From NCBI GenBank assembly GCA_023374025.1, contig SIJG01000134.1, positions 1 through 64,000 of the forward strand: DNA of 64,000 nt, in the 5' to 3' direction. This document shows positions 1 to 64,000 of this stretch, in pieces. This DNA comes from Heterodera schachtii (taxonomy: Eukaryota; Nematoda; Chromadorea; Rhabditida; Heteroderidae). Within the stretch, counting starts at the first letter, position 1. Every line of letters begins with the position of its first letter. The notes beneath the pieces were generated by a model, which worked only from the letters and a program-made list of their open reading frames with translations, was not told the DNA's origin and searched no databases. Made by a program: the position numbers and the translations under genes.

Positions 1-49
1 TTTTGATTGTATTGATTTTGGAGAAATTATTGAAATATATAGAATTTTT

Positions 50-434
50 CGGGCCAGGCCGTTTTCGTACGGGCCGTTTTCGTACGAACACATGTTTTTG
101 GACTATAACTTTTTTCTTTGTCAACCAAATCCAACACTGTTAGTATCATTCAAAAGCCCCTCAGATGCTCTATTAGCCTGCAAAATCCCAAAAAATTTCG
201 TCAAGTTTAAAAAAAGTTCGAGCTAAAAAAGTTGGAAAATTTGGTTTTTTAAATTTTTCTGGCCATAACTTTTTTGAACCTTAACGAAATTTTCTGAAAT
301 TTTACAGACTAATAGAGAACACTTAGGGCTATCGAATGATACCAATAATGTTGGAATTAGTTGGCAAATAAAAAAGTTATAGCCAAAAACATGGGCTCGT
401 ACGAAAACGGCCCGTACGAAAACGACCCGGACCC
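50..434. mobile_element. Foldback-like MITE, GTTTTCGTACG family
   Basis: A 385-bp element whose two ends are inverted copies of a short tandem word (GGCCGTTTTCGTACG at left, its reverse complement at right, two units each side). The inside is itself imperfectly palindromic and shares a module (CTATTAGCCTGCAAAAT and flanks) with the elements at 3312-3691 and 45757-46519. The 9-bp direct repeat AGAATTTTT flanks it at 41-49 and 435-443, consistent with a target duplication. No coding capacity. Confidence 0.75.
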
Positions 435-968
435 AGAATTTTTACATAAAATATTAGGATTTAATAATGTCATTAAGTAAAAAAGGCATATATTATTTTT
501 TTTTTAATTTCGTCAGCAAATTATTTTTTTATTGATATTTAATATAATACATATCCATTGATATTTCACGATATATTATTTTCTAAATTAATTTAAAATA
601 AATGATTAAATTATTTAGGTATTTCTTCAAAATATTATTAGTTATTTAATTTATGTTTAAGTTAATTTTCGCAAAATAAAATATGAAATTGCTAATTTCC
701 GTGAAAAGACTGATCTTTATTGATCAAATAAAACCATAAATATGGTAATAAAATAAAAGGCTATACAATGGTAAAAGAATAAAAGGCACAATTCGTATAC
801 ATGCACTTTATTTCCTTCTGTTTTAAACTTGAAATTCAAAACCAATGTATGCGAAAAGTAAGCGAAACGAGACGGTTTTCTAGTGCATATAAACTAAGAA
901 AAACGAAAATGATTGAAAACAACAAAAATGGTTGAGAAAAGAATTACACCAGCAGAAATTATGACAAT
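435..968. other. AT-rich intergenic DNA, nothing recognised
   Basis: Very AT-rich sequence without a convincing ORF, RNA gene or repeat. Confidence 0.6.
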
Positions 969-1220
969 TTAAAATCCGAAAAAGCTGTCGGCTTTCGCTT
1001 GCAAGCAATCAGCAATTTTTCCCGTGACACTGATCACTTTCTCGCCACACCATTTGAGGGTTTCCCCTGCTTTCTCAGCGCCACACCTTCCGACGATTTT
1101 CCCAGCAACTTGCAAAGCACCGCCCACGACCCATCCACCGAGTCGGACTGCAGCGGATACGGCACAAATTCCAGCGGCAATTTTACCGGCAGTCTCCCAT
1201 TTCTCCGAAAATTCCTCCAT
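969..1220 (-). CDS. Small Gly/Ala-rich hypothetical protein, 83 aa
   Basis: An ATG-initiated 83-residue ORF lying in a locally GC-richer island inside AT-rich DNA, which argues for coding. The protein opens with an acidic, charged stretch and continues as a Gly/Ala/Val-rich amphipathic region with three cysteines (around residues 46, 58 and 73) and repeated small-residue heptads; there is no signal peptide. No domain is recognised. It may be a single-exon gene or one exon of a larger one. The plus-strand ORFs across it are shadows. Confidence 0.5.
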   Translation of the reverse strand: MEEFSEKWETAGKIAAGICAVSAAVRLGGWVVGGALQVAGKIVGRCGAEKAGETLKWCGEKVISVTGKIADCLQAKADSFFGF

Positions 1221-2949
1221 TTCTTGCGAAAAATATTTGGTTTGTTTGTTGACTAACTATGAAAATGTGCATATCCGAAAGAGTTTTCATATATTCCGTA
1301 GCTTACTCTTCCCCACCTTCTCTTCCCCCTTTCTCTTTTTCTCTTCCCCCTTTCTCTTACCATTTTCTCTCACCCCCACCCCTCTGCTGACTGCATACAG
1401 TCGGACGTGTGAACATTGATTTTAAGATGAATGATACAGTAGCTGAACATACGTTCTTAGGAGAGCACAGCCATGAAAAGAATTATTTTTCCAAGAAAAA
1501 TTCTCTAATTAAAACGACTTTTGGACCAACTCACAAATCTGGGTGCTTGAGAAAAAAATTCTGTAATTACAGCATATTCATAAATTCAGAAATTTAAATT
1601 TGAAATATTAAATAATTTTTCGGTACTCTCAAAACTCCACAATTTTTCGAGTTTCATTCACTGTATCTTATTATTGATGGTTCATCCTACTATCACATCC
1701 ACTTTTTATAGTTTTTGATCATTCAGTTTCATATGAGACCGCTCAAATGTCTCAAAAAAATTCCGATTTTGAAAAAACCCTTCCGACGCATCTGAACGAT
1801 TTCATATCCCTTTGATGCTCTGCTCAGCTTCCGTTCCAACCATTGGGATGGAAGCAGCGATATGTTTACACCACAGACAAAACAAAAGGAAAATGTGCGA
1901 CGGTTGGTGGCTAACGGCGTGGCACTTTTTTGGGCGGAGAATGCCTATTTATTTTCATTGAAACATTCCCATTTTATTACTTTTTCATTTTCTCTTTTTG
2001 CATTTTATTTGCATTTTGCGATGAGCGACTTTTGCATGGAAAGCCCATCAAAAGTTTCGATTATTTTCAATTGCCTTTCCCCGGCGGCAGATAATCTCTC
2101 GATTCAAATCATGTCCAAAAAGTAAATGAGATTTTGATTCAAAAATACAGAAAATGCGAAAAAATTTCTAATTAATTTACTTTGATATGTAATCACATTA
2201 ATAATATTAATTAACTAATTAGTGGTGAGGCGCGGACTTCAGCCGATTTTTCCGTGTTCAATTTTTCGGGTCCATCTGTTTTTCGGATGGTTAGTAAAAA
2301 CCCTCAGAAAATTTTTGAAAATCGAAATGAAAATCCGATTCTGATCCAAATTCAAAATTGTGTTCACTAATTATTAGAATGAATTTCCGGCAAAATGCCG
2401 ATGCAAGTACAAATATAACAATAATTGAGGAGTTCAGTTGGGATTCGTTCTTTAATAAATTTTTTAATGTGATGATAAAATTTACCCCTTCTGCTGCTTA
2501 CACACCTTTTAAGCTGGGATGCTTCCAAACTCACTCGATGAATAAAAGCATTTTCATTTTTTTGTGGCAAATTTATTAACCGAATGAAATTTATAAATAT
2601 TATACCATTTTTGAGTCCAATTAATACACTTAATGCACTTTAATAGATTTTAAGAGTGACACTACTCACCATATTAATTTAAATTTTAAAATTCACAATT
2701 AAAAACCTGCCCAAACTGAATAATAATAATATAAAAACTTTTTTTTTTAATATAAATTAATTTTTCCAATTGCTTAATCTTTTATGCGTGTTTTTGCGAC
2801 GAATTTAAATTTACCGATTTAAAAATCGTGGTGACATTACTCACATTAAAATTTAAATTCACAATTAAAAATTTTCAATATTAATAAATTAACCTTTGCA
2901 ATGGCTTTATCTTTTGTGTCTGTAAAGAAAAAAGTTTCCGTTTGCTGCT
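1221..2949. other. Gene-poor stretch with pyrimidine tract
   Basis: Contains a C/T-rich run at about 1305-1385 and AT-rich DNA. A weak 87-codon plus ORF at 1862-2125 has no recognisable domain and is not called as a gene. Confidence 0.5.
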
Positions 2950-3201
2950 ATGTTTCCTCACATTTTTCTTTCTTTTTCTTCCTCTGCCGTTTCTCTCCTT
3001 TTTCTCTTTGGTTACTCTACCGTATTTCTACCGTATTCCATGGCCACCATTTCGCCAGCATTCAGCGACTTTCTTACCGTGGCATACGGTGATAAAATCG
3101 AATCAATCGCCCGCAGGGACCTCGGTTCATTGGGCAGCTTCGGAGGTGGCAGCATCAAAATGCCAATGTTTACGCGAAAACGGCCAATTGTCATTGTCCA
3201 C
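2950..3201 (+). pseudogene. Class-2 triacylglycerol lipase (LIPS family), first exon only
   Basis: From the ATG at 2950 the frame encodes a hydrophobic leader (a signal peptide or anchor rich in Phe, Leu and Ser, residues about 1-30), then a conserved nematode lipase N-terminus: a DFL..YG segment, an IARRDLG..GSFGGG segment, and RKRPIVIVHG, the strand before the oxyanion loop of alpha/beta hydrolases. This order fits the secreted class-2 lipases (PF01674, lips genes of C. elegans). A possible donor (GTGTGA) follows the HG codons near 3201. No exon with the GHSMG-type nucleophile elbow follows; a transposon begins at 3312. It is therefore a truncated gene or an isolated 5' exon. Family assignment is from motif memory. 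Confidence 0.6.
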
Positions 3202-3311
3202 GGGTGTGAATCATTTTAAAATTAATTATAAAAGTCAATTAGCGATAATTATCATTTTGGAAAAGTTTGAAAAATGGACAGATTGAGCACTTTTGCGGCA
3301 GAGTATGAGAA

Positions 3312-3691
3312 GGTATGACGTTAGTCAAAAACCATCAAATGAAGAGATTTTTTGATATAACTTTGCTCAAAGGCAACCAATTTTAAAATCTTGATATCAT
3401 TCGATAGTCCTAAGTGTTTTCTATTAGCCTACAAAATTTCAAAAAATTTGTTAAGCCTCAAAAAAGTTATGGCCAAAAATGTTGAAAAAAACTTGATTTT
3501 CTGAGCTTCTCAGGTCATAACTTTTTTGTAACTTAATGATTTTTTTTTAAATTTTGCAGGATAATAGAAAACACTTAGGGCTATCGAAAAATATCAAGAT
3601 TTTAAAATTTGGTTCATCTTAGGCCAAATTATGTATAATTTTCTGTCAAAAATTTTCCATTTGATGGTTTTTTGACTAACGTCCCATCACC
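3312..3691. mobile_element. Foldback MITE with 8-bp target duplication
   Basis: A 380-bp palindromic element. Left end GGTATGACGTTAGTC, right end the imperfect reverse complement (GACTAACGTCCCATCACC), followed inward by ACCATCAAATG and its complement. The flanking 8-bp direct repeat TATGAGAA is at 3304-3311 and 3692-3699. The interior repeats the CTATTAGCCTGCAAAAT module seen in the element at 50-434. Confidence 0.85.
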
Positions 3692-3889
3692 TATGAGAAC
3701 ATTCAGCAGTACTTTCTGGTGAACATTATACCGGTACTAAAAATATTGAAATTTTTATTTTATTTTCATATGAATTTCTTTGAAAATATTTTGAGAAAAA
3801 ATTTCAAGTGTTATATTTGGCTAAATACGTCAAAAATGTACATATACTTTCAAAAAAGCGCTAATAAATTTGCGCTTTTTTAGTCATAA

Positions 3890-4200
3890 AATCGCTTTTT
3901 ATTTTGTTTTATTTAAATTTAATTCATTTTTCAATTTATGTATTAATCTTCTATTTGTTCCTAATAATTTTGCAATTTTTCTCGCAATTTTGCTTTGCTT
4001 TTTGTTTTCATATTTACCTTTTTCTCGCAACTTTTCTTTAATTGCATTAAATGTTTTAACATTTCTCTCTTTTTGTGATCAATTGTCATTTGATCAATTG
4101 GACCATTTTCCATCTCTCACCCATTTGATCAACTGCTGTTGATTTATCATTTTGCTCGTTTTGCTCATTTTGTTCAATTTTATCATTTTTTCTTCGCTTT
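3890..4200 (-). pseudogene. Remnant of repeated HTH gene family
   Basis: On the minus strand, after frame changes, one reads the same order as the better copy at 6200-6886: a Gln/Asn-rich leader with a VDQMGE segment, then FNAIKEKL, GKYENKK, and an ARKIAKLLGTNR helix-turn-helix segment. Several frame breaks separate these parts, so it is a decayed copy. The long plus-strand ORF here is a shadow. Confidence 0.5.
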
Positions 4201-6199
4201 ATAATAAATGCCACAAATACATTTTTACATAAATGGAAATATTTGTATAAAATATTCTATAATATTATTGCTGATTTTCTTATTTTGCTCCATCAATATA
4301 AAAAATCGAAAGTGTCCTGATTAAGAAGCCAACAATTTTGAAAAATATTTTGAATTTTAAAACGAACAAATTTAAAATAATAATTAAACGATAATAATCA
4401 ATATCTTCAAAATATACTAGGGTAGAGCGGTAATCTGTAATTATAAAAAAAACCGGTACCGGTAATTTTGGTCTGAAAAACCGGTACTTTTTGGCAGGGA
4501 AAACCGGTAAAAAACCGGTAAAATAGTACCGGTACCGGTCAAAACCGGTTGAGACGCAAAAAAAGGATTTGAATTTTTGAAATGCCAAGCATGCTTTTCT
4601 ATGAAGCAAAGGGTGGTAGCTGAATTTTGAAAATAATAAATCAATAATTAAATTAGAACATAAGAAGTGTTGACAATTTTTGCCGATTCAATTTATATAT
4701 AATTAAAAATGGATAATAAATATTAAATGCAAAAAAAAAATTGAATATTTTGATAATATTTGTTTAGAAATGCAGTTTTACATTTGTAATCTAAATATTA
4801 AAAAAAATTATTTTTTATTATTGTATTCTTTTTGAAAATCAAATAAATTAAAGTCAAACATTAAGAAACTGAAGGTCTGATTGACCAAGCTTTTTTTTAA
4901 TTAAAATTTTAAACAATTCTAAAAACGTGCCCAAAATATTTACAGTTCTTAACAAAAATATGTATATTTAAAAAATTAATTAAAAGAAAAAATCACAAAA
5001 ATATATCTTGAATTGGAAAATTTTTCGAGAAAATCCAATTCAATGAAATGATTTAAAAATAAAATTTGTAAAATTAATAATTTTTTTAACAAATTGAATA
5101 TTAAAAAAAAAATTTATTTTGATGGATATATGTTTTAATTTTTTATATGAATTTATGCCATAAAATAAAATTTGTACTGATTTTAAAGTAAGCAAATTAA
5201 CAAAATCGAAAATGTCCTGCGTTTTCCAATTTGTCCTCGAAAATGTGATTTCTAATTTACAAAAATTTTCACGTTGTTTTCTTTCTACGTACAAAAAAAA
5301 ATGAAAAAAATGATTTTAAACATATATATAAAAAAAATGACACGGTCAGGGGCCTATTCAAATTAGCATCGTATCAATTTAAAATTTATATGACAAAATA
5401 GCTGAGACTTTAATCTATAAGAAATATACAAATATTATTTATTTGAGGGTCTCCCGAATTTTTTACGAATTTTTTTCCTACATACGATGTAGGAAAATCG
5501 CTGGTCCTTCCATGTATGTCTACGTACGATTATCATAGAGGGAGGCTCATCGTATGACAAGTCTTTACAAAGTACAAATTTGCCATATAATTCTGAGTCT
5601 TCATTTAAAATTGAATTTTTTTTTTTACTCAATTTTTTAATTAAAAGAAATATTCGCAAAAAAGTTTTAATTATTATTTATATTTTTTCAATTTAAAATT
5701 TAATTAAAATTTTTTTTTGAATTTTTTAATCAATTTTTAATTAAAAGAAATATTCGTAAAAAAAGCGCAAAAAATATTAATTTTTAAATTTAAAATTAAA
5801 TTTTTTGAATTTTTTTAATCAATTTGCTGATGTTCGGGTTCATTAAATTCTTGTTCCTAGAAAGAAATATTTCAGAAAAAGAAAATAAATTGTTGAATAT
5901 TTGTTAAAATTTGTTGAGAATTTTTATTGGTCAACTCTCGAGTCGAGAAATTTTTCGTTTTTTTGGATGATGGATCACCGGGTATCGGGTCCAACCAGGT
6001 AAACCATTTTTGCTGGTTGGGCAAGTGTCGAGACTCAAATATCCATTTTGCTGAAAAGATAAAAATTTGGGGGTCCGTCGATCGATGGCAATAAGCGCCG
6101 TCGCCAGAGGATTTGGAAAATTTATGCAAATTTTGTCAACAGTTTTTGAACTAAAATTTTTATTTTTCGGGGAATCCAGGGTTAAATTCGAAACATAAA
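4201..6199. other. AT-rich intergenic DNA with ACCGGT cluster
   Basis: Mostly AT-rich. At about 4440-4555 a cluster of ACCGGTA/GTACCGGT words (about ten) forms a small GC-richer island of overlapping palindromes. A hairpin built on CCAACCAG/CTGGTTGG lies near 5991-6021. No gene is supported. Confidence 0.5.
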
Positions 6200-6886
6200 A
6201 ATCATATATCAAATTTCTTTTTCCATTTTCCAAGAATTGAAACTCCGATTTTCAATTTCCCAGCAATTATTTCTTCGCTAATTTTTGGATTTGCTTTTTT
6301 AATTTCAAAATACTGCTTCATCTTCATCAATTTGTCCTCATTGGAATATTTCGTTGGTGCTTAAATACAATTAAAAAAGAATAATAGAAATAATTAAAAA
6401 TTCTCTTACTTTTATGATAATTTGGCGCCAATTCTTTTTCCATTTTCGAAACGTAAATTCACAAGTGCCCAATTCCTTCATCTGTTTGCCTTGACCATAT
6501 AAACTTTTAAATTCATCAAATCCGTTCTATAAATTCGGTTTGTTTCTTTTCCATGCTTTTCCTTTTATTTAAATTTAATTCCATTTATATATTTTTTCGC
6601 GACTTAGGCCTAATATTTTTCCAATTTTCCTCTCAAATTTTGCACTGTTTTTCCGATTATATTTTCCATTTTGCTTCAACTTTTCTTTAATTGCTTCAAA
6701 TTTTTGAATTTTATCACTTTTCTTTTTGTCATTTGGTTCTTCTTTCTTATTTTGATCACTTTTTGTTATATTTTGATTAGAATATTCGCTCATTTGACCA
6801 ATTGGGTCGGTCCCCATTTCTTCACCCATTTGATCAACTGCTGACTGTGAATTCTCATTTCTTTCATTTTGCTTAATTTTTACCAA
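6200..6886 (-). CDS. HTH-repeat protein, two or three exons, possibly decayed
   Basis: The first exon (6886 down to about 6578) encodes a hydrophilic Asn/Gln/Lys-rich leader, then KFEAIKEKLKQ and an ERKIGKILGLSREKIYKW segment with the look of a DNA-binding helix-turn-helix. A short middle segment near 6412-6455 (KWKKELAPNYHK, then GTAAGA) looks like another HTH end plus a donor. The last segment (about 6345-6207) encodes NEDKL..MKQYFEIKK..PKISEEIIAGKLKIGVSILGKWKKKF and stops. The same two-HTH order recurs elsewhere in the window (26.7, 33.4, 37.5, 44.6 kb). Function unknown; it could be a domesticated transposase DNA-binding region. Confidence 0.5.
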
Positions 6887-6899
6887 TTTCCCCTCATTT

Positions 6900-7060
6900 T
6901 CTTTTTTGTCCCATTCGTTGAAAAAATTCTAATATATGTAAAAAAAGATTATTCTCATTTTTTGCAAAAATCAAATTTTTCACAAAGTTGGATTTTAATT
7001 ATTTTAATAAAAATATTTGAAAAAGAGAAATAAAAAGTTGCATTTATGTGTAGCGACCAG
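6900..7060. other. Spacer
   Basis: AT-rich; ends in GCGACCAG (7053-7060), the left target duplication of the next element. Confidence 0.4.
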
Positions 7061-7428
7061 CAAGGGCGTCGGCAGGGGGGAGTCTGAGCGGGCTAAAGCC
7101 CCCTCCTCCCCGAAACCCAAAAAAGTAAAAAAATGTCAGTAGATTTTTTAAATTTTAAGCAATTTTCTTAACAAATTAGCATTAAATACTCAAAAATCTT
7201 CCCGCGGCGCCTATCGGCACCACCGGACCCCCATTTTACCACTATTTTTGAAAAATGGAGGCCAAAATGGCAAAAAATAGTAATTTTTTGGCGAAAAACG
7301 GCGAAAAATTTTGTAAAAACACCCCGTAATTCGGGATTTCAAAAAAGCAAAAATAAACCCCTAAAATCGAATTTTTGACTTCAGCCCCCCCCCCCCCCCT
7401 CGAAGCCAAGGGTATGGCTACGCCCTTG
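7061..7428. mobile_element. hAT-like MITE (CAAGGGCGT termini)
   Basis: A 368-bp element with terminal inverted repeats CAAGGGCGTCGGCAG and CTACGCCCTTG, typical of hAT elements. It is flanked by 8-bp near-identical direct repeats GCGACCAG (7053-7060) and GCGATCAG (7429-7436). It contains a C18-like homopolymer near 7385-7400 and an internal GGCGCCTATCGGCACC motif that recurs in the element at 14126-14903. Confidence 0.85.
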
Positions 7429-7527
7429 GCGATCAGAAAAAAAATTCGGAGATTGAATCAAATTTTTTTTAAACAAATTCACAAATTTCTCGCTAAAAAA
7501 TTTAAATGATGCTTTTGGGTTTTGTAG

Positions 7528-7572
7528 GCGAAATGTCAGTAGGCGAGCTGTCCAGTAAGCGAAATGTCCGTA
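7528..7572. repeat. Solo tandem 15-bp words (GGCGAAATGTC)
   Basis: Three imperfect tandem copies of a word of about 15 bp (TAGGCGAAATGTCAG type). This looks like a solitary terminus of the same class of tandem-ended elements seen at 7797-8165; no inverted partner was found. Confidence 0.5.
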
Positions 7573-7796
7573 CACCATACCAAATTTGTTCGGGTTTGAC
7601 CGATTTAAAATAATTTTCTTCACTTTTCGAGTTTTGAACTGGTTCAAAACCGTTTTAATTGGAAAAGGTCTAAAGTACTTGTACCAACCAAAACTCACAA
7701 ATGATAGAAATTCATATTATCTTTAAATTATTTTATTTGCGAAATTCCATTAAATAATTCATAATATTTCATTGATTATTAACTTTCTTAAGGCGC

Positions 7797-8165
7797 AGTC
7801 GCAGGTCATCCACAGGCAACTCATCCACGGGCAACTCATCCACAGTCAAGTCGTCCACAAGGCAACTCATCCACAAGGCATCTCATCCACAGTCAACTCA
7901 TCCACATTTTTCTCGGATAAAAATTAAAATTAATGGGTGCTTAAAGCCGATGAAAAATAAAATAAAATTGATAAAATCCGGCAGAGCTTGAGTCTATAAT
8001 GAATTTGATGTTTTATATATACCCATTAATTTTAATTTTTATCCGAGAAAAATGTGGATGAGTTGACTGTGGATGAGATGCCTTGTGGATGAGTTGCCTT
8101 GTGGACGACTTGACTGTGGATGAGTTGCCCGTGGATGAGTTGCCTGTGGATGACCTGCCCTGACC
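7797..8165. mobile_element. Foldback element with 15-bp tandem TIRs (CTCATCCACAGGCAA)
   Basis: Two inverted arms of about 140 bp (7797-7945 and 8020-8160) are each built of about seven tandem copies of a 15-bp word (GGCAACTCATCCACA and variants). They are separated by about 80 bp of AT-rich DNA. The arms match unit by unit including variants, so they are true inverted copies. No clear target duplication was found. The structure resembles Drosophila foldback elements. Confidence 0.75.
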
Positions 8166-8796
8166 CCTTGTCAATCGACCATATCTCTATCAAATGGTGT
8201 ATGTCAGGGATGGCATTCTGAGGCCACAAAAATTTTCGTGAATCGGAAGTCTGAATTTCGACGTAGCATTGAAGATACATTAATGGTCGAGAGTCTCGGC
8301 CATTTTGGACCTTCAATCAAAAATTTATTGGAATTTTGCACTCAGTTTGTGTCGATTTCTCTGGGTTAAAAGCTCAGCCAATAGTTCTCGGTTTGAGAAG
8401 TTTTCGGCAATTTTGGCATTATGTCTTGGAACTCGGCACCCCCGCCCCTTCTGCCCCGTTTGTCTTCTTTGACACTTTGCGGGCCCTGTTCAACTTTTTT
8501 TTTTGCTGTGCATATTGGTTCAATATTTTTTTACTAGTCCTAACATTTGGATAAAAAAAATGGTTTTTTGAGAAGAATGGAGTTGTGAAATGGTGTTGGA
8601 AACATTGTTCCCAATTTAACATAGGGCACCACTTGGGGGCGTGCAATAAATTGGGCAACCGTGTTGCCATCACCATTTTTCGCTCCGCAATTTTACGCAT
8701 TAGTCACAGGGGACAGGAAATGATCCGTCGGCGAACACAAATTTATTTCACTGAGCCATTAGTAAACACATTTGAGTTTGTCCTTGCATCACTATA
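8166..8796. other. Intergenic, no supported gene
   Basis: Several short ORFs on both strands without recognisable domains. Confidence 0.4.
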
Positions 8797-9665
8797 TCAA
8801 CTGCGTTCCTTTTCTTCTTCTTCTTCACTGTTGTGTTGCGTTGCTTCTTTTCTACCAGCGCCACTTTGTGCCGACACAAGCATGGGAATGGCAATGGAGG
8901 AGGTCACAGCGCTACGCATAGGCTCCGGAATTGCGGCAGCAAGTTGCGAGCTCACCCGGTGCGCCTCACGAACCATGGCCTCTGTCGTGACATTAGCAGC
9001 AGCAGCTGCCGTGTGGTGTTGTTGTTGTTGCCGTACGTCTTTCTCCTGTCCTGCCTTCTGCTCAACGGTGTCCTCAAATATGGTGTGAAGGCCACCGTAG
9101 CGGTGGGGGTGCTGGGATGTCGACGGTGACTGATGAGGCGGGGGCATGAGGCCGGAGCGGCGGAGCCAGTGTACAACCATCATCCATCACAGTAGGAACA
9201 TTGGCAGCACGATTGCGTAGTTGGCGAAAAGGAAAAGGGTGGACCAAATCTGAACAGCCCCATACACTCTTGCCCCCGCCGCTGTCATCGCCGTCGTCGA
9301 TGTCACGGTGTCTGACGACGTGCCCATTAGTGTGCTGGTGGTGTTGTTCAGCAACGCAGCTTCTGTGACATTGTATGCTACATTGCTACCGCCGCTGGAG
9401 ATGATAGCACCTGCCACGCTGTCGTCTGATTCATTGGCGCGTTGGGTGGCTTAAAAATTATTACACAGAACGGTGTGATGCGCACATTGCCATGACATGT
9501 AATATAAAAGATAATAAAAAACAAACAAAAATATGATGTCGAAAAAAGCGGTGCGGTGGCAATGACGAGCGCCGACATTTCCGGACCGGGGTCGAACAGC
9601 GGATGGGGTGCCATACGACCACCCTCACGCGGCTCGTACAAAATCATCCAGCTTAAGTTTGACAT
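8797..9665 (-). pseudogene. Decayed Polinton membrane-protein gene
   Basis: A GC-richer block directly downstream, on the same strand, of the capsid fragment at 9751-10110. One frame (9417-8797) has a Ser/Thr-rich stretch with several N-x-S/T sites, then a membrane segment (FANYAIVLPMFLL) interrupted by an in-frame TGA at 9187-9189, then a basic and Gln/Ala-rich tail with an acidic Glu run. A second frame (9665-9378, ATG start) has its own hydrophobic segment. In the intact Polinton at the right of the window the gene after the capsid is likewise a Ser/Thr-rich single-pass membrane protein, so position supports the call; direct sequence similarity is weak. Confidence 0.5.
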
Positions 9666-9750
9666 TTGGGAAGTGTTGTCAATGTGTTTATGATGATGTT
9701 ACGATTTTTTGGAAACAACAGAATGGTCTTTTGCACAACACCATGTTTAT

Positions 9751-10110
9751 TTATGCAATTTTCGAGTCAGATACAATGTGACGGTTGTAGTCTATCATTA
9801 TCAACTGATCAAATTCCCCGAGCACAACCATCTCAACGCCGCCGGTCGGAATCTCTTCGTTGAAGGCGAGCCGAATGCTGGTGGTGCCGGAGCGGAGCAG
9901 TTCAAAGCCGCAACTGCCATCCAGCGTCGAGGTCATGGGCACCACAAAAATTGTCCATCCGTCGCGGAACTGGTCCAGTGTGATGTCCATGGAGCGTTCA
10001 GAGTTGGCCATGCCCAGCGCCTCGTACATGTCGACAAAGGGTCGAATGTAGGCGGCGCCGGAAAAATCCATGCGGTGTGGCACCGCCGGGTACATTTGAC
10101 CGCCGGCGTT
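9751..10110 (-). pseudogene. Polinton major capsid protein, C-terminal fragment
   Basis: The minus-strand frame matches the last 115 or so residues of the capsid protein encoded at 55323-56663, motif by motif: YPAVPHRMDF against YPQAPYSLDF, then a DMYEALG/DMHEAIG helix, GTTSIRLAFN against GTTSIRISFN, and a closing EFDQLIMID against EIDSLLMLD. The divergence shows a different, older Polinton lineage. The coding block is cut at about 10117 by a foldback-type terminus, so the N-terminal three quarters is missing. Confidence 0.8.
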
Positions 10111-10111
10111 C

Positions 10112-10160
10112 GACCAAATCCAACACTGGTGCTCGTACGAAAACGGCCTGGTCTGTAAAT
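10112..10160. repeat. Partial GTACGAAAACGG element end
   Basis: ACCAAATCCAACACTG (an internal module of the element at 50-434) is joined directly to CTCGTACGAAAACGGCC, the right-hand terminal word. This is an internally deleted element end that truncates the capsid fragment. Confidence 0.6.
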
Positions 10161-10937
10161 AATATGCACATGCTTATATTTTCCTGAACAATGGAACGCC
10201 TGAAACGCACGAAAAAAAACATGTTTTTTAGTTTGTTTTGAAGCTTCTAGGCCGTATTTCCATTTGCATATTTTGCATATTTGTCTATATTTAGCGATTT
10301 ACATGCATATTTGGGCATTTTTTTCAAAAAATCCTCTTTTAAAACGGCCCACTGTACTAAATCGGTCCTTTTGATAACTATAAAATTTTCCAAAATTCTT
10401 TTTTTTAGATCGTTTTGGAAAATTTATGTAGATATTTTCCACTTTTATGCGCATATTTTGCAATTTTCAGTGCGTATTTTATGTGCATATTTTTTAAGGA
10501 AAATCCATAACAAAAATGCAATTAAAAAAAACTCCCCTAAAAATCCAGCTGAAAAATTTTCAGAAAATACACACCTACGAATTCAAAATTTTCCCAAAAA
10601 TTATTTTAAAAACATAATTTTTCTTGGTAAAGTTTTTGCTTTAAAATTTGTCCTATTTCGAAAAAACTTTAAAATATTTATAAGTTTCCATTTACAATCG
10701 AAAAATAACGAAAATTAAGTTTTTGATTAAGTTTTTACGTGCTTTGTTACCTAAAAAGCGTTATTTTTAATAACAAAATTTTTTTTCCTTATTTTAGTAC
10801 CTGTTCGAAAGTTATTTGCCACCGAGTTTTTCGCCTTTTGCCTTAGCGTTTTCAGCCAAAAGAAAGTGTATATAATTTTCACCAGCAAAATTCAGATAAA
10901 TTACTTTCATTTATTTCATTTTCTGTTTTGTCATAAC
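10161..10937. other. AT-rich DNA with repeated GCATATTTT words
   Basis: About six scattered GCATATTTT-like words between 10262 and 10500. No gene is supported. Confidence 0.4.
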
Positions 10938-11365
10938 TAGGGATGAAATTTTTTGAGCCTAAAAATTTTGAAAGAACCTTTTTTTTCCTATTTTGGCGTT
11001 TTGTCCCAAAATTTGTAAAAAAAATGCAATAAAAAAATGCACCCCTAAGAATCGACCTAAATTTTTTGAATCGACTTGAAAATTTTTAAAAATACACCCT
11101 TAAGAAATGAAAGTTTCTTAAAAATTCATCTCCAAAATAATTTATTTATTTTCTTGACAAGAATTTGTGATTTAAAATTATTTATCTAAATACTGGTTTA
11201 CATAATTTTTTTACTTTTTTGAATACATTTTGTAATTTTACACCCCCTAAAAATGAGGTTTTTTTAGTGCCTATTTTCCATTTTTTAGAGCCTATTTTTG
11301 GGGCTTTTTAGAGCGTAAAGCCTACCTATTTTGGCTTTTTATGGAGCCTTAAAATATCATCCCTA
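10938..11365. mobile_element. hAT-like MITE (TAGGGATGA termini)
   Basis: A 428-bp element with inverted ends TAGGGATGAAATTTT and AAAATATCATCCCTA and a perfect 8-bp flanking duplication GTCATAAC (10930-10937 and 11366-11373). Related, less complete ends occur near 11605, 11930 and 37915. Confidence 0.9.
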
Positions 11366-14125
11366 GTCATAACAAATTATTATTATTTGATGTGCGTGTT
11401 TTTCAATTGCGCCCCCAGCATTTACACTTTAATTTTTCGCACAACTTTTTTTTCACCAGCATACATAGCAAATTTTTACCACAACTATTTAAGCTTTTGG
11501 TTAAATTTTTAAATTTGCCAAAATAGTTAGGTTTTAGATTCTAAAAAACCCCCAAAATAGGTGCTAAAATGGGAAAATAGGTGTCGAAAAGTTCCGAATT
11601 TAGGGATGTAAAATCGAAAATTTTCTTCATAAAGCAAAAATATTATGCCAAATCATTAAGGACATACAGAATTTTCAAAATCAAAATTCTCGTCAAAAAA
11701 ATAAATAAATTTTGAACGTGAATTTTTGAGAAAATTTTCATTTCTCAGGGGTGTATTTTTGAAAAAATTTCAAGTCGATTCTTAGGGGTGCATTTTTCCT
11801 TTTTATTGCATTTTTGTTAACAACTTTTGGGCAAAATCCCAAAATAGGTGAAAATAAGTTTTTTCAAAAAATTTTACGTTTTTAAGTGCTAAAAATAAAA
11901 ACCTAGAAAATAGGTAAAAAACTTAAAAATCATATCCCTACTAATGACAAAACGACACTTTTTACCAAATAGCCGAAACTTTTTGAAATTTTTTTTACAA
12001 ATGCAGATCCATTGAAATATTTCAAAGCAATAGCAAGTTAATTGCATAAAAGGTTTTTGCATTAATAAGTCATGCTTTAAATTGAGCAATTTTGGTACAA
12101 TTCACTAATTAATTACCCCAAATGTTTGTGGATCGGCAATTTCCGGCTTCATTTTAGACATTCTTTTTTGCATACAATTCTAACGAAAATATTTTTGCAT
12201 AATTTATTCATTAATTTCCGTCAAATAATCGATGGATAGAATTGCATAAGATATTGATTAAATACACGTAAAATACGCATATTCAAACCGAGAAATTGGC
12301 AATAACAACATTTTTTTAATATAAAAAAGCATAGTTCTTTATAATAATAATAATTATACTATAAAAAAATATTTTTAAAAAATTAAAAAATGTTTAATAA
12401 TAAGAAATTTATAATTTTTTTAAATACATTAAAAATTAATATAAATAAAATCCATAAAACCTTAAAATTAAAAACCCAAAAAAATAAAAGGAGGAATTCG
12501 AATTGCAATTTTTTGAAAAGATCATCTAAAAATCTGAGCTTTTACATAGATGAAAACAAAAATTAATTTATACTTAGAAATGGAAATTCTTATTGCAGTC
12601 GGCAAAAAAGGGAAATTCTTATTGCAGTCGGCAAAAAAGAGCCTAATTTGAAATAAGAAAATGTGAATTCCAATTTTTTGGGACTTTTTCAATTCTTTTT
12701 CCAAACTTTCGGCATAATTTTCCATATTTTAGGACCAAAATAACCTCCCTCCCCCGTCATTATTTCATTTTTTCGTCATTTTTTTGCTGTTCTTGCTCAA
12801 TGAGACTTTGGCAGGCAATACTTCATCCAAGCACAAATCAGGTAAATCATAACAAATGAGTTTAAATTATGTTGATTAGCAATTATCCCTTCCGGGCTTT
12901 TCTCTGTTTGAACGGCACACTCTCTATTAAAGGCACGAAGAAAATCTGGCGGATTCATTTTAGTTTATTTACTTTATGAGTGTATATAAGCACTAAAAAC
13001 GCTTTTTCTGCTTGGTTTTGGGAGTCTACGGTACTTTTATAATGCCTAACTTTTCCCTTTTTGTGCTTAATGCCTATTTTTTTTGCCTATTTCGTCATTT
13101 TTGGCGCTTTTTCAGGATTTTCGAGTAAATCATTACCAAAAAGACAATAAAAACGCACCTCTAAGAATCGACCGAAAGAATTTTCAGAAAATAGACCCCT
13201 AAGAACTAAAAAAAATTTCCCAAAAATTGATTCTCTAAAATATAATTTAAGTGTTCTATTAAGTTTTTACATATTTTTCTAGCTAAAAAAGCGTTAATAA
13301 AAAAAATTTTATTTGCCTATTTTGGTGCATTCGCGATTTTTGTGCCTTAAAATGGAGCTAAAAAAGAGTTAAATTTTTAAATTTATTTTGACTTTCGTGT
13401 GGGGGTGGGAGGCGGTGAAAAAGTCTCGTCCACTGACTATTTTAAATTTTAAGGAGCTAAACGGGATCAAAGCGTAACTTTGGCTTCACATTTGAAAAGC
13501 GGGCAGCCAAAGCAAATTGGAAAGGGTGAATAATTTTGTTACACATTTTTTCCTGAATCTTGCAAAAATAAAAATAAAAATTCTCAAATTGCAATGGGTG
13601 GAGTATTTTATAAAGAGTTCGATATTTGGAAAAAAAGCTTGGACCTGGACATGTATTCCATGTTGAATTTAGATTTCCTGGACAAAAAAAGCAGGCTCCT
13701 CGAGGCCAGGACCTGGATTTTTTGAAATTTATTTAAAAATGCAAAAAAAAATGTTGAAAAAACAATAATTGCCAGGAAGATTTAAAAATATTTAATTGGC
13801 AATTATAAAATGTTTAATATTTATTTAAATATTTTTAATATTTTAAAATAAAACATGATCATTTGAAATAATAAATTCTAATATATTAACCAGGGAATCG
13901 TTTTTTGCATAACTTGTTGCTAGAACGGGATTTTTTTTTCATATTTCACCTGAACCTGGATTTACTAGACAAAATCCAGGCCCAGATTGCCAAAAAATGG
14001 CGTGGACCTGGACCCAGGAAAAACATAGATCTGGGTCGAGGTTTAGGTCGAACCCGAATATTTAGTTAAACTTTTTTTTATGATTTTTCAGAAACTTTTA
14101 AAATTCCTTTGACGTCATTGATACC
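11366..14125. other. AT-rich DNA with decayed MITE pieces
   Basis: Contains degraded relatives of the preceding element (CCTATTTTGGCG and TAGGGATG words near 11520-11945 and 13060-13360) and a 27-29 bp direct duplication at about 12585-12640 (AAATTCTTATTGCAGTCGGC). No gene is supported. Confidence 0.45.
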
Positions 14126-14903
14126 CAGGGGTGCGATCTGTTCTGATTTATCAGAAATGTTCTGATTTGGAGGGTCCAAATCTGATAAAATAAAAATGTT
14201 CTGATTTGTCAGATTTGTTCTGATTTTGGGGTAGAGACAAAATTTGTTCTGATTTTTAGATAAACTCATATTTTTGAAATTTTGTGGCATAATGTCACTT
14301 TTTGTCTAGAAAATATAAGATTTGTGGCAAAATTTGGTCATTTTTTGACAAATATCTGTTAACAAATCGAATTAAAAATCGCAAATTTTTCCCGGCGGCG
14401 CCTATCGGCACCGCCGGATGTCGCTCCCCTCCCCTGTAAATCCGCAAAAATTTTTTTGAAAAAATCAGCGTTTAAAAAAGGCATTTTTTAACGCAAGGAA
14501 AAGTCTTCGCTTGTCTTTTAATTGCAAAAATTGGCCTTTTTTGGTGAAAATCTGTTAACAAAACAGAACGAAATTACAAAAAAATTTTCCGGCGGCGCCT
14601 ATTGGCACCGCCGGACCATCACCCCTCGCCAATTTCCCAAAAGTTTTGGAAAAATCTGCCGCAAATCTTAAAAGTCTGATTTTTTCATCCCGAGTGCACT
14701 GAATTTTCGATTTGCTAAACCTCACCAAAATTTTTAAAGATGATAATCGGAGGCGAAAATATAATTTTTAATACATTTTTGATTGAAAAATTATAAAATA
14801 ACTGATTAGAAGCAATTTTGCAAAATGTTCTGATTTTTGACCCCAAAATCTGATTTTTTGAGTCCGATGTTCTGATTTTGAAAAATTTTCGATCGCACCC
14901 CTG
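14126..14903. mobile_element. hAT-like MITE (CAGGGGTGCGATC termini)
   Basis: A 778-bp element with inverted ends CAGGGGTGCGATC and GATCGCACCCCTG and a perfect 8-bp target duplication TTGATACC (14118-14125 and 14904-14911). Near each end are runs of a GTTCTGATTT word. The interior carries two copies (about 14394 and 14584) of a GC hairpin with CCGGCGG arms. Fragments of this family lie at 27171-27312 and 32838-32973. Confidence 0.9.
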
Positions 14904-15310
14904 TTGATACCAGCAAACTCTAAAATGAATTTTATAAAAATTCTGAATAAATAATGTTTATTTTTTCTTGTTAAATTTGTTATTTTCAAAAGGTCAACAT
15001 TTTTCATAAATTTTTTTCGTTTTTATCAATTTTCGCTTTTTGCTTCAACCTTTTTTCAAATTTTTTTTTATCAATACTTACCATTTTTAGTATTGTAAAA
15101 ATTTTTAAACTGTATTCGTAAAGCCGAACCCTTTTAATAATATTAAATTTAAAGGTGTGCTTCAAGTTCCGCGCGAAGCAATTCTCAATATAACTAGGGA
15201 AGGTAAATTAGAAAAACACACACAAACTGATTAATGAATTAATTAGTTAATTTTGTTTATTGTCATTGCGACCACCATTCATAGAGATTACTTTAATTTA
15301 GGGTTTCAAG

Positions 15311-15405
15311 TAGGGTTCGAGCCCCGTGGGCGGGGGTGGCTTTTCGCGGGGGCGGGGGATTGCGGGGGTCAGAGTCGCGGGGGCGGGGACGGGGCTCGAA
15401 CCCTA
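15311..15405. mobile_element. 95-bp hAT-like micro-MITE, G-rich
   Basis: Perfect 16-bp inverted ends (TAGGGTTCGAGCCCCG and complement) flanked by a perfect 8-bp duplication GTTTCAAG (15303-15310 and 15406-15413). The interior is very G-rich, with several G4-G5 runs on the plus strand, so quadruplex formation is plausible. The ends contain a GGTTCGAGCCCC string resembling a tRNA B-box, which is coincidental or functional. Confidence 0.85.
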
Positions 15406-15413
15406 GTTTCAAG

Positions 15414-16431
15414 GACCGAATCGCGGCTCACAGCCAAAAGAATTTGTGAGGCAACATTGTCGGTATGATGACCATACAGACAATGGATCAAAAAGAAGCG
15501 CAGAAGGACAAAGAGGCGGCACTTTCTCCTACAACTGTGCCATACTGTAGGAGATTGATAAATTTAGACGTTTTTACGGTTTTGACGGTAACGGAAAATG
15601 TAAATTTTCCATTTTTATGAATTGTAGAATAAATTCATAATTTTTTTTTGTTGAAGAATGTTGATTAAATCTTTTGTTTCTAAATATTTGTCTTAAGGAT
15701 TTATCATTGAAATTTGAAAAAAAAATACATATGGTCATTCATGGAAGGGGGAGAACATTTGTGGATCACATTTTTAAAAATATTTAAAAATACATTTTCA
15801 ATAAATAACAAATTTAAAATGTCAAATATAATTTCATTTGGTTTGTTTTTTCAAGAAATAGAATAATCCAAAAAAACACTGAAGTCAGCAGTCAATTGGC
15901 AATTTTTTTTTTTTATAGAAAATATAAAACTCTAAAATAGTTTCCGAAAGTCCCCAAAATTCCGCAAATCAAGAGATCGGTTAATTTTATTATAAAAAAT
16001 GCGCATAAAAGATAAAAAAAATTTTGTTTATTACTTTATATTTATTTAAATTGTGCAAAATTTATTAACAGATTTTATAATTTATATAATCCACTTTAAT
16101 ATTTTTTTAATAAAATTCAATGTTACTTCAAACTTTAGTTGAATAAAAGAAAAAATATAATGCAAATTTGAATAAATTAAAATTAGATATATTCATTTAC
16201 AAAACTATTAACACCCTCAAAAATCACTCTTTTTCTACTTTCTTAGCGTTTTATAGCCAATTTCCAATTTTTAATTAATATTTTTTTTCCATTTGTATAT
16301 TTTTTCGCGACTTTTGTCGGAAATTTTTCCAATTTTTCTTTCAATTTTTGTTTACCATTACAAAATCATTTTTATTAGTTGAATCGATATATGTGATTGG
16401 TGATCCTATCCCTTCCCTTACTCTATACTAA
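15414..16431. other. AT-rich DNA with HTH gene remnant
   Basis: Minus-strand words near 16290-16350 read KIERKIGKI..KSREKIYKW after frame allowance, a relic of the HTH family. Otherwise nothing is supported. Confidence 0.4.
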
Positions 16432-16635
16432 TCGAGACGAAGCTCCGCCCACTTTTTTGGTCGAGTTAAATTGGCATAAAAAACTTTGATTTGTGGCGAT
16501 TTGTTCATTAATAAAAAAGAAAAAAAATCAAAAAGAGCGTTAGAAAAAGAAAAAGAGAAAATTTTGCAATAATTTTCTATAACAGTGACAGGTAAACAAA
16601 ACAAAAAAAAAGGGAATTATTTTTCATTTGTTTAC

Positions 16636-18295
16636 CTGAGAGAGAAAGAATGAGGAAAGAGAAGAGGAATGAGAGAGCGAGAGAGAAAAAGAAAGTGTGG
16701 AGATGAACGAAGAGAGTATATTAAAAGAGGGAGGGAGAGAAAAGAAGAAAGGAGATAGAGAGAGAAAGGGAGAGAGGGTGAGATAAAAGAGAGAGAGAGT
16801 GAGGAAATAAGGGAAGAGAGGAAGAGAAGAAAGAGTGAAGAGAGGATAGAAGGGGAAAGGAGAGTAAGGAGAGAGAAAAGAGAGAGAAGAGAAGAAAAGA
16901 TAGAAGAGAAGATGGAGAGGGTGATAGTAAGAGAGAGAGAGAGAGAGAGAGATAAAGGCAGAGAGAGAGAGAGATAGAAAGAAGAATGAGAGAGTGAGTG
17001 ATGAGGGAAAGAAAGAAAAAAGAAAGGGATTGAACAGAGAGAGAGAGAGAGAGAGAAAGAAAGAAAGGCAGAGAAAGAGAGAAAGAAATAGAGATGGAGA
17101 GAGAAGAGAAGAAAGGATAACAGAGAGAGAGAAAGAAAGAAAGACAAAGAGAGAGTGAGTGATGAGGGAAAGAAAGAAAAAGAGAGGGATTGAACAGAGA
17201 GAGAGAGGGAGAGAGAGAGAGAGAGAAAGAAAGGCAGAGAAAGAGAGAAAGAAATAGAGATGGAGAGAGAAGAGAAGAAAGGATAATAGAGAGGGAGAAA
17301 AAGAAAGAAAGACAAAGAGAGAGAGGAGAGAAAGACAGAGAGAGGAGAGTGAATGAGAGAGAAAAAGTAAGAAAGAAGAGGAGTGAGAGAGTGAGTGAGA
17401 GAGAGAGAGAGAGAGAAAGAAAGAGGAATGGAGAGAGAAGAGAAGATGGAGAGGGAGTGAGTGGGTGAGTTAGAGAGAGAGAGAGAGAAAGAAAGAAAGA
17501 GTGAGATGAGAAAGACAGAGAGAGGAGAGTGAATGAGAGAGAAAAAGTAACAAAGAAGAGGAGTGAGAGAGTGAGTGAGAGAGAGAGAGAGAAAATAGAA
17601 TGAATGAGAGAGAAAAAAGAAAGGCAGAGAAAGAGAGAGAAAGAAAGATAGATGGAGAGAGAAGAGAAGGAAGGATAGAAGAGAAGATGGGGAGGTTGGA
17701 TAGTAAGAGAGAGAGAGAGAAAGAAAGGCAGAGAGAGAGAGGTAGAAAGAAAGAAAGAGTTAGTGATGAGGCAAAGAAAGAAAAAGAGAGGGATTGAATA
17801 GAGAGAGAGAGAAAGAAAGAAAGAAAGAAAGGCAGAGATAGAGAAAAAAAAGAGATGGAGAGAGAAGAGAAGAAAGAATAGAAGAGAAAATGGAGAGAGA
17901 GTGAGAGAGAGAGAGAGAGAAAGAAAGAAAGAGAAAGTGAGAGAAGAAGAGAAAGACAGAGAGAGGAGAGTGAATGAGAGAGAGAGAAAGAAAAAAGAGG
18001 AGTGAGTGAGTGAGTGAGAGAGAGAGAGAGAGAATACAGAGAGTGAGTGAGAGAGAAAGAAAGAAAGGTAGAGCGAGAGAGAAAGAGAGAACGAAAGAGA
18101 AATGGAGAGAGAAGAGAAGATGGAGAGGTAGTGAGTGAGTGAGTTAGAGAGAGAGAGAGAGAAAGAAAGAGGAATGGAGAGAGAAGAGAAGATGGAGAGG
18201 GAGTGAGTGGGTGAGTTAGAGAGAGAGAGAGAGAGAGTGAGAGAGAGGTAAAGAAAGAGTGAGAGAAAAAAAGAGAGGAGGGTTAGAGAGTAGAA
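16636..18295. repeat. GA-rich microsatellite tract, about 1.65 kb
   Basis: Almost pure purine on the plus strand: (GA)n, GAAA and GGAGAGA units in longer, recurring blocks (a 120-130 bp block repeats at about 17000 and 17160). The long ORFs on both strands are products of composition only. Triplex or H-DNA formation is plausible. Confidence 0.95.
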
Positions 18296-18382
18296 AGAGA
18301 GAAAATAAGAATAGGATAGAATAAAATGTAAATCGCGATGGAAAGAAGTTATTTTTAAAAATATTATTTTTAAAAATTAAAT

Positions 18383-18418
18383 AGAGCGGTTGGCGCCGCG
18401 AAGCGGCGCCCAACCGCT
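18383..18418. terminator. Helitron-type 3' hairpin
   Basis: AGCGGTTGGCGCCGC pairs with GCGGCGCCCAACCGCT around a GAA loop, with one bulged C. Fifteen GC-rich base pairs in AT-rich DNA, positioned immediately before the next Helitron-like start. Confidence 0.6.
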
Positions 18419-18420
18419 CG

Positions 18421-19085
18421 TCCCTTACTATATATTAACCGAGTAATAGCCCCGCCCCTTTCCGGTTTTTTAAATTAGCGCTTTTTTGGTGTTTTGTTCT
18501 GTGGAAAAAGAAAGAAAAATAAGATATGGATACTTATGAAAGAAAAGCAATAACAGTTAGAGATGGCAGACATGTATGGGTAAGCGTAATTCCAACAAAA
18601 AGATAAACAACTATTGTGAAACTCATTTTTCTGCCATTTGCTGCTTACTTTTGTTTTTATCCTATTTATTGTGAACTTCATTATTTCTTTTGTGACGTTT
18701 GTTACTTTGTTATTTTTTATTTAAAAATTGTATAAAAACCGATTATAGTTAATTTATTGTAAACTATTTCACATTTATATAAATTTAACAGAAAAAACAC
18801 TAACTCATTTTTGCATGTTATTATGGTAGATAAAAAATTCCCTATTGAGTAATTTAAAAAAGCTTAGAACAAACTTTTTTAAATTCATCCTATCAAACAT
18901 TTGATTTTGTGTTTTTTTAGAAAATTAGAGCGTTTTTGCGGTATTCCTCTAAATAAAAAAAACAAATGAAAATCAATTTGATAATTCAATTATTTTTTTT
19001 TGAAATCCTTAGTGTATTATCTTTAAATTTTTGTTATTATACAATTAATGAAATGCCGAACTTATAACTTTTCTTTTTAGATTTA
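18421..19085 (+). promoter_or_regulatory. Helitron 5' end and leader
   Basis: The start resembles the 5' end at 16432 (TACTATATATTAACCGAG, then CCCCGCCC). The rest is AT-rich leader up to the ATG at 19086, with an acceptor-like TTTTTAG just before it. Confidence 0.45.
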
Positions 19086-22000
19086 ATGGTTCGAAATAAA
19101 CAATCTTTTCCTCCCGATGCTTCTTGCTCATCATCTTCATCCTTTTTACAGGAAACTGATGCTGAATATTCTTCAAACAAAAACGAACAAAAGGGTTCAA
19201 AGCTCCCTTTCAAAAAAGCGGTAATACCGGTTCAAAGCTCCGGAGAAAAGCGGTTGAAAAACAGATTGAATTTATTTGAATCTGAATCTGAACATATGAA
19301 TAAGAAAAGAAAAACTGGAAATGCTATGAATATGGAATCTATAATAAATTTGGACACACTTAATTTAGATGAAGAAAATATAGATGAAATATATGAAAAT
19401 GAAGAAATAATAAATCGCCCACCGACGAAGGGTTTTTTATTCCAAAAAGCAGCTGAATTGACTTATGTAAGCTTTTTTTCACTGCATGATTTAAACATCG
19501 AATGTGTGTTTTGTAACGCTCTTCATTTTATAGAAGAGAAAACTCAAAATTCGAAAAAGGGGTCAAATGAATTTTATTCATGCTGTGACTTCGGAAAATC
19601 TAAAAATTTGTCGGAATTGATTGATGTCTATCCAAATGAGTTAAAGGCATTATTTACCGAGGAAGATGAATTACAAAAATGCTTTTTACAAGATATAAGA
19701 AAATATAATAATTCATTTGCATGTGCTTCTTTTGCATGTAATAAATTTAGTTTTCCTACACCTGGACCGAGTTGCTTTAAAATTTCTGGGCAAATTTACC
19801 ACAAGTTTAATACTTCTGCCCAACCAATCGATCAAAATTTTTTACCAACAAACGGACAACTTTATTTTATTGATGGTTTTGATGCGAAAAATATTAGAAT
19901 GAATTCTTTTGATTTAAATGCTGAAGTAGTGGAAATCATCGAATTATCACTTAGAAGAAATTATCCATTCGCCAAAGCCTATGAAATGATGAAAAATGTG
20001 ATAGATGAGCAAAAACAAACAACCAAAACAGCTGATAACGATAGAAATGAAGTTAAAATGTTATTAAGTTTTAAAAAAGGTTTTGACCCAAATCGATATA
20101 ATATTCAACGGACAAATGAAGTTGCTGCAATTTTAGTATGCAATGCTAATGATGAAATACCGGCAGCAAATATAATTGTAGTTGAGAAGGCGGGCAAAGA
20201 ATTAAAAAATATTTATCCCTTAGACCCAATTGTCGAACCGCTAATTTATCCGATTTTGTATCCAATGGGAACAAAGGGATGGAGTTTTGACTTAAAAAAT
20301 AAAAATGGGAAAAGGATTTCTTTCTGTGACTTTATAAAGTTTAAATTATTTGTTCGAGAAACAATTTTCTTACCACATCATTATTCGAAAAAATTATTTC
20401 AACAGTGGTGTGTTGATCAGGCGGCCCGCGTTGAATGGTCAAGACTAAACTTTATACGTACGCATCAGAAAGAAATAAGAGCCTGTAGTTATAAAGGTTT
20501 AGAAGATTTTCTCTTTAATAAAGCAGAGCAAACGGGGGCAAGCATTGGAAAACAAGTGATTTTGCCTTCCTCTTTCTTAGGAGGACAGAGAAATAAAGAC
20601 CAACATTATATTGATTCAATGGCGATTGTTGGAGAAAACGGTAAACCAGATTTGTTCATTACTTATACAATCAACCCTCAAGACCCAGATATTGTGAAAT
20701 GTCTTTTAAAAGGACAAAAAACCGAAAACAGACCAGATATTGTTGCGCGAGTCTTTAAATTGAAATCCGATAAATTAATTGAAGAAGTGGTAAAAGGTGA
20801 AATATTTGGCAAAGTAATTGCTTATTGCTGGGTTGTGGAATTTCAAAAAAGAGGGTTGCCACACCTGCATTTTTTGATTACTTTACATCCAAAAGACAAA
20901 TTTAAAAACATTAAAGATATTGATCAATTTATACGCGCTGATCTTCCCGATAAAGAAAAGGAACCTTTTTTGCGATCATTGGTTAAAAAATTTATGCTGC
21001 ATGGACCATGTGGAGAATTAAATAAAAACGCTCCATGTATGAGGAACGATAAATGCCGTTTTAAATATCCGAAAAAATTTAGAGAAAAAACTCAATTGGG
21101 TGAAGATGGATATGCTTTATATAAGCGACCAAATAATGGAGATTTTGAATTAAGTAAAGGACATAGAATAACAAACCAAAACATAGCCCCATATAATCCA
21201 TATTTATTACAAAGATTTCAGTCACATATTAATGTAGAAATTTGTTCTGAAATAAATGCTATAAAATATATATATAAGTATATTTATAAAGTGTATGATG
21301 CAGCAACAATTGAGTGTGTAAAAGAAGGAAACAATGGTGAAAAAATATTTTTAAAATATGATGAAGTTGGTCAGTATTTGGAAGCACGATATCTAAGCCC
21401 TGTTGAAGCATGTTATCGGTTGTTTAAATTTGAATTGCAGGGTAAATCTCATTCAATAGAAAGACTGGAGGTTCATTTAGAGAATGAACAAACAATTTAT
21501 TTCGACCCTGAGTCGAACACTGATAATATAGAAGAAGCGATGCAAAAAAAGAGTAAATTAACAGCATATTTTGATTTTTTTAAAGAATATCCAAATGCTC
21601 CAAAATTCAAATATATAGAAATGCCAATATATTGTATATTTGATAATAAAAACCGAAAATGGCAACCGAGAAAACGATCACATAAAGTCATTGGCAGAAT
21701 TTATACAATCAACCCAAAAAACAAAGAATTATATTATTTACGTTATTTGTTAATAAATAAACATGCTACAAGTTTTGAAGGTTTTAAAATTGTTAACGGT
21801 ATTAAATATCCTTCGTATGCAGAAGCATGTCTAGCTTTAGGATTAACGAAGGATGATTTAGAATGGGATAAATGCTTGAATGAAGCAAGTAATTTTAAAT
21901 TCCCAAAAGCTCTTCGATCTCTTTTTGTTAATATTTTGATAAATTGTGAACCAAAACACCCTGTTTTATTATGGGATAAATATAAAAATGCATTAACTTA

Positions 22001-22100
22001 TAAATATCTCAGAAGAACAAATAATCGATCCCAAGGAAGAAATGAACGTTGCTTTAAACAAATATTCTTTAATGAACGAAGAACAAAAAGAAATTTTTGA
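19086..22100 (+). CDS. Helitron Rep (RepHel N-terminal part), 1004 aa
   Basis: A rolling-circle transposase. Residues about 520-535 carry PDLFITYTINPQDP, a conserved Rep start. The HUH motif is at about 588-596 (GLPHLHFLI, two catalytic His). The two-Tyr motif is at about 727-735 (KYIYKYIYK). Cys/His-rich stretches before the HUH motif fit the N-terminal zinc finger. Usual RepHel proteins continue into a Pif1-type helicase. Here the frame breaks at about 22028-22042: the start of the helicase (NEEQKEIFDHI) is in another frame, which is then cut by a foldback element at 22159. The product could nick but not unwind DNA, so the copy is probably non-autonomous now. Confidence 0.9.
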   Translation: MVRNKQSFPPDASCSSSSSFLQETDAEYSSNKNEQKGSKLPFKKAVIPVQSSGEKRLKNRLNLFESESEHMNKKRKTGNAMNMESIINLDTLNLDEENIDEIYENEEIINRPPTKGFLFQKAAELTYVSFFSLHDLNIECVFCNALHFIEEKTQNSKKGSNEFYSCCDFGKSKNLSELIDVYPNELKALFTEEDELQKCFLQDIRKYNNSFACASFACNKFSFPTPGPSCFKISGQIYHKFNTSAQPIDQNFLPTNGQLYFIDGFDAKNIRMNSFDLNAEVVEIIELSLRRNYPFAKAYEMMKNVIDEQKQTTKTADNDRNEVKMLLSFKKGFDPNRYNIQRTNEVAAILVCNANDEIPAANIIVVEKAGKELKNIYPLDPIVEPLIYPILYPMGTKGWSFDLKNKNGKRISFCDFIKFKLFVRETIFLPHHYSKKLFQQWCVDQAARVEWSRLNFIRTHQKEIRACSYKGLEDFLFNKAEQTGASIGKQVILPSSFLGGQRNKDQHYIDSMAIVGENGKPDLFITYTINPQDPDIVKCLLKGQKTENRPDIVARVFKLKSDKLIEEVVKGEIFGKVIAYCWVVEFQKRGLPHLHFLITLHPKDKFKNIKDIDQFIRADLPDKEKEPFLRSLVKKFMLHGPCGELNKNAPCMRNDKCRFKYPKKFREKTQLGEDGYALYKRPNNGDFELSKGHRITNQNIAPYNPYLLQRFQSHINVEICSEINAIKYIYKYIYKVYDAATIECVKEGNNGEKIFLKYDEVGQYLEARYLSPVEACYRLFKFELQGKSHSIERLEVHLENEQTIYFDPESNTDNIEEAMQKKSKLTAYFDFFKEYPNAPKFKYIEMPIYCIFDNKNRKWQPRKRSHKVIGRIYTINPKNKELYYLRYLLINKHATSFEGFKIVNGIKYPSYAEACLALGLTKDDLEWDKCLNEASNFKFPKALRSLFVNILINCEPKHPVLLWDKYKNALTYKYLRRTNNRSQGRNERCFKQIFFNERRTKRNF

Positions 22101-22158
22101 TCATATAAAAAATATTTTAGAAAATTTGGAAAAAATAAAACAAACTGTTATTATATCG
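22042..22158 (+). pseudogene. Start of Helitron helicase domain, truncated
   Basis: Shifted by one frame relative to the Rep ORF. It encodes about 40 residues including LMNEEQKEIFDHI, the entry into the Pif1-like helicase, and then runs into the GTTTTCGCGTG terminal array. All Walker motifs are lost. Confidence 0.75.
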
Positions 22159-22741
22159 ATTGGCCGTTTTCGCGTGGGGCCCGTTTTCGCGTGGGGTACG
22201 TTTTCGCGTGAGTGCCTATTAGGACTGCAATTGGTCGGATGGGTGCCGAACATAGATTTCGACCTATTTAGAATCCCAAATCCGATTTCAAACAATTTTT
22301 TGCTTTTATTTGCTCAAAAGCATCGACATTTTTATGCTTGTATAACTTCAAATATTGACAACGTGAATGAGACACAGAATCCGACCATCGGCATCACGAC
22401 ATTTCTGTTTCTTTTTTTCTTTTTCGGGGGCGGGGAACTCTTCTTTTCACATACCGTATATTCTCTAATTAAGGCCCTATCTCCATTAAAGGCCCTGTCT
22501 CCAATTATGTCCCCCTTTCTGAGGATGTTGAAAAATAATCCCCCCGTCTCTATTTATCCCCCCGGGGGATAAATGGAATTATATTTTTTTAAATCTTATT
22601 TTTAATAAAGATTAATTTTAATTAATTCTAAATTTAAATTCAAGCTCTAGTCGTTCTAAAAAGCCATCAAAAGGGGGGTTCCCGGTACGAAAACGGCGGT
22701 ACGAAAACGGCGGTACGAAAATGGCGGTACGAAAACGACCC

Positions 22742-23449
22742 TGACCGAAAATATGAAGCCCATCTTGGCGTTATGTATTTGATGAGAAAGAAATGGAATT
22801 GTGATAAAATTAGGAATAAAACTAAAAAAAAATGCCCAAAATATCGAAAATATTTGGACATTTTATATGAATATTTATACCAATTATATGCTGAAGGTTA
22901 TTCTATCATTATATTAAAATAATGATTTTATTTAAATTAATTATTTCAAATATTTAAGGTAAAAGCGCTGATTTGGCTAATAAATTGCCAGCAGTGAAAC
23001 CGATATTTATTCATCCTCGCTCATTTGATAATAAAAGGAATTTAATTTCCGTCGTCAAAAACCTAAATGAATGTTCGTACTATTTTTGGTCAAAGTTGAG
23101 GAATCGCAATTATCTTTGGGAGATTGAAATGTTAAATGAAGTCGAATTGAATTACAAAATTAAAGAGGAGGAAAATGATGAAATTAGAGAGGAGGAAAAT
23201 TGGATTAGTAAATTTACAAAAAGCTTTTTGGAGAAAATTAACGGACCTAAAAAATTGGAATACAATCTTCGGCAAGAATTTGAGCAAAAAATGCAAAAAA
23301 TGTATAAAAATACAAAAGAAAATGCCAAAGAAGAAAAGACAAAATTGGAAAAAGCAATTGAAAATGGGGTAAATAATAAAGAAAAAGAAAATCTGGAAAA
23401 TGAATACAAGAACAAATTTGGCATTTTCAATTCGTCACCATTTTCATAA
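22742..23449 (+). pseudogene. Fragments of unknown lysine-rich gene, plus strand
   Basis: The first frame opens exactly at the end of the word array (about 22755) and encodes YEAHLGVMYLMRKKW followed by a Lys/Tyr-rich helix-prone stretch, stopping at about 22922. The second ORF (22973-23449) encodes a 158-residue, Glu/Lys-rich, coiled-coil-like protein. No domain is recognised. Composition and position suggest pieces of the same gene as the minus-strand block at 24290-24954. Confidence 0.4.
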
Positions 23450-23506
23450 ATTTTTAGGTGTCACAAAATTCGGACTTTTGGCAGATCATTTCATTTTCGT
23501 ACCATC

Positions 23507-24283
23507 CGTTTTCGTACCGGGGTCGTTTTCGTACCGCCATTTTCGTACGGGGTACATTTTCGTACGAGTTCTTGTATAAGCGTCAGATTCGATTAGAAAA
23601 ACTTAAGAACTAATAGAACCAAAGTTATCATTTTTTGTTTCCCATCCATAAATAGAGACCGCATTTTGAGGCATATGTCTTTTCTGCGCACTAGTTTCGA
23701 TATATTAAGTTATAAATAACACATTTTCCACTTGGTTTGAGGCTTCTACATTGACTTTTATTATACCTTTTTGGGATTTTCATGCCTTTTTTCAATTTTT
23801 TGGTGCCTATTATAGTGCCTTTTTCGCGATTTTTAGTGCCTTTTTGCGGGAACACCCGTTTCGGCGCCAGCCCAAGTTTTTTGACTACAACTTTTTTCTT
23901 TGGCTTCTAAATCTAATAATTTTGGTATCATTCGAAAAACAAAAATAACAGGAATTCCAGGACAAACTAGGGTCGCATCTCATAGTTTCGTGAAGTACCG
24001 GCGAGAAAATTGTTACTGTTTTCGGGATTGACATTGGCATAATTGTGCACCAATTTATCATTATTTCGTTTTGTTTTAATTACTTGCTGCTGGTTCATTT
24101 TGTAGTTAATAAAAGCTTAAATTGTCAAAACATTAAAAGTATTTAAAGAATAACAAAATTATTTGAATGCAATTTTTTTGCATATCACTCGTACGAAAAT
24201 GGCGGTACGAAAATGTCCCCCGTACGAAAACGGCGGTACGAAAATGGCGGTACGAAAACGGCGGTACGAAAACGTCCTGGCCC
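23507..24283. mobile_element. Foldback-like element, GTACGAAAATGG family
   Basis: Left array of five GTTTTCGTAC words (23507-23572), right array of seven complementary words (24188-24283), about 780 bp in all. Its interior includes TATCATTCGAAAA and ACTACAACTTTTTTCTTTGG, the same module as the element at 50-434. Confidence 0.6.
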
Positions 24284-24289
24284 GTCATA

Positions 24290-24954
24290 TTTTTGCGTCA
24301 AATGCACTTTCATTTTCTCAATTCCGTATAATCCAAAAGTGATCATGTATTGTTGTTGTTTATCATACCTATAAAAATTTCCTCTCTCTTTAATTTGACT
24401 TAAATAATTTGAATATTCTTTAGCCATTTTAAAAAATTTCCCAAAATTTGTTGCTAATCCTTTGACAAATTCCGAAAATAGAGCATCTTCAGTCTAAAAT
24501 TTAATTAATTTAATTTTCATTGATCATTCATTCTCACCCATGTCCATTTATCATCGAATTTTTTACTCAAAATTATCCAATGCCTGTCATCATTTATTTG
24601 ATTGGCTCTCCATGAGTTTTTTGCTTTTTCTTCCGCTTTTTTGAACATTTCTTCCAAATTTTTCTCAAAATATTGTCGGATTATTCCGTATAAATTTTCA
24701 TTTGTTTGGCATTCATTCGCTGTGTCAATTGCCAATTCCAAAATCATTTCATTAATTTGCATTTCGTTTTCATTTTCCAATTTTAATCCATATTTTAATC
24801 TCTTCTCGTTCAACAATTTTAGTTCAAAATAATCATCGAATAGTTTGATTAATTTATATTCAAGACGTTTACTCCAATATAAATTAAAATAAAATTGAGA
24901 AATTCTTGCCAGACAAAATATAACATAATTTATTGGTCCTTCAAGGGCAATCAT
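24290..24954 (-). pseudogene. Two-exon fragment of unknown gene, minus strand
   Basis: Exon 1 (24954 to about 24530) encodes a hydrophilic helical protein of about 142 residues and ends at a GTGAGA donor after a TW pair. A TTTTAG acceptor near 24494 opens exon 2 in phase (TEDALFSEFVKGL, then a Lys-rich stretch to HLTQKYD). It runs directly into the word array at 24283. No domain is recognised. The cut edge (KYD) and the opening of the plus-strand fragment at 22755 (YEAHLG) could have been contiguous before an inversion; this is inference. Confidence 0.5.
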
Positions 24955-26220
24955 TAATAATTGGTGTCCTGACGAAAAAAATGTTAAAAATTTGTCGGGT
25001 ATTTTTTCTAGGCTTAAAAAATGCGCTGATCACGAATCTGAGCTCAGATTTTGAAAATCTTTGATTTCGAATGAGCTATTAAATGTATGGAGAAGTCAAG
25101 TTTTCAATTTTTTACGATTTTTTTAAATTTTCATTATTAATCCCTAGGGGTCTTATGAGACGGTGGTCTGGGGTTCGAATCCGCTTGGCTGCGGTTTATT
25201 TTTTTAGGTACTTGTACAATTTACACACCATAAAAATTTTCTGAAATTGTTTTCGGGTCATTTCTTAAAAGTGTATTTTCCCGATTTTTTTTGACATTTT
25301 TTAGTGGAAATTTTCGGTAAAAAACGCCAAAAAAGGCACAAAAACGGCAAAATGCCAAAAATTGCTAAACTTTTTTAAAAAATAATTTAAAATTGAAAGA
25401 AATCAAGTAGTTGACAAAAAAATATTAGATAAAAATCAATGATTTTCAAAATGTGAGCTCAGATTCGTGATCAGCTCCTTTTTAAGCCTAGAAAAAATAC
25501 ACGACAAATTTTTAACATTTTTTCGTCGGTACACCAATATTTTGAAGAAAGGAGCTCAAAAAAGCATTTCTGCATTGAAAATTTCGATTCTGAAGTCACT
25601 ATACGTCATTAAAATCAGACTTTGACGCTTCTCACCAAAATAATTAAAAAATTTTGGCGTTATGTCATTATTTTATTAACTATTTCAAGATTTTTCATCA
25701 CTAAAAGTTGCGGCCCCGGTCATTAAAAATCTGTTGAAAAATAATCCCCCTGTCTCCATTAAAGGCCCTGTCTCTAATTATGTCCCCCTTTCTGAAGAGG
25801 TTGAAAAATAATCCCCCCGGGGCCTTAATTAGAGAATATACGGTATCCAAGAGATTAACCAATTGGAAAGTCTTGACTTTTTTTCAATTTTTTGCAGTAC
25901 AAAAGTTATGCCCCAAACATCTTACGCCAAATAACTCAATTTTATATAAAAAAATTCTGTAATAGGGGTTGGAAATTTTTTTAAATTATGATAAATAAGC
26001 CTGCCAGAAAGAGAGAAAACAATTTTATACCAAATTGCATTTGGGATGGTGAGTCTACACTAATACCAGCAAAGCATTAGACCGTGAAAAATTATTAGAC
26101 TGTATAATAATTTGTCAGTCTTAATTTAGTTTATAAAATTCACTTAAATATAGATTAAATTAAGCACCCGAAGTAAAACGGGAGTGAAAAAATTTTTCAA
26201 AATATAAAAAATTCGGTTAT
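24955..26220. other. Interior of foldback element, AT-rich
   Basis: Non-coding and also present inverted at 34160-35410. Contains palindromic segments such as GATCACGAATCTGAGCTCA at 25029, whose complement is near 25456, and a GGTTCGAATCC string at 25174. Confidence 0.6.
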
Positions 26221-26617
26221 ATGCAACCACGCGAAAACGGCCACGCGAAAATGGCCCTCACGCGAAAATGGCCACGCGAAAACGGCCACGCGAAAACGGC
26301 CACGCGAAAATGGCCCTCACGCGAAAATGGCCACGCGAAAACGGCCACGCGAAAACGGCCACGCGAAAATGGCCCTCACGCGAAAATGGCCACGCGAAAA
26401 CGGCCACGCGAAAACGGCCACGCGAAAACGGCCACGCGAAAACGGCCACGCGAAAACGGCCACGCGAAAACCGCCACGCGAAAATGGCCCTCACGCGAAA
26501 ATGGCCACGCGAAAACGGCCACGCGAAAACGGCCACGCGAAAACCGCCACGCGAAAATGGCCCTCACGCGAAAATGGCCACGCGAAAACGGCCACGCGAA
26601 AACGACCCCGACCGAAC
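26221..26617. repeat. Tandem array of CACGCGAAAACGGC, 397 bp
   Basis: About 28 copies of a 14-bp word, a minority extended by CCT. All six frames are open through it, so the ORFs here are artefacts. The inverted counterpart at 33539-34147 has about 43 copies, showing array-length change after duplication. Confidence 0.95.
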
Positions 26618-26689
26618 TTTGTTTAATGTAACTAAATAAAAATTTTTAAATTAATGCCAAAATATACAAAATGAAAAATTCTTTAAGAA

Positions 26690-26851
26690 CTCTTTACCAA
26701 TGAGGATAAATTGCAAAATATGAAGCAATATTTTAAAACCAAAGAAGAAAATCCAAAAATCACCGACCAAATAATTGCCAATAATTTGGGAATTGGGTTT
26801 TCCACGCTGAAAACATGGAAAAAGGAATTTGCATCAATTTCTGATCTGTGA
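26690..26851 (+). pseudogene. HTH family copy, last exon
   Basis: Encodes TNEDKLQNMKQYFKTKE, then PKITDQIIANNLGIGFSTLKTWKKEF and a stop: a helix-turn-helix module. The upstream exon is lost except for an MPKY end at about 26655. The foldback array starts just before it. The same fragment lies inverted at 33295-33455. Confidence 0.6.
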
Positions 26852-27170
26852 TTTATGAAGGAGTTTGTGTTATTTGATACATATGTCTTTGTGATGTTAT
26901 ATTTTTAAACTCATATTTTAATAAATTGCTAAAATATTTTAAAAAAAACAGCAATTATCAAAACATTATTTATAAATTTTTACCTATTTAAACACCAAAA
27001 ACATGGGCCTTGCTTTTTTACATGTTAGATTATCATTCTAATGCATATGTCTGCTGAAAATGACTCATGAATCTGATTTGTTTTATGAATTTTTAATTAC
27101 ATATTATTTAAGGTTAATATTTTAGTAAAAAATGACTTTTTGATCCGAATGCATTAAAAAATTACTATTG

Positions 27171-27312
27171 CTAATTTCCTCCCAAAATTGTTAAAGATGA
27201 AAATCGGAGCCTTTTGGAAGCAATTTCAAAAATGTTCTGATTTTCGGCCCCAAAATCTGATTTTTTTGAGACCGTTGTTCTGTTTTGAAAAATTTTCGAT
27301 CGCACCCTTGAT
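27171..27312 (-). mobile_element. Fragment of CAGGGGTGCGATC hAT-like family
   Basis: GTTCTGATTTT words followed by AAAATTTTCGATCGCACCC, the right end of the element family at 14126-14903. An inverted copy is at 32838-32973 in the other duplication arm. Confidence 0.65.
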
Positions 27313-28254
27313 TTCGAGGTTGATCTGATTACGAATATGGCATCCATTTCGACCAATTCGGGATCCCGGATCCAAATTCGAGCAAAAAGCCGAAAAGTCA
27401 AATTTTTCGAATTATGGGTTTGTGGGTCGAACTATGTCAAAATAAATTAAAATGAATATCAAAGTCACCTAAATGCTAAAAAAAATTATTTAAACCTTTT
27501 TTGGCCAATATGCAAAATTCGAAAAATTTGAATTCTCGATTCTTTGTTCGAATTCGGGTCCGGGACTAGGATTGATCGAAATGGATGCAATATTCGTGAT
27601 CAGCGACCTCGAAAACCCCCGGATATTTGTTTTTAGGACTTTTAACCAAAAAAAAGTTATAAAAATCTTGAACAAAATCATTTTCCATGTCATATAAAAG
27701 TACACTTTCTCCGCTTCTCTCGTTCATTCTCATTACAGACTTTTTACTGCTTTAACACATTTTTTGCTGCTCATTTGTCAGCTCAAGCCTTATCTTTTTT
27801 TTTTAATCATTCCGACATTAAAATTATTCCTCCAAAATTTTAAATGTCAAAATTCGCCTCAATTTATTTTAATGTATGAGTAGTCTTTACCATTCAATCA
27901 AATTCTGCATTTGTTGTAAAAATTCTGATTACTGCAGGTGTCGGTCCGATCTGTCCTTATTTTCATATATATCATTCGGACCAAAAAAGGGGACTTAAAT
28001 TTAATTAATATCCAAATAAAGGCCCCTTCCCCTCTATATGGTTTTTCATCGGGGACACTTAAACTGGAAAAGTGCCCGATTTTTGAAGCCCTTGGGAAAA
28101 GGCCGCCAATTCTGTTGTCATTTCTACAGTGTCGGGGCCAAATGTAACCCTATTTAACAGCCTTTCAACAGTTTAATTCATATATAAAGTGTTTAAATTA
28201 CACTTTGCTAATTGCTTTCCGTATTCCCATTTAGGCAAAATTATTTTTTTTTTA

Positions 28255-30072
28255 ATGGCACCGCCCGTCAAAAAAAGGAAAAAGTTTTCCTCTGACAATC
28301 GCCACCTCAATTCTTTTACCGAAATTGGTGAACATGAACAACAATCGATGGGCTCACTTACGACATCGTTTGGAAAACGGCGAAGTGTTCGCGTGGCAAA
28401 GAAAATGAACCGACCGTTGTGGACGAAATTGAAACGGTCATCCAAAACTGGCACTTTTTCCTTTTAGGGCCCAAATTTTGGATTTGGCACTTTTTGAGAG
28501 AAAAACTCAATTTTTTTTACCAGTTGAAGTAATTTTTTCTCACCTTTCAGCTGGATTTGCAGCGATGTTTTGATGGACGCTCTCCCATTCTTTAACCACG
28601 CTCAACTCGGCCTCAAATTGGCACTGGTTTCGCCCCGTTTTGATGCGTTGGTCGACACGCATTTCGACGGCAAATCGGAGCTGACAATTTGGAGACAAAT
28701 CAGAATTGACAAGATTGGAACAATGCCGAAACTGTCCGTGTTTATCAACTATGTCAAATCTGTGCCATTTCCTTTGCCCGACCGTCCGTTGCCCAACAAA
28801 ATTCGCTTCAAGGACCTTCAAATTGCGTAATTCCAAATTAAAAACACATTAAAAAGCATTCCGTCCGTTTTCAGGTACATTGACCATTTCGTCATCGCAT
28901 TTCTCCGTGCCAATAGACAAATTTTCGATGGAAATGGCACCGCTTTGAAATTCTCCATTTGGTCAGCCAAAAACGATGTGGTGCAGATTTGGGATGTTTT
29001 GGCGCGTGAAATTTGGCCCATTTTTGCGCCAAACATTCGCCACTTGGGCTTGACCAATGCCGACCATCTTGACAATTTGCGTCGTCTCATCTCACCAACA
29101 ATCTTCTCCGATCTGAAATGGCTGAATTCAATCAATACCTATCGTCTGTTGCCCGATGCGATTGGTGGTGATTTTGATCAATCAAATGCAACTAGTGGCC
29201 AAATTCTGTCCAAATGGCTGCACACTCCGACAACCAATGGCCAACCCAAGCGATTAAATTGTGTTTATTATCATGAGCCAGCAATTAACATCGATGAATG
29301 GATCAACACTTTCAAAGAAGTGTGTGGCCACATTTTGTTCAAACAAAATTGATGATTGGCTTTTAATTTGTTTCCCATTATTTAGGCATTTCTTCGTGCC
29401 ACTTCTTCTGCTTGCTACGCAATTCAATTTACTGTTCATGCCACGTTGACGTCAATGGTGCCATTTGAAGAGGTGAACAAACGAACCAACGAGAAGCTGA
29501 CACTGATCAGAAAAGCATGTGAATATGGATGGGCCATCCGCTGGATGATTAAACGACACCAAATTGGACAAATGGTTCAGTGGGAGGACGCAAATTTGGA
29601 CAATTTGAACAATGTCAGCATTGATTTGTGTGGCGACAAAAAATACATTGGGTGAGTATGAAAAACAAAAGAATTCAAACAATTTTTTCTACAAGTTTTC
29701 ATGGTAATGCTTTAGATTGTGCACCACCCCCTTAAATTAATTTTGAAATTTCGACTTATTGTTCGGGTCCACGATTCGAAATTGATCAAAATGAATGTAG
29801 GATTCGGGTTCTCCGACCCAGAAAACACCTATAAATATGTTTTCATGACTTGTTTGAACAAAAAAATTTTTCTTCCAAAAAGGGGGCCTACCATCTAAAG
29901 TATTACTGTTTTCATAATATTTTTATGTACTACCGATGATGGATTCCATTGTTAAAGAAAAACAAATTGAAATTTTCGAGATTTAATCACTCAATTTAGG
30001 CCATTGTCTCCACAAAAGAAGAAGAAGAAGAATCGGGACAAAGCGGCGGAAAAGGGTGCCGAAATGTGCTGA
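28255..30072 (+). CDS. F-box-like nematode expanded-family protein, five exons
   Basis: Exons 28551-28826, 28875-29319, 29386-29651 and 30000-30072 join in phase with GT-AG introns (acceptors TTTCAG, TTTCAG, ATTTAG, TTTAG). A candidate first exon (28255-about 28450) encodes a basic leader (PVKKRKK) but its donor is unclear. Exon 2 opens with a degenerate F-box-like segment (ICSDVLMDALPFF..AQLGLKLALVSPRF) followed by HFDGKSELTIWRQI, which I associate with a large lineage-specific family of cyst nematodes. The last exon is a short Lys-rich tail. It is the only intact-looking host gene here and sits in the spacer of the inverted duplication. Family name provisional; likely a substrate adaptor of an SCF ubiquitin ligase if the F-box holds. 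Confidence 0.7.
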
Positions 30073-31720
30073 AGAAATGAAATAAATTTGAGAAATAATC
30101 GGCTTTTTTGGAGATATTCAATGGACAAATGGATCTGTTAATTATTTTAGATGCTCATTTTTGCTCGTTAATTTTGTTGATTTTTCCGATGAAATATTTT
30201 TTTCGTGTATTTCTGGCACATGTAAATTTCGCAATTCTATCCGTGCCAATAAGCATTTTCATGTAATTTCGTGCATTTGAATCGAATTTATTGTATAAAT
30301 GTGGATTCTTAAATTCTAATTCTCGACATTTTGTTCGAGTCCGGATTCGGGGTGCCGAAACAGATGTTGTGTTCGGGTTCCTCAGCCCTGAAAAAACTTA
30401 AAATTACAGAAAAAAGCTTTCCTTCAAAATTCGTCCCAAGAGACCCTAAAAAATGAAAAGTAGTTAAATAACAAAGAAAGCCTACCCCAATGTTTTTCAT
30501 CAGATTCATTAAATTAAAAAGTGCCCCTCAACAGCTTAATTTGTATTCAAAAAGCGGCACTTAATTTGTACAATTTATGTATAGGGCTCCGATTTTTAGT
30601 TCTAAAAACTGTCAAAATAGTTGCTACAAACGAGAAAATAGACGCCATGAAGCTTAAAGTTCTAAAAACAAAAACCCTAGAAAATAGGCTCTAATAATCC
30701 GAAAAGTAGCTTAACACCCACCATAAAACAACATGTTTTTCGTGCGTTTCAGAACATGAATTTTGCAAGCTTATTGACCGAATTATAGAAAACCGATTTT
30801 TGTCATTTTTGGTAACTTTCTTGAGGATTTATAATCCTAAATTTTGGAATAATTTATGTTTAAACGAGTTTTTCTGATAAAATCCACCGATGTCATAAAT
30901 TTTTATTTTGCGTTCAAAATAAAATTATTACAATGAGTCAATTAGTTTCATAAAATTGCAAAAAATTAATACTATTCTTTAGAAACATCTTTAGTGCACG
31001 GTTAACTCCGATTTTGTTACAATTTTCGTTCTTTTATCATTTTTTTGAATTTTTACCGTTTTTTATTGAATATTTTTTCCTTATTTTTAATTTTTTGTTT
31101 TAAAATTCTTCTAACTTTTAATTAAAAAGGTTCTTCTTTTCAAATTTGTCTGATTTTTCACATTTAATTGTCCTGAAGATATGAATTTTATCATTTTTTG
31201 TTGTTGTAATTTAATAATAATTTTGATTTCATGGACAGGCAAAAAATTTCGGCAAATATGCCCTAAAAGTGCCAAACAATGATCTAAACCATACAAAAAT
31301 TGTGTGAAAATTCAAAACTAAACTAATTAAACGAAGCTAATTGCATATTAATTACGCAAATTTTAAGAGTTAAGAAAAAAAGTGTTTTTTTTTTTGAAAA
31401 ATTTGAATAAAATTGAAATATAAGTTTTAGGAGCATTCTTTAATTATTTGCGCAAGAAAAGAAGCTTGTTCTTTTTTCACATGGATCAGGACTTTGAAAA
31501 AACTGGGTTTCAACTTAAGTATATCAACGGGCCAGGTGGGCTTTTCCAAATTCAATTGCAACTCATACAACCGTAAAAAAAAGAAAAGTTAATAAATTGT
31601 TTTTTTAAAGTTTCATCTTAATAAAATCAAATATTTTTTAATCACCTAATTAATAATCGAATAAAAATAACAGTGTAAAAAATCTTTATTGATAAAATAT
31701 AAGAATCTTCAATCTCATAA
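30073..31720. other. AT-rich spacer DNA
   Basis: No gene or clear repeat is supported; short ORFs only. Confidence 0.5.
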
Positions 31721-31930
31721 TTATTGCAAGGCATAACTTTTCATTGACACGCGAACACTTCGCCGTTTTCCAAACGATGTCGTAAGTGAGCCCATCGATT
31801 GTTGTTCATGTTCACCAATTTCGGTAAAAGAATTGAGGTAGCAATTGTCAGAGGAAAACTTTTTCTTTTTTTTGACGGGCGATGCCATTAAAAAAAAATA
31901 ATTTTGCCTAAATGGGAATACGGAAAGCAA
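31721..31930 (-). pseudogene. Duplicated, truncated first exon of the F-box-like gene
   Basis: The minus-strand frame repeats the leader of the gene at 28255 (VKKKKKFSSDN, then GEHEQQSMGSLTTSFGKRR). It diverges after SVRV, which marks the inner breakpoint of the inverted duplication at about 31748. The downstream exons are absent. Confidence 0.8.
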
Positions 31931-33294
31931 TTAGCAAAGTGTAATTTAAACACTTTATATATGAATTAAACTGTTGAAAGGCTGTTAAATAGGGTTACAT
32001 TTGGCCCCGACACTGTAGAAATGACAACAGAATTGGCGGCCTTTTACCAAGGGCTTCAAAAATCGTGCACTTTTCCAGTTTAAGTGTCCCCGATGAAAGA
32101 CCATAGAGAGGGGGGGGGGGGCTTTATTTGGAGATTAATTAAATTTAAGTCCCCTTTTTTGGTCCGAATGATATATATGAAAATAAGGACAGATCGGACG
32201 GACACCTGCAGTAATCAGAACTTTTATAACAAATGCAGAATTTGATTGAGTGGTAAAGACTACTCATACATTAAAATAAATTGAGGCGAATTTTGACATT
32301 TAAAATTTTGGAGGAATAATTTTAATGTCGGAATGATTAAAAAAAAAAGATAAGGCTTGAGCTGACAAATGAGCAGCAAAAAATATGTTAAAGCAGTAAA
32401 AAATGTGTAATGAGAATGAACGAGAGAAGCGGAGAAAGTGTACTTTTATATGACATGAGAAATGATTTTGTTCAAGATTTTTATAACTTTTTTTTTGGTT
32501 AAAAGTCCTAAAAACAAATATCCGGGGGTTTTCGAGGTCGCTGATCACGAATATTGCATCCATTTCGATCAATCCGAGTCCCGGACCCGAATTCGAACAA
32601 AGAATCGAGAATTCAAATTTTTCTAATTTTGCATATTGGCCAAAAAAGGTTTAAATAATTTTTTTTAGCATTTAGGTGACTTTGATATTCATTTTAATTT
32701 ATTTTGACATAGTTCGACACAAAAACCCGTAACTCGAAAAATTTGACTTTTCGGCTTTTTGTTCGAATTTGGGTCCGGGATCCCGAATTGGTCGAAATGG
32801 ATGCCATATTCGTAATCAGATCAACCTCGAAATCAAGGGTGCGATCGAAAATTTTTCAAAACAGAACAACGGTCTCAAAAAAATCAGATTTTGGGGCCGA
32901 AAATCAGAACATTTTTGAAATTGCTTCCAAAAGGCTCCGATTTTCATCTTTAACAATTTTGGGAGGAAATTAGCAATAGTAATTTTTTAATGCATTCGGA
33001 TCAAAAAGTCATTTTTTACTAAAATATTAACCTTAAATAATATGTAATTAAAAATTCATAAAACAAATCAGATTCATGAGTCATTTTCAGCAGACATATG
33101 CATTAGAATGATAATCTAACATGTAAAAAAGCAAGGCCCATGTTTTTGGTGTTTAAATAGGTAAAAATTTATAAATAATGTTTTGATAATTGCTGTTTTT
33201 TTTAAAATATTTTAGCAATTTATTAAAATATGAGTTTAAAAATATAACATCACAAAGACATATGTATCAAATAACACAAACTCCTTCATAAATC

Positions 33295-33455
33295 ACAGAT
33301 CAGAAATTGATGCAAATTCCTTTTTCCATGTTTTCAGCGTGGAAAACCCAATTCCCAAATTATTGGCAATTATTTGGTCGGTGATTTTTGGATTTTCTTC
33401 TTTGGTTTTAAAATATTGCTTCATATTTTGCAATTTATCCTCATTGGTAAAGAGT
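33295..33455 (-). pseudogene. HTH family copy, last exon (inverted duplicate)
   Basis: Reverse-complementary copy of 26690-26851. Confidence 0.6.
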
Positions 33456-33534
33456 TCTTAAAGAATTTTTCATTTTGTATATTTTGGCATTAATTTAAAA
33501 ATTTTTATTTAGTTACATTAAACAAAGTTCGGTC

Positions 33535-35945
33535 GGGGTCGTTTTCGCGTGGCCGTTTTCGCGTGGCCATTTTCGCGTGAGGGCCATTTTCGCGTGGCCG
33601 TTTTCGCGTGGCCGTTTTCGCGTGGCCATTTTCGCGTGAGGGCCATTTTCGCGTGGCGGTTTTCGCGTGGCCGTTTTCGCGTGGCCGTTTTCGCGTGGCC
33701 GTTTTCGCGTGGCCGTTTTCGCGTGGCCGTTTTCGCGTGGCCGTTTTCGCGTGGCCATTTTCGCGTGAGGGCCATTTTCGCGTGGCCGTTTTCGCGTGGC
33801 CGTTTTCGCGTGGCCGTTTTCGCGTGAGGGCCATTTTCGCGTGGCCGTTTTCGCGTGGCCGTTTTCGCGTGGCCATTTTCGCGTGGCCGTTTTCGCGTGG
33901 CCGTTTTCGCGTGGCCGTTTTCGCGTGGCCGTTTTCGCGTGGCCGTTTTCGCGTGGCCGTTTTCGCGTGGCCGTTTTCGCGTGGCCATTTTCGCGTGAGG
34001 GCCATTTTCGCGTGGCCGTTTTCGCGTGGCCGTTTTCGCGTGGCCATTTTCGCGTGAGGGCCATTTTCGCGTGGCCGTTTTCGCGTGGCCGTTTTCGCGT
34101 GGCCATTTTCGCGTGAGGGCCATTTTCGCGTGGCCGTTTTCGCGTGGTTGCATATAACCGAATTTTTTATATTTTGAAAAATTTTTTCACTCCCGTTTTA
34201 CTTCGGGTGCTTAATTTAATCTATATTTAAGTGAATTTTATAAACTAAATTAAGACTGACAAATTATTATACAGTCTAATAATTTTTCACGGTCTAATGC
34301 TTTGCTGGTATTAGTGTAGACTCACCATCCCAAATGCAATTTGGTATAAAATTGTTTTCTCTCTTTCTGGCAGGCTTATTTATCATAATTTAAAAAAATT
34401 TCCAACCCCTATTACAGAATTTTTTTATATAAAATTGAGTTATTTGGCGTAAGATGTTTGGGGCATAACTTTTGTACTGCAAAAAATTGAAAAAAAGTCA
34501 AGACTTTCCAATTGGTTAATCTCTTGGATACCGTATATTCTCTAATTAAGGCCCCGGGGGGATTATTTTTCAACCTCTTCAGAAAGGGGGACATAATTAG
34601 AGACAGGGCCTTTAATGGAGACAGGGGGATTATTTTTCAACAGATTTTTAATGACCGGGGCCGCAACTTTTAGTGATGAAAAATCTTGAAATAGTTAATA
34701 AAATAATGACATAACGCCAAAATTTTTTAATTATTTTGGTGAGAAGCGTCAAAGTCTGATTTTAATGACGTATAGTGACTTCAGAATCGAAATTTTCAAT
34801 GCAGAAATGCTTTTTTGAGCTCCTTTCTTCAAAATATTGGTGTACCGACGAAAAAATGTTAAAAATTTGTCGTGTATTTTTTCTAGGCTTAAAAAGGAGC
34901 TGATCACGAATCTGAGCTCACATTTTGAAAATCATTGATTTTTATCTAATATTTTTTTGTCAACTACTTGATTTCTTTCAATTTTAAATTATTTTTAAAA
35001 AAGTTTAGCAATTTTTGGCATTTTGCCGTTTTTGTGCCTTTTTTGGCGTTTTTTACCGAAAATTTCCACTAAAAAATGTCAAAAAAAATCGGGAAAATAC
35101 ACTTTTAAGAAATGACCCGAAAACAATTTCAGAAAATTTTTATGGTGTGTAAATTGTACAAGTACCTAAAAAAATAAACCGCAGCCAAGCGGATTCGAAC
35201 CCCAGACCACCGTCTCATAAGACCCCTAGGGATTAATAATGAAAATTTAAAAAAATCGTAAAAAATTGAAAACTTGACTTCTCCATACATTTAATAGCTC
35301 ATTCGAAATCAAAGATTTTCAAAATCTGAGCTCAGATTCGTGATCAGCGCATTTTTTAAGCCTAGAAAAAATACCCGACAAATTTTTAACATTTTTTTCG
35401 TCAGGACACCAATTATTAATGATTGCCCCCCCCCCCCTTTTGATGGCTTTTTAGAACGACTAGAGCTTGAATTTAAATTTAGAATTAATTAAAATTAATC
35501 TTTATTAAAAATAAGATTTAAAAAAATATAATTCCATTTATCCCCCGGGGGATAAATAGAGACGGGGGGATTATTTTTCAACATCCTCAGAAAGGGGGAC
35601 ATAATTGGAGACAGGGCCTTTAATGGAGACAGGGCCTTAATTAGAGAATATACGGTATGTGAAAAGAAGAGTTCCCCGCCCCCGAAAAAGAAAAAAAGAA
35701 ACAGAAATGTCGTGATGCCGATGGTCGGATTCTGTGTCTCATTCACGTTGTCAATATTTGAAGTTATACAAGCATAAAAATGTCGATGCTTTTGAGCAAA
35801 TAAAAGCAAAAAATTGTTTGAAATCGGATTTGGGATTCTAAATAGGTCGAAATCTATGTTCGGCACCCATCCGACCAATTGCAGTCCTAATAGGCACTCA
35901 CGCGAAAACGTACCCCACGCGAAAACGGCCACGCGAAAACGTCCT
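33535..35945. mobile_element. Foldback-like element, right copy, 2.4 kb
   Basis: Large terminal array (33539-34147), interior of about 1.75 kb, and a short inverted terminal array of CACGCGAAAACG words (35898-35945). It appears to be the uninterrupted form of the element at 22160-26620. It abuts the CAA/CAG repeat on its outer side. Confidence 0.7.
33539..34147. repeat. Tandem array of GCCGTTTTCGCGTG, 608 bp
   Basis: About 43 copies of the 14-bp word. Overlapping long ORFs on both strands are repeat artefacts. Confidence 0.95.
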
Positions 35946-36019
35946 GGCCACAACAAAGTTATGAATTTGTGGCTTTTTGTACTTATCTTTTAAAATAAAA
36001 AATGACCAAAATCTTTTAA

Positions 36020-37305
36020 AACAACAACAACAGAAACAACACAAGAGCAACAAAAAGAACAACAACAAAAACAACAACAATAACAACAGCAACAACACAA
36101 CAACAACAGCAACAACAACAGCAACAACACAACAACAACAGCAACAACAACTGCAACACAACAGCAACAACACAGCAGCAACAACGGCAACAACAGCAAT
36201 AACAGCAACAACACAACAGCAACAACACAGCAGCAACAACGGCAACAACAACAGCAACAATAGCAACAACAACAACAGCACAACAGCAACAACACAACAG
36301 CAACAACAACAACAACAGCAACAACACAACAGCAACAACACAACAACAACAGCAACAACACAACAACAACAGCAACAACAACTGCAACACAACAGCAACA
36401 ACACAGCAGCAACAACGGCAACAACAGCAATAACAGCAACAACACAACAGCAACAACACAGCAGCAACAACGGCAACAACACAGCAGCAACAACGGCAAC
36501 AACAGCAATAACAGCAACAACACAACAGCAACAACACAGCAGCAACAACGGCAACAACAACAGCAACAATAGCAACAACAACAGCAACAACAGCAACACA
36601 GCAACAACACAACAGCAACAACGGCAACAACACAGCAGCAACAACGGCAACAACAGCAATAACAGCAACAACACAACAGCAACAACACAGCAGCAACAAC
36701 GGCAACAACAACAGCAACAATAGCAACAACAACAGCAACAACAGCAACACAGCAACAACACAACAGCAACAACGGCAACAACACAGCAGCAACAACGGCA
36801 ACAACAGCAATAACAGCAACAACACAACAGCAACAACACAGCAGCAACAACGGCAACAACACAGCAGCAACAACGGCAACAACAGCAATAACAGCAACAA
36901 CACAACAGCAACAACACAGCAGCAACAACGGCAACAACAACAGCAACAATAGCAACAACAACAGCAACAACAGCAACACAGCAACAACACAACAGCAACA
37001 ACAGCAACAACAACAGCAACAACAACAGCAACAACAACAGCAACAAACAACAACAGCAACAACAACAACAGCAACAAAAGCAACAACACAACAGCAACAA
37101 CAACAGCAACAATAGCAACAACAACAGCAACAACAATAGCAACAGCAACAACAGCAACAACAACAGCAACAATAGCAACAACAACAGCAACAATAGCAAC
37201 AACAATAGCAACGACAGCAACAATAGCAACAACAGCAACAACAATAACAACAACAACACAACAGCAACAACAACAGCAACAACTCAACAACAACAGCAAC
37301 AAGAA
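36020..37305. repeat. CAA/CAG higher-order minisatellite, 1.3 kb
   Basis: Built of CAA and CAG triplets organised into a higher-order block of roughly 170-270 bp that contains GCAGCAACAACGGCAACAAC and recurs at least four times (about 36170, 36400, 36640, 36840). Open in several frames on both strands, coding poly-Asn/Gln/Thr or poly-Leu/Cys, all without support as genes. Confidence 0.9.
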
Positions 37306-37469
37306 CATCTTTGAATTCATAAAACTTCCATTTTATCATCTTTTTTTTTATTAAAAAGCGAACAAAAATAAACAAATTCATTTGAAGCAATAAATTTATA
37401 ATATTTTTTGTAAATATTGAGAATAGTAAAAACGATTTTGTGGCATTTAATATTTTTTTAAAAGTTTAA

Positions 37470-37803
37470 ATGGCCAAGGCAAACAAGAGAATTTGTGAAG
37501 GAATTGGGTATTTCTAAATGGACATTTATACGATGGAAAAAAGAATTAATGCCAAAATATATTAAAAATAAGAGAATTAATTTTAATTTTAGTCATTTAA
37601 ATTTTATTTTTAGCACCAAATAAGGACAAATTACAAAAGATGAAGCAATATTTCAAAATCAAGGAAAGAAATTCGATGCTTAGTATCCGTAAAATTGCTG
37701 AGAAATTGCAAATTAGAAAAACAACTCTGATTACATGGAAAAGGAATTTGCTTCATCAAAAATATGATTTTTTTCTTTGCTACATTTATAAAATGACTCA
37801 CTA
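37470..37803 (+). CDS. HTH-repeat protein copy, two exons
   Basis: Exon 1 (about 37470-37575) encodes REFVKELGISKWTFIRWKKE, then LMPKYIKN; exon 2 opens after TTTTTAG at about 37613 and encodes NKDKLQKMKQYFKIKE, then IRKIAEKLQIRKTTLITWKR and a short tail to the stop. Each exon is one helix-turn-helix. This is the clearest copy of the repeated family and shows the intron between the two modules. Upstream coding is not found, so the gene may be 5'-truncated. It is possibly a transposase-derived DNA-binding protein; function unknown. Confidence 0.55.
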
Positions 37804-38335
37804 AATATTCTAGAAGATTGTTATCCAAATAAATGGTAAAAAGGGATTGTTATCGATGTTTTTTTTTATTATAATTCAAAATTTCATTCTTCGGATGTTA
37901 ATCCATAATAATTAGGGATGGGATTTTCACGTTTTTACATATTTTTTCTGCGGCTTAGTTACGACGAGAGAAGCCCAAAAATAGCATTTCTCCGAGCAAT
38001 TTTCGATTTAGACCGACTTATAAAAAATAAAAGGACAATTTTAAATTGGACTGTAACTCATCAACGAATAATCTTAGAATTTGTTTTCCACTGGGGCCCG
38101 TAAATCTTAAGGGCTTAAATTAATAAATTTGAGGACGGACGAACGTAGGAAAAGTCAAAAAAAAAACAAGAAATTCCTGCAGTTTTTGACACGACTACGC
38201 GAAATTGGGTTTTTCCATTTGTCATATATTTATTTATTTAAAAAATGAGATCATTCGGACAATATTGATAACAACAATTTAATAGGATATTGATTTTAAA
38301 TAATATGTCCATTGAATGCCTATCAAAAATCGGCC
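37804..38335. other. AT-rich spacer with one MITE end
   Basis: A TAGGGATGGGATTTT end of the 10938-type family lies at 37915. Nothing else is supported. Confidence 0.4.
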
Positions 38336-38339
38336 CGCT

Positions 38340-40090
38340 GTCTCTGCCCATCCTTTGTTCATTTTGCGATGTGGAAATGGTATGAGACGTGTGCCGGAAT
38401 AATGGCTGCCATCACCACAGGGTCCTGCTGAAAAAATGGAGAAATATTTAAATTAAAATTAATTTGTAAATGTATTTTTAAGTGCCAAAAAATTTATGGT
38501 TAAATTCAAATGAATTTAATGAAAATGGCATTTTTTCTCCTAGCATTAATCCGTCAAGGACTGGAAGAATGTGTCTAGGAAAATTGTTTTTAGGTTTAGG
38601 AAGTTTACAAAAATTTCGAAAACCGAGAGAGTTGTGGGTCAGTATTTCGAAGGTCTCGAGGTCGAAAATCAAAAACCTTTGCACAATGCCAAAAAATGCC
38701 ATTAAAGAATTTTCCTCAACCCACATGCTCGGGTTTGGCGAGATTTCCAAAAAAAAATTAAATAAAAACACCAAAAAACTCACCGTCTCAATGCCATTAT
38801 GCCAAGTGTCTCTGCAAAATAATGATTTATATGATTAAATAATTAATTAACCAAAATCTTTTACTAATTTACCGGTGAGAATGCAGGCAATGACAATGCT
38901 CGTCACGGCCACAACAAACGGGTTGAAGTTCATGAACGCCACACTCGGGCCCGTAATTGTCCGTCTCCGACCACGGCACGGCCATTGCCATTATTGTGCT
39001 GTTTTTGCCGTGCAAAAGTGCTAAATAAAATATTTTTATTGAGTGCTTTATTCGGATATCAGTTCTTACTGAAATGTAATGCTTCAGGGTCAGTGAAGTC
39101 GATCAGAGTCGGTTTTTTGGGCGATGTGTCCACGAGGGAGGGAATGTCGTGTGAGAAAAAGTCGCGGTCGATGCGCGGCCCAAGTCGCACTTTGGCAGGG
39201 CCCTCAACACAACAAATTTAGCTTTGCTTAATTTAATTTTCCAAAATATCCTCACCATCCGTTCAACTGCCGCGTGGATTTCGTCCACACTTTTCCGCTT
39301 CAGGCATTCCTTTGGCGGCTCTTCGCAGTCGAGAGTCTCGACAAGGCCAAGGGTCAAACGGTGCACGTGGGCACCGAGCAAAAAGGAGCTGAACACGGAA
39401 CCAACCATTTGAATTGCTCTTTGGAACAAATCTGAACTAACAATTTTACATTCTCATTGGCTTTTCGGGATCCTTTGCTTTTACGTCGGCTGTGTGGCGA
39501 AATGGCCAATCCGCTTACACTCGCGGCACCCGCCGAATGGCCCAAAAGCGTAATGTCCTCCGGGTTTCCGCCAAAAAGTCGGATGTTCTGTCGGATGAAT
39601 TGCAGTGCGGCGAGTTGGTCCCAAAGGCCAAAGTTCCCCGGCATTTGGGCGTCAACGGAGAAGGCGAAGCCTTTGGTAAATTTTAGGGGAGAATAAGTCC
39701 AACCAAACAGTGTTTACCGTAATGAGACTTGCTAATTAACCGATTCAATTTGTGCCATTTTTTAATTTTTTCGCGGCTTACCAAAAACCCCAAGCCGGTA
39801 TTGGATGGCCACCACGACAATGCCGTGGCTGACGAATTTGGCACCGATGTCTCTGTGGTCGCCAAATTGGCGGGCACTGCCAATGGAAAAGGCACCGCCG
39901 TGGATAAGCCCAGCATGGGCAGCAGCGTTTCCACTTCCATTTGACCATTTTCTTCTTCATTTTCGTCATCGTCAATTCGTTCAGGCAATTGGAAATGTTC
40001 TTCAATGTCCGCCTCAATCGCAAATCTTTCGCCGCCTTTTGCACAATTCGCCCATCGTCCCCCTTCTCGTAATTCCTCTTTCGTCATCCC
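38340..40090 (-). pseudogene. Carboxylesterase (type-B) gene with frame breaks
   Basis: Well supported minus-strand exons: end of one at 39782 (IHGGAFSIGSA, then VVVAIQYRLGVFG), 39485-39670 (GNFGLWDQ, then the nucleophile elbow GHSAGAASV), 39256-39431 ([12 protein letters not shown]), 39070-39202 (GPRIDRDFFSHD, then PTLIDFTD), and one starting at 39020 (LLHGKNSTIMAMAVPW). Introns are GT-AG and in phase. This is the carboxylesterase/cholinesterase alpha/beta hydrolase fold; the catalytic Ser is in GHSAG. Upstream of IHGGAF the expected strand (LLPML) is in another frame, a one-base break near 39905. Near 38950 another frame change seems to occur, followed by two small in-phase exons (38780-38806 and 38353-38416). 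Probably a pseudogene or assembly errors. Confidence 0.65.
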
Positions 40091-41160
40091 TTTGCCAATC
40101 CGCTTGTCCTGCCAGCCGCTGCTCAGCTGATGTCTGCTCGCACTTTGTGTTCGGAACTGACCTGATTTGAAATTTTCGTATCAAAATTTTCAAAGAATTT
40201 TTTCCATAAAATTCTGTTTGAAAAAATTTTAATTTCTGCGGCGAGATTTTGGGATGCACGCCCCCCGCGTGGTTTGCACCCAAAAATTTAAAAAAAAATT
40301 CAAAAACATTTTTTAATTTAAATAAAGACCCGTGGTCACCAACCCCGAAAACCCTCGAACCATGTTTGCATGAGCTTTGAAAAAAAAACGTTTTTCGAAA
40401 AGGTGGGTGGACCAGTCCCATGTGAATTTCAAATTAATTTTCGACTTTTTCTCCGAATTTGGGTGGGATTGAAAAACCCGAAGAAAACATTTTTTGAAAT
40501 AAAAGCACATAGAAAAAAATGCCAACAAATCTCAAAATTTTTTTGTTTTTTTTGCCAACAAATCTCAAAATTTTTTTGTTTTTAAAGTCTCTAATTGAAA
40601 AACAGCCTAATAACTAATGAGGGATTATAAAACCTTCAAACGCGTCTTCAACAGAAGCCCAGTCATGGTCCGATGCAACACGAAGGCACAACACGCTGGA
40701 AAAAGGAAACAGAAATTAGTAGGGGAATGGAGAGGAAAATGGAGCGAATTGGGGAAAGAACATTGTTTTGATTAGGAGTTGATTCTGGCACCAATTTTGA
40801 CTCAATCCGACTCCCGAACCCGGATTTGAACACAATGAACGAGAATTTTGGTTAAAAATGAATTTTCGACTTTTTCCGAGACTCTCTACCGATGCCATTC
40901 ATCCCCCTTCCCTCTCACCCTTTCAAAATGACCTTTTTTTGAATTTTTGGCAAATTTTCAAAAAGCAAAAGAACTGTTCACAAACCTCTCCGCCGTCATC
41001 ATTAGGGCTGTTAAAAATATGTAGAAAAAGTAATAAAAATATGTACATATGCAAATATGTGAAAGAAAAACAAAATACATATGTACAAAAACCTAAAATG
41101 TGTACCAAATATATATAAATGTAAATATAAATAGCATTTTTAAATGGTTATTTTTTTGGA
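40091..41160. other. AT-rich DNA downstream of foldbacks
   Basis: Includes a direct duplication of a CAACAAATCTCAAAATTTTT segment at 40523 and 40556. No gene is supported. Confidence 0.4.
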
Positions 41161-41164
41161 AAAA

Positions 41165-43050
41165 AATTCTTTCTAACAATGAGAAGACGAAATGACGACG
41201 TAAAAAAATTTTAGGAATTTTTTTCCGAAAAAGGGGTGTAACATTAGAATAGGGACACTTTTTTCAGAAGGCTGTAACTTTTCGAGTTTAGCATTAAAAA
41301 AATTTAAAAAATTCATTTAAGCACATTTTTTTGTACTGATTAAAAAAGTCATTTGCGACAAATTGATCAGATCACTCCTTTATGGTGATCTGAAAATCAT
41401 AAAATGGCTTGAAACCCGGGAAATTTTATAAAAAAATTCCTAGGGGGCTGGAAAAATTTTTTAGTGAAAAACCATTAAGGCCATCTGAAAGAGAATAAAA
41501 TTCTCTACAAAATGGCATTTGGATGAGGGCTCTACGTCGCGTCTCCGCGGAGGCGCGTCTTGTTGAAAATGGATGTCTCAAAAATGAGGAAAAATGGCTT
41601 GAATTTGGTCATTTTTTGGATAGTCGTTATTTAGCAAGGCACCCCTCAGCGAATACTCGCCATAGAGCAATCATCCAACGACCATTTAGTAGAGAATTTT
41701 GTGCTCTTTCTGTTCGTCATATTCATCTTTTACGAAAAATTTTTCCCAACCCCCTATAAATTTTTTTTTGAATTTACTCAGATTTTCGCATTTTTTCAGC
41801 CGCAAAAATTTGTGTTTAATGATTTTTTCTGGTATAAAGTGAATAGAAACTGACCGATCGAGTTGAAATTTTAACTGTACGTAGCAATTCTGAAAATATT
41901 AAGATTCTGAAAAGGAGAAGGCGAAATGACGACAGAAAAAAATTTTACGAATTTTTTTCCGAAAAAGGGGTGTTAATTTAAAATAAAGACATTTTTTTCA
42001 GAAGGCTGTAACTTTTTGAGTTGAGCATTAAAAAATCTGAAAAAATTTATTTAAGCTTAGTTTTTTGTACTGATCAAAAAAGTCATTTGCAACAAATTGA
42101 TCAGATCACTCCTTTATGGTGATCTAAAAATCATAAAATGGCTTGAAACTGGGGAAATTTTAGAAAAAAAATCTTAGGGGGCTGGAAAATTTTTTTCGTG
42201 AAAACCCATTAAGGCAATCTAAAAGAGAATAAAATTCTCTACAAAATGGCTTTTGGATGATGTCTCTACGCCGCGTCTCCGCTGCGCTGCGTTTGGTTAA
42301 ATATCGACTACCAAAAAAAAAGACCAATTTTAAGCCATTTTCCCTTACTTTTTGCGACATTCGTATTTAGCCAAACGCTCCTCAGCAGAGATGCATTGCA
42401 CAGCCACCAACCAAAGTCCATTTTGTAGAGAATTTTGTGCTCTTTCTGTTCATCATATTCATCTTCCAAGAAAAATTTTTACCAACCCCCTAGAAATTTT
42501 TTTACGAATTTACCCAGATTTTCACATTTTTTCGCCCACAAAAATTTTGTGTTTAATGATTTTTTTCTTGCATAAAGTGATTAGAAAATGCTTATAGGAT
42601 GTCTCTACGTTATCTTCGTGTTGGTTGCTGTTAGTTTGATTCAGTTGGTCAAATGATAGAGGCGATTTAAGTCTTTTGGCACTTAATTTCTCCTGAAAAC
42701 TTAGAAAATTCAACATAACTCTCCCTAAAAGACATATTTCTGTCCGCAAAATAAACAGAAATGTGAAAAAAGATTTGTTCTTTCTTATTTAGCTTGTTTT
42801 ACCAGTTTCCTTTTGGTAGTTGTTGAGGTTTTTCTCAGTTTTTCAAAGTGTCCCTATTCTAATGTTACACCCCTTTTTCGGAAAAAAATTCTAAAATTTT
42901 TTTACGTCGTCATTTCGTGTTCTCATTGTTAGAATCTTAATATTTTCAGAATTGCTACGTGCAGTTAAAATTTCAAATCGATCGGTTCATGGGAAGTGGT
43001 CAAACTCCCAAAAAATAGGGTGTCCCTATTCTAATGTTACACAGTGTAGA
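41165..43050. mobile_element. Nested foldback unit with mariner-like end
   Basis: Two direct, diverged copies (about 41165-41760 and 41905-42490) are each internally palindromic (GGGGGCTGGAAAA against the complement of AACCCCCT, and AGAATTTTGTGC against AAAATTCTCTACAAAATGG). A third, inverted piece is at 42845-42935 (GTGTCCCTATTCTAATGTTA). At 43021-43050 GTGTCCCTATTCTAATGTTA runs on into CACAGTG and TA, a mariner/Tc1-like terminus. No transposase frame. Confidence 0.55.
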
Positions 43051-43852
43051 GTGTGAAATAGCACAAAAGGCACTTCCTGTGGAGTCCCGACATTTGCGCC
43101 AATGTCCAAATTCGGACTCAAAGTTGAATTTTTTCAAAGCCTTATAGCCTAATGCGCATTAAAATTATGAAAATGCAGTCTCCTAGTTTATTAGAAGTAG
43201 TTGAAAATTTTTTATATTTTCAAAAATTCTTTGAAGATCAAATGCTCGGTTACAATCACTTCAATTGATTATTTAAAAATTTTATGCGATCAGGGATTGA
43301 AAAAACTTAATTTTGAACCCGATTTGGACAAAGGCGCAAATGTCGGCACACGTTTCCTGTTATATGCTTATGAGGCCCTACCCAAAAATTTTAAAAAATA
43401 ATGCAACAATTGCAGATAAAATTTAGCATACAGCGAGTGGGGAAGCGGCGAGGGTTGTAGAATGGTTTTTTTGCGGTAAAATATGAATTTTGCGCGCCTT
43501 TATGTGATTTTTTAAAAATTTTGGGTGTTTTTTTAATTTAAAAACATGTTTTTAGGGCTTTTTAGGCATGCTGAATACGGATATGAATTGCCAGATAAAG
43601 TAGCAGCTTAAAATAACATAAAAACAGGTGGAACTGAGAACGACAGAACAAATTTGGAAATGCACTTGCGGGCTTTAGGGGGACATAATAAAAATGCGTT
43701 GTATATCCATATATAAATTAGACAATTTCTGTGTGTCCGCGAAAAAAGGGCCATTCAAATTAACGCGAAAATAAACATTATGCCAAATATAAAAAATAAT
43801 AAAAAAAATTTAAGTCATTTTTTGCGTACCAGGTGTTTTCGACAGTGATTGA

Positions 43853-43905
43853 TTTCGACAGTGATTGGTTTCGACAGTAGTTGATTTCGACAGTACTTTT
43901 TAATT
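43853..43905. repeat. Solo tandem 16-bp words (TTTCGACAGTGATTGA)
   Basis: Four imperfect copies. Same architecture as the other tandem-word termini, but no inverted partner was found nearby. Confidence 0.55.
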
Positions 43906-44555
43906 AGTTTTATACAAATTTATTGTACATACATATGAATTGAAATTAATATACAATTAGCATATACAAAAAAATCTATTAAACTAATCCCGAGTTTGTG
44001 TGCCAAGGTGCAAATCTGCAGGCTCTAATAGAATTCAAAAATCGAAAAACCTCTTCTATGTATCTGAGTATGAATACGGGGTCCGGGATCCCGAAATATT
44101 CGTGATCAGAGCGATTTCGAAAACCCTTGGATACTTGTTTCCAGGATTTTTTAAACCAAACAAAAATATTTTATAAAAATTTTGCCAAAAAATGGGTTCA
44201 ATTGGGATATGTAGTACCTTGAATTTTTCTTTTTAAAATTATGATTTGCCCTTTCCTTTTTTGAGTAATCAAAAATAATAATTAAAATTTTGCTTAGTTA
44301 AATAATTTCTAATTCTTCAGCGCTTGGCATTTCTTTTATTTGTAGATTATACAACTAGTAAAAATAAATATTACTTTTTTGAAATAATTTTCAAAAATTT
44401 TTAAACAAATAAATTTTTTAAAATTTGACTTTAGTTTTGATTTTGCTAATTTTGTTCTCTTTTCTAACTTTTCTTCTCGTTCATTTTACCCAAACCATTT
44501 CCTAAGTTTTTATCAAAATTTGTATAAATTTAAATAAAAAACAAAAATACTCTTA
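43906..44555. other. AT-rich spacer
   Basis: Nothing supported. Confidence 0.4.
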
Positions 44556-44559
44556 CTTT

Positions 44560-44870
44560 TATGGTATTTAGGCACTAATTCTTTTTTCTTTTCCAAAATC
44601 GCGACTTTTGCCTAATATTTTCCAATTTTCCTCTCAATTTTGCTTTTTTTTTGTAATTTTATTTTTTTCTTAATTTTTTCTTTAATTACACCAAATTTTT
44701 CGATCATTTCCCTTTTCTGTTGATTAGTTGGACCGTTCCCATTTTTTCCACCCCTAAGATCAAATTCTGAGCTTTCATTTTGGTCGTTTTGCTCATTTTG
44801 TTTAAATTTTTATAATTTCTCATTTTCTTTCATTTTTGTCCCATTTTACGCCAAATATTTCGTCAAAACT
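44560..44870 (-). pseudogene. Remnant of repeated HTH gene family
   Basis: Minus-strand reading with frame breaks: Asn/Gln-rich leader (KQNEQNDQNES), then EKFGVIKEKI and SKIERKIGKILGKSR. Same order as the copy at 6200-6886. Confidence 0.5.
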
Positions 44871-45051
44871 TGGTCGAATTTTGCCGAATTAGTATTAAAT
44901 ATTAAAAGCTACAAGTTCATTTTTTATGTCTTTGGAATATTTGTAATAATATAAATATTTTTGGGTGGCCAATTTACAGTTGGGCGCGTATGAGGTTTCT
45001 TGTTCTCACTTGAGTGGTCCAATGGGTTGTTCTTATTTTTGCGTTGGATCA

Positions 45052-46574
45052 GGGGCCTTTCAGAATTACGAACGACAAATCGACCGACAAACGACTAATT
45101 TGCCGTTTGTCTCCTAATATGTCGTTACGACAAAAAAATTCATCGTTTTGCCATTTGTCGTTTGTCTCTGTCGTCCGAATTGTCGTCCAATCAGAATTAC
45201 CAAATTTCACAGTATATTTGTCGTTTGTCGTAAATTTCTTTCCAGTTAACCGAAAATTTCATAAAGTGCAAAAAGCATGGAAAATGGCAAAAGTGTCTTT
45301 TTATGGGTTTTTTGAGGCGTAGATTCCAAATATAACATTTATTTCTTCTAATTCCAATCATGAACGCGAATTCAATAGACTTTGATAATTTGACGAAAAA
45401 TCATTGATAAATGGATAGATAATTAAAATCTAAGTTCGGATTCATGATCAGCGACTAATTTATCCCTAGGAACATAATTTTAACATGAAATACAATTTTT
45501 TGGATGAAAATTATGTGGTGTCTTTTTGGGACACTTCTCAGACGACAAATTTGAGGGGTGGTGTTGAGCGCCCCCCAAATATTTGGCGTTTGTCGTCTGA
45601 AATTTGACGTTTGTCGTAAAAACAATCAGAATTTTCGAGACAAACAACAAACGCCTAATTTCAGACGACAAACGACAAATTTCGGGAGACATACGACAAA
45701 CGACAAAATTTTTAATTCTGATTGATGATAAACGACAAAGGTCGTATACTAACGACGGTGCTATGTCGTTATATAAAAACCATCAAAAAGGGCGTTATAT
45801 AAAAAACCATCAAATGGGAATTTTCAACAAAAAACTGCCCATAACTTTTGTCAAAGTCAACCAAATTAAACATTCTTGGTATCATTGGATAGCCCCAACA
45901 TTTCTCTACAAGCTCATCTAAATTAGAAAAAATTTGGTCAAGTTTGAGCAAAGTTATGGCCAAAAGTACGCAAGGTACCAAGTTTTCACACATTTTTGGC
46001 CATCTTTTTTTGAAACTTAACGAAATTTTCTGAAATTTTGCAGGCTAATAGAGGACACTTAGGGCTATCGAATTATATCAAGAAAATAAAAAATCTAAGA
46101 AATTTATACGGACATTTTTTCATTAGACATAAAAAAATTTGATCATCAAAAATTCTGATCAAAACTTTCTCAGAACCAATAAAATTAATAAAGCTTGCTA
46201 TTATCCGAGAGCCCTACGTGTCCTCTATTAGACTGCAAAATTTCAAAAAATTTTATTGAGTTTAAAAAAAGTTATGGCCAAAAATGTGTGAAAACTTGGT
46301 ACCTTGCGTACTTTTGGCCATAACTTTGCTCAAACTTGACCAAATTTTTTAAATTTAGATGAGCTTGTAGAGAAATGTTAGGGCTATCGAATGATACCAA
46401 GAATGTTTAATTTGGTTGAGATTGACAAAAGTTATGGACAGTTTTTTGTTGAAAATTTCCATTTGATGGTTTTTTATATAACGCCCTTATTGATGGTTTT
46501 TATATAACGACTCAGCACCCTAACGACAAATATATCGTTTGTCTCTGTCGTTTGTCGTTGGTAATTCTGAAAGG
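45052..46574. mobile_element. Foldback element built of CGACAAA words
   Basis: Inverted ends GGGGCCTTTCAGAATTACGA and its near-complement at 46553-46574. The arms are filled with imperfect tandem ACGACAAAC-type words (45060-45250 and 45540-45745 on the left). Another element (45757-46519) is nested inside it. ORFs here follow the repeats. Confidence 0.7.
45757..46519. mobile_element. Nested foldback MITE, 763 bp, with 8-bp duplication
   Basis: Ends GGTGCTATGTCGTTATATAA and the complement at 46492-46519. It is flanked by a perfect 8-bp duplication CTAACGAC (45749-45756 and 46520-46527), cleanly inside the CGACAAA element. The arms contain ACCATCAAATGGG; the interior shares the module of the elements at 50-434 and 3312-3691. 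Palindromic almost throughout. Confidence 0.9.
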
Positions 46575-46575
46575 C

Positions 46576-46770
46576 CCCAGGGGCCAATCACAATTACGAA
46601 CGACAAAAGATAAACGACAAATCTGTCGTAATATACGTCGTTTGTCGTTATCTCCAATCACAATTAAAAAAATTTGTCGTTTGTCGTTTGTCTCCCGAAA
46701 TTTGTCGTTTGTCGTCTGAAATTTGGCGTTTGTCGTTTGGCGTTCGTAATTGTGATTGAAACCAACGACA
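46576..46770. mobile_element. Short foldback of CGACAAA/TTTGTCG words
   Basis: About 190 bp. GGGGCCAATCACAATTACGA pairs with TCGTAATTGTGATTG at 46744-46758 and is filled with CGTTTGTCGT words. Abuts the preceding element, with which it shares the GGGGCC start. Confidence 0.7.
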
Positions 46771-46799
46771 AACGCCAAATTTCAGACGACAGTAGTTAC

Positions 46800-47322
46800 A
46801 AGGGGACGCAGGTCAAAATTTTGGCGCTAAATTTGAATTCAAAAATTGGAATTCAAATTTTGGCTTGCTTTTTTTCTCTGCCTATAGGGCTATTTCGTTT
46901 ATTGTCTCGTGCCTATTGAGCGGTTTTGGGAGGTCAGAAGGTGTGGGGCGCTTGTGGCGCCAAATTATGAATTTAAAATTTTCTTTTTTTCTCTGTCAGA
47001 AGTACTATTTCGGTTTTCGTCTCAAACCTATTGGATGGTTTTGGGCGATGTGAGTGGAAATTTGGCGCCAAATTTAAATTCAAATTTCTTTCCTGAAAGT
47101 GTTGTGAATGTTTAAGTATTTAAATATATGTAAATTGAAAATAAATAAAATTCGATTTGTTTAAATTTAGGAATTTTTTATGATAGATTTAAAAAGGAAG
47201 AAATTTTATGAATGTCTAACAAATGAAAAGATGAAAATTTGGCCGTGTGGAAATTTATGAATGTATAAAATTTGTGAATTTATAACAATAAAAAAGGGAA
47301 AATTTGATGATGTGTCATGAAT
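46800..47322. other. AT-rich DNA, possible left edge of Polinton
   Basis: Includes a palindromic AAATTTGAATTCAAAAATTG segment near 46831. The Polinton terminal inverted repeat may begin here, but its partner would lie beyond the window, so the edge is not determined. Confidence 0.3.
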
Positions 47323-48446
47323 TTAAAAGGTGTTAAAATTGATGGGTAATTTCTGACTATGAATACGGTCACAATCAGTACATCCATTTCCGTTGTCACA
47401 ACGGTAATTATGTTTTTGAATTTTTGCTATTTTTCTGAAATCCGTTTCTGTTGTTGTTGGCCGCTTTCGTCCGGAATTTGACGAGGCTGATGATGAGGAG
47501 GACGACATTGACATAGCACTTGAGCACCGATTGTTGCTGCTGCTTTCACCGTCAGCATTTGATTGATGTAGGACAGTGTGCAACTGTCTTACGTGCCTGG
47601 TATTGCAGGTGAGGCGAGGAAAGCAGGGTTGAAAGGCGCTCTATGAAAATCATTTTTGTATTATTATGTTATTCACAAAACGGTATTACACATTTAAAAT
47701 TATTATTTATTTAAAACGCTTATCACTGTTTGGGGGATGTTGGACAGAAGGAGAGAAATTGGCGGCAAAGATTGACGGACGGGTTGTGTGTTGGACAATG
47801 GGGGTGTGTCGATTGATGATGTTTGAACGGTTTCCATTACGCCAATTTCAGTGACCGCAGTGTGTCCATCGTGTTCCACCATTCCGTCTGTGTCCGTAAG
47901 TGTGAATGAACGTTCCGTTGTTTGAGCAGAGCAAATGGCTTCTTCCTAAAATTTATCGAAAAATTACACTTTAAGTTTCCATAAACAAACTAGGTCCATT
48001 ACGACTTTCTTTTTCGGGTCCCACCCTACAATAGTAAATTCGTCTTCATCGGGGCCCTCCATTTGAGCACAACTGCATGAAAAAAATGCTTTAATATATC
48101 TTATTAAGAGTCATAAAACATGCGGTTGGACAATGACAGAATGTCAAGACCGCTCGATGCCAATTGGGTGATTTTTTCCCATAAGATTCCAAGGGCGAAT
48201 CCGGACTGTAACAAGAGAATTTGTTTTAGTTTTTTTTAAATTTCATACATTGTCTAAACATCCTTCGTCCACTAAATAACGACACAGCCCCCAATGGGTG
48301 GTGATCGGATTTGTCATGTTGAACTCCACGATGTACCACTTACGCAATTTCTTACATTTGGAGCATTGTTTCTTTTCGTAGTAAATGAGAGAGCGAAATG
48401 TATATGATTCCGTGCCGTCGTCAGCCAAATCCTCGTCTGTGTGCAT
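47323..48446 (-). CDS. Spliced Cys-rich protein, CW-zinc-finger-like, about 300 aa
   Basis: Five exons join without a stop: 48249-48446, 48120-48205, 47991-48072, 47727-47945, 47323-47640. The introns (43, 47, 45 and 86 bp) all have GT...AG ends. Residues 28-63 have C-x2-C, then W-x2-C and a final C (C28, C31, C55, C63), with a KLRKW segment after the second Cys, reminiscent of CW-type zinc fingers that read methylated histone H3. The next exon encodes LGILWEKITQLASSGLDIL, an amphipathic helix. The C-terminal part is a poly-Ser region, a basic patch (GRKRP) and another Cys cluster (CDNGNGCTDC). It is divergent from the gene at 48592, sharing a 145-bp promoter region. Role unknown; chromatin targeting is speculative. 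Splicing distinguishes it from the capsid genes. Confidence 0.6.
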
Positions 48447-48591
48447 CGGATGTATGTGTGTGCACTAAATTTAGATAATTATGATACTACGAGTGTGTAA
48501 ATTATGTATTTAAGCCCCGCCCATTTTTAGTAACAGTATAATGTTTATTCTCATCATTATCATCGATCAGTTTGAAATATAGACCCAAAAA
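48447..48591. promoter_or_regulatory. Divergent promoter region with TATTTAAG box
   Basis: TATTTAAG at 48507-48514, followed by CCCCGCCC, stands about 78 bp before the ATG at 48592. The same box precedes the gene at 63392. Confidence 0.5.
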
Positions 48592-49239
48592 ATGGATAAA
48601 AAATCTCTCACAAGTCAGCTCCTTCCTACAGTCAATTTTTTGGTTACAACACAGGGTGTGACCGTTCACAGTGACCGATTGGACACTCCGCGTGTAGTAT
48701 TTTTCAATGATGATGGCACCATTTGCAGACAATGCCGATATAATATGGATTTGGACTATCTGATCAGTAAGGATGGCGTCTACATTCAGTCGAACCGACT
48801 AAAAGGCACCGAAAAATTTGTACCATTCGACCGAGTGTATGATCTGCCGCGTTTCTGTGCGTTTCGCGTACGGTCGCGCAGGATATTTAAAGTCCCCTAT
48901 ATTTTCTCGGATTCTCCAATAGAAAAGTCAATATCCTCAACTGTTACGACTGAAAACCCTCTCATCGACAAAATTGAGACGAAAAAAGCGAGATTTGACT
49001 CAGACTCGCGCGACACTACTACGAAAAATGACGAAGTTGAGAAAGCAGAACTTACGAATCGTACGGATGAATTAAATGTGGTAGAGAAAGCAACAGATGG
49101 GGTGATACGGACAGTCAATATGGATCTGTCACAAGTACAATTAATGGACGAAGCAAATACAACGGAAAATACATCTAAATTCAGAACAAACAAATTTATT
49201 TCACATCTAGACACCATCAAGGAAGAAAAAGACATTTAA
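48592..49239 (+). CDS. Unknown Polinton-borne protein, 215 aa
   Basis: An ATG-initiated ORF. The N-terminal 105 residues look folded, with repeated VTVHSDRL/VYIQSNRL strands spaced about 45 residues apart (an internal duplication), a C-x2-C pair (CRQC) and basic residues (RVRSRRIFK). The second half is acidic and low-complexity, rich in Thr, Glu, Asp and Lys, probably disordered. No signal peptide or membrane segment. It is the first plus-strand gene of the element. Not recognised; a DNA- or RNA-binding regulatory role would be a guess. Confidence 0.75.
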   Translation: MDKKSLTSQLLPTVNFLVTTQGVTVHSDRLDTPRVVFFNDDGTICRQCRYNMDLDYLISKDGVYIQSNRLKGTEKFVPFDRVYDLPRFCAFRVRSRRIFKVPYIFSDSPIEKSISSTVTTENPLIDKIETKKARFDSDSRDTTTKNDEVEKAELTNRTDELNVVEKATDGVIRTVNMDLSQVQLMDEANTTENTSKFRTNKFISHLDTIKEEKDI

Positions 49240-49260
49240 AGCGATACGCACGTAATATTG

Positions 49261-49268
49261 TATAAAAA
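49261..49268 (+). promoter_or_regulatory. TATA box of ATPase gene
   Basis: TATAAAAA, 35 bp before the ATG at 49304. Confidence 0.55.
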
Positions 49269-49303
49269 CCTTAATTATTTCATTATTGTTCAATAAACTC
49301 GTT

Positions 49304-49984
49304 ATGATTGACGCGCAGCGGTTTGAGAGTAAAGAGCTAAAATTTTGTCTCCCATTCGGGTGTCTTGTGTCAGGACCTAGTTCGAGCGGCAAAAGCACCT
49401 TCATTTGCAAACTTATCGAACAAGCGGAGCATTTAATCGACCCTGTGCCCAAATCGATTCTGTACTGTTATGGGGAGTATAATCCATCATTAACAGACAT
49501 TCAGCATCGTATGGCCAACGTGCAACTTCATGCCGGAGTTCCGGATGCAGAAGTGATTAGCTCTTTGACAAAGCCCGCAATGATTATTCTTGACGACCTT
49601 CTGTACACTATAGATGAACGTTACCTAGCAGAACTATTTACCAAAAAATCACACCACCAAAATTTTGGGGTAGTGTTCGTCAGTCAGGACTTGTTTCAAC
49701 GTAAGCTTAAAGTGGTTCGTCAAAATTCGATGTACATCGTCCTACTTCGTGCACCAAACTCAGCATTGGCCATCCGGAATTTGGGCGTCCAACTGTTCCC
49801 TCGACAATTGGACTTTTTCTTGGATGCTTATCGACAGGCAACACGTCAAAAATACTCATATCTACTCATCGATCTGCACCCATCGTCGGACCCATTGCTG
49901 CGTCTACGTACCAACATATTTAAAGAAGACAATTCCGACACCGCTATTCAACAGACGATTTTTCTTCCTAAAGCAGGCGTTTGA
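49304..49984 (+). CDS. Genome-packaging ATPase (FtsK/HerA superfamily, A32-like)
   Basis: 226 residues from the ATG at 49304; the frame is open further up to a TTG but no upstream ATG fits the TATA box. The Walker A motif GPSSSGKST is at residues 24-32, Walker B MIILDDLL at 93-100 (D97, D98), and a sensor-type FVSQDLF segment follows. Size and motif order match Polinton and virophage packaging ATPases, which pump the genome into the capsid. It lies directly before a small core-like gene (5-nt gap). No frame break. Confidence 0.93.
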   Translation: MIDAQRFESKELKFCLPFGCLVSGPSSSGKSTFICKLIEQAEHLIDPVPKSILYCYGEYNPSLTDIQHRMANVQLHAGVPDAEVISSLTKPAMIILDDLLYTIDERYLAELFTKKSHHQNFGVVFVSQDLFQRKLKVVRQNSMYIVLLRAPNSALAIRNLGVQLFPRQLDFFLDAYRQATRQKYSYLLIDLHPSSDPLLRLRTNIFKEDNSDTAIQQTIFLPKAGV

Positions 49985-49989
49985 ACAGA

Positions 49990-50373
49990 ATGAACAGAGA
50001 ATCGGCACAAAAAGGCGTGCAAATTAGCCACACAGTGTGTCAACAGTTTCCTTTTCTTTGTACACTATCAAAAACCAAATCCATCCGAAAACGACGACGC
50101 ATTCTGCGGTCTATCAGTTCCGAGCAACTGCTTGCTCTCGCAGAGATATCTTTAAACATTGTGCGGGCCCGCTTCGCACTCACCACGCGTCAGAAGAAAA
50201 GGATGATGCCCTATGCGGACTTTATTCGTCGTCTCAGCCGTGCGAGAACAGAGAGAGGAGCCCGTCAATTGATAGTACAAAAGGGGTCTGGATTCAGCAT
50301 GCATTTATTTCCCGCATTATTGACCCCTATCATTCTCGAGTTGTCACGAATCCTAAGCAGTAATAAAGAATAA
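49990..50373 (+). CDS. Small conserved Polinton virion/core-like protein, 127 aa
   Basis: Starts at ATG 49990, 5 nt after the ATPase stop. Very basic middle (KSIRKRRRILRS), a helical ISSEQLLALAEISLNIV segment, TTRQKKRM, then LIVQKGSGF followed by a hydrophobic end (LFPALLTPIILELSRIL). This order (helix, R/K-rich, LVQKGG, hydrophobic tail) is that of a small protein commonly found beside the capsid genes of animal Polintons. Its role is unproved, perhaps DNA condensation or a membrane-active peptide. Next gene starts 6 nt later. Confidence 0.75.
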   Translation: MNRESAQKGVQISHTVCQQFPFLCTLSKTKSIRKRRRILRSISSEQLLALAEISLNIVRARFALTTRQKKRMMPYADFIRRLSRARTERGARQLIVQKGSGFSMHLFPALLTPIILELSRILSSNKE

Positions 50374-50379
50374 ATTCGT

Positions 50380-51303
50380 ATGTATGCAAATCGCTTTGTT
50401 CTTGTGCCAGAGGAAATTTACAAGGGTCTGACCGCACCAGCTGCCACCGGGGACCCTAATCTGGACTTTACACGGCGTACTCTTGATGAAGTTAAGAGAG
50501 AGCACGCTGATCCTACAACAAAAAACGCTCATTACAATCAAGAATTGCGCCGCTATCTTCACTTGAAGAAAGCATATGACGAACGACCTGTTAAAGTATC
50601 AATTGACCATGCTCCCGCACCCGTTCACCAGTCGAATGAAATACCCATTGTAACCACAGCACAAAAGAAACACGCCAAACGTTCTATAGTAGACCGACGT
50701 AGAAGGAACAAATCATCCTCATCAACACCAGCGACATCACGGCGTAGTAGCACCAGTAACGGAGATGTCTCTTTCTCTACAGACATTGAGGAAAATGGAG
50801 ACGCAGAAACAGAATCGGGTAGTAAAATTGACACTGCAGATTCTTCATGGACAAGTGCTAAAAGTGCCGAAACAACCGGTACTTTACGAGCCGAATCAGA
50901 AGTTTCTTCTGCTACAAAGTCCGCAACACCTGAACAACGATCGAAATGGATAAATGAATTCGGTGCACTGTTCATGTCAAATCCGGACAAGTATGGCGTA
51001 GCGACGGATGGTGGAATTCGGAATCAACAGGGCACTCGAATTGCAAACAGCAATATTCGTCGTTCGCTTGAATGGATCTTTAATGGTGGAACACAAGCGA
51101 CCACAAAGAGACCCCCAGGCACTTCACGGATTGAGCAAATATTCGAGAGAGAACGCCTTCTCCGTGCCTATTTACCACAACCTCAACAACAGAAAAAAGG
51201 GCACTATCAAAAACAAAAAGGATCATCATCACGATCACTAATAGGAAAGGAAGAAGTAGCAAAATTTGACCCTAAATTATGGAAATATACGGACAAAGAC
51301 TGA
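50380..51303 (+). CDS. Conserved Polinton protein with disordered middle, 307 aa
   Basis: The N-terminus (RFVLVPEEIYKGL, then DPNLDFTRRTLDEVK and YNQELRRYLHLKK) and C-terminus (KWINEFGALFMSNPDKYGV, NIRRSLEWIFNGG, RPPGTSRIEQIF, FDPKLW) both match a protein seen in many animal Polintons. The middle (about 90-180) is Ser/Thr/Glu-rich and disordered. Function not established; a minor virion component is likely from context. Its last 25 nt overlap the integrase start in another frame. Confidence 0.75.
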   Translation: MYANRFVLVPEEIYKGLTAPAATGDPNLDFTRRTLDEVKREHADPTTKNAHYNQELRRYLHLKKAYDERPVKVSIDHAPAPVHQSNEIPIVTTAQKKHAKRSIVDRRRRNKSSSSTPATSRRSSTSNGDVSFSTDIEENGDAETESGSKIDTADSSWTSAKSAETTGTLRAESEVSSATKSATPEQRSKWINEFGALFMSNPDKYGVATDGGIRNQQGTRIANSNIRRSLEWIFNGGTQATTKRPPGTSRIEQIFERERLLRAYLPQPQQQKKGHYQKQKGSSSRSLIGKEEVAKFDPKLWKYTDKD

Positions 51304-52394
51304 GCGAGCTGTATAATGACCCTGCTAAATCATCGGCAGCCTTTGCAGGGGTTGATGTTCTGTTCAGAGAGGCACGTAAGGCTATGCCGGGAATCACGCG
51401 CGATCAGGTCCGAGAATGGCTTGAGCATCATCGCACCTACACCCTCCACCGTCCGCGAAGGGTGCACTTCCGTCGCTCACGAACCATACCTGCAGGCTAC
51501 ATGACCGATGTGCAAATGGATTTGGCCGACTTTCAAAAGTTGTCGCGACATAACGCAGGAGCAAAGTATGCGCTAGTTGCTATTGATGTGCTCAGCAAGA
51601 GAATATTTGCAACGCACACACGTTCTAAGTCAGCGCGCGACATGATTGATTCGCTGAGGCGTCTGTTCTCTCAAATGGAGATGCGCCCCCACCGTGTGTT
51701 CTCCGACAAGGGAAAGGAATTTGAAGCCCGAGAAGTGCGTGCCTTTTTCGACGATGAGGAAGTGGAGAAGCATCGTCCTGCATCGTCCACCGTGAAAGCT
51801 AGCATATGTGAGCGCGCAATAAGGACACTGAAACAGCGGATGTATCGGTACTTTTCTGAGCATCACACTCTCTCATGGACCGATGTGTTGCCCCAAATTG
51901 TCAAAGGAATTAACGAGTCCAGAAGCCGAACACACGGAATGCGTCCTATGGATATTGGATTTCATAATGCTCAGCAGGTGTGGGACCGATTGTATGGGCC
52001 AAGAGAACGATTCATACACCCGGAACTATATGCGGATGACGAGGGACGTAGAGCACCACGCTTCCGTGAGGGAGATTATGTGAGGATGAGCAAAAACAAA
52101 GGGACGTTCGCTCGCGGATACCTTCCCTCATGGTCAGACGAAATCCTACAAATTGCAGAGGTGAAACCCAACACAACACCTGTTCGCTATAAGGTGAAAG
52201 ACGAGCACGGTGAGATGTTCGAGGGATGGTTCTATGAACCGGATCTGGCACGCGTGCGCAAAGACGCAAAAACGACATATCGCGTACACGTATTACGCAC
52301 AAAGACACAGAAGGATGGGACGAAGAGATACTATGTACGATACCTCGATGACCCAGAAAAACCCCGTTGGATTGATGAGACAGAATTTGTATAA
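51279..52394 (+). CDS. Polinton integrase (RVE fold) with chromodomain-like C-terminus
   Basis: 371 residues from ATG 51279. A retroviral-type catalytic core with candidate catalytic residues D81 (VQMDLADF), D143 (FSDKGKEF) and E178 (CERAIRTLK): D,D34E spacing. An SH3-like region follows (FREGDYVRMSK, near 262), then a chromodomain-like end (YRVHVL, YYVRYLDDPE, WIDE; residues about 330-370). It inserts the element into chromosomes, usually making 6-bp duplications. No zinc-binding HHCC domain is evident at the N-terminus. Intact. The TATA box of the next gene overlaps its stop. Confidence 0.95.
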   Translation: MEIYGQRLSELYNDPAKSSAAFAGVDVLFREARKAMPGITRDQVREWLEHHRTYTLHRPRRVHFRRSRTIPAGYMTDVQMDLADFQKLSRHNAGAKYALVAIDVLSKRIFATHTRSKSARDMIDSLRRLFSQMEMRPHRVFSDKGKEFEAREVRAFFDDEEVEKHRPASSTVKASICERAIRTLKQRMYRYFSEHHTLSWTDVLPQIVKGINESRSRTHGMRPMDIGFHNAQQVWDRLYGPRERFIHPELYADDEGRRAPRFREGDYVRMSKNKGTFARGYLPSWSDEILQIAEVKPNTTPVRYKVKDEHGEMFEGWFYEPDLARVRKDAKTTYRVHVLRTKTQKDGTKRYYVRYLDDPEKPRWIDETEFV

Positions 52395-52397
52395 ATA
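52390..52397 (+). promoter_or_regulatory. TATA box of minor capsid gene
   Basis: TATAAATA followed by GG, overlapping the integrase stop and 70 bp before the ATG at 52468. Confidence 0.6.
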
Positions 52398-52467
52398 GGC
52401 CACGTTTTCATCAAATTTGTATATTATCAGTTTTATTTTTCACGAAACAAAAAATTGAATATTAAAA

Positions 52468-54580
52468 ATGGTTGATGACTCTAACAACAACTACTTCTTT
52501 GTTGTACTGCCTAGCAATGTAACTGATTACGTGGACAACACCACGTCAAAATATCGTGTGCACCTACCGAAACCAATTCAATTCCGTGGCTCATGGGTCT
52601 GCGGACTGTACTCAATACAGTACCCGCACTCATGGGCTTCTACAATTGGAACTGTGGAGGACCAATGGATTGACATCCATTACATTGATGGCAGACAGTT
52701 ACGTGTTCATCTGCCAAAATCATCACAACAGAACACAGAAGGACTACAGCGCTATCTGAACGGTACACTCGCAGCCGCTCTAAGTCGCAAAAGCACTGAA
52801 GATGGTCAAGCTCCTTCCATTAAACGGTCCAAAAGAAGCGTGGATCAAGAACAACCGCAATCACAGGAAGAGACGGAGAAAAAGATCGACACTGACACTA
52901 TAGAGTTAAATGATAAAGGCGAAATAGTACCACAAGATAACCGTGGAGCAGAGTGTATAAAAATTGGGAAGCTGACCAAATGCAAGCGGATTACACCAAT
53001 TGATCCTGCTGTAAATGATAATAACGATGCCGGTAACAGTGCAACAACGATAGAGGAAGCACCTACTAATTTTGAACAACAACATGCAGAACGTCAATCC
53101 ATTGCACCCGAGGAAGAACAGACACAAGCGAGTAGCAGTAATGACCTAACTAAAGTTGACGACGATGACGATTCATCTAATGATGAAGGTGAAAGAGTGC
53201 AGCAAGACAATAATGCGGTAGAGTGCAGAAAGATAGGAAGGCTAACCAAGTGTAAGCGCATAAAACCGATTGTTACGGAAAACGGTGCTAAAAATGATGG
53301 TAAAGATGAAGAAGCAGTTACAGACACGAAAACATCACCAGAGGATACATCAATGAAAAATCCAGAAATAACATCACCATCAAACCCATCAGCATTTAAA
53401 CAACAACAACATCACGATGAACCCCAAGCCCAGGCACTTACACGTGGCGAACAGCTGGGGCATCGATTAAGAAAACCTGAAAATGAAGTTAAATCTCTAC
53501 AAAAAACACCAGTAAACAACGAATCATCGGAAGCTCAGACTCAGATCAGTTCTGTTAAGGATCAACCGAAAACGCATGCAGATGTGCTAAAAGACCGTCT
53601 TTCTACAATACAAGGAGATGTGAGAATACAAGCTCCGCCACAAAAATCCTTAAGCGATAGTCAAACATCGATAGAACCTACAACAAGGGCAAATGAGCAA
53701 AGTGACAGAGAACTACAGGACGCAAGGACGCATGGAGAGCAGCTTCGTTCACAGTGTGGAAGTGGTACAAGATGAAAGAATGGAAAAAGAAAGGCAGCTG
53801 CATGAAGCGAAGACCCACGGGGATTTGCTACGTGAGGAATTAAAGAAGATACGTGAGGAAGGCGAGAAAAGAGAACAAGAGCTAAGTGAGACTAAAACGA
53901 AAGGGGATACGCTGAGGTCTCAGATAGAAAAAATACGCGAGGAAAGCGGTCAAAAGGACAAGCAAATAAAGGTAGAGAAGACACACGGGGATGCATTGGT
54001 GAAGTTATTGGAAGAGAGTCGAAAAAAAACGGAAGAGACGGAGAAACGATTGACAGAGGCGAGGACACATGGACAAGTGCTGACCGATAGAATAAAAGAA
54101 ATACAAAATGAGCGTACAGCGCTGTCCGCTCCTGCTGACGTTCACTTTAACTATAGGACTGACATTGATCGTTTCCAGCTGATTATCTCCCACCCGGAAA
54201 TCGACTATTTGAGCATGAGCTCACAGATTGCCTATGTGCTAGGGTTTCCGAACAAGGAACGCGTGGTGCAGGGCGAGACCGCTAAATATGGGGTGGACCT
54301 ACGTGGAGGTTTTACTAGCTTTGCCGTTTACGCCACAGGACTTACACGCAGTGTGATTTTGGGGAATTCGCTAAGCTCACTCCTCCGCATTGTATCTACC
54401 GAGGGCGAGTATGGACAGGTGGTGGAGCGTATTTATGATAATCCGATGTTCATCCCTGTGCACCCAAGAGAGATCAACGAACTTCAAGTCGAATTACGTA
54501 TGATGAATGGACAACTGGTTCCATTCGATTATGGGACCGTACTTGTGACGCTTGTATTTAAAAAAGTGATCAACTTTTGA
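52468..54580 (+). pseudogene. Minor capsid (penton, single jelly-roll) protein with coiled-coil insertion; one frame break
   Basis: The first about 105 residues (YFFVVLPSN, SKYRVHLPKPIQF, WVCGLYSIQYPHSW) and the last about 145 (54130-54580: VDLRGGFTSFAVYA, IYDNPMFIPV, INELQVELR, VPFDYGTVLVTL) are the two halves of the Polinton penton jelly-roll. Between them lie about 440 residues absent from ordinary pentons: an acidic disordered part with two copies of an IGKLTKCKRI block, then about seven copies of a roughly 28-residue unit with a THG core (EAKTHGDLLR type) that should form a coiled coil. The frame changes by +1 between 53735 and 53765, inside a repeat; both sides remain open. Decay, sequencing error or programmed shift are all possible. 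The inserted stalk could be a surface spike. Confidence 0.85.
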
Positions 54581-54690
54581 TTCCCCAAATTTCATCGTTT
54601 ATTGTTTTATTTTTATTTTTACTATTAGTGTAAGAATATATATATATCCTTCTATTGAATAAACTATTCATATAACGATCAAAATAGCAA

Positions 54691-55323
54691 ATGGTACACA
54701 TTCCGTTCGACACTCGAACAGTTGGATACGCTGAACATTTACCACACCAATACGGTGCCGGGGGAGGAGATTTTGGACCAACGAGCGATGGTAGCAACGG
54801 TGAAGGGTCACAGCATTTCCAGCACTATTTCCGCGGTGCTCCACCCTACCAAAGGGGCTATGGAGGTAGACACTTTCAGCGAGGTGCCGGCATAGGAGAC
54901 GTGCTACGTGGTCTTTGGCGTCTTCTTCTCCCAGTAGTGAGACGCGCAGGAACATCTGTTGGGCGACAAGCTCTTGAGACCGGTGAACGCATACTGGACA
55001 AGGTGCAACAGGGAGAGAATTTGAAGCAGGCAACCATTAGTGAGGGGAAACGGTCAATCGACTCGATGATGGAGAAGCATGGACTACCTAAACAATTTGG
55101 GAGCGGAAACAGCAATATAAATAGGATGAGAAAACGAGTACGCTTTCATCCTAAGATTGAAACAACACCATCAGATAACAAGCGCAAACAATCATTATCA
55201 TCATCACCATTGGAATCTCATCAGACACTGATAGGAAGAGTCCCGCCACTACCACCACCATCCTCATTACATCAGAACTCCAAGAAACGACGCAAACGAT
55301 CTGACACATTCGGATTCTACTAA
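54691..55323 (+). CDS. pVI-like minor virion protein, 210 aa
   Basis: The Gly-rich N-terminus (YGAGGGDFGP, GYGGRHFQRG) runs into an amphipathic helix region GIGDVLRGLWRLLLPVVRRA and RQALETGERILDKV, then a basic tail with an RKRVRF patch and a proline run (PPLPPPSS). This layout recurs in the gene just before the capsid in many Polintons and resembles adenovirus pVI, a membrane-active cement protein cleaved by the viral protease. Candidate cleavage sites cannot be set by eye. A TATATATATA run lies about 50 bp upstream. Its TAA overlaps the capsid ATG (TAATG). Confidence 0.65.
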   Translation: MVHIPFDTRTVGYAEHLPHQYGAGGGDFGPTSDGSNGEGSQHFQHYFRGAPPYQRGYGGRHFQRGAGIGDVLRGLWRLLLPVVRRAGTSVGRQALETGERILDKVQQGENLKQATISEGKRSIDSMMEKHGLPKQFGSGNSNINRMRKRVRFHPKIETTPSDNKRKQSLSSSPLESHQTLIGRVPPLPPPSSLHQNSKKRRKRSDTFGFY

Positions 55324-56663
55324 TGCAAGCTGCTCCATTCCATAAAATCGACCGAGACTCGGGTAATTCAGTATCCTCAGCATTAGCGTTCTTCGAAATC
55401 CCGGACACTGATGTCAGTCTATCGCATTCATCTGTGGTAGAGTGCCTAACGCTCAACCCGGTGAACATCACGCCCTATCACTTCAAAATACACGCAAGTT
55501 CCGACTACATAGATCTCAGCAAGTGTTATGTGTTTACCGAGTTACGCATTCGAAAAGAACAGGGCGGGGAAATGCAGAATCTGATTGCAGCAGATGATGT
55601 CAGCTGTTGCCAGTTGATCGGACATACGCTATGGAAGAACTGTCGCATGTCAATCAACGGTACTCAAGTGTTCGAGGGAAACGATTTGATGGCATACAAG
55701 AGCGTGATGGACTATGAACTGACCTACCCCGACACTGTGAAGCGCTCCTATCTGAACGTTGCCGGTTATTACACCGACGATGAAAATAGTCAATTGGCAG
55801 GCGACGGCTACAATGCCCGGCGTGGTCTGTTAGCGCTGAGCCGCACCGCTCAGTTCATGGCTCGACTGGACGTGGACCCCTGCAATCAGCCGCGCTATAT
55901 CGTTAATCAATGCGAAGTGGACATCGAACTTCTGCCCAACTCCTCTCAATTTGTTCTACTGGCACCGAATGCTCCACAAACGCCACCGGACCAGGTTCGT
56001 CGTTATCATCTGGAGGTAATCAGCTGTAAGCTCTATGTGAAGAAGGCCGAGGTGATGGACAGCCTGGCGCTTGACATCAGCAAACGTTTGGAGCTCCGTC
56101 CAGCACGCTATCCTTTGCGAAAGACGTCTTTGAAGGCGCTGTTCATCAGTGAAAACCGTACAGAGTTCACTGCCAACCTTTGGTCGGATCAAGTTCCCAA
56201 GCGTGTGGTGCTCGGACTTGTATCCAATGAAAGCTATGTGGGCACCATTGGTACCTCTCCGTTCAACTTCCAACACTTCGATGTGCGCGACATCAGCATT
56301 TGCGCAAACGGACGGAACTACCCCCAAGCACCCTATTCATTGGACTTTCCCAATGGGCGATTTGCTCGCGCCTATCACGACATGCATGAGGCTATCGGAT
56401 ATGCTGGTACGATGGAAAGCAATGGAATTTCGGTGAAGCGCTACGCTGAGGGGGGCCAATGCTTTTTCGTATTCAATCTAACACCATCGGCGGAAAGTTC
56501 CGCTGATACGTTCGACCTTATCCGAAAAGGCACAACCTCGATACGAATTTCTTTCAACACACCAGTGCCTGCGCGAGGTATAGTGCTAATAGCAATGGCA
56601 GAAATAGATTCACTTCTTATGCTGGACAAGAATCGTTCGGTCGCTACAGATGTTCAAGTATAA
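55323..56663 (+). CDS. Major capsid protein (double jelly-roll, hexon-like)
   Basis: 446 residues, intact. The N-terminus has VVECLTLNPVN, HFKIHASSDYIDLSKCYVF and TLWKNCRMSINGTQVF, the standard first-barrel strands of Polinton capsids; then a DLMAYKSVMDYELTYP segment, the family's invariant turn. The second barrel ends with GTTSIRISFN and EIDSLLMLDKNR. This protein builds the pseudo-hexameric capsomers; it is the counterpart of the nematode and invertebrate proteins named F54H12.2-like. Its start overlaps the previous stop by one base, so translation may depend on re-initiation or spliced-leader trans-splicing. A homologous fragment lies at 9751-10110. Confidence 0.93.
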   Translation: MQAAPFHKIDRDSGNSVSSALAFFEIPDTDVSLSHSSVVECLTLNPVNITPYHFKIHASSDYIDLSKCYVFTELRIRKEQGGEMQNLIAADDVSCCQLIGHTLWKNCRMSINGTQVFEGNDLMAYKSVMDYELTYPDTVKRSYLNVAGYYTDDENSQLAGDGYNARRGLLALSRTAQFMARLDVDPCNQPRYIVNQCEVDIELLPNSSQFVLLAPNAPQTPPDQVRRYHLEVISCKLYVKKAEVMDSLALDISKRLELRPARYPLRKTSLKALFISENRTEFTANLWSDQVPKRVVLGLVSNESYVGTIGTSPFNFQHFDVRDISICANGRNYPQAPYSLDFPNGRFARAYHDMHEAIGYAGTMESNGISVKRYAEGGQCFFVFNLTPSAESSADTFDLIRKGTTSIRISFNTPVPARGIVLIAMAEIDSLLMLDKNRSVATDVQV

Positions 56664-56667
56664 AAAG
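56659..56667 (+). promoter_or_regulatory. TATA box of membrane-protein gene
   Basis: TATAAAAAG overlaps the capsid stop and stands 64 bp before the ATG at 56731. Confidence 0.6.
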
Positions 56668-56730
56668 ACACTTCTTTGCTTAGATTGTTCATTTTACATT
56701 CGCTTTATTGAAAAACTTTTGCTTAATAAA

Positions 56731-57420
56731 ATGTTTATTGACATTCATTCTCTTGACACTGATGATGATGATTATGAAACCGATTTCACTACGGTTACAA
56801 TCACTCCTACCACCCTATTAGAGTTTAAAGAGTATATGAGAAGGTTGGCCTCCGCCTCCACTTCTTCTCCACCGACTACATCTATAGCAAGGTCATCGTT
56901 GTCGACCATATTAGGACAGTCTACAACTACCGTGAAACCAACCATTCAGCTGTTATACAGTGACTCGCTTGACTCGACATATGGAGGTAGCAGTAGCAGT
57001 ACATGGATCGGAGAATTTATTATATCATTGTGCAGAAGTGTTGCCGGCTCTGAGGAGGGAGGATGTGGTGGATCACACGTATGGGTATGGACACGTGTAT
57101 TTTGCTGTATCGTAATTCTGCTCACATTGCTGTGCGGTGTACTGTACGCCATCCGCTCAATTTTTCTACTTAAAACAAAAATAAATCACCAGACAAAAGA
57201 CCAAGTCACCAACTCTAACGAAGCTAGGAACAACAAAAACAACAACAACAACAATAATAACGGAAATGAACAACACCCAAATAGAGAGGATGCTTTCCAC
57301 TTGTCAGACAACGAGAGAGTGCTTCAGAGGATGTTTTCCCGTGGATCGGATCCCAAAAATGATAGAATTACTACAGCGTCACCGACCCTTTCCCGCATCT
57401 CTGATCATCAACACGGATGA
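56731..57420 (+). CDS. Single-pass membrane protein, 229 aa
   Basis: The start at 56731 is preferred because the TATA box at 56659 would exclude the in-frame ATG at 56650. The N-terminal ectodomain is Asp-rich then Ser/Thr-rich, followed by a Cys-containing membrane segment (VFCCIVILLTLLCGVLYAI, about residues 124-142), and an Asn-rich cytoplasmic tail. The last 155 nt overlap the protease gene in another frame. No signal peptide is evident. It could be an envelope or entry accessory protein; nothing in the sequence identifies a fusogen. Confidence 0.65.
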   Translation: MFIDIHSLDTDDDDYETDFTTVTITPTTLLEFKEYMRRLASASTSSPPTTSIARSSLSTILGQSTTTVKPTIQLLYSDSLDSTYGGSSSSTWIGEFIISLCRSVAGSEEGGCGGSHVWVWTRVFCCIVILLTLLCGVLYAIRSIFLLKTKINHQTKDQVTNSNEARNNKNNNNNNNNGNEQHPNREDAFHLSDNERVLQRMFSRGSDPKNDRITTASPTLSRISDHQHG

Positions 57421-57760
57421 GGCTCGCCAAGAGGGTGCGCATTGGGTCGCACTGTATATTCCGCGTTTGAACACCATATGGTATTTTGATTGTTTGGCCC
57501 TTCCTGTTCCTTTTCACGTACAGAAATTTCTGTCTTACTTCCCTCATGTCAGTAAAAATCAAATGGCATTTCAATCTCTCACCTCAGACGTTTGTGGGCA
57601 CTATTGCATATTTTTTATTTATTTGGCTTCAACCGGAATGTTATATGATGAAATTTTGAAACAACTGAAATTGTATTGTGTGGATTATAATTGTGACATT
57701 GCAATTAAAAACTACGTGAATAAAATTTTGTTTTATCTTCTTGGGGGAGCCTTCAATTAG
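57266..57760 (+). CDS. Adenain-like cysteine protease (virion maturation)
   Basis: 164 residues. The catalytic set is in adenovirus-protease order: H59 (GAHW), D75 (WYFD), Q103 (MAFQS) and C110 (DVCGHYC). Length is short but usual for Polinton PRO. It would cleave capsid precursors during maturation. Its first 155 nt are within the membrane-protein gene in another frame, so both proteins constrain this DNA. No frame break. Confidence 0.92.
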   Translation: MNNTQIERMLSTCQTTRECFRGCFPVDRIPKMIELLQRHRPFPASLIINTDEARQEGAHWVALYIPRLNTIWYFDCLALPVPFHVQKFLSYFPHVSKNQMAFQSLTSDVCGHYCIFFIYLASTGMLYDEILKQLKLYCVDYNCDIAIKNYVNKILFYLLGGAFN

Positions 57761-58065
57761 TAAAGGTGGATGATGCCGAATCATGATTTAAAAATATACC
57801 AGCTAGTGCCAGTCTCTGGGCAATGGGGTCAAAAGGCGTCAGCTGATACATTTCTCCTGTGTTTATCTAATTTTGATGCGTCAGCTGTCTAGCATTTTAG
57901 TCCTTAATTTATTCGAGAAAAAGAGGCATTGAGTATCGAAAAAGAGAGGCATTGAGTATCGAAACGATTCATTCATAATTTTATAAAAATTACTGTTAGT
58001 ACGGGGTATAAATTAAGTGAAAAATTCAATACAACCTCATTTATTGACCAATCCCAAAAATCATC
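57761..58065 (+). promoter_or_regulatory. Intergenic promoter region of polymerase gene
   Basis: About 300 bp without a gene. Contains a direct repeat of AAAGAGAGGCATTGAGTATC-like sequence (about 57919 and 57940) and TATAAATTA at 58007-58015, 51 bp before the ATG at 58066. Confidence 0.5.
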
Positions 58066-61000
58066 ATGAGCAATCGATCAAACAATGAACCTAGCCCCCC
58101 GAAGCGTCGAAGAATGCCAAACATCCTTAGAGGTGGAAGCAACAACAACAGCAACAACAATGGCAAAAGACGCAATTTTCGGCACTATGTACGCGCGCTG
58201 AACACCGACGTAGCATTCAACAAAAAATTCAGGCTAATGAATGCTAAAAGTACATTCATGATCGAGACTCTGCCATCAAATCCTGAGTCGCTTTTACGCG
58301 TCATTTTCGGACATTGCATACAATCGTCATTAGATGAAGCTCAGAGACGCGGAATTGAACCGAGTCGACTTGGTGCAACAATTACTTCACAGTTATTGGA
58401 CCCTGACATCTGGATTCCGATCCGTCAGATAACTCCAAACACAGTGGACACAATTTTGAATCGCTTCTTGGATGTGGCACAATCAAAATCGCGGGAAGGT
58501 TCACTGTGGGGTGCACCCTTCAGTGTAATAGTAACCACTCTGGACACTGTTAATCTACCGCAGCGGGACACAATTAGCGGTCGCGGACCAAAACACCGAA
58601 CGCTAAAAGGAGCGCATCACATCATAAAAGAGAAAAATCTGCTGAGGATTCAAAATAATAATAATGCCTATTGCCTATTCTACGCGTTGGAGATCAGCAG
58701 AATCTATCACTGCATGGTGATGCCAAAACAAACTTTCAGCAATTATATTAACAAAATGCATTCACAACAACAACAAGACGCTGAGCGCCTAATGATCGAT
58801 GCAGGAATTCCACTAAACCAAGAAAGGTATGACGCCGAAGTGTGGGTACCACGTGTAGTGGACCATTGGAACGCAATGTACCCGGAGAGAAAATTTAAAG
58901 TGTTCATCTTCGGTACAACGGGTCAATACAGACCTAAATATACATATGGTCCAGAAGAATTCCGGACACCCATATCGCTCTATTACAACAATGATCATTT
59001 TGATGGCATCCGGTGTGGAGTTGGAACAGCAATTTTTGGTCGCGACTACTACTGCTTTGCATGCGAATTGCCCTTTAAAAATGCGGACACTCACAAAAGT
59101 TCATGCATTCTGCACTGTAAGGAATGTGGCCGAATTGGTGCGGGGCGGCCATGCAGGGACGATGGATTTAAGTGTGAGTGCGTGGGATGTGACAAAACAT
59201 TCATGAACGCTGACTGTTACCGTCATCACTTGTCGAGCAACTTTTGCCAAAAATCGCATAAATGTAAAAAATGCGGGGTGATATGGAACGTGAGGAATAA
59301 CAAAGGAGAGGGACGATCCGGACATGTGTGTGACGAGCGTTTTTGTAGAACATGTGGTGCCTTTCATAACCGTGAACGTGGATGCTTCATTCGACAACTG
59401 AAACCGCGTCGCCCTAAAACTTATCGATTGGTAGTATACGATTGTGAGACAACACAGAATTCTCATGTAATCGGCGCGCCAGAGGCTCAGCAACGGCGGG
59501 TACACATAGTGAACTTTGTGTCCGCATTCGTTACTTGTACAAAATGCATTCAAATCGGTGCATGGCGGAACTCTCTGCTCAATGCAGTTCCCTCATGTGA
59601 AATATGTGGTCCATATCGCACCCTAACTTTCTCTCATCGACCCTTCACAGGAACAGAAGTGGATTGCCAGCATGTATGCGATGATCCTATGTCGGCGTTC
59701 ACTGACTGGTTGATCTTAGGATTGCATAACAACAACAACAACACCCTCAATAACAACAACGACAGCACCACTAAAATAAAACCACACATTAAATATCCTA
59801 TTAATGTATTTGCACATTTCGGTGGTCGGTTCGACAATGTGATTCTGTTCCGGCAATTTTTCACCAGGGGACTGTGCCCAAAAATGATCAGACGGGGTAA
59901 TAAACTTTATGAGATGAAGGTGCTGCGCGGTAAAGACAACCCGGAGATTAAAGTGCGCGACAGTTGGAACCTAATGCCTGTTCCATTGGGAGCGCTTCCC
60001 GGCGCATTCGGACTCAGAGTGCAAGACAAAGAATTTTTCCCACATTTGGCCAATGTGGAAGACAATTATGACAGAGTTCTGCCCTCGCTACCGCCTCGGG
60101 AGCAGTATCTATACGGAGGAATGATTCCGGAGAGACAGCGTCGATTCAATGAGTGGTACGCCGCGCACCAGCACGAGCCTTTCAATTTGTGCGAGCAATT
60201 GGCATCATACTGTGTAAATGACAGCCGCATACTTATTGAGGCACTGATCGCCTTCAGAACCGAATTTTTGATGGTCACGAACCCGGATGAACAACATCGT
60301 TTGACGGAGGATGAAAGAGAGGTAGAGGAGGAGGAAAAGGAAGACGCTGGAGGAATTGAGCTTGGAGATGACGGAAACGGAGGGATCGACATCACTTGGG
60401 ACGCACTGACTATTGCGAGCGCATCAATGAAACACTTCCGCCTCAATCATTTACGGAGTGATCAGCTCGCAATCGTCCCAGAGAGCGGGTATGACACGGC
60501 AAACAATCAGAGCTTGCTCGCGCTCAAATTCATGGAATGGTACGCAGAGGAGAATGGACTGCGAATTCAGACCGCTCATTCCTCGGGCGGAGAGCACCGC
60601 ATTGGTCGCTATACTGTGGACGGTTATATACACGAGACGGATAGCGTAATTGAGGTGAATGGGTGCTGCTGGCATGCGCATGACCATCAACGGCACCGAT
60701 TTAAAGCTGACACTGTAATGCCGAGCGGAAAGACAGCTGCTCGAATTCGGGAAGACGATGCGCGAAGAATGGCTTTCATTCGCTCACAAATTCGTGGAAC
60801 TGTTAGTATATTCTGGGAATGTGATATTGAGGAACGGCTACGACGGGACCCCGACATGCGGCATGCGTTCGCTTCCTATCGAAACAGTGGACCTATTGAT
60901 CTAAGGGATTGCTATCATGGTGGTCGAGTTGGACCGCAACGCCTGCACTATCAGGTTCCGGAAGGGTGGCGTATGCGATACTTCGATGTCCGTTCACTTT

Positions 61001-62352
61001 ATCCGTACACTAATGCCATAACGGAATACCCAATTGGTCACCCCCGATGTGTGAACATCATTGAGGGTGCGAACCGTGCAGTGGACTGGCGACATCCAGA
61101 ACAGATTCCGGTTCGCGGTATTCTAAAGGTATTTGTGGTACCACCACGACAAGTGGATGTGCCAGTTCTGCCGGTTAAATTCGATCAACGTTTGCTGTTC
61201 CCACTTTGTGGGACATGCGCACGCCTTCATCCAGAGGGAGGTGTCTCCGCTTCTTATCGATGCACGCACAGCGATGAGCAGCGCGGTTGGGTTTCTACGG
61301 TTACATCAATCGAACTGGCAGAGGCATTACGCAATGGGTATCGCTGCACCGCCTATTATCGGTCCATAGAATGGGCACAGGAACAATGGAGTGAGCGTGT
61401 TTTTCGCGGTTACGTTGCAGAATTTATGACAATGAAAACACATGCAAGCGGGTTTCCGGAAGAGGTGGGAAATGTGGAGGAAGGAACGCGAAAAATTCAT
61501 CGCAGAGTGTGAGGAGCGCTTTGGTATGGTAATTGACCCGGCGCGCATGCAACACAATAAGGCGAAGCGGACTATAGCCAAGCTATGCAACAATTCCCTT
61601 TGGGGACGGTTCTCACTACGTAATGGACTGTCAAAGACTGTGGTTACTGATTCGCCATCAGAACTGCGCGCGTACCTCGACAATCCCCAGCTGGAAGTCA
61701 GCTCTGTGGACCCATTAAATGAACAGTGTGTGCTGATTACATACACGGCTAAAAAGGAATGGACCGATGAGCACGATTGCTCCAACATTGTTCTCTCCTT
61801 ATGGACAACATCGGCAGCACGCCTCCATCTTCTAAAATTGATGCAACGAGTTGTGCGTGCAGAAAACACAGAGCTGATATACACAGACACGGACAGTGTC
61901 TGTTTTGCCCATAGGGAAGGAGGACGGGTGTCCGCTGGATATTGGACCCCCATCTTGGAGACTTGTCAGATGAATGGCCTGATCATGAACTGCTCGAATT
62001 CGTGTCAGGGGGGTGTAAACAATATGCACTGAGAATGCGCCACCGTCAAACTGGTAAGGAGCAGACGGTGGTCAAAGTGCGCGGCATAACACTTAGCGGT
62101 GACGCGTGCCGTCTTCTACATTTTGATACGTTCAAGCGAGCGGTTCTTCGGTATGCTCAAGGACCAAAAGAGGACGACGGTAACAATACCAATGATGAAG
62201 TTATACTAATTGATAATCCTAATTTCCTACGACCCAATATACGCACAGGTACTGTACACTCGGTAGCACTTACAAAGCGTTACCGACCCGTTGTTACGAA
62301 AGGTATTGTTTCCCCAAACGACACTCGTGTACTTAATTTTGGATTTGTATGA
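58066..62352 (+). pseudogene. Protein-primed DNA polymerase B, two frame breaks
   Basis: The main frame (58066-61512) has a Cys/His-rich zinc-binding block (residues about 327-448), the 3'-5' exonuclease motifs (YDCETT near 458; HFGGRFDN near 585; YCVNDSRIL near 716), and polymerase motif A (DVRSLYPY, near 974). A second frame (about 61455-61945) carries motif B (KLCNNSLWG) and motif C (YTDTDSVCF); the first frame resumes (LGDLSDEW, EFVSGGCKQYA) to the stop at 62352. The breaks compensate (+1 then -1); the second is at a C5 run, so sequence error is plausible. Between exonuclease and motif A, near 852-872, a DGY..ETDSVIEVNGCCWHAH segment resembles a Vsr/PD-(D/E)xK nuclease. An Asn-repeat insertion lies near 560. 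It replicates the element from protein-capped ends. Confidence 0.93.
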
Positions 62353-62363
62353 AATTTCTTATC

Positions 62364-62374
62364 AATAAATTTAT
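62364..62374. terminator. Overlapping convergent poly(A) signals
   Basis: AATAAA (plus) at 62364-62369 serves the polymerase; TTTATT next to it reads AATAAA on the minus strand and could serve the PAZ gene. Confidence 0.45.
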
Positions 62375-62622
62375 TTTAAAGAGTAAACTGTTACAAAATT
62401 AGCTAAGGGAAATGTATAATTTTAAGTAGAAAAATATAAAATTAGTGCAAGGGAGAGTATGTATGATAAAAATTAATAAATAGAAGAGAAAGTTATAAAT
62501 TATGCAGTATTGTGCGCAATTTGTCTAGCTCATCATCAGCAACCCATACTTCATCCCTTGCCCATTCTCCGTCATCAGACACTTTCCAATATTCCAGTCG
62601 TAAAGAACACATTGGAGGTAGG

Positions 62623-63189
62623 TTATTGGATGGTAAAACCATTAAGTGGACCATCAGATTCATCATCATCGCCATCCTCCCCATTGGTATCATCACGGAG
62701 AAACGTACTAGCAGATAATTCGTCATCATCGTCATCATAGGAACGAGCATAATCAGCGTAGGTGTGCATATGAGGAGACCGTGATGGAATTGCACAATAG
62801 GAGGAGAATTGGACGAGTTCCAAGGGATAGAACTTTAATACGGTGGTTCGCTGACCGCCGCGATGAGACAAAGTTGTTCGCTCAATAGCACATGGTGCTT
62901 TGGGATGATTCAGCATTATTCGATGACGTGCGTAATAATGGGCAGCGACAGAAATATTGAACGGTTCTCTCAGTTTTCCATACGCGAGAAGGGATTCTGC
63001 TCCCTCTGCCGACAGACCAGTACACGTGAACGTGTGATTCAGTCCATTACGGTCCTTGTACATGGTAGTGAGCAGTTTGTGATTACACAACCCTAGAGCC
63101 TTTGCTCGCTCATCATCACTAAGCAGTCTGTTACTAACTTCATACGCAGAACAGTTAAACAAATTCTTGAATTGATCGAGTAAACTCAT
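62623..63189 (-). CDS. Stand-alone PAZ-domain protein (Argonaute-like), 188 aa
   Basis: Residues about 1-132 read like the PAZ domain of Argonaute: a CNHKLLTTMYKDRNG strand followed by HTFTCTGLSAEGAESL, then NISVAAHYYARHRIMLNHP and KAPC (the VAEYF..Y.I.LKYP..PC signature) and KFYPLELVQF (the YPLELC signature). No MID or PIWI follows; the rest is an acidic tail (DDDDDE near 152, EDGDDDESDG near 171). PAZ binds the 3' ends of small RNAs. Being PAZ-only, it cannot slice. It sits antisense beyond the polymerase, divergent from the gene at 63392. Probably captured from the host; a suppressor of RNA silencing is the leading inference. Family assignment is by motif recognition, not search. Confidence 0.75.
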   Translation of the reverse strand: MSLLDQFKNLFNCSAYEVSNRLLSDDERAKALGLCNHKLLTTMYKDRNGLNHTFTCTGLSAEGAESLLAYGKLREPFNISVAAHYYARHRIMLNHPKAPCAIERTTLSHRGGQRTTVLKFYPLELVQFSSYCAIPSRSPHMHTYADYARSYDDDDDELSASTFLRDDTNGEDGDDDESDGPLNGFTIQ

Positions 63190-63391
63190 CTGAGCAGGAG
63201 TTAGTTACACGGAAAGTGAATGCCTGCTTTTTGAAAGAATGAATGTTCAAGTCACTCACACCCTCAAAATTTGAATTCACATTTTGCGCTAAAAAAATTC
63301 GCTTCAATAAATCGTACATAGAGCCTATTTAAGTGCAGATTGTATGCTTAAGTACACACTTTAATCATTCATTAAAACAATTTTTTGAAAA
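63190..63391. promoter_or_regulatory. Divergent promoter region with TATTTAAG box
   Basis: Separates the PAZ gene from the right-end gene. TATTTAAG at 63326-63333, 58 bp before the ATG at 63392. No clear minus-strand TATA. Confidence 0.45.
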
Positions 63392-63742
63392 ATGGACAAT
63401 TTCATTGAAAAAAGTGAAGGAGTTTGTATGAATAATCAGTTTCATCATGAGGACAAAATGCCACAACACCAACACCAACAACCACAGCAACAACAACCAC
63501 AAGAAGATCAACAACGTCAAACTGATGTGATCGAACATGATCACTGCTACGCGCACACCACAAAACAATTATGGAAACTGAAAAGACAAAAATACATGTT
63601 GACATTTAAACTATGCAAAATGTGTGCACAAGAGCTGTACAACCGTAAGGACGACATCACAGAGTGTAACGACGGAGGTGTGAACTTGAGTTTCACCTGT
63701 GCAAACATTGTACAATGCTCAACATGCGACTTAGCGATATGA
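63392..63742 (+). CDS. Small Gln-rich, Cys-containing right-end protein, 116 aa
   Basis: Gln/His/Pro-rich middle (residues about 24-46), then a basic stretch (KLKRQKYMLTFKL) and a C-terminal half with C-x2-C twice (CKMC, CSTC) plus further Cys, suggesting one zinc site. Not recognised. It could be a small DNA-binding regulator. Its end overlaps the next ORF by 28 nt. Confidence 0.6.
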   Translation: MDNFIEKSEGVCMNNQFHHEDKMPQHQHQQPQQQQPQEDQQRQTDVIEHDHCYAHTTKQLWKLKRQKYMLTFKLCKMCAQELYNRKDDITECNDGGVNLSFTCANIVQCSTCDLAI

Positions 63743-63969
63743 ATTCTGTGCAATTTATGGCATATCAGCCACGTAATAACAACTACAACACCAACAACAG
63801 CAATAAAAACAGGAACAATAAAAACAACAATAATGACGAAAATGACAGTCAAAATAACTTTTCGTACGATAATTACGGTCCTACATACTGTAGAAGTGGT
63901 CCAAGAAACAACTACATGCAAGAAAAACGAAAGTGCTTTGAAAGAATTGACATGGACGACATGAATTGA
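63715..63969 (+). CDS. Asn-rich small protein, 84 aa
   Basis: ATG start overlapping the preceding gene in another frame. Nearly half of residues 20-50 are Asn; the end has CRSGPRNNY and an acidic tail. Not recognised; might be a real overlapping gene or chance in an AAC-rich region. Confidence 0.4.
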   Translation: MLNMRLSDMNSVQFMAYQPRNNNYNTNNSNKNRNNKNNNNDENDSQNNFSYDNYGPTYCRSGPRNNYMQEKRKCFERIDMDDMN

Positions 63970-64000
63970 TATTTAAAATATTTATTTTTTTATTTATAAA

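Follow-up and report, generated by a model that had tools for sequence, protein, structure and literature searches.

The window considered here, namely, a 64,000 bp stretch of Heterodera schachtii DNA, contains a series of ORFs belonging to a Polinton/Maverick element (Table 1), in agreement with the setting proposed in a preliminary description of this sequence. As in other Polintons, an rve integrase, a DNA polymerase B (PolB; DNA_pol_B_2 match at E 6.5e-23 in the first of its three ORFs), an adenovirus-type protease and an ATPase are encoded; the element differs from these in bearing an additional gene, encoding a PAZ protein of 188 residues. Because the small ORF past this gene is common to five sister loci, the PAZ gene sits within the element. 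Terminal inverted repeats were not found between positions 40001-50000 and 62301-67500. The capsid candidate gave neither a Pfam capsid match nor a PDB match, and its structural model (pLDDT 29) was unusable. At positions 52468-54580, a pair of overlapping ORFs containing recurring THG..L-like stretches was noted, and the region ahead of the element (41171-46739) is rich in repeats, both direct and inverted.

Table 1. Features of the Polinton element and its PAZ gene in the window.
Feature	Position	Strand	Basis
Packaging-ATPase-like ORF	49286..49984	+	Adeno_IVa2 E 5.7e-4, just under cut-off; at least 135 genome matches
Integrase (rve)	51279..52394	+	E 4.9e-10, over cut-off
Putative major capsid ORF	55323..56663	+	By place only; homologues precede protease in sister loci
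Adenovirus-type protease	57266..57760	+	Peptidase_C5 E 5.9e-6, over cut-off
DNA polymerase B, three overlapping ORFs in different frames	58066..62352	+	58066-61512, 61442-62032, 61942-62352; pieces matched in sister loci
Stretch resembling the C-terminal tail of relatives, not in the frame of the PAZ ORF	62517..62618	-	Small search
PAZ-only ORF, 188 residues	62623..63189	-	ATG at 63189; family, profile, fold and leave-one-out score
PAZ domain and N-terminal helices, residues 1-132	62794..63189	-	Predicted fold aligned to 8thq_B residues 228-350
Arg88-His89 codons, aligned with Ago2 Arg315-His316	62923..62928	-	Pocket alignment, 47 rows
Small ORF past PAZ	63392..63742	+	Common to sister loci L009, L010, L016, L022 and L024

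A stand-alone PAZ protein

The 188-residue ORF and the motifs quoted for it in the preliminary description were both present. PAZ was the sole domain detected by hmmscan, with PIWI being absent, as had been claimed, and the RNase III and helicase domains of Dicer likewise not being seen. The contig offered no Piwi match at E <= 0.001. Considered as a single sequence, the protein scored 16 bits against Pfam PAZ (PF02170), as compared to a curated cut-off of 28.8 bits, with the match covering only residues 76-130. By contrast, PF02170 matched all 13 aligned family members (E <= 1; best value 4.1e-9), such that the Pfam search suggested earlier succeeded for the family but fell short for the window protein. 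When a profile of 12 homologues, the window protein being left out, was used, the latter scored 120.6 bits (E 6.6e-36), as compared to a maximum of 4.9 bits among 2,000 letter shuffles; this match is, therefore, beyond chance. A reverse profile search from the PAZ family reached the Ago2 PAZ domain at 5.6e-7. The predicted fold, moreover, matched the PAZ structures of human Ago2 (8thq and 6ra4) and Drosophila Ago1 (1r4k) and could be superposed on Argonaute PAZ, a check that had been advised, with the model being weak at residues 71-90, which contain the Arg-His pair addressed below. The window ORF thus belongs to the PAZ family and has the PAZ fold, an assignment that relies on the family and fold matches, given that the single-sequence Pfam score is under the cut-off.

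Other searches with the PAZ ORF yielded no match in PHROGs and no structural match in BFVD at E <= 0.001. No relative of the PAZ protein, the capsid candidate or the ATPase was found among viral contigs, nor was any relative found among prokaryote genome contigs, results of little weight, since nematode genomes are scarce or absent in these collections. The sole match in a single-sequence PDB search, an esterase (E 0.79), is unrelated.

The element protein resembles the PAZ domain of Ago-clade Argonautes in profile, predicted fold and an Arg-His pair, yet differs from these Argonautes in having no MID or PIWI domain and in being transposon-borne. Arg315 and His316 of Ago2, described in the available portions of PMC5896489 (a modelling and binding study) and PMC8860597 as touching the RNA 3' overhang, were each kept in 46 of 47 aligned PAZ rows (those of L043 and L047 being left out). 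Elsewhere in the pocket, the element PAZ departs from that of Ago2. The position of His271 is occupied by Tyr in 39 and by His in seven of the 47 rows, that of Tyr311 by His in 46 and that of Lys313 by Tyr in all 47, with what looks to be a reciprocal exchange of His and Tyr between positions 271 and 311. Phe294 is lost at its own column, near which an Ala-Tyr-Gly stretch is invariant in a 13-row alignment. Examination of the 3'-end-binding residues, advised in the preliminary description with the aromatic ones in mind, accordingly gave a divided outcome, the Arg-His pair being kept and Phe294 not. On balance, the pocket features favour RNA 3'-end binding, without proving it.

The protein had also been ascribed an acidic tail. 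A surplus of acidic over basic residues is common in the tails of relatives, which differ by group, with types III-V (defined below) being almost tailless. The C-terminal end of the window copy, however, is probably not the native one, since the tail of close relatives (P0017, P0018 and P0019) matches window DNA in another frame (E 1e-5 to 7e-4). With its PolB likewise spread across three frames, the window copy of the element is probably worn; all frames in the window were kept as they stand. Tryptophan is the last residue in 16 of the 26 ORFs of types I and II and in 14 of 32 database proteins, as compared to an overall tryptophan content of 0.9%. Among L009-L034 and P0001-P0016, many of the PAZ proteins stop exactly at this residue, often behind a GR.ECSQ-like stretch.

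Distribution of the PAZ gene among Polintons

Searching the genome (178.5 Mb) with the window protein revealed at least 80 matches at E <= 1, the strongest 27 of which, that of the window included, are stop-free. Such genome searches score the best candidates only, so that the counts given are lower bounds, while the evidence for linkage rests on ATPase matches and the flanks of loci. PolB pieces were present in a 4-kb stretch at 17 of the 20 best non-window copies, which were picked by PAZ score alone (at L026, only at E 0.001), with none being seen in that stretch at L014, L018 and L021. In the sister Polintons, where the preliminary description had advised that the gene be sought, the ORFs were open. 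A PAZ match was obtained, and the ORF is neither missing nor disrupted throughout these elements, so that neither of the two refutations proposed for the earlier reading applies.

An ATPase match lay no more than 20 kb from 49 of the 118 listed merged PAZ loci, with at most 2.5% of the genome being that close to such a match. Piwi matches adjoin 12 PAZ loci, taken to be host Argonautes, and none of the 49 ATPase-linked loci. The position of the PAZ gene relative to the ATPase gene defines layouts I-V. In type I, that of the window, PAZ is found 10.8-14.7 kb 3' of the ATPase on the opposite strand (10 loci). PAZ is again 3' of the ATPase, now on the same strand, in types II (7.1-7.2 kb; five loci), III (~6.5 kb; 11 loci) and IV (8.9-9.6 kb; six loci), while in type V, it lies 0.3-1.6 kb 5' of the ATPase on the opposite strand (eight loci). 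Another nine ATPase-linked PAZ loci fall outside these layouts. Depending on the layout, the neighbour of PAZ is PolB, the protease, the integrase or the ATPase. L029-L048 were mostly picked for a nearby ATPase, such that their Polinton neighbours (20 of 20) do not constitute independent evidence. From the perspective of the ATPase, PAZ was found within 20 kb of 51 of 111 listed loci and was absent there from the other 60, meaning that the gene is not required by every copy.

Distances between PAZ sequences correlated with those between PolB sequences across 22 loci (r 0.93), within type I (r 0.81; 17 loci) and when the window clade was omitted (r 0.69; 13 loci), each with p 0.0001 in 9,999 permutations, indicating that PAZ has mostly been inherited along with the element. 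Among 630 pairs, 34 were usable, and dN was lower than dS in 33 of these, with a median ratio of 0.12, reflecting purifying selection, although the comparisons are not mutually independent and those between distant sequences have reached saturation (ratios 0.67 to 1.11). The one remaining pair joins sequences of different types and is likewise saturated. L047 was left out of both the distance and dN/dS tests.

It is very improbable that these sequences represent host PAZ genes or relics whose only tie to Polintons is proximity. In line with such an origin, 48 of the 118 listed PAZ loci had neither an ATPase nor a Piwi or A17 match as a neighbour in scans (for which 125 of 135 A17 rows were taken, ten weak rows being left out), and some relatives are entered in UniProt merely as PAZ domain-containing proteins. 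Yet PolB was seen beside eight of the 11 such unlabelled loci fetched among the best copies, these being included in the 17 of 20 noted above, and the fixed distances and orientations to the ATPase, the co-divergence of PAZ with PolB and the stop-free state of the strongest 27 matches likewise argue against this origin. The idea of a host gene, or of adjacency by chance, was, as such, rejected on the basis of element linkage, fixed layouts and co-divergence with PolB. Rather, the PAZ gene is borne by Polinton elements at fixed positions that differ among groups, with several tylenchid Polinton groups keeping an Argonaute-type PAZ as a small stand-alone gene.

The preliminary description knew of no Polinton with such a gene, and the literature considered here, comprising titles and the starts of abstracts, with few subscription papers and no preprints, likewise offered no PAZ gene in Polintons/Mavericks, retrotransposons or as a viral suppressor, including in reports on nematode Polintons and BEL/Pao elements. 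Nor is any such gene claimed in the available portion of PMC6361761.

L047 (C21:1833000-1842000) presented a palindrome-like arrangement, in which each end carries PAZ, an ORF like that at 48592-49239 and ATPase pieces, with the order being inverted between the two ends.

PAZ in BEL/Pao retroelements

Some PAZ matches were found inside very long ORFs. L049 encodes a G2 glycoprotein of phlebovirus type (E 7.6e-43), together with the C-terminal domain of this glycoprotein, followed by PAZ. The one upstream region examined, L054, on the same strand, presented A17 (9.4e-49), DUF5641 (2.4e-17) and Integrase_H2C2 (4e-8) matches, together with RVT_1 (4e-6) and rve (4.2e-6) matches under the cut-off, and is a BEL/Pao retroelement, a PAZ setting unforeseen in the preliminary description. 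Nematode belpaoviruses with phlebovirus-like envelopes, such as Atlas virus, are already known, as reported in the available portion of PMC9094657, the main text of which does not contain the word PAZ. L054 and L049 resemble these in reverse transcriptase, Pao peptidase, integrase and G2 glycoprotein but differ in that PAZ lies behind the glycoprotein.

The arrangement recurs. Among the 118 listed PAZ loci, 12 follow a same-strand G2 match on its 3' side at a distance of 0.9-1.2 kb, with A17 being found 4.6-7.1 kb upstream in nine of these; all other PAZ-G2 arrangements within 3 kb amount to a single pairing. Conversely, PAZ in this arrangement follows 10 of the 66 listed G2 matches of at least 600 bp. 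For one pair of BEL/Pao PAZ-region copies, dN was 0.038 and dS was 0.26.

With a profile of the Polinton type III-V PAZ proteins, the BEL/Pao PAZ regions of L049, L050 and L053 scored 57-61 bits, while host Argonaute-like exons, which are shorter, scored 30-37 bits and the unassigned piece L066 scored 49 bits. No database protein was retrieved with the BEL/Pao PAZ region at E <= 0.01. A PAZ tree (86 columns; 11 of 41 inner branches open) weakly groups the BEL/Pao and type III-V sequences and does not settle the donor Argonaute. One may tentatively envisage a PAZ of Argonaute origin as an anti-silencing part common to tylenchid Polintons and envelope-bearing BEL/Pao elements, perhaps passed between the two classes, although we hold this to be somewhat less than an even prospect.

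L066 (C52:792700-793150) is a PAZ piece with no Piwi match within 6 kb, and the adjoining ORFs resemble an SH3/VHS adaptor.

A possible role in evading small-RNA silencing

A lone PAZ in which the Arg-His pair is kept would most simply be a 3'-end binder. It is thus proposed, with a probability of about 0.5 and in keeping with the decoy suggested earlier, that the element PAZ captures small RNAs of the host, or their precursors, by the 3' end, letting the element escape silencing. The stand-alone PAZ would grip the 3' ends of siRNAs, 22G-RNAs or precursors of these, so that the captured RNAs would be withheld from Argonautes or their making hindered, with the element thereby evading silencing. 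Through its acidic tail, in which tryptophan is often the last residue, the protein might hold an Argonaute or other partner, although this is a guess. Against capture of small RNAs stand the differences between the pocket and that of Ago2, the weakness of the structural model around the Arg-His pair, the worn look of the window copy and the 60 of 111 ATPase loci with no PAZ within 20 kb.

The preliminary description had included piRNAs among the pathways countered, a component that does not fit and an unlikely target. In the available portion of PMC4323106, PRG-1 and piRNAs are reported as absent outside nematode clade V, while 22G-type RNAs antisense to transposons are described in Globodera pallida (clade IV). 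The target would, therefore, be siRNAs or 22G-RNAs.

Alternatively, PAZ could serve in replication or packaging, gripping the 3' ends of Polinton DNA or of BEL/Pao RNA or cDNA. PAZ folds bind 3' ends generally, and the gene adjoins PolB, the protease or the ATPase in several groups. This seems unlikely, given that PAZ behaves as an accessory gene, with 60 of 111 ATPase loci having none within 20 kb and only 10 of 66 long G2 matches having it, and given its presence in two element classes with different modes of replication.

Polintons and BEL/Pao retroelements indeed differ in how they replicate. As both keep PAZ, a host-directed role is likelier than one in replication. Such sharing across unrelated element classes favours a role directed at the host, which would most likely be small-RNA 3'-end capture against silencing.

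A host-directed role could also be exerted at the protein level, with PAZ acting as a decoy or dominant-negative piece on Argonautes or on Dicer or RdRP partners, no RNA binding being needed. The mostly acidic tails and the frequency of terminal tryptophan in types I and II are consistent with this idea, as are the tryptophan pockets of Argonaute (PDB titles), although the link to the tail is a guess. We nonetheless consider such a protein decoy improbable, since retention of the Arg-His pair in nearly all aligned rows suggests that RNA binding matters and tails vary among groups, with types III-V having nearly none.

Viral silencing suppressors and transposon anti-silencing proteins, such as plant VANC, are not known to share the PAZ fold. 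The purpose proposed for PAZ would be the same as theirs, namely, that of an element-coded protein that blunts host silencing; the element PAZ differs in being derived from the very machinery by which the host silences. Were the proposed role true, transposons would be turning part of that machinery against their host, in a worm lineage reported to be without piRNAs. The PAZ gene offers a testable, sequence-defined candidate to explain the persistence of giant virus-like transposons and of retroelements in the face of small-RNA defence.

Finally, a wider-alignment search retrieved 32 database proteins at E <= 0.01, with those of named origin coming from Meloidogyne, Heterodera and Ditylenchus. 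A Heterodera schachtii protein among database entries is identical to locus L036 at 100 of 103 letters. For the PAZ-domain proteins of Meloidogyne and Heterodera, for which the databases give no context, the element setting described here may offer one.
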